A stretch of 24,993 nucleotides of DNA, taken from positions 1-24,993 of IMG/VR virus record IMGVR_UViG_3300047476_000131. The stretch is one strand, 5' to 3'. Origin of the DNA: a virus. Of the stretch, positions 1-24,993 are shown in pieces; position 1 is the first letter of the stretch; the number at the start of each line of letters is the position of its first letter. The notes under the pieces are model-generated. The model was not told where the DNA came from, did no database searches, and was given only the letters and a program-made list of their open reading frames with translations. Made by a program: the position numbers and the translations under genes.

Positions 1-3
1 GTA

Positions 4-429
4 TTATCCATCTTTATTATTTAATAATTTATTCAATTCTGCTGTACTACCAACAAAGATGGCCTTGTCTATCTTAGTATCACCGTTATCTTTTTTCTTA
101 CCATCCATATCACGCATCTGTTTCTGTATATTTAACAATTCTTTATTTGCATCTACCATATTTTTCAGTAGAGTTCCATATACTTCAAATGCACGTGGAT
201 GTTGTCCGGCTTTTGCAACTTGTAAAATCTCTTCCATGGCATCTTTGCCTTGGTCGATCAATTCTTGCAAGTTCTCTTTTGACTGTTGGTATGCGTCAGT
301 CAAATCTTGTTTCATATCAGGTTCTTTGTAGTGAACCTGTAATGGCATCTGTTTCTTTTCTGCAACTTCTTCTACTTTTACTGGAGTCACATCAAAGATT
401 TTTTCCATATTCTTGTCAAAGTCATTCAT
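4..429 (-). CDS. 16: Small terminase subunit, T4 gp16-like
   Basis: This 141-residue protein is the DNA-recognition subunit of the packaging motor. In T4-like phages gp16 forms rings that bind concatemeric DNA and stimulate the large terminase gp17. The middle part (about residues 45-110) is a charged, helix-rich stretch with the family-typical segment around EEILQVAKAGQHPRAFEVY, and the C-terminus carries IFVGSTAELNKLL, a hallmark of the gp16 family. T4 gp16 is 164 residues, so this is a slightly short member that looks complete. The ATG lies 2 nt after the gp15 stop (TAA-AA-ATG) with no strong Shine-Dalgarno, so translation is probably coupled to gp15. gp17 is expected immediately downstream, beyond the left edge. 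Family assignment is confident from motifs and neighbours; no catalytic residues are expected in this subunit. Confidence 0.93.
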   Translation of the reverse strand: MNDFDKNMEKIFDVTPVKVEEVAEKKQMPLQVHYKEPDMKQDLTDAYQQSKENLQELIDQGKDAMEEILQVAKAGQHPRAFEVYGTLLKNMVDANKELLNIQKQMRDMDGKKKDNGDTKIDKAIFVGSTAELNKLLNNKDG

Positions 430-431
430 TT

Positions 432-1412
432 TTATGGGAATTCACTAATATTTGTTTGTAATGTGTAGGTATTACTATTAACATTTGCTGTTATAGGATC
501 AACAGATGTTGTAATTACAGACCTCACTGCGAGTTTAGTATCTACAGATAATATTTTATAAGAGGCTAATGATTCGATTCCTGTTACCGGCAAAGTTGAT
601 ACAAAGTTTCCAGTAAGATTAGTTAATGTTAAAGCATTATTCGACCAAGATTTTACTGTACCTGTAGCTAGTGCAACATGAGCCGAATAACCCTGATATG
701 CAGTTTCACCAACTTTATATGGTATGTTTTCTGATGTCGAATCCATATTAAAGATTATTTTATCTGGTGAGATATCAACGATATTACTAAATGTTGTTTT
801 GATAATACCACCAGCAGTTGATACTGCACCGTAAATAAAACCTTTAACAGTGAAATTTAATGTCCAGATAATAATTCTTGTTTCATGGTTCATGTCACCT
901 TCATATTCAATATCTTGTGACACATCATTTAAAACAATAGGTATCTCTTTAATTATACCCATTTCTGGTACTAAATTTAATTTAATTGTATAGTCCGGAG
1001 TGAAATAAGAAAGTATATGTTCTAAGGCCTGTGTGGCATCTTCTATATTTCTTGTGTACAAATATAAACTAAAATCAAAGTTATACGGTACTGGATTATA
1101 TTGACTAAGTGGTGAGTTATCTCTTAATGCATAATTTTTAATATTTGTATTCTGTTTTCTATCAGCATCATATGAAAAACCAGTCATCTCAAATGAGAAT
1201 CTTGGTAAACTCATTTGTACCTTTTTATCTAAATCTGGATCTTGTTGTAATCTTTTTACATACAGTTCTTTTGATGCATAGGAAATAGGAATAACAAATC
1301 TTTCCTGTTCGGTCTGATTTGGATTATATCTAACTAAAGTTATGTTATTAAAAAGGTTGCCAAAACCAACAACCATTTTTCTAATAATTCTATTGTAAAA
1401 AGGATCAGCCAT
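432..1412 (-). CDS. 15: Tail sheath stabiliser / tail terminator, T4 gp15-like
   Basis: This 326-residue protein corresponds to T4 gp15, the hexameric terminator at the head-proximal end of the tail tube and sheath that joins the tail to the neck. The N-terminal half reads as the family does: an opening FYNRIIRKMVVGFGNLFNNI, a region around residues 40-75 with YVKRLQQDPDLDKKV, and SLPRFSFEMTGFSYD. T4 gp15 is 272 residues; the extra length sits in the C-terminal part, where residues about 229-290 form a beta-rich module with TGTVKSWSNN, LTLTNLTGNF and VTG. That module resembles inserts in the two genes before it. The start codon overlaps the gp14 stop by one base (TAATG), which indicates translational coupling; a weak GGAACG lies upstream. 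Confidence 0.92.
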   Translation of the reverse strand: MADPFYNRIIRKMVVGFGNLFNNITLVRYNPNQTEQERFVIPISYASKELYVKRLQQDPDLDKKVQMSLPRFSFEMTGFSYDADRKQNTNIKNYALRDNSPLSQYNPVPYNFDFSLYLYTRNIEDATQALEHILSYFTPDYTIKLNLVPEMGIIKEIPIVLNDVSQDIEYEGDMNHETRIIIWTLNFTVKGFIYGAVSTAGGIIKTTFSNIVDISPDKIIFNMDSTSENIPYKVGETAYQGYSAHVALATGTVKSWSNNALTLTNLTGNFVSTLPVTGIESLASYKILSVDTKLAVRSVITTSVDPITANVNSNTYTLQTNISEFP

Positions 1413-2308
1413 TATAACGTTCCAAATGGGTTAGTTTCACTGAAGTCTGTAATAGAAGCACCCTGAGTTTCTATGTATAAATTATCATATTGATCTGTGT
1501 GTAAATCAACATCAAGATTATTATATGTAGCTAATTTAAACCTTGCATTACTTGTTTGGCCGATAACCGTGTTTGCATTTGCAAGTGTATTAAATTCACC
1601 TCTAATGTTGGTAACTTTTAGTATGCGATTTACTCCATCCCAAGAAGAAACGATAGCTTCAGAAGTGGAATTTGCATACGTACTGTCTAAAGATTGATAA
1701 ACAATTTCTTTATCTTTGTATGTTCCTGTTCCATTAGGCCTCATATTTAATTGTAATGTATATGAATTTTCTGTGACAACAGAATCAATATCAGGTATAC
1801 CAGTATCGATAACTTCTTGTGAGTATTTGAATTTCTCTAGGCTCAATTCGTAAAAATGTGGTGCTCTTTTCCCTAATTGGAAGAAATCTTTTGCTTGTTC
1901 TGTGAATGTAATCTCATACAATTCACCAGTATTATTCAAGAAAGGAATCCAGATCAAGTCACCTTCACGTGGTCGTGTGAAATCAGGACTTACTGGTACT
2001 CTTTGATTGAATGAACGTCTTGAAACAATAACTTTAACGTGATCTCTAATCTCAAGGCCAAATTTGGAGAAGAAATCTCCATCGCCTGTATAACCCAAGT
2101 TACTAGACAGATAGAATTCCAGTTGAAATGCCGTATTGAATTTCTTAATTGGATCTTCACCAAATAATAAATCACGAGCGATTGCATTATTATTGGGAAT
2201 ATAATAGCCATCAAAACCCATAATCTTGATTGATTCAACGATCAAATCTTCGATTATGTTTTGTTCATTTCTTGCATTGAAATTATTAAAATACTGATTT
2301 GTGGCCAT
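1412..2308 (-). CDS. 14: Neck protein, T4 gp14-like
   Basis: This 298-residue protein matches T4 gp14, which with gp13 builds the neck that closes the filled head and receives the tail. Family features are visible: NIIEDLIVESIKIMGFDGYY near residues 17-36, LLFGEDPIKKF (48-58), the patch GDGDFFSKFGLEIRD (75-89) and REGDLIWIPF (114-123). T4 gp14 is 256 residues. The surplus is mainly residues about 196-262, a beta-rich insert containing IVSSWDGVN, ILKVTNIRGEF and VIGQTSNARF, which looks related to inserts in gp13 and gp15. It starts 1 nt after the gp13 stop and its own stop overlaps the gp15 start, so the three are co-translated. The assignment rests on motifs plus gene order. Confidence 0.92.
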   Translation of the reverse strand: MATNQYFNNFNARNEQNIIEDLIVESIKIMGFDGYYIPNNNAIARDLLFGEDPIKKFNTAFQLEFYLSSNLGYTGDGDFFSKFGLEIRDHVKVIVSRRSFNQRVPVSPDFTRPREGDLIWIPFLNNTGELYEITFTEQAKDFFQLGKRAPHFYELSLEKFKYSQEVIDTGIPDIDSVVTENSYTLQLNMRPNGTGTYKDKEIVYQSLDSTYANSTSEAIVSSWDGVNRILKVTNIRGEFNTLANANTVIGQTSNARFKLATYNNLDVDLHTDQYDNLYIETQGASITDFSETNPFGTL

Positions 2309-2309
2309 A

Positions 2310-3311
2310 TTAGTTTAGATAGAATTCCAGTACACCACCGTAATTGTTTTCCATCTCTGTTTCCAGTTGTTTAATTTCTTCTACTGCTTCTTGGTAAACA
2401 TCATTACCATTTAGTGTTACACCACCTGGTAACATTAGGCCACCAAATTTTTTCATATTGTTGCCCCACGATCTCTTAATCAGAGCAGTGGCATATTCTT
2501 TTAACCAACGATCATTCCAAACTTGTGTGAAATAATCGGGATTAATAGATGCATAACATTCTACAACCACAACGGTATCTTTTACTGCATCTGGTCTTTT
2601 TCCCCAACCCCAGTCAATGTACAACCTTTGCATATGTCTTTGGAATCGAATAGGAACCTCTCCAGAGAACAACTGTTCTAACATACGTAGATGTTGTTGC
2701 GTCATTGTATAATTTATATAGGACGCACTGGTGAAGTCATACAACTCATTCAATCTAAGTTGGTATCTTAGATCAAACATATTTACTGTTGCCTGTGAAT
2801 CTTGAATTGGAAATATTCTTGTAATACCAACTACATTTAAAGGCACACCTTGTGCATCGGTAATATTCCTCATGTCGAGATACCGATTGTCGATGTCTCC
2901 TGCGGTATAAGATGACACTACAGTATTTGTTGATTGTACATTACCGTTAGAATCATAATACTGTATAGATTCACCAACAGTAAAACTTCCACTAACGTCT
3001 TTTAACTCTAAAGTAGTTGTGTTAATTGATGATAAAATTTTTGCAGTTGCACCAGAAGTTCCACCCAATACAGTTACTATATTAGGAACTGATGATGATA
3101 TATTGGTATTTGCTGTTAATACAGACGTAGTTAATTTTCTAATATAATAGAATTTTTGCAGGCCGTCAAAATGATAGTCTTGCCAATACTGTAACGCATC
3201 GTCAATACGATCTTCGACCTGGTCGTCATCAACATTTATATCAATAACAGGAAAACCAAGTCGGCGTAAGCAATAGTCTTTGAAATTTTGTCTACTAGTA
3301 ATTGCTGCCAT
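2310..3311 (-). CDS. 13: Neck protein, T4 gp13-like
   Basis: This 333-residue protein corresponds to T4 gp13, partner of gp14 in head completion and neck assembly. The N-terminus carries the family segment LKDYCLRRLGFPVID-like (here FKDYCLRRLGFPVIDINVDD) followed by QVEDRIDDALQYWQDYHFDG. The C-terminal half has RLYIDWGWGKRPD, WNDRWLKEYATALIKRSWG and LPGGVTLNG, all typical of gp13. T4 gp13 is 309 residues; the extra material is around residues 72-137, a beta-rich insert with GGTSGATAKILSS, LELKDVSGSF and TVGESI. A clear GAGGAAAA Shine-Dalgarno precedes the ATG, and a late promoter box lies 28 nt further upstream. This gene opens the head/neck transcription unit gp13-14-15-16. Confidence 0.93.
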   Translation of the reverse strand: MAAITSRQNFKDYCLRRLGFPVIDINVDDDQVEDRIDDALQYWQDYHFDGLQKFYYIRKLTTSVLTANTNISSSVPNIVTVLGGTSGATAKILSSINTTTLELKDVSGSFTVGESIQYYDSNGNVQSTNTVVSSYTAGDIDNRYLDMRNITDAQGVPLNVVGITRIFPIQDSQATVNMFDLRYQLRLNELYDFTSASYINYTMTQQHLRMLEQLFSGEVPIRFQRHMQRLYIDWGWGKRPDAVKDTVVVVECYASINPDYFTQVWNDRWLKEYATALIKRSWGNNMKKFGGLMLPGGVTLNGNDVYQEAVEEIKQLETEMENNYGGVLEFYLN

Positions 3312-3319
3312 TTTTTCCT
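3312..3319 (-). promoter_or_regulatory. Ribosome binding site of gp13
   Basis: Read on the minus strand the bases just before the gp13 ATG are GAGGAAAA, a strong Shine-Dalgarno. It supports the chosen start and fits gp13 being the first gene of a transcript that cannot rely on coupling. Confidence 0.7.
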
Positions 3320-3338
3320 CGAATATTCTATGTATTCA

Positions 3339-3346
3339 TATTTATA
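3339..3346 (-). promoter_or_regulatory. T4-type late promoter -10 box before gp13
   Basis: The minus strand reads TATAAATA, the exact consensus of T4 late promoters, which are recognised by the sigma factor gp55 with no -35 element. It lies in the 42-nt gap between the five-LamG gene and gp13, 28 nt upstream of the gp13 ATG. It should drive gp13-gp14-gp15-gp16 and probably gp17. The sequence match is direct; use in vivo is inferred. Confidence 0.75.
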
Positions 3347-3353
3347 TACTATT

Positions 3354-6300
3354 TTATTTTGTATAGAAAGAATTGGTTGGTACAGGGAAATTATTGGAAT
3401 AACGTGCATATTTTGTTATTCGTAAATCTTCTATGTAACCATTTAAGAAGTTTGTAGCACCGTAATTAAAACTTGAACCTATGAGAATTGGTTGAGAAAC
3501 ATAATTAGTGGTGTCTAAGTAGGTACTTCCTGATTGTGTACCATTAATAAACAATTTTGTATTTCCGGAATATCTGGCCACTGCAATATGATACCATGTG
3601 TTGGTTGTAAGTGCTGATCCTGTAATAACAACTGAACCGGAATTAATAAAAACTGTATTGGAACTACTTGCTGTAATTGAAGGTGCAACGGTGCCAGCAG
3701 CTACTCTTTGTTCATAAATAAACGCACTATTGGTACTATTGAAAGAAACTACATAAACCCAAAATTCAATCGTGAAGTCTGTTGTGCCTAAAGCTGGTAC
3801 AGTATTAGCTAGTAATCTTAAACTGTCACCATTACCATCAAAGTAAACACTGGTGCCTGCAAATTTACTTATTCCATTAAAAACTTTTACATCATTATTA
3901 GCTTCGAATGTTGTTCTTCCTGTGGTATCATACATTCCTGAATTTCTACCTGTCAGTAATAGTGATGCAACATTAGATATTACTGTGTTAGATAATGACA
4001 GTGGTGATGTGGGTACTATATTACTACTTGAAGTTGTATATAATCCTTTACCTTTTAACAATATAATATCTGACATGTATCCTGTCACATGGGTACTACC
4101 ACCAGAATCTTTTCCTATTGTTATTGGGTTGGCCGCTCCATAATTTAAACTGTCTGAGTAAGTTACACCTGATTGTTGACCATTAATAAACAGTCTAGTG
4201 CTACCTGAAACTTTCGATACTGCAATATGTGTCCATTGCCACAAATATCTAGCCAGAGGGTTAGCTGTAATCACACCTGCACCATTAACAAAAAGTGTAA
4301 TTGCAGTTCCGTTGTGGTATACTAATAGTCGTTGACCTGCTGATGTGTTTATATCTATCCAATCTTGTCGAACATTGGATGCTGATGTCGGATATACCCA
4401 AAATTCAATATGCCAATCACTTGTAGCAAAACCAAGTGATGCATTTGAAGTTGCATTTAAATAATCTCCACTTCCATCCAAATAGAATGAAGAACCATAT
4501 AATTCCGGATCGTATGCAATTGTAGGTCTAAAAGGTGAATAATTTATCGCTCTTACTTCACCCCCTGGTGTTAATAAAAACCCAGAACCATTGTTAGCGG
4601 TAGAATTGTCTATAAATCTATTTGATTGAAACGTTAATATTGTTGTGTTTGTTACTGCTGTTAAATTATTAGATTGTATTGTTGTGTTTGCTGTGTATAA
4701 TGCAGTGCCAATAACAAGTCTAAGATTAGACATGTAACCATTAAATAACCATGTAGGAGATGTTGAATCATTATTTGCTCCAATATATATGGTACCAGTT
4801 GAAGCAATACTATTAGTTAATGTGTTACTGGATACTTCAGTTCCATCCACAAACATTTTCAGTATTGAACCTGATCTTGAGGCTGCTATATGATACCATC
4901 TATCTTTTTGGAAAGTATAGTTTGCAGTATGAAATGTGCCTGCTGCCCATGAAAAAAGTAATTGTGTACCTGAACCTGTAATATACCATATCCAACTTCT
5001 ACCAGGTGAGGCCTTCCAATCTCCAGCAAGAGCTATGTCACCACCAATTGTAGTAAGATTAATCCAACATTCAATAGTAAAATCTTTCGTTCCTATTGCT
5101 TGTAGTGTATTATTAGCTGCGACTGTTATATAATCACCATTTCCATCAAAATAAGTAGACCATCCATTTGGACTGAAAGGTGAAAAAGAAGTTTGTGTAA
5201 TGTTACCATTACGAATTAAAGTGTGTTTATGTCCAGAGTTATCAATAAATCTATAAGTATTTTCTCCCATTCGATTCTGTAGAGTTAGTAACGCAGTATT
5301 TGCCACAACTTCAAGTGGTGTACTTGATATTGTTGTATTTGCTGAATAAACTGAAGAACCGTCTACGAATCTAAAATTACTTATATAACCATTAAATACT
5401 TGAGTTGTGTCATATCTTGAACCAATATAAATTCTACTGTTCACATAATTATTAGTGTCTGTATAATTTGAACCAATTTGACGTCCATTGAGGAACATTT
5501 TAGTTACACCAGAAGTTCTTGATACTGCAAGGTGTGTCCATGATGCAACAACAGGAGCTGAACTAGCAACGATAGCATTCGTTGCACCAAAACCATAAGC
5601 ATGTTGTGTTGATGTTATGATGATGTATGGTGCAACCGATGTTGATCCCGATCTTTGATCCATAAGATTAAATGATCCAGCAGGAGCCACGTTTAAATAA
5701 TACCAAAATTCAATTGTAAAGTCGGATGTTCCAATTCCTAGATTTGTGGTGTTTGAAACCAACACATAATCACCTGTTCCATCGAAATTACCAGAACCAG
5801 TGGTTAAATCGGTTTCAGTAAAAGGACCAAAAGATTTGATTGGTGAATTACCTACTTTGGTAATCGTGAAATTATTATTACTATTATCTTTGTAACTGTT
5901 ACTTTCTAGAGTCAATAATTGTGTATTTGCGATAGCAGTTAGTGGTGCAGTCGGCACGGTTGGTGAAGTGGTACCAGTTCCATTAAGAACTCTAAGATTT
6001 GAAATGAATCCATAGAACCAAAAACTGCCAGCACTGTTAACACCAATGAGTGGTCTGGTGCTTATATAATTTGTGCTATCCACCCAAGTTGAACCCGTTT
6101 GAACACCATCAAGAAACATTCTGGTACTTCCGGATACTCTAGACACAACTACGTGATACCATCGATTAACAACAACAGTACCTGAAGTTATACGACTTAC
6201 ACCATTGACATACCAATAAATAGCACCTGCACCCATGAATAACACCGGCGCAAATTCATTGGCGCCACTTCTTGCGTCATAGATAAAACTTGAAGTTGTT

Positions 6301-7298
6301 ACATCTGTAGTATTGATAAAACACTCAATGGTAAAATCAGATGTACCAAATGCTAAATTATTATTTCCCGTAACATTTAAATAATTACCTGCTGAAAACC
6401 ACGCTGACCAATTTCTATTAAAAGGACTAAATGCACTAGGCTTAGCGTCGGCACCGACAGTTGACACTAATTTATTTGTACTATTATCTGTCAACCAATT
6501 ATAGTTGTTTGTTTTTAGAAGTAATGGAGTTACATTCAAGTATATGTCACCAAGAGTTATTGTGACGCTGAATAATTTTGAAGTATCTTGATACTCTAAG
6601 TCAGTTGCGATTATAGTGAATGAATATGTGGTTTCTGTTGATGTTGAAACAGTACCACTCAGTAATCCTCCGGTTGTTAATGATACACCACTAGGTAGAC
6701 TACTTCCATTATCTAACGAATAAGCAACAGTTGTATCTGAAGTTGCCACTAATTGAATACTAAATTCAACATTAGCGATTTGCTCGGCCAAAGGTGATGT
6801 TGTGATCCATGAAGGAGTACCACTGGCCACGATTCCTGATAACCTAATTGCAACACTATTATCAGGATTTACCACATAAACTTGTAAAGTTCCACTTGAC
6901 AATACAGGAGTGACCACTCTCAATTCTGTTGGGCTAACATATGTTGTTGATGTGGCCGCAGTTCCTTGTATATAAACTACCGCACCAGATTGAAAACCAA
7001 CACCAATCAGTTTTAAATAACCACCAGATGTACTGATAGCGGTATCATCAAGTATAGTCCAATTCGAATCAGTTACATATATGTTGGTGATTTCTACAGC
7101 TTGAGCTGCACCACCGCCAATAAGACGAGCATTTGTTGTGTCTACTGCACCAACACTGACATTAGACCAAGCAGTTGGAAAATTTAAAATGTGTGTTGCT
7201 GTTGCAGGCGCAATAGATATTTTATTACTTGTACCTACAGCTGCAGCAACAGAACTTCTATTTCTGCCTGTTTCTGATGATGTCAGTTTAATACTCAT
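3354..7298 (-). CDS. Virion adhesin with five LamG-type lectin domains
   Basis: This 1314-residue protein looks like a large virion-surface adhesin. Residues 1-65 are an unassigned N-terminus that may anchor it to the virion. Residues about 67-155 resemble an IPT/TIG Ig-like domain (GGYLKLIGVGFQSGAVVYI, SPTELRVVTP). Residues about 160-250 resemble a putative-Ig/cadherin-like domain (SLPSGVSLTTGGLLSGTV). Five concanavalin A-like LamG (Laminin_G_3 type) domains follow, at about 298-438, 502-648, 713-866, 934-1087 and 1150-1300. Each repeats F.GTSDFTIEFW, W.H(I/V)A(V/A)SR.SG, (M/L)F(L/I)(N/D)G and NGY(I/M)S(N/D)LR. Such domains usually bind glycans. The start overlaps the upstream stop by one base (TAATG), with a GGAG ribosome site inside the previous gene. 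The 109-residue protein before it may be a partner. Lectin fold is confident; ligand and virion position are inferred. Confidence 0.85.
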   Translation of the reverse strand: MSIKLTSSETGRNRSSVAAAVGTSNKISIAPATATHILNFPTAWSNVSVGAVDTTNARLIGGGAAQAVEITNIYVTDSNWTILDDTAISTSGGYLKLIGVGFQSGAVVYIQGTAATSTTYVSPTELRVVTPVLSSGTLQVYVVNPDNSVAIRLSGIVASGTPSWITTSPLAEQIANVEFSIQLVATSDTTVAYSLDNGSSLPSGVSLTTGGLLSGTVSTSTETTYSFTIIATDLEYQDTSKLFSVTITLGDIYLNVTPLLLKTNNYNWLTDNSTNKLVSTVGADAKPSAFSPFNRNWSAWFSAGNYLNVTGNNNLAFGTSDFTIECFINTTDVTTSSFIYDARSGANEFAPVLFMGAGAIYWYVNGVSRITSGTVVVNRWYHVVVSRVSGSTRMFLDGVQTGSTWVDSTNYISTRPLIGVNSAGSFWFYGFISNLRVLNGTGTTSPTVPTAPLTAIANTQLLTLESNSYKDNSNNNFTITKVGNSPIKSFGPFTETDLTTGSGNFDGTGDYVLVSNTTNLGIGTSDFTIEFWYYLNVAPAGSFNLMDQRSGSTSVAPYIIITSTQHAYGFGATNAIVASSAPVVASWTHLAVSRTSGVTKMFLNGRQIGSNYTDTNNYVNSRIYIGSRYDTTQVFNGYISNFRFVDGSSVYSANTTISSTPLEVVANTALLTLQNRMGENTYRFIDNSGHKHTLIRNGNITQTSFSPFSPNGWSTYFDGNGDYITVAANNTLQAIGTKDFTIECWINLTTIGGDIALAGDWKASPGRSWIWYITGSGTQLLFSWAAGTFHTANYTFQKDRWYHIAASRSGSILKMFVDGTEVSSNTLTNSIASTGTIYIGANNDSTSPTWLFNGYMSNLRLVIGTALYTANTTIQSNNLTAVTNTTILTFQSNRFIDNSTANNGSGFLLTPGGEVRAINYSPFRPTIAYDPELYGSSFYLDGSGDYLNATSNASLGFATSDWHIEFWVYPTSASNVRQDWIDINTSAGQRLLVYHNGTAITLFVNGAGVITANPLARYLWQWTHIAVSKVSGSTRLFINGQQSGVTYSDSLNYGAANPITIGKDSGGSTHVTGYMSDIILLKGKGLYTTSSSNIVPTSPLSLSNTVISNVASLLLTGRNSGMYDTTGRTTFEANNDVKVFNGISKFAGTSVYFDGNGDSLRLLANTVPALGTTDFTIEFWVYVVSFNSTNSAFIYEQRVAAGTVAPSITASSSNTVFINSGSVVITGSALTTNTWYHIAVARYSGNTKLFINGTQSGSTYLDTTNYVSQPILIGSSFNYGATNFLNGYIEDLRITKYARYSNNFPVPTNSFYTK
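3399..6407 (-). repeat. Five tandem LamG-type domain repeats
   Basis: The five lectin domains lie at about 5985-6407, 5355-5795, 4701-5162, 4038-4499 and 3399-3851. Each is about 140-155 residues and they are separated by linkers of some 60-70 residues. The linkers themselves look related, with TTI..S.LTAV.NT.LLTL and F.DNS motifs, so the duplicated unit is domain plus linker. Copies differ clearly in sequence, so the duplications are not recent. Confidence 0.8.
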
Positions 7299-7627
7299 TA
7301 ACTAATCTCCGAACCAAATAATGTAAAACTCATAGTAGTAGAACTTGCATAGACAGAAATAACATCTGTATTAGCCAAAGATGCACCAATTGTTAAATGT
7401 ATAGTGTCATTACTTGGTATTGGTGTGTCATAAGCAATATAATGTTTTGGATCGATTGCTTCACCAGCAGGCCTTACAGCTACTCTAAAAGTTGCACTTG
7501 AACTTGATTGATTACAAATACATAGTGTAGAAGTAACTGCACTAGCAATTCCAGGTACAGTATAAAGTGTACTTAATGTATTTGCTGAGGGATTAATTTG
7601 TCCTAATACTTTATATGAAACTGTCAT
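7298..7627 (-). CDS. Small virion structural protein of a family common in phage tail-fibre clusters
   Basis: This is a complete 109-residue, Ser/Thr-rich, beta-predicted protein. I recognise the pattern from tail regions of many phages: TLYTVPG near the N-terminus, then TLCICNQSSSSATFRVAVRPAG, HYIAYDTPI, IGASLANTDVISVYASS and an end FGSEIS. The function in that family is not established here; it is probably a small decoration or adaptor protein of the tail or fibres. It has a good GAGGAAAC ribosome site 9 nt after the preceding stop, and its own TAA overlaps the ATG of the five-LamG adhesin (TAATG). That coupling suggests stoichiometric production with the adhesin. There is no signal peptide or membrane segment. 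Confidence 0.6.
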   Translation of the reverse strand: MTVSYKVLGQINPSANTLSTLYTVPGIASAVTSTLCICNQSSSSATFRVAVRPAGEAIDPKHYIAYDTPIPSNDTIHLTIGASLANTDVISVYASSTTMSFTLFGSEIS

Positions 7628-7636
7628 TGTTTCCTC

Positions 7637-8905
7637 TTACATTCCTGCTAGTAAAAATGGATTAAAAGAATTACTATCTATAGTACCTGTATTCGCTTTA
7701 TCAAATGCCGCTTGAGCTAAAACGTTAGCAGAATTTGCTTTATCATAGGCATTTGATGCTTTGGTGTCAATTAAAGTGATGTTAGTATTTTGAGTATCAT
7801 TAACACCTTGAATTATGGTAATATTAGTATTTTGAGTATTGTTAACGCCTTGAATTATGGTAATATTAGAAGCAGCAGTATTGGCTGTATCTCTGGCATA
7901 TTGATCTATTACATCACCACCGCCACCACCTCCAGACATTATGTTTGTACCAGCACCACCACCGCCTGTAGATATATCTAGGTAAAAACCTCTAGCACCA
8001 CCACCTTGTTCAAAGAATCGTAATTTATTTTGATATACGTCAACAGTTACACCAGTACCAGATAATGTTGTATTGGTTACTGGTTTTGCTAGTAAAATTT
8101 CTCCGCCTTCATCACCTGAAGAATTGGTAACAGATACTTGTTGTACACTTAATATCTTACTAGTTTTATTAAACGCAAAGGTACTATCACCACCGAATGT
8201 TGTTCCACCATCATTAAATTGTACATATGTGTCACTACCACCGGGAGTTACAGATGTATTGGCCTTATCAAATGCGGCTTGTGCTAATACATTTGCAGAG
8301 TTGGCTTTATTATATGCCGATCCAGCAAAAGTATTTACTGCCGTGATATTGGTATTTTGTGTTACATCTACACCTTGTGTATAAATGGTATTTGCTGCAG
8401 CACTGTTTGCTGAATCAAAAGATGCTTGTGCTAGAACGGCAGTAGAATTTGCCTTATCATAAGACGAACCAGCGAAAGTATTTACCGCACTGATATTAGT
8501 ATTCTGAGTTAAATCTACACCCTGAAGAATTGTAATATTAGTTGTTGATGTATTAGATGAATCAAAAGATGCTTGTGCCAAGACATTAGTAGAATTTGCT
8601 TTATCGTAAGCTGATCCGGCAAATGTGTTTACTGCTGCGATATTAGTATTCTGGGTTAAATCTACGCCTTGTAGAATTGTAATATTAGAAGCAGCAGTAT
8701 TGGCTGTATCTCTAGCGTATTGGTCTACACTACCTGATGCAGCCGTATTCGCCTTATCAAACGCTGCTTGAGCTAATATATTTGCAGAATTGGCCTGTAG
8801 GAATGAAGCATTAATTTGAGAGGCAACATTCATACTACCGATAACAACTTCGGTATTGGCGTATAGTGTTCCGTAAATTCTTGTGCCGTCTTTAAGTAAT
8901 GCCAT
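7637..8905 (-). CDS. Repeat-rich tail fibre protein (shorter paralogue)
   Basis: This 422-residue fibre protein shares its repeat families with the 1661-residue fibre further upstream. Residues 1-50 are a distinct N-terminus (MALLKDGTRIYGTLYANTEV). Residues about 60-217 hold repeats with a 49-residue period built from QGVDLTQNTNI, AVNTFAGSAYDKANS and VLAQAAFD.AN. Residues about 225-320 form a globular segment beginning TYVQFNDGGTTFGGDS, a common phage tail-fibre motif, then GEILLAKPV and RFFEQGGGARGFYLDI, followed by short glycine runs. The repeats resume at 335-406 and the protein ends FNPFLLAGM. No strong Shine-Dalgarno is visible, but a late promoter box lies immediately upstream, making it the first gene of a unit with the 109- and 1314-residue proteins. 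The likely shape is a trimeric fibre; which organelle it belongs to is not evident. Confidence 0.8.
   Translation of the reverse strand: MALLKDGTRIYGTLYANTEVVIGSMNVASQINASFLQANSANILAQAAFDKANTAASGSVDQYARDTANTAASNITILQGVDLTQNTNIAAVNTFAGSAYDKANSTNVLAQASFDSSNTSTTNITILQGVDLTQNTNISAVNTFAGSSYDKANSTAVLAQASFDSANSAAANTIYTQGVDVTQNTNITAVNTFAGSAYNKANSANVLAQAAFDKANTSVTPGGSDTYVQFNDGGTTFGGDSTFAFNKTSKILSVQQVSVTNSSGDEGGEILLAKPVTNTTLSGTGVTVDVYQNKLRFFEQGGGARGFYLDISTGGGGAGTNIMSGGGGGGDVIDQYARDTANTAASNITIIQGVNNTQNTNITIIQGVNDTQNTNITLIDTKASNAYDKANSANVLAQAAFDKANTGTIDSNSFNPFLLAGM
8231..8671 (-). repeat. 49-residue (147-nt) tandem repeats in the 422-residue fibre
   Basis: Three units start with QGVD at residues 79, 128 and 177, exactly 49 residues apart. 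Each contains TQNTNI, AVNTFAGS.Y and KANS..VLAQA.FD. The tail of the third unit has diverged. Forty-nine is seven heptads, which fits a coiled-coil shaft. Confidence 0.75.
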
Positions 8906-8931
8906 TTTATTTTTTCGTTTAAATGTTTATC

Positions 8932-8939
8932 TATTTATT
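8932..8939 (-). promoter_or_regulatory. T4-type late promoter -10 box before the 422-residue fibre
   Basis: The minus strand reads AATAAATA, one mismatch from the T4 late consensus TATAAATA. It fills the gap between the LamG gene stop (TGA at 8940-8942) and the ATG at 8905, about 26 nt from the start. This is one of only three gaps longer than 30 nt in the window. It would drive the 422-, 109- and 1314-residue genes. Confidence 0.6.
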
Positions 8940-9854
8940 TCACACTGTGAGAGTGTATTCATCAAAATAACCAGACACCTGATATGTGCCATCATACTTT
9001 CTTCTCTCAGCAACACCACTGTCTAGATTAATTTCATCAAATTCAAATGCTTTATAAGCTATTGCAGAAATTTGTGTTTTTGCAAATGGTGGTGCTAATG
9101 AACTCCAAGTGACACTATTGTTGTTAGTTACTGTAAAATTATTTGAACTTAAATCGGTTAAAAGATTATCACTATTTTGATGTATTAACAATATTTTGGT
9201 ATTAATTCCACTGATTGGTGAAACATTTGATGTTGCGTTTTGTGTTGTTGTAAGTTGTGTTCTAGGTACAGAAAAGTTACCTGTATATACTCCTACACCA
9301 TTTACGAATCTAAAATTAGTAATATATCCTGTACAAGATGATGAACCAATGTTATCATATGCACCAATAATCATAGGACCACCTTGTACAGTTATACTAG
9401 TAGTGGTTGTAGTTGATGCTACTCGAATACCATCCACATATACAGTAAAAGTGTTTCCTATACGAACAATTGCATAGTGATGCCATGCATTTAAACTTGG
9501 TAAAGTTCCACAATTTAAATTAAAAGACCATTGGCCTCCTATAACTTTTCCTAAATTTAAATAAAATTGAGAACCGCCAACATTCAGATAATAATTATTT
9601 GGTGCTTGTTGTCCTGCTGTACCATCATATGAAAATGGACAATCATAATTGCCTCGAAGTGTTTGGTACATCCAAAATTCAATAGTGTGATCGTTTGTTC
9701 CTAATGTGAAAGCACTATTTGCCGGCACACTTAAAAATTTACTTGATGCACCAATAAATTGTGCGCTACCACTATTAATTATTTCAATCTCATTAAGATC
9801 AACACTTGTCTCTAATACTCCTGTTGGATATAACTTGGAAATAGTTGTTGCCAT
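8940..9854 (-). CDS. Single-domain LamG-type lectin, tail-fibre associated
   Basis: This 304-residue protein carries one concanavalin A-like LamG (Laminin_G_3 type) domain at residues about 31-193: FLSVPANSAFTLGTNDHTIEFW, WHHYAIVRIGN, FTVYVDGIRVAS, and CTGYITNFRFVNGVGVY. The N-terminal 30 residues and the C-terminal third (about 200-304, ending in a YDGTYQVSGYFDEY segment) are not recognised and may attach the lectin to the fibre. Its ATG overlaps the stop of the 1661-residue fibre by one base (TAATG), so the two are co-translated. This suggests it is the glycan-binding tip or partner of that fibre. It is related in domain type to the five-LamG protein. Glycan binding is inferred from the fold family; the ligand is unknown. 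Confidence 0.82.
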   Translation of the reverse strand: MATTISKLYPTGVLETSVDLNEIEIINSGSAQFIGASSKFLSVPANSAFTLGTNDHTIEFWMYQTLRGNYDCPFSYDGTAGQQAPNNYYLNVGGSQFYLNLGKVIGGQWSFNLNCGTLPSLNAWHHYAIVRIGNTFTVYVDGIRVASTTTTTSITVQGGPMIIGAYDNIGSSSCTGYITNFRFVNGVGVYTGNFSVPRTQLTTTQNATSNVSPISGINTKILLIHQNSDNLLTDLSSNNFTVTNNNSVTWSSLAPPFAKTQISAIAYKAFEFDEINLDSGVAERRKYDGTYQVSGYFDEYTLTV

Positions 9855-12800
9855 TATCCAAACACCGTATCTAAACTATTTGTGGCAGCGTTATAGTATT
9901 GGTAAACCATACTTACATTCGATGTGTTTGAAAAACCAACTCTATTTCCAACATAAAGACTATCGGATACACCAACACCACCAATAACTAACAATGAACC
10001 AGTATTTGGTTTAGTTGAAGTTATATTAGAATTAACATTTAATGATCCAGTAATTGTATCACCAGATTTTAATACTCTATTATTCGCAGCAATAAATGCC
10101 GCATTAGCATGACCAAAAGAAGAAGCTGCATATGTATTTACTGCTGTTATACTAGTATTTTGTGTGGTATTAACACCTTGTATAATCGTAATATTATTGC
10201 TAGCTGTATTGGCAGTATTTCTAGCATATTGATCTATACTTGCAGCTGAAGCTGTATTGGCCTTATCAAACGCAGCCTGTGCTAATACATTTGCAGAGTT
10301 AGCTTTGTTGTAAGCTCCTGCTGCAAAAGTATTTACTGCTGTTATATTCGTATTCTGTGTATCATTAACACCTTGAGCGTAAATGGTATTAGATGATGCA
10401 GAGTTAGCAGTATTCCATGCATACGATGCTACTGAATCTGTAAAACTAATATTACCATCACCATCTGTTGTTAATAATTGTCCTGCAACACCACCATATA
10501 AGTGTACATTTTCAATGTTTCCTAGTGCAACATTAGAACCTTGTATGATTAAATTAGCATTTAATGTTGCGTCATGATTATGTGATAATCTAAGTATCTC
10601 ATTTACATGGTCAACACCATTAACTGCAAACACAATATCATTATTCAATGCTGCGGCCACTACAACATTACCACCACCTGTTGTTGTGTTACCATACACT
10701 AAGAAATAACCATCATTAGGATGTATTAAACCAAAACCAGGATAATTGTATGTACTACTTGCCATACCAACATCGGTATAACCTTCATCAAACGCACCAT
10801 TATCGGCCGTAATAATTAAGTCACCAGATGATTGATTTCCACTGTTAATATTTTGTATATTAATTTGTGAATAACCATTGTAGTCACTGGTTGCTTGTAT
10901 TGTTGTTTGTGGTTGTTGATAGAAACCCACAGGAATACCAGCATATAACGCACCAAAACCATATGCATCACCAAAGAATTGTCCACTATTACCTGTAATC
11001 GATGTCACATTACTTGTGAAATTAATATTACCGGTAACATTTAACTCACCAGTAATAACAACATTTCCACTAATAGTACCACCAGAACTATCGAACTTTA
11101 AGTTTGCGGTATTGTAAGATGCTTGTGCTAATATATTTGCTGAGTTGGCTTTATCGTATGCCGATCCAACGAATGTGTTTACTGCTGTTATATTCGTGTT
11201 TTGAGTGTTATTAACACCTTGTGTATATACTGTATTGGCTGAAGCGTTATTCGCAACATCAAATGCTGCCTGTGCTAACGTACCAACAGTATTAGATTTT
11301 GCGTATGCACTTGTTGAGTAATCATAAAGGTCTAAACCATTAACTACTGCTGTAGAACCAATTAAGTTGCCTTTAAATGTTTGAGCATTTAAGTTGGCCT
11401 TACTGAAAGATGGATCGTTTATGTCAATGTTATTACTTGTTGATAACTCAGGAGTATAACCTTGGAAAACATAAAACTCTTTTGCTACGGCATCTCTGAT
11501 AAGTCCAGCATGAGCATTTGTGCCGTCATTATAATGTCCCGCAAAACCAATATCTAATAAGTCTGAGGTATAATTTCCAATACCCAACACAATCATCGAA
11601 TCTTGTACACTGAGAGTAGATGTGTTGATTGTAGTTGTGTTACCCAATACATGTAAATTACCAGTCACACTTAGGTCTTTAGTGATAGTTACATCGCCTG
11701 ATACTGTACCACCGGTATTAACAAATGTTGCACCTACATTTGCTTGATCGAATGAAGAATTTGCATGGCCATAAGCACTGGTTGCATAGGTGCTAACGGC
11801 AGTAATATTAGTATTTTGAGTATTATCTACGCTTTGTATAATACTAATGGCGGCATTTTGTGTTAAATCCACACCTTGTATAATACTTATGGCAGTATTC
11901 TGTGTTAAATCTACACCTTGTATGGCACCGATTTCTGCATTTTGTGTGTTATCTACGCCTTGTATAATACTAATAGATGCATTTTGTGTTAAATCTACAC
12001 CCTGACTATAAATGGTATTTGCGGCCGCAGAGTTGGCTGTATCTCTAGCATATTGGTCAGCTGTAATAGATGTATTAGCTTTGTCGAATGCTGCTTGTGC
12101 TAGAACACTAGTAGAATTTGCTTTGTCAAATGCATCCTGAGATAAAGTACCAACCGTGTTGGCTTTTGTAAAGGCTGCATTTGCTTGATTGTATGCTGCA
12201 CCACTTGTTATATCAATTTCAGAAATATTGGTATTCTGTGTAGTATTAACACCTTGTAGAATCGTAATATTAGATGTAGCCGTATTAGCTGTGTCAAATG
12301 CCGATTGTGCTAGTACGTTTGCAGAGTTCGCTTTATCATAAGCTGATCCAGCAAAAGTATTTACGTGACTAATGTTAGTGTTTTGTGTATCATTAACACC
12401 TTGTGTATAAATGGTATTTGCTGCAGCACTATTCGCTGTGTCAAATGCCGATTGTGCTAGTACGTTAGCTGAATTTGCCTTATCGTAAGAACTAGAAGCT
12501 AATGTATTAGTTGCTGATATATTGGTGTTTTGTGTATCATTAACACCTTGTGTATACACTGTATTTGATGATGCTGTGTTAGCAGTATTAAAAGATGCTT
12601 GTGCAAAATCAAAAGTTGTTTTAACAGCCAATGGAGTTGCGGCATTTGCACCAGATACACCTAACGTAGAAGAAATACTATCACTTAATTCTACAACACC
12701 TTTTACTGATCCGGTTGCTGTTTGTGGTGAAGCAACACCGGCAGATATAATACGACCGTTAGCAGCATAACCAATAACTGGAATTTGTGTAGAACTACCA

Positions 12801-14839
12801 ACAGTTGAACCAGGTATTGATATGTTTGTTACATCAGTATTTGCTTTATCGAACGCTGACTGTGCTAGTGCATTTGCCAAATTTGCTTTATCGTATGCAC
12901 CTGAGGTAAATGTATTTACTGCTGTTATGTCAGTATTCTGTGTATCATTAACACCCTGTAGAATTACAGTATTCGATGCCGCAGTATTGGCTGTATCTCT
13001 AGCATACTGGTCTATACTTGCATTTCCAGCTGTATTGGCCTTATCAAATGCGGCTTGCGCTAATGTATTAGAACTATTAGCCTTATCATAAGCACCAGAT
13101 GCGTAGGTATCAATTGCTAATATATTGTTGTTCTGTGTTAAATCTACACCTTGATTGTATACAGAATTTGTTAATGCAGTATTAGCAGTATCAAATCCGG
13201 CCTGTGCTAATGTACCAACAGTATTGGCTTTACTAAATGAACTCGTTGCATAGTCATATAAATCTAAACCATTAACTACGGCACTTGAACCAATTAAGTT
13301 GCCTTTAAAATAAGATGCATAAACGTTTGCATATCTAAATGAAGAATGGTTTAAATCAATTAAATTATTTGATTGTACTTCAGGTGTATAACCTTTGAAG
13401 AATATCCACTCTTTTAAATTAGGATCACGGAAAATACCTGTGTGTGCATTAATGCCATCATTGTAGTTTCCTATGATACCAATATCAACAGCGTCACTAG
13501 TATAATTGTTTGCACCCAAATAAAGTAGAGGATCACCTACAATAATTTCAGATACATCAATAGTCGTTGCAGTACCTAAAACATTTAGATTGCCACTAAC
13601 TATAACATTTTCAGCGAAAGAAACATTACCTGATACTGTACCACCAGTGTTAACAAATGTTGCACCTACATTTGCTTGGTTAAACGCTGCGTTAGCATGT
13701 GTATAAGAACTACCAACTAAATTTTCTACAGAGGTAATTCTTGAATTTTGAGTTACATTAACACCTTGTATTACTGTAATATTGTTGTTTTGGGTTAAAT
13801 TTACTCCATACAATACAGAAATATCGGTGTTCTGTGTATTATTAATGCCCTGAAGAATTACTGTATTGGATGCCGCAGTATTGGCTGTATCTCTAGCATA
13901 CTGGTCTGAACTGGTTGAAACACCAGTATTAGCTTTATCAAACGCTGCTTGCGCCAGTATATTTGTTGTGTTGGCGTGATCGAATGATACTTGTGCGTGA
14001 TCGTAGGCTGACTTAACTGCTAATGGTGTAGCTGCATTTGCACCAGAACTACCTGATGTTGATGTTATACTGTCATTTAATTGTACAACACCTCTTACGG
14101 ATCCTGTACCAATTTGTGGTGAAGTTACACCTACTGAGGTGATACGTCCATTGGCCGCATAGGTGATAACTGGAATTTGAGTAGAACTACCAACAGAACT
14201 TCCCACTAATGATACGTTTGTTACATCAGTGTTGGCTCTATTTCTAGCAAATTGATCTATTGCTGAACCTGTTATTGAACTGTTAGCTGTATCTCTAGCG
14301 TATTGGTCTACTGCTGAACCACTTGATGAATTGTTAGCTAAATCTCTAGCAACTTGGTCTATTGCAGTGCCAGTAAATGCGGTATTTTGTAATGTGTTAT
14401 CAGGAAATGTTAATTTGCCATCTGAACCAAGACTTAATCTGTAAATGCCATTAACTAAGTTGGCTGTATCTGGTTGTGGAACCGCAGTATTACTAATAGA
14501 TGTAATAAGGCCGTTTGCAGAAACTTGAATAACTGGAATATCAGTTTGTCCACCATAATAACCAGGTGTTAAACCATTTATATTATTTAATACTGCACCG
14601 TAGAATTGTCCGTTAGCGTCACGTTTTACTAATGTATTTGCTACGGCATTAGGTGTTGCAGCATCAATAGTTTGAGTATAAAGTTGTCCACCTACATTTA
14701 AAGTGCCATCACTAGTAGGAGAACCAATAAAAAAAGTATTAGATAGGTATGAATAAGCTATTTCACCCGATTCTAGAAAGGGTGGAATTGCTGTTACGAG
14801 CGAACGTTTAATTATAACGCCGGTGTTTGATGTAGCCAT
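9854..14839 (-). CDS. Giant repeat-rich tail fibre protein
   Basis: This 1661-residue protein is the longest in the window and reads as a long tail fibre subunit. Residues 1-50 (IIKRSLVTAIPPFLESGEIA, NTFFIGSPTSDG) look like an N-terminal particle-binding domain of tail fibres. Residues about 203-290 and 670-755 are two copies of a unit with STQIPVI.YAANGRI and GVV(Q/E)L.DSI.ST, the latter like the Phage_fiber_2 repeat. Residues 390-530 and 1034-1174 are two copies of a 141-residue beta module. Between them lie long Asn/Ala/Thr-rich repeats (QGVNDTQNT, DKANSANVLAQAAFD) with 14- and 49-residue periods. Residues about 1250-1480 are a unique globular region and the protein ends in a short ITGSLNVNSNI segment. 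There is no S74 chaperone. It has an AGGGAAG ribosome site and a perfect late promoter box upstream, and is coupled to the LamG gene downstream. Confidence 0.85.
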   Translation of the reverse strand: MATSNTGVIIKRSLVTAIPPFLESGEIAYSYLSNTFFIGSPTSDGTLNVGGQLYTQTIDAATPNAVANTLVKRDANGQFYGAVLNNINGLTPGYYGGQTDIPVIQVSANGLITSISNTAVPQPDTANLVNGIYRLSLGSDGKLTFPDNTLQNTAFTGTAIDQVARDLANNSSSGSAVDQYARDTANSSITGSAIDQFARNRANTDVTNVSLVGSSVGSSTQIPVITYAANGRITSVGVTSPQIGTGSVRGVVQLNDSITSTSGSSGANAATPLAVKSAYDHAQVSFDHANTTNILAQAAFDKANTGVSTSSDQYARDTANTAASNTVILQGINNTQNTDISVLYGVNLTQNNNITVIQGVNVTQNSRITSVENLVGSSYTHANAAFNQANVGATFVNTGGTVSGNVSFAENVIVSGNLNVLGTATTIDVSEIIVGDPLLYLGANNYTSDAVDIGIIGNYNDGINAHTGIFRDPNLKEWIFFKGYTPEVQSNNLIDLNHSSFRYANVYASYFKGNLIGSSAVVNGLDLYDYATSSFSKANTVGTLAQAGFDTANTALTNSVYNQGVDLTQNNNILAIDTYASGAYDKANSSNTLAQAAFDKANTAGNASIDQYARDTANTAASNTVILQGVNDTQNTDITAVNTFTSGAYDKANLANALAQSAFDKANTDVTNISIPGSTVGSSTQIPVIGYAANGRIISAGVASPQTATGSVKGVVELSDSISSTLGVSGANAATPLAVKTTFDFAQASFNTANTASSNTVYTQGVNDTQNTNISATNTLASSSYDKANSANVLAQSAFDTANSAAANTIYTQGVNDTQNTNISHVNTFAGSAYDKANSANVLAQSAFDTANTATSNITILQGVNTTQNTNISEIDITSGAAYNQANAAFTKANTVGTLSQDAFDKANSTSVLAQAAFDKANTSITADQYARDTANSAAANTIYSQGVDLTQNASISIIQGVDNTQNAEIGAIQGVDLTQNTAISIIQGVDLTQNAAISIIQSVDNTQNTNITAVSTYATSAYGHANSSFDQANVGATFVNTGGTVSGDVTITKDLSVTGNLHVLGNTTTINTSTLSVQDSMIVLGIGNYTSDLLDIGFAGHYNDGTNAHAGLIRDAVAKEFYVFQGYTPELSTSNNIDINDPSFSKANLNAQTFKGNLIGSTAVVNGLDLYDYSTSAYAKSNTVGTLAQAAFDVANNASANTVYTQGVNNTQNTNITAVNTFVGSAYDKANSANILAQASYNTANLKFDSSGGTISGNVVITGELNVTGNINFTSNVTSITGNSGQFFGDAYGFGALYAGIPVGFYQQPQTTIQATSDYNGYSQINIQNINSGNQSSGDLIITADNGAFDEGYTDVGMASSTYNYPGFGLIHPNDGYFLVYGNTTTGGGNVVVAAALNNDIVFAVNGVDHVNEILRLSHNHDATLNANLIIQGSNVALGNIENVHLYGGVAGQLLTTDGDGNISFTDSVASYAWNTANSASSNTIYAQGVNDTQNTNITAVNTFAAGAYNKANSANVLAQAAFDKANTASAASIDQYARNTANTASNNITIIQGVNTTQNTSITAVNTYAASSFGHANAAFIAANNRVLKSGDTITGSLNVNSNITSTKPNTGSLLVIGGVGVSDSLYVGNRVGFSNTSNVSMVYQYYNAATNSLDTVFG
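11318..11740 (-). repeat. Second copy of a 141-residue fibre module
   Basis: Residues 1034-1174 of the giant fibre run from NVGATFVNTGGTVSG to VVNGLDLYDY. The module includes GNLHVLGNTTTI, a YTSD..DIGF.G.YNDG.NAH.G segment and FKGNLIGS. It pairs with the copy at 13250-13672, with the same length and no need for gaps. A similar module occurs in other marine phage fibres, as I recall. Confidence 0.8.
11795..12004 (-). repeat. Five tandem 42-nt (14-residue) repeats
   Basis: Residues 946-1015 of the giant fibre are five consecutive 14-residue units of the form QGVDLTQN.AISII. In DNA they appear as a 42-nt period with strongly similar copies. Fourteen residues is two heptads. Confidence 0.85.
12110..12550 (-). 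repeat. 49-residue (147-nt) tandem repeats in the giant fibre
   Basis: QGVN units begin at residues 764, 813 and 862, exactly 49 residues apart, each followed by DTQNTNIS or TTQNTNIS, an Asn/Thr-rich stretch and KANSANVLAQSAFDTAN. They are the same family and period as the repeats at 8231-8671. Confidence 0.75.
13250..13672 (-). repeat. First copy of a 141-residue fibre module
   Basis: Residues 390-530 of the giant fibre contain NVGATFVNTGGTVSGN, GNLNVLGTATTI, YTSDAVDIGIIGNYNDG and VVNGLDLYDY. The module aligns over its whole length with residues 1034-1174, with conserved ends and a more divergent middle. Confidence 0.8.
13727..13852 (-). repeat. Three tandem 42-nt (14-residue) repeats
   Basis: Residues 330-371 of the giant fibre are three 14-residue units: QGINNTQNTDISVL, YGVNLTQNNNITVI and QGVNVTQNSRITSV. 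They are the same family as the five copies at 11795-12004. Confidence 0.8.
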
Positions 14840-14863
14840 TTATGCTTCCCTAATAATATACGG

Positions 14864-14871
14864 TATTTATA
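14864..14871 (-). promoter_or_regulatory. T4-type late promoter -10 box before the giant fibre
   Basis: The minus strand reads TATAAATA, identical to the T4 late promoter consensus. It is in the 42-nt gap after the 80-residue gene, 24 nt upstream of the giant fibre ATG. It would drive the 1661- and 304-residue genes as a unit. Confidence 0.75.
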
Positions 14872-14881
14872 CATCGTACCG

Positions 14882-15124
14882 TTAGAACACTCCTCCATCA
14901 AACTTACCGGGAATTTCACCTGTTGTTGCAGCCAATGACGTTTCAGCTGCAACTAGTGCCGTACTGGAATCAGCAACGGCCTGTGCAGACGCAGCTAAGG
15001 CTTCATTTACTTTTGTGGCAAGACCAGAACCTACAAAAGTTGTAGTTCCTGTTACTGTCTGTTGTTGGCCTTGATTAACACGAACACTTATTGATTGTAT
15101 TGGGTTGACTGTTACGTTTGGCAT
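14882..15124 (-). CDS. Small virion-associated protein, unknown function
   Basis: This 80-residue protein is not assigned to a named family. Residues 1-35 are beta-like and Val/Thr/Gln-rich (VTVNPIQSISVRVNQGQQQ). Residues 36-70 are an alanine-rich helix (NEALAASAQAVADSSTALVAAETSL) that could form a coiled coil. It ends IPGKFDGGVF. The N-terminal pattern resembles the first part of marine phage fibre proteins, so it may be a short fibre-like or adaptor protein. The ATG follows the previous stop by one base (TAA-A-ATG). It is the last gene before a late promoter gap. There is no signal peptide and no cysteine. Confidence 0.55.
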   Translation of the reverse strand: MPNVTVNPIQSISVRVNQGQQQTVTGTTTFVGSGLATKVNEALAASAQAVADSSTALVAAETSLAATTGEIPGKFDGGVF

Positions 15125-15125
15125 T

Positions 15126-15470
15126 TTATCTGGTTACCGATGGAGAGATGTGTATTTGCCCCTCAAGAACTCTAGTCACCGTACCATATACTTGATCTGT
15201 AATAATAACATCATAAACCAATTTTTGAGTTGCGCTTATTGCTGCTGTAGTATTTGAATTTGCTGTCAGTGTTACAATTCCAGTATTAGCATTTGCAATA
15301 ACAGTACCAAAATTAATTACAACATTTGAAGAATAGTAAGATTTTCTGGCTTGACTTCTTATTGTAAAATCGTTCAGGTCATAAGGGTATCCATTACTAT
15401 CCGTCAGAGTTAACTCTGTACTGAATGTTGTGCCTTGTTCCAAAAATAAATCTTGATATGCTGCAGCCAT
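15126..15470 (-). CDS. Ig-like/BppU-like small structural protein
   Basis: This is a complete 114-residue beta-rich protein. The pattern of an opening FLEQGTTFSTELTLTDSNG, then DLNDFTIRSQARKSYYSS, a TGIVTLTANSNTTAAI segment and a closing YDVIITD...GTVTRVLEGQIHISPSVT is one I recognise from marine phage tail regions. There it is sometimes described as resembling the N-terminal domain of baseplate upper protein BppU. It is probably a small baseplate or fibre-attachment component. It has a good AGGAAAA ribosome site in the 8-nt gap after the 76-residue gene. The exact role is unknown. Confidence 0.6.
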   Translation of the reverse strand: MAAAYQDLFLEQGTTFSTELTLTDSNGYPYDLNDFTIRSQARKSYYSSNVVINFGTVIANANTGIVTLTANSNTTAAISATQKLVYDVIITDQVYGTVTRVLEGQIHISPSVTR

Positions 15471-15478
15471 TTATTTTC

Positions 15479-15709
15479 CTATTTTGCAAATTGTTCTACT
15501 AAATGTTTTTTAATTTGTTCTTCATCTATAGTGGTGTTATTCCACACTTCATGTCCTTCGGATGTTAACTCAACAATACTGTAAGGTTGTTGGTGTGTAT
15601 GGGACATGTACAAATTATAAGCTCTTTCAGATACTAATTTTAAACATTCATCAAGAGTTTCTACAGTGGTATATAGACCATCTGAAGGATTAAAAACTTT
15701 ATATTTCAT
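15479..15709 (-). CDS. Small protein of unknown function next to the adhesin
   Basis: I do not recognise this 76-residue protein. It is charged and soluble-looking, with a beta-like start (MKYKVFNPSDGLYTTVE), a helix (LDECLKLVSERAYNLYMSH), a strand around YSIVEL and a C-terminal helix (DEEQIKKHLVEQFAK). Its composition is unlike the Asn/Thr-rich fibre proteins around it. It starts 2 nt after the adhesin stop without a clear Shine-Dalgarno, so translation is probably coupled. The place just after a glycine-rich adhesin is where phages sometimes encode an assembly chaperone, but nothing in the sequence proves that here. Confidence 0.55.
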   Translation of the reverse strand: MKYKVFNPSDGLYTTVETLDECLKLVSERAYNLYMSHTHQQPYSIVELTSEGHEVWNNTTIDEEQIKKHLVEQFAK

Positions 15710-15711
15710 AA

Positions 15712-17292
15712 TTAAACTACAGCACCATATAAAGTTCCTGGTGCAGCAATTATTAACTGTTTACCGTTTTTCTCAATGGCTTTTCCACCAAGACCTACTG
15801 AAACTACATCAACTGCCGGAGTAATAGAACCTATACCTCCAGAAGCACCCCAACCTCCACCACCACCGCCACCATCTGTGGTTGCAACAGCTGTACCATT
15901 GGAACCTACTGCATCTAGAGTTCCACCTTGGCCGCCTTTGGCTTGTGCAGGTAATCCACTTGCTCCACCGCCGCCACCTCCTGTGCCGCCACCAAGGCCT
16001 CGAACATCAACACCAGGTATTCCGCCTTGACCGCCAGTTCCATTTGGAATTCTTCCACCACCGCCACCAGAACCATATTGACTTCCTGTTGCTGATGTAG
16101 CAATACTACCAGAAGAACCAGATAATCCTATTGCGCCACCAGCACCACCGGCAGCTACAGAACCAGTAGATGATCCTCCAGTAAATGATGCTGTTGCAGT
16201 TATCATGGCGTTAGTGCCCTCACCTGTAACTACAAACAGTGAACTATTTGGATCTGCACCTTTTATTCCCATGAAAACGAAAGCTCTTCTTTGTGATGTC
16301 CATGTTGATGGGTTAGTTGCAGGAGCTCCAAAATTACTTGTTAAATAATCTCTTACTGCTAGTGTCATAGTAGCAGCATCTAAAACTTCCATTAAAACAA
16401 TTCTACCAGTAGGTAAATTCTGTAAAGCTATAAGTAACGCATTACTGTCGTTTAGATCGCCTGTTCTATTTGGCCATGTATCGTAACATACTGCTGATTC
16501 TACGGCTGAGTTTTGTGGATTTAATACCACAACATTTATACCTCTACTACTTAATGGTATATCTCCTACGTTTCCTATTACTGGTGGATTAAATTTATGT
16601 AGTCCCGTTCTATCTGGACATGTTATCTTAGTACCAAAAACACTGATAAATGCATTGTTTGCTTTACCGTTATTTGCTATTCCAAATGTTGTTGCATCAT
16701 AACCTACACTTCTGACAATAATATCACCTGTAGGATTACTTTCAAATGCACCAGTAGCTATTGAACCAAAATTCAAAGTAGCTGATGTACTGGAACCACT
16801 ACCTAGTGAACCACCATATGTTGATCCACCATAACCACCACCGGCACCACCGCCTCCTGATCCTGATGTTGATCTATTTGCAGCTGCACCGCCGCCTCCA
16901 CCACCAGCGATAAAGTTATAATTGAATATTGTTGTATTAGCACTTAATGATATGGCCGTGCCACCATTTGTGGCTGCAACAGTACCTAATTCTCCACCAT
17001 AGGCACCACCGTCGCCACCACGACCCATTATATAACCTTTATTGATAACGTAGATGGTGTCGTTTGCGTTCCATCCACTAACTGTTAACGCTGGTGTAGA
17101 AATACTGTTTGAGTATAGGTAGATATTATCTGATATTGTTAATGTTGCAGTAGTGTTGCCTGCTATATAACCAGGAACTTTGTCAGGACTAAAAGTGTAT
17201 GTTTCAGTGTTTGACGTTAAGTTTGCATACAACAATGGACCATTGGTAGGATTACTACTACCACCAATCATTAACATGGAGATTATACTCAT
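15712..17292 (-). CDS. Glycine-rich adhesin with an internal FAM3/GG-type domain
   Basis: This 526-residue protein is a probable receptor-binding adhesin. Residues 1-90 form a beta-rich N-terminus ending YVINKGYIMGRGGDGG. Residues about 91-165 and 372-497 are glycine-rich with runs of up to eight or so Gly, like the polyglycine-helix segments of gp38-type adhesins from T-even phages. Between them, residues about 186-370 read as a GG (FAM3/ILEI-like) domain: RGINVVVLNPQNS, CYDTWPN, LPTGRIVLMEVLDAAT and RRAFVFMGIKGAD match the order of motifs in FAM3 proteins. The only two cysteines, C225 and C269, both fall in this domain. The C-terminus ends GKQLIIAAPGTLYGAVV. It starts 1 nt after the repeat-fibre stop. 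The gp38-like role is inferred from glycine content and position; the GG domain call is stronger. Confidence 0.82.
   Translation of the reverse strand: MSIISMLMIGGSSNPTNGPLLYANLTSNTETYTFSPDKVPGYIAGNTTATLTISDNIYLYSNSISTPALTVSGWNANDTIYVINKGYIMGRGGDGGAYGGELGTVAATNGGTAISLSANTTIFNYNFIAGGGGGGAAANRSTSGSGGGGAGGGYGGSTYGGSLGSGSSTSATLNFGSIATGAFESNPTGDIIVRSVGYDATTFGIANNGKANNAFISVFGTKITCPDRTGLHKFNPPVIGNVGDIPLSSRGINVVVLNPQNSAVESAVCYDTWPNRTGDLNDSNALLIALQNLPTGRIVLMEVLDAATMTLAVRDYLTSNFGAPATNPSTWTSQRRAFVFMGIKGADPNSSLFVVTGEGTNAMITATASFTGGSSTGSVAAGGAGGAIGLSGSSGSIATSATGSQYGSGGGGGRIPNGTGGQGGIPGVDVRGLGGGTGGGGGGASGLPAQAKGGQGGTLDAVGSNGTAVATTDGGGGGGGWGASGGIGSITPAVDVVSVGLGGKAIEKNGKQLIIAAPGTLYGAVV
16183..16737 (-). other. 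FAM3/ILEI-like GG domain region
   Basis: This encodes residues about 186-370 of the adhesin. The sequence order RG-hydrophobic strand-NP, C.D.W, a helix DSNALLIALQNLP, TGRIVLMEVLD, a helix in LAVRDYLTSNFG, and RRAFVFMGIKG follows the core of animal FAM3 proteins, where RGLNIAL, FDMW, GTLVFVASYDD and SWVFVGAKG occupy the same places. GG domains have been reported in phage long-tail-fibre proteins as well as in FAM3 and POMGNT1. Confidence 0.8.
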
Positions 17293-17293
17293 A

Positions 17294-18544
17294 TTAATTT
17301 AATCCTGCACCACTAATTACGAAATTGTTTGCAGCAAAACATAATATTGTGGCTAATCCATACTGACCCAGTGAAGTATTACCTCTTGTTCCTCGACCAG
17401 CAAAGAAGATGTTTGCGTTGGGTGCATTAGCAATATTCATTGCAAGAATAGAGTTATTGAAAATAGTAACAACATTACCTGTACCAAAAACATTATTTGG
17501 CACAACAACATAACCATTGGTAATTGAAATGTGTCGGCCGTTATCTTCTGATGTCAAGACATAAGATGAGGTTTTACTATTTTGTGGAATAGACCTTAAA
17601 CTTCCATATCGATCCGAAACTGAATACATTACTAAGTTTGGTTCAATATTTGATGATCTAATATTACCAGCAATCTGAGTATTGGCGATATTGATAATCT
17701 GATTGTTGGAAATTAAAGTAACAATGGTATTAGACCAAACATCTAAAATCTGGCTTGCTCTAATATTTCCAGTAATCTTCGTATTGGCGATATTAGCGAT
17801 CTGTGTATTAGAGATAAGTCCTGTTAATACATTACTATTTACATTTGAAATCTGTGCAGCATTAATCAAACCAGCAATCTGAGTATTAGCAATATTAATA
17901 ATTTGATTATTGGAAATTAATGTAACAATGGTATTAGACCAAACATCGAGAATTTGGCTTGCTCTAATATTTCCAGTAATTTTAGTATTGGCAATGTTAG
18001 CAATCTGGGTATTGGAAATCAAACCAGTCAATACATTGCTATTTACATTAGAAATCTGTGCTGCATTAATTAAACCAGAAATTTTTGTATTTGCAATACT
18101 TACAATCTGACTTGATGTAATTCCTGAACTTAGTTTAGAACCATCTATACCTGTAGCAAGTTGGTCATTAGTAATTAATCCGATAATCTTAGTGTTAGAA
18201 ATATTAGCAATCTGTGTATTGGAAATAAGTCCTGTTAACACGTTGCTATTTACATTAGAAATTTGTGCTGCATTGATTGTACCAATAATTTTTGTATTGG
18301 AGATATTAATAATCTGATTATTGGAGATTAAACCAATAATACTATTACTATACACATTTGCAACTTGATCGGCAGATAGTCTTGTACTAATTTGAGTATT
18401 GGCGATACTAATGAGGACATTAGATGCCGAATAAATTCTACCTTGTGAATCAACACCTATTCGTGGAACACTATTTGCTAGACCATAGACCGTATTACTA
18501 ACTGCGGTATTTGCTAAAACTGATCCTGTTACCTTTGTAGTCAT
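17294..18544 (-). CDS. Repeat tail fibre, likely beta-solenoid shaft with C-terminal knob
   Basis: This 416-residue protein has a short N-terminus with GVDSQGRIYSASN, then residues about 45-295 made of repeats of 15-17 residues of the type ISNTQIANIANTKITGNI. Regularly spaced Ile and Asn suggest a beta-solenoid or triple-stranded beta shaft. Residues 157-224 and 225-292 are an exact 68-residue tandem duplication. Residues about 318-416 form a C-terminal domain (TSSYVLTSEDNGRHISI, VVVPNNVFGTGNVVTIFN, LGQYGLATILCFAANNFVISGAGLN) of a type found at the ends of many phage tail proteins. An AGGGAAA ribosome site lies in the end of the previous gene, whose stop directly abuts this ATG. It is probably a side or short tail fibre; partner unknown. 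Confidence 0.8.
   Translation of the reverse strand: MTTKVTGSVLANTAVSNTVYGLANSVPRIGVDSQGRIYSASNVLISIANTQISTRLSADQVANVYSNSIIGLISNNQIINISNTKIIGTINAAQISNVNSNVLTGLISNTQIANISNTKIIGLITNDQLATGIDGSKLSSGITSSQIVSIANTKISGLINAAQISNVNSNVLTGLISNTQIANIANTKITGNIRASQILDVWSNTIVTLISNNQIINIANTQIAGLINAAQISNVNSNVLTGLISNTQIANIANTKITGNIRASQILDVWSNTIVTLISNNQIINIANTQIAGNIRSSNIEPNLVMYSVSDRYGSLRSIPQNSKTSSYVLTSEDNGRHISITNGYVVVPNNVFGTGNVVTIFNNSILAMNIANAPNANIFFAGRGTRGNTSLGQYGLATILCFAANNFVISGAGLN
17669..18076 (-). repeat. Perfect 68-residue tandem duplication (2 x 204 nt)
   Basis: Residues 157-224 (17873-18076) and 225-292 (17669-17872) of the 416-residue fibre are identical in protein, from GLINAAQ to NTQIA. By my hand alignment the two DNA copies differ at about 26 of 204 positions, all silent. 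Confidence 0.9.
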
Positions 18545-18856
18545 TTATTGTTTCCCTTTTAGTACATCCACTTCATGTTTCAAATCTTTGACTTGCTGAT
18601 TTAGTTCTTTAATTGCTTCAATCAATAGTACAGTTAAGTGTTCATATCGAACGGCCTTACTTGTTTGTTCTGCACCTAATGGTGTGAAGTCATAGACAAC
18701 TTCAGGAACAATTGGTTGTATCTCTTGAGCAATAACACCAAGTAGTCTGGTTTTGTTTGCATCTGATTTATAGTTATAGTAATAACCATTAATATTTGTT
18801 ATCTTATCTAGTGCAGTATCAATTCTTACGATGTTTTCTTTCAAGTTAACATCTGA
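18545..18856 (-). other. Peptidase S74 intramolecular chaperone domain
   Basis: This encodes residues 1246-1348. Cleavage is expected just before S1246 (codon 18854-18856), releasing a fragment of about 103 residues. The catalytic pair S1246/K1251, G1285 and the A-Q-E triplet at 1288-1290 are all present, so the domain looks active. The end (LNQQVKDLKHEVDVLKGK) is a typical coiled coil. Confidence 0.88.
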
Positions 18857-21800
18857 AGGTGAACCAAACGCAGTCATGTTACCTAATGATACTAGGTTAC
18901 CTGATGGATCAAGTGACATAAGAGATGTAAACGTAGTGCCAGCACTCTTGAACCAATTATGTGTATTACCTACCATCTGGTACATAGAACCAGTAGTTGC
19001 AGCACTATCAGCAGTCCAACTTCCATTATACCATGTATGGTTCGAGAAGTGTGCATAGTTAGTCGAACCTGATCCGGATGATATGTATGTATTACCAATC
19101 TTTGCAAAACTATTCTGTACTATGTTCAACGATCCAACAGTAGTATTTGCAGCAACACCCACACCAACAGAACCAAATTGAACTTGAGCTGTTGTGCCAT
19201 GTTGTGCAGCACTTATTGTTCCAGTAAGATTAGCTGTAGGTAAACTTATAGGCACATTGGTTGCACTTGTTATACGACCAGCAGCATCTACTGCGAATGA
19301 TGAGACATATCCTGCACCACCATAAGATGCGGCAGTAACACCAGAATTATTTAAATTAGCTGATGTGAATACACCAGTAACTTGAGTATTAGCAACACGT
19401 ATGATTACGTTTGATATTGCAGTAACACGTCCTGCTGCATCTACTGTTACAGAAGGAACAAATGCTGTATTACCATATGTGTTTACTGTAACACCAGTTG
19501 TTGTTAAGTTTGCTGATGAGAACAGGCCAGTAACTTGTGTACTTGGTATGATTAAATTACCATTAGAAGCTGCGGTAATTCTACCAGCATCATCTACAGT
19601 AATTATAGGATAAGTTGTTGTGTTACCATATGTTCTTGATAAAACACCAGTTGTTGTTAAGTTCGCTGATGAGAATAGGCCAGTAACTTGTGTACTTGGT
19701 ATTCTTATAAATGTGTTAGTTACTGATGTGATTCTACCTTTTGCATCTACAGTAATAGTTATAGATGTGTTTGTATTACCAAATGTACCAGCAGTAATGA
19801 GGTTTGGTAAATCAGGTTGAGCTGCTGTATTGGATACTGCTGTGATACGACCCGCAGGATCTACAGTTATTACTGGAATATAAGTGCTGTTACCAAAAGT
19901 AATACTTGAAAGATTACCTGTGGCGATTGTTACACCTGTATTTGTTAAGTTTGCTGATGAGAAACGACCAGTAATTTGTGTGTTAGCAACACTTACGTAT
20001 ACGTTTGATGCACCTGTAACACGTCCATTGGCATCTACGGTGAATGAAGGATAGAATGTAGTGTTGCCATATGTGGATGCCACAACACCGGTACCAGTTA
20101 AATTGGCAGAAGATAATAATAGTCCACTCACTGACGATGCAGGAATGGCCATTTTAACATTCGATACTGCTGTAACACGACCAGCTGCATCTACAGTTAT
20201 TACTGGTGTAAAGGTGGCATTTCCGTGTGGTGCATTAATATTAGTAGTAAGAAGTGTATTCAAGTTTGCTGATGTGAATACACCAACAACTTGTGTATTG
20301 TTTACGTTAGCAATTTGAGAACTTCTTATAAAACCACTAATCTTATTATTTGCTATCGCAGTAATCCAAGATGGATCTGAATATGATTGATTTGTGTATA
20401 TACCATTTGTTACTGTGGCAGCGTTACCAGCAATATTCATTGAGAATGTGTTGCCACTATTCAATGCATTTTTTACAAATGCAGTTGTAGCAATCATTGT
20501 ATTGCTTGTATTTACATGTGCTGTTACAGATTGTGGTGTATTCGATAGAACAACATTATTTCTCCATGCAACATTACCTATAATTGCATCGATTACTAAT
20601 TGAACTGTATTTGCATTTGTGCCTGTCCAATATGTGTTTGGAGTGAAGGCCGTGTTGTTTGCATAGTATGTTGTGTTCGCATAACCATCAACTTCAAATA
20701 GAATGTTGGTGCCAGGTTTAGGTGAATTGTCAAAATTATTAGTAACAGTATTAAATGATACTATTACACTATTCGATTCTCTATATTCTGATGGGTGTTG
20801 TCTTACACCGTCAATATAAACTCTTAATTGTCCTGAACCTGGAACATATGAAGGAACAAGATAAGAATTACCTGTACCATTTCCAGTATAAGTTAATCTA
20901 GACGTTCTAATGATTGAACCTGGTGTACTACCTGGTGCAGAAACATTATCTGATGATGTCCAGAAATAACTTCCTAATCCATTTGTTGCTAAGACTTGAC
21001 CAACTCCGGTAGAAGCAGGTAACAGTGAATCTAAAGCGCCAGCAGTAGATGTAGCACCTGTACCACCTTGAGTTACCGCTAATGCATTAGTTAACGTCAG
21101 ACCATCAAATGTTGGACTAGCTGTTGTTCTTAAATCTTGTGAAGTGTTAACAGTTAATACGTTGCCTGAACCCACAACGGTAACTCCATTATCACTCACA
21201 AAGGATATTATTCCATTATCTGGCGCAGCAGAACCTGTTGTACCAATAACTGAATTTAATGATGCGTTAGCTCTTGCATAAGCTGAAGTTGAGTATTCGC
21301 CTACTGTGTTTGCATAATTAAATGCTGATTGTCCTATATTATAGGCAGCGTTGGCCTGTCCTCTTACCCAAAGATCAAGTGCGTTATTTGCTGCGGTATA
21401 TGCTAGTTGTGCTGTGCTTAATCCTGTATTTGCAGTATTGTATGCGTTCTGTGCTAGTATATTTGCTGAGTTTGCTTTATCAAAAGCTGCGTTGGCATAT
21501 TCTCTAACCCAACTATCTTGAGCATTATTTGCAGTATTGAATCCTGCATTTGCCACATTAGCTGCATTATTTGCTGCATTAAATGCCGCTTGTGCAAATA
21601 GATTATTTAATTGAATACTATTATTCAGTGTGTTTGCGGCATTAGCACTAGCAGCATAAGTTGCACCAGAAGGTGTAGTAAAATCTAGATTAACTGAATC
21701 ACTTAAAACTTCTGATGTTAAAATTCTGTAAAAATTATCGTTTGTATATTTTGTTGGGAAGTTTGCTGTTGGACCTAATGAACTAATTTCCCAATATAAT

Positions 21801-22591
21801 TTAGTGGAGTTGTATTTAATTTCTGCATTGATACCACCACTTACAGACCTATCTTTTCTGATAGAAACGTTTGCTGAAACTGTACCTGTTGTAGCAGGAA
21901 AAATAATTGAACCGTTACTTACAGTGGTACCATCAAGTGAAAGTCCACCAGAAGATGAACCAGTTCCACCAACACTGAAACCACCATCACCAACAACAAT
22001 ACCTTTAACATAGGCCATTGCATTGTTAGCATCAATTAAGGTAGTTACGTTTGCTGTTCCTGTATTAATTCTTGTATTAATGCTGGAGAATATTGCAGTG
22101 TTTGTACTGTCGGTGTAATTCTTTGCAGCAGTTAAAGTTAAGGAGTCATTCGCCTGTAGGAATGCATTTGCAGTATCTACATAACTTGTTACATCACCTT
22201 GTGTACTGAATAGGCGACCAACAATCGTTAAGTTACCACTAATAATAGCGTTATTCGAAACAACTAGGCCAGTATTCGCACCATTGGCATAAATTATACC
22301 ATTTGAAGTTAGTGTAGTAGAGGTGTTTGTAAGTTCAATTGTGCCACCAACACGTAGGTTGTTCTGTATGTACGCACCAGAACCTATACCTTGAACTTGC
22401 ATCTGAGATGCAAAAATGGCGTTACTGGTTACCTGTAGACCCAAAGTCGGATCATTTAAATATAATGTGCCTGTATCTTTTACATAAAGACCTGATGCAA
22501 AATTATTGTTCTCTTTAACCAGATTGTTGGTTGTAACCATCCAATCACCATAGGTGTTGGCATAACTTAATAGATTAACTGTATTAGCCAT
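18545..22591 (-). CDS. Tail fibre/spike with C-terminal S74 self-cleaving chaperone
   Basis: This 1348-residue protein is a trimeric-type tail fibre. Residues 1-130 hold beta repeats (NLRVGGTIELTN, NLTIVG). Residues about 310-445 are Ala/Asn-rich helix-like repeats (NAAFDKANSANILAQNAYNTAN). Residues about 460-545 contain the common fibre motif VTQGGTGATSTAGAL. Residues about 560-640 include VYIDGVRQHPSEY, and ATTAFVKNAL is near 701. Residues about 765-1115 have seven VDAAGR(I/V)T units. The last 103 residues are an S74 intramolecular chaperone: S1246-D-V-N-L-K1251-E-N-I matches the Ser/Lys pair of endosialidase-type domains, followed by LLGVIAQEIQPIVPEVV and a terminal coiled coil. In that family the chaperone trimerises the fibre and cuts itself off before the Ser. 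It overlaps the upstream 75-residue gene by 8 nt. Confidence 0.88.
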   Translation of the reverse strand: MANTVNLLSYANTYGDWMVTTNNLVKENNNFASGLYVKDTGTLYLNDPTLGLQVTSNAIFASQMQVQGIGSGAYIQNNLRVGGTIELTNTSTTLTSNGIIYANGANTGLVVSNNAIISGNLTIVGRLFSTQGDVTSYVDTANAFLQANDSLTLTAAKNYTDSTNTAIFSSINTRINTGTANVTTLIDANNAMAYVKGIVVGDGGFSVGGTGSSSGGLSLDGTTVSNGSIIFPATTGTVSANVSIRKDRSVSGGINAEIKYNSTKLYWEISSLGPTANFPTKYTNDNFYRILTSEVLSDSVNLDFTTPSGATYAASANAANTLNNSIQLNNLFAQAAFNAANNAANVANAGFNTANNAQDSWVREYANAAFDKANSANILAQNAYNTANTGLSTAQLAYTAANNALDLWVRGQANAAYNIGQSAFNYANTVGEYSTSAYARANASLNSVIGTTGSAAPDNGIISFVSDNGVTVVGSGNVLTVNTSQDLRTTASPTFDGLTLTNALAVTQGGTGATSTAGALDSLLPASTGVGQVLATNGLGSYFWTSSDNVSAPGSTPGSIIRTSRLTYTGNGTGNSYLVPSYVPGSGQLRVYIDGVRQHPSEYRESNSVIVSFNTVTNNFDNSPKPGTNILFEVDGYANTTYYANNTAFTPNTYWTGTNANTVQLVIDAIIGNVAWRNNVVLSNTPQSVTAHVNTSNTMIATTAFVKNALNSGNTFSMNIAGNAATVTNGIYTNQSYSDPSWITAIANNKISGFIRSSQIANVNNTQVVGVFTSANLNTLLTTNINAPHGNATFTPVITVDAAGRVTAVSNVKMAIPASSVSGLLLSSANLTGTGVVASTYGNTTFYPSFTVDANGRVTGASNVYVSVANTQITGRFSSANLTNTGVTIATGNLSSITFGNSTYIPVITVDPAGRITAVSNTAAQPDLPNLITAGTFGNTNTSITITVDAKGRITSVTNTFIRIPSTQVTGLFSSANLTTTGVLSRTYGNTTTYPIITVDDAGRITAASNGNLIIPSTQVTGLFSSANLTTTGVTVNTYGNTAFVPSVTVDAAGRVTAISNVIIRVANTQVTGVFTSANLNNSGVTAASYGGAGYVSSFAVDAAGRITSATNVPISLPTANLTGTISAAQHGTTAQVQFGSVGVGVAANTTVGSLNIVQNSFAKIGNTYISSGSGSTNYAHFSNHTWYNGSWTADSAATTGSMYQMVGNTHNWFKSAGTTFTSLMSLDPSGNLVSLGNMTAFGSPSDVNLKENIVRIDTALDKITNINGYYYNYKSDANKTRLLGVIAQEIQPIVPEVVYDFTPLGAEQTSKAVRYEHLTVLLIEAIKELNQQVKDLKHEVDVLKGKQ
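19247..20287 (-). repeat. Roughly 50-residue VDAAGRIT repeats in the S74 fibre
   Basis: Residues about 769-1115 contain seven units with a VD.AGR(I/V)T.(V/A)(S/T)N core and, in most, a (V/I)TG.FSSANL(T/N) start. Spacing is 38 to 58 residues; most units are 51-52. The same core appears once near the start of the 416-residue fibre (GVDSQGRIYSASN) and in related form in the giant fibre (YAANGRITSVG). Confidence 0.75.
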
Positions 22592-22811
22592 TCTTGTTCT
22601 TATCCAATAGTTGTAACATTAATTGCTTGATCTCACCCATATCTTCTTTGATATTAGCGATCTCTGCCTTCACAGTATTTATCTCATCTTTTTGGGTCTT
22701 TAACATACGAACTTTAGAAAGATATTCGTTTTTGGCCATATCATCCGTATTCATTAACGCCATACTTTCAGTATCTCTAATAAAATTTGTTCCTGTTACT
22801 TTAACAAACAT
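22584..22811 (-). CDS. Small coiled-coil virion-cluster protein
   Basis: This 75-residue protein starts MFVKVTGTNFIRD and continues with a long charged helix (residues about 30-72, including EYLSKVRMLKTQKDEIN and IKEDMGEIKQLMLQLLDK) with clear heptad spacing, so it is probably an oligomeric coiled coil. The ATG at 22811 is preferred over one at 22847, because it follows the previous stop by one base, has AGGAA upstream, and begins the part I recognise from similar small proteins in marine T4-like phages. Its stop overlaps the start of the S74 fibre by 8 nt. It may be a linker or assembly factor for the fibre that follows; function is not established. Confidence 0.65.
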   Translation of the reverse strand: MFVKVTGTNFIRDTESMALMNTDDMAKNEYLSKVRMLKTQKDEINTVKAEIANIKEDMGEIKQLMLQLLDKNKNG

Positions 22812-22812
22812 G

Positions 22813-24993
22813 TTAAATTCCTGTTCCTGATGGTAAAGCAAGAGCACGAATGTCAGTTAAGAATGGGCAAATTGTACCATCATTTGCTGACATTACAACT
22901 TTAATTGCAAATTGGCTGAACTGTGTATATGTTTGTCCACTTGTGCTGGTGTATGAGATATAATTATCTGGGTCATTATTTGTACCTGGAGCCCATTCGT
23001 ATTCAATTAAATCGGCCTTTGAAGATGAATATACATTAGACCCTTTGATCTGGGTCATTAACTGCCAGTTTTGGTCATCAAAAGGTTGGTCATCATTTCT
23101 ATTTAGAATCTTATAATAAACATAAACCTCTGTGCCAAATGGTTTGTAAGCAGTATAGAATACTCTTAGGTCACCAGAGTCATTGTTTGGTGCCAGAACT
23201 ACTTTCTTAGTAAAGTATTTAGCAAGTGAGTTACCACCATGAGATGATGTTTCACCATAAACAATTACATTTGCAGGAGTTGTGTTTGCACCATACACTG
23301 TGATTGTTGGTGATTTAATATAACCAGAACCACCGTATGTAACATAAACAGACGTTACAACGTTTGATGTTCCATTATTTGCAACAGTTACACCAACAAC
23401 TGCACTATCTGTTCCAACATCTGGTGCCGAAATGGTTGCATATGTATTTGCTGCATCATCATATCCTGAACCTGTATTCGCCACAGAAATTACAGAATTC
23501 GATATACTCATATTATTGATAACATAACGAATGTTGTACATAGTTGTACCATCATCTGAGATGATAGGACTTAAATTGGGATCACTAGATTGTAATGTTG
23601 CATACATTGAGAATGTATGTGGTGCATCTTTCAATAATACACGTTGGCCTTTACCATCATCAAACTCAATATTATCTGGTGTCGGTGATCCAAATTTACC
23701 TGGGAAGGCTTGTAGTGGTCCAATAGGAGTATTTCCGTCAGCAAGTATTGCTTCGTATGTGTATTCTATTCCTGTTCCTGAAGGAGTAAAATCTGTAGTT
23801 GTAAGGTTGATAGCATCTGACCATGTTGTTTCTACAAAATTATCAGACACATTAGTTACGTTATTGGCATCAAGTGTATGTTGAATATCATTTGAGCCTA
23901 ATTTGTTTTGTGGTAAACCTTTTGGTATTGAGAATTGAATTGATGGTGTGATACTTGTATCAAACACACATCTATCCATAACAAACATTAAAGACTTGGT
24001 TTGATCGGCAGTCCAAGTAATTGAGTTCTGTGATTCAAACAATGCACCAACATAAGGCGCACCACCCACTTTTGTTGGTGACGCTGGGTCTGCATCAGTT
24101 GGTAAGGCCTTTGCTGTTGATGGTACTGCAATCTTATTTTGTTGTGCATAATATAAAACATAATCAGGTGAAGTTGTTTCTACCATAACAGCATACAAAA
24201 CACCACCTTGAATATACACAGGTGCATCAAACATAAATTCTGTGTATGTGGTTGAATCTAAGAAGTGTGGTTTGCTAGATGTATTAACATTATCTGGTGT
24301 TAAGACTACGGTAGAATGGTCCAACTTTACGCCATTTGGATATCCATTTAGTGTACCAATAATAGAAACTTTTACTGGTATATTTGTATCCGGTTTTGAG
24401 TAGAAAAATAATTTTACCGATGATACAAACAAACCGTTAGGATAAGTGTCTTTATCTAATATGAAAGTTTGTGCAACTGGATCCCATGGCTGATAAGTTG
24501 TTATTGTACCTATCAATTGTTTTTCTCTTTGTCTTACTTGTGTAAATGAAGTTGCTGAAGCATCTATTGATGGACCAAATTCTAACCTTTGTGAGGTTGT
24601 GGAAAGTCCAGATGCTGTAAACGTTCCTTCTGACCAACAAGTTGCAGTTGCAGGATCCGCATCAACACTTCTATTATCGACTCTGAATATTCTTTGACCA
24701 GTTTGAAATTGATTACCTGGAACATTAAATATACCCACAAAATTACCAGATTCATCTGTTGATAATTTAGGTAAACCTGTACCGGCAGCCACAGCTGTAG
24801 AAAGGTCTGTAACATTACCAATCAAATTATACTGTGATGTCACATCACCACGAGCTTCATTGGTGCCAAGAGAAATATTAACTGGTGTCTCTAATGTAAT
24901 AATTTTAGTAGCTGCATCATAAGCAATAATATTTGCTGTAGCAGTATATTCTTCAGTTATAATTCGTGTTGGTGAGAGTGTATAATTATAAGG
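22813..24993 (-). CDS. Large virion structural protein, 5' end cut by the window edge
   Basis: The reading frame stays open to the right edge, giving at least 726 residues with the N-terminus missing; the GTG at 24843 is internal. A central region has DPVAQTFILDKDTYPNGLFV, VKLFFYSKPDTNIPVKVSI, LNGYPNGV, YIQGGVLYAVMVETTS and YVLYYAQQN. I recognise this arrangement from large structural proteins of marine T4-like phages lying between the baseplate genes and gp13. Further on are beta repeats with TGSGYDD and YGGSGYIKSPTITV, then LRVFYTAYKPFGTEVYVYYKILNRND, and the end FAIKVVMSANDGTICPFLTDIRALALPSG. Position corresponds to the T4 gp9/gp10 slot, so a baseplate or fibre-attachment role is likely but not shown. 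It is followed after one base by the 75-residue gene. Confidence 0.78.
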   Translation of the reverse strand, partial: PYNYTLSPTRIITEEYTATANIIAYDAATKIITLETPVNISLGTNEARGDVTSQYNLIGNVTDLSTAVAAGTGLPKLSTDESGNFVGIFNVPGNQFQTGQRIFRVDNRSVDADPATATCWSEGTFTASGLSTTSQRLEFGPSIDASATSFTQVRQREKQLIGTITTYQPWDPVAQTFILDKDTYPNGLFVSSVKLFFYSKPDTNIPVKVSIIGTLNGYPNGVKLDHSTVVLTPDNVNTSSKPHFLDSTTYTEFMFDAPVYIQGGVLYAVMVETTSPDYVLYYAQQNKIAVPSTAKALPTDADPASPTKVGGAPYVGALFESQNSITWTADQTKSLMFVMDRCVFDTSITPSIQFSIPKGLPQNKLGSNDIQHTLDANNVTNVSDNFVETTWSDAINLTTTDFTPSGTGIEYTYEAILADGNTPIGPLQAFPGKFGSPTPDNIEFDDGKGQRVLLKDAPHTFSMYATLQSSDPNLSPIISDDGTTMYNIRYVINNMSISNSVISVANTGSGYDDAANTYATISAPDVGTDSAVVGVTVANNGTSNVVTSVYVTYGGSGYIKSPTITVYGANTTPANVIVYGETSSHGGNSLAKYFTKKVVLAPNNDSGDLRVFYTAYKPFGTEVYVYYKILNRNDDQPFDDQNWQLMTQIKGSNVYSSSKADLIEYEWAPGTNNDPDNYISYTSTSGQTYTQFSQFAIKVVMSANDGTICPFLTDIRALALPSGTGI

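Follow-up and report, generated by a model that had tools for sequence, protein, structure and literature searches.

A GG/ILEI domain between glycine-rich blocks of a gp38-like candidate adhesin in a probable T4-like phage

The adhesin gene and its neighbourhood

The window, by which we mean the whole stretch of DNA analysed, is a 24,993-base fragment of the virus record IMGVR_UViG_3300047476_000131, which derives from environmental DNA. A tail-fibre operon lies within it (Table 1), in which a candidate adhesin of 526 amino acids is encoded by a single open reading frame. The frame, strand and coordinates given for this gene in an earlier note, made from the letters alone, were correct. An artefact or a frameshift was ruled out, since there is one open frame and it is conserved in a homologous contig (L002). 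The gene beside it encodes a 416-aa fibre-like protein for which no significant family match was found. This 416-aa gene contains a near-repeat of about 204 bases at window positions 17666-18331 (2.2 copies with an 85% match, or 3.1 copies at 77%), so the shaft of the fibre was probably extended by duplication. Tandem arrays were also seen in the two long fibre genes, at 11825-12001, 12224-12570, 14230-14365 and 19466-19786, with periods of 42, 147, 51 and 153 and copies about 74-78% alike.

With its neck, sheath-stabiliser and baseplate genes, the window is consistent with a T4-like myovirus. The 114-aa protein of the fibre operon matched Kyanoviridae phages of Pelagibacter and Methylophilales, together with Prochlorococcus and Synechococcus cyanophages. 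The virus is best explained as a T4-like phage related to the Kyanoviridae phages of Pelagibacter or Methylophilales. Elsewhere in the window, 3354-7298 and 8940-9854 shared the same baseplate-wedge/virion PHROGs. The first region was matched at as many as five places along its length, which hints at repeated domains.

Table 1. Features of the adhesin gene and its neighbours (window positions)
Feature	Position	Strand	Basis or remark
80-aa protein	14882..15124	-	ORF; syntenic in L002
114-aa protein, "L-shaped tail fiber protein assembly"	15126..15470	-	phrog_1084 and phrog_3304
76-aa protein downstream of adhesin	15479..15709	-	No PHROG match; syntenic in L002
Adhesin ORF P0001, 526 aa	15712..17292	-	ORF; Pfam GP38 and ILEI; homologue in L002 with same architecture
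Residues 498-526 and stop, C-terminal cap	15712..15801	-	29/29 residues same in L002; weak gp38-cap-like signal
Residues 372-497, second glycine-rich block, about eight Gly motifs	15802..16179	-	gp38 homology inseparable from composition
Residues 187-371, complete GG/ILEI (FAM3/POMGnT1-stem) domain	16180..16734	-	Profile, alignment, model
Residues 250-346, Pfam ILEI core	16255..16545	-	Pfam
R335 codon (= POMGnT1 R207)	16288..16290	-	Invariant 16/16
D305 codon (= POMGnT1 D179)	16378..16380	-	Invariant 16/16
R250 codon (= POMGnT1 R129)	16543..16545	-	Invariant 16/16
Residues 166-186, variable linker into GG domain	16735..16797	-	38% identity to L002, 9 gap columns
Residues ~90-165, first glycine-rich block, about five Gly motifs	16798..17025	-	
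Residues 45-89, gp38-like, ahead of first Gly motif	17026..17160	-	PF05268 match 45-160 = profile 25-137
Residues 1-44, N-terminal segment, presumed fibre anchor	17161..17292	-	Sequence; GP38 match from profile position 25; S16 gp38 comparison (PMC6851490)
416-aa fibre gene, candidate (presumed) adhesin carrier	17294..18544	-	1-base gap upstream; syntenic in L002
1348-aa tail fibre, C-terminal Peptidase_S74 chaperone	18545..22591	-	

Identity and predicted fold of the GG/ILEI domain

The earlier note had proposed that a FAM3/GG-type domain lies between two glycine-rich blocks of the adhesin, on the strength of four motifs in FAM3/ILEI order. These were located at residues 250 (RGINVVVLNP), 269 (CYDTWPN), 295 (TGRIVLMEVLD) and 335 (RRAFVFMGIKG), and the proposed identity was borne out by sequence, profile and fold. 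The Pfam profile PF15711 (ILEI) matched residues 250-346 along its whole length (positions 1-90 of 90) with 46.9 bits and an E-value of 4e-12, against a cut-off of 27 bits, and so well outside what chance would give. Both the alignment and the model extend the domain past this Pfam core, to about residues 187-371, close to the limits of 186-370 that had been guessed.

A GG profile made from 16 aligned domains, drawn from viral contigs, a KSB1 genome and named phages, was run against all PDB sequences. It retrieved the POMGnT1 stem (5ggj, 4.6e-13), FAM3A (9e-12), FAM3C (3e-10), FAM3B (4e-9) and TMEM2 (3e-7), and nothing beyond these families below 0.05. An acid phosphatase stood at the top of a single-sequence PDB search (E 0.01-0.7); it was judged a chance match, and the profile search was taken as decisive.

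The model predicted for residues 166-378 had a mean pLDDT of 67.5 and a pTM of 0.73. Its superposition on the POMGnT1 stem (5ggf) gave a Z-score of 15.0 over 142 residues at 2.7 Å, and FAM3A, FAM3B and FAM3C followed with Z of about 14, the next unrelated fold reaching 2.7. Foldseek again returned the POMGnT1 and FAM3 families, and the segment did not turn out to continue the surrounding beta structure. From profile and model together, the middle segment of the adhesin is confirmed as a GG/ILEI domain, with a predicted fold of the beta-beta-alpha type seen in FAM3 and the POMGnT1 stem.

Glycine-rich blocks and likeness to gp38

The blocks had been placed at about residues 91-165 and 372-497, and composition bore this out: the share of glycine is 38% for residues 89-165 and 40% for residues 372-497, against 9% for residues 166-371 between them. 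The gp38-like context suggested for them was likewise supported. PF05268 (GP38) matched residues 45-210 with 32.5 bits at a cut-off of 25 bits, and the N-terminal 162 residues alone scored 43.3 bits; the homologue in L002 scored 28.0 bits.

In S16 gp38, two extensions that leave a beta-helix make up ten polyglycine-II helices packed in one lattice (PMC6851490). Two of these helices precede the return to the beta-helix and eight follow it, and the distal loops are variable (PMC6851490; for PP01, PMC12892980). The first block of the adhesin reads, in order, GRGGDGG, GGELGT..NGG as second Gly motif, a non-glycine segment, GGGGGG, a loop, GGGGAGGG and YGGSTYGG, after which the GG domain begins. 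This order matches that of S16 gp38 (GRGGxGG ... GGGGGG - loop - GGGG). Both blocks together contain about 13 Gly motifs, and the S16 gp38 lattice has ten. Given that the start of the GG domain aligns approximately with the S16 gp38 loop after the fifth Gly motif, a distal loop position for the domain is plausible.

The second block scored against the gp38 profile no higher than its own shuffles did, and its score was for this reason not counted as evidence for gp38. Against a gp38-cap profile, 73 or 254 out of 3000 shuffles scored at least as high as the C-terminal cap, which beat only about 92-98% of them. The last 54 residues of the adhesin matched positions 726-774 of the 775 positions of phrog_11439 at an E-value of only 0.64, and positions 575-695 of the same family fit the first block. 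A full-length AlphaFold model made from two sequences had a mean pLDDT of 28.6. No Trp occurs in residues 1-73, and the S16-type N-terminal attachment domain, in which three conserved Trp plug into gp37 (PMC6851490), is thus absent; "gp38-like" is therefore the apt term for the adhesin, and not gp38. Residues 45-165, by their profile match, form the beginning of a polyglycine adhesin of gp38 type. The rest of this glycine-rich body is most likely supplied by residues 372-526, whose homology to gp38 is only suggestive. Both blocks would then be held in one lattice, from which the GG domain would protrude.

The sugar-contact triad

A passage of PMC9802357, citing Kuwabara 2016, names R129, D179 and R207 as the residues of the POMGnT1 stem that contact beta-GlcNAc. 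When R129 was anchored on the RG motif, the aligned Asp fell exactly on D179 and the aligned Arg exactly on R207. The equivalents in the adhesin (R250, D305 and R335) were invariant in all 16 aligned GG domains. FAM3C and FAM3A bound a GlcNAc-conjugated resin (PMC9802357). A POMGnT1-stem-like module in the Tal protein of Streptococcus phage TP-778L has been described as a carbohydrate-binding module that keeps the Arg and Asp (PMC9437275); its Pfam ILEI score of 27.6 bits is just above the cut-off, and the adhesin GG domain alone reached TP-778L weakly by tblastn (E 2). Given the invariant triad and this published phage module of the same fold (PMC9437275), the GG domain of the adhesin is probably a sugar binder.

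Relatives and divergence

The earlier note had proposed a survey of related phages. The adhesin homologue at 4001-5626 of L002 is 70% identical, with the same architecture and the same gene order. Between the two, residues 43-88 are 96% identical and the cap is identical throughout; the linker ahead of the GG domain was the most variable piece. The dN values were 0.087 for the N part, 0.282 for the GG domain and 0.140 for the C part, and the corresponding dS values were 0.764, 0.765 and 0.515. The GG part thus had a dN 3.2 times that of the N part at equal dS, with a dN/dS of 0.37. Since dS is equal in both parts, the insert evolves faster as a protein; it is not older, and the exchange of a diverged GG domain between the two phages, which was also considered, is unsupported. 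The raised dN of the GG domain may reflect relaxed constraint.

Scans of viral contigs with the N part, the C part or the whole adhesin found L002 only. The whole adhesin or its Gly-rich N-terminus gave no tblastn match in phages, at least in part because the low-complexity filter masks glycine runs. In 14 further contigs carrying a relative of the 114-aa gene, the GG domain was not found. The slot ahead of that gene was empty in L008 and L013-L019, and elsewhere it held other fibre tips, some of them Gly_rich_2. In L008-L019 this site, flanked by the S74 fibre gene and the 114-aa gene around 1600-4000, appeared as a hot spot, holding either nothing or small genes along with one or two genes for fibre tips, Gly-rich or of another kind. 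The related contig G005 (L026, 1291-2250), from one of these phages, encodes a 319-aa uninterrupted gp38-like protein without a GG domain, not in the same slot; it matched PF05268 over profile positions 5-216 with 22.7 bits, under the cut-off of 25.

The architecture had been described as unfamiliar, and within these limited searches it proved so: none of the other phage GG proteins examined (from 19 contigs and two named phages) had the domain among polyglycine blocks. In L036-L049 (e.g. L037 3632-4297 and L041 3392-4273), a family of proteins of about 210-290 aa have a GG domain at the C-terminal end; some members come from phage contigs as large as 288 kb and 356 kb. Among genome contigs, the GG profile found one bacterial GG protein, from candidate division KSB1, in an unrelated context. 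This is a long protein (L051, 4001-4300) whose ILEI-like domain apparently has a second RG...D copy.

Discussion

We consider it fairly probable that the locus encodes a gp38-type polyglycine adhesin into which a GG domain of about 185 residues has been inserted, and that this domain touches a sugar of the host surface. The protein would be the host-recognition tip that caps or accompanies one tail fibre. Its polyglycine body would begin in residues 45-165 and be completed by residues 372-526, and the GG domain would be exposed at roughly the site of a variable distal loop in S16 gp38. The Arg-Asp-Arg pocket may bind the sugar, and recognition in adsorption would then proceed through a lectin-like domain, instead of or beside short loops.

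The two glycine-rich blocks might also be independent polyglycine or flexible domains in tandem with the GG domain, and not a single gp38 body. Each is rich enough in glycine to fold alone, the C-terminal block by itself has no significant gp38 match, and separate Gly_rich_2 tips occur in relatives. Such a tandem nevertheless seems rather unlikely to us, because the first block stops after about five Gly motifs, whereas S16 gp38 has ten per lattice (PMC6851490), because the L026 protein has an uninterrupted gp38-like body, albeit with a PF05268 match under the cut-off, and because phrog_11439 fits the first block and, at its very end, weakly matches the C-terminal 54 residues (E only 0.64).

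Host contact could instead fall to loops in the polyglycine blocks, the arrangement of T2, S16 and PP01, if the GG domain served as a structural spacer or connector, presumably its function in gp35. PP01 gp38 touches its receptor with loops D and E (PMC12892980), and the second block of the adhesin carries variable segments of its own; RB43, RB16 and PS2 have GG domains in their gp35 hinge connectors, where a structural role is as likely. A triad kept without exception argues against a spacer, however, as does the finding that insert and linker are the fastest-changing part of the adhesin, unlike an internal connector. The domain is moreover not at a fibre-segment joint, and we hold this explanation to be unlikely. 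We consider it very unlikely that the GG domain has degenerated, or that its partner is a protein instead of a sugar, in the manner of FAM3-like signalling. The signalling roles of the FAM3 family and the raised dN would agree with it, but dN/dS is well under 1, the triad is intact, and the GlcNAc-conjugated resin was bound by FAM3C and FAM3A themselves (PMC9802357).

The favoured reading, a GG domain inserted into a polyglycine adhesin, has several points of contact with known systems. The adhesin shares the N-terminal half and the Gly-motif order of gp38 of T2, S16 and PP01 (PF05268; PDB 6F45, 9V85). The gp38 gene directly follows that of the gp37-type fibre; the adhesin gene comes 1 base after that of the fibre-like 416-aa protein, a candidate counterpart. 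It differs from gp38 in its length (526 aa against about 250-260 aa), in lacking the three-Trp attachment domain, in having the GG domain at the short loop of gp38, and in a weak C-terminal homology. With the POMGnT1 stem, which binds beta-GlcNAc (PDB 5ggf-5ggp), it shares the fold, the profile match and the triad, whereas its own GG domain is in a phage protein with a Gly-rich context and its binding is predicted. The Tal of TP-778L (PMC9437275), another phage adhesion device, carries in its CBM_1 a GG/ILEI domain that keeps the triad's Arg and Asp. This Tal is trimeric and belongs to a siphophage, and its GG/ILEI domain is preceded by a collagen-like linker, whereas the domain of the window protein is located between glycine-rich blocks of a gp38-like adhesin. 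The gp35 hinge connectors (RB43, RB16 and Serratia phage PS2) contain the same GG family in a T4-like long-tail-fibre protein, at the hinge and not at the tip. The L026 protein, from a related phage, has a gp38-like start and a Gly-motif body as the adhesin does, but has another N-terminus, no GG domain and a different slot.

GG domains in phage fibres are already known, as a passage of PMC3742443 cites, and so are gp38 polyglycine adhesins; it is their combination that appears new. Open-access papers yielded no report of it, and scans that needed short exact motifs found it elsewhere only in L002, so that the architecture is known from two sequences, the window adhesin and its L002 homologue.

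Gp38-type adhesins are thought to owe changes of specificity to short loops that connect their polyglycine helices (PMC6851490, PMC12892980). We suggest, tentatively and with somewhat less confidence than we place in the insertion itself, that a complete GG/FAM3 lectin of eukaryote type here stands on a gp38 polyglycine-II lattice at the site of a variable distal loop, and that phages of this group could change host by exchange of a whole sugar-binding domain on a rigid polyglycine scaffold and not only by loop residues. If a whole lectin domain fits between Gly motifs, the polyglycine body would be a scaffold that accepts domains. The GG domain, found in animal FAM3, POMGnT1 and TMEM2 and in phage fibres, would also be tied more closely to the recognition of sugars, because no aligned member has lost the POMGnT1 triad.
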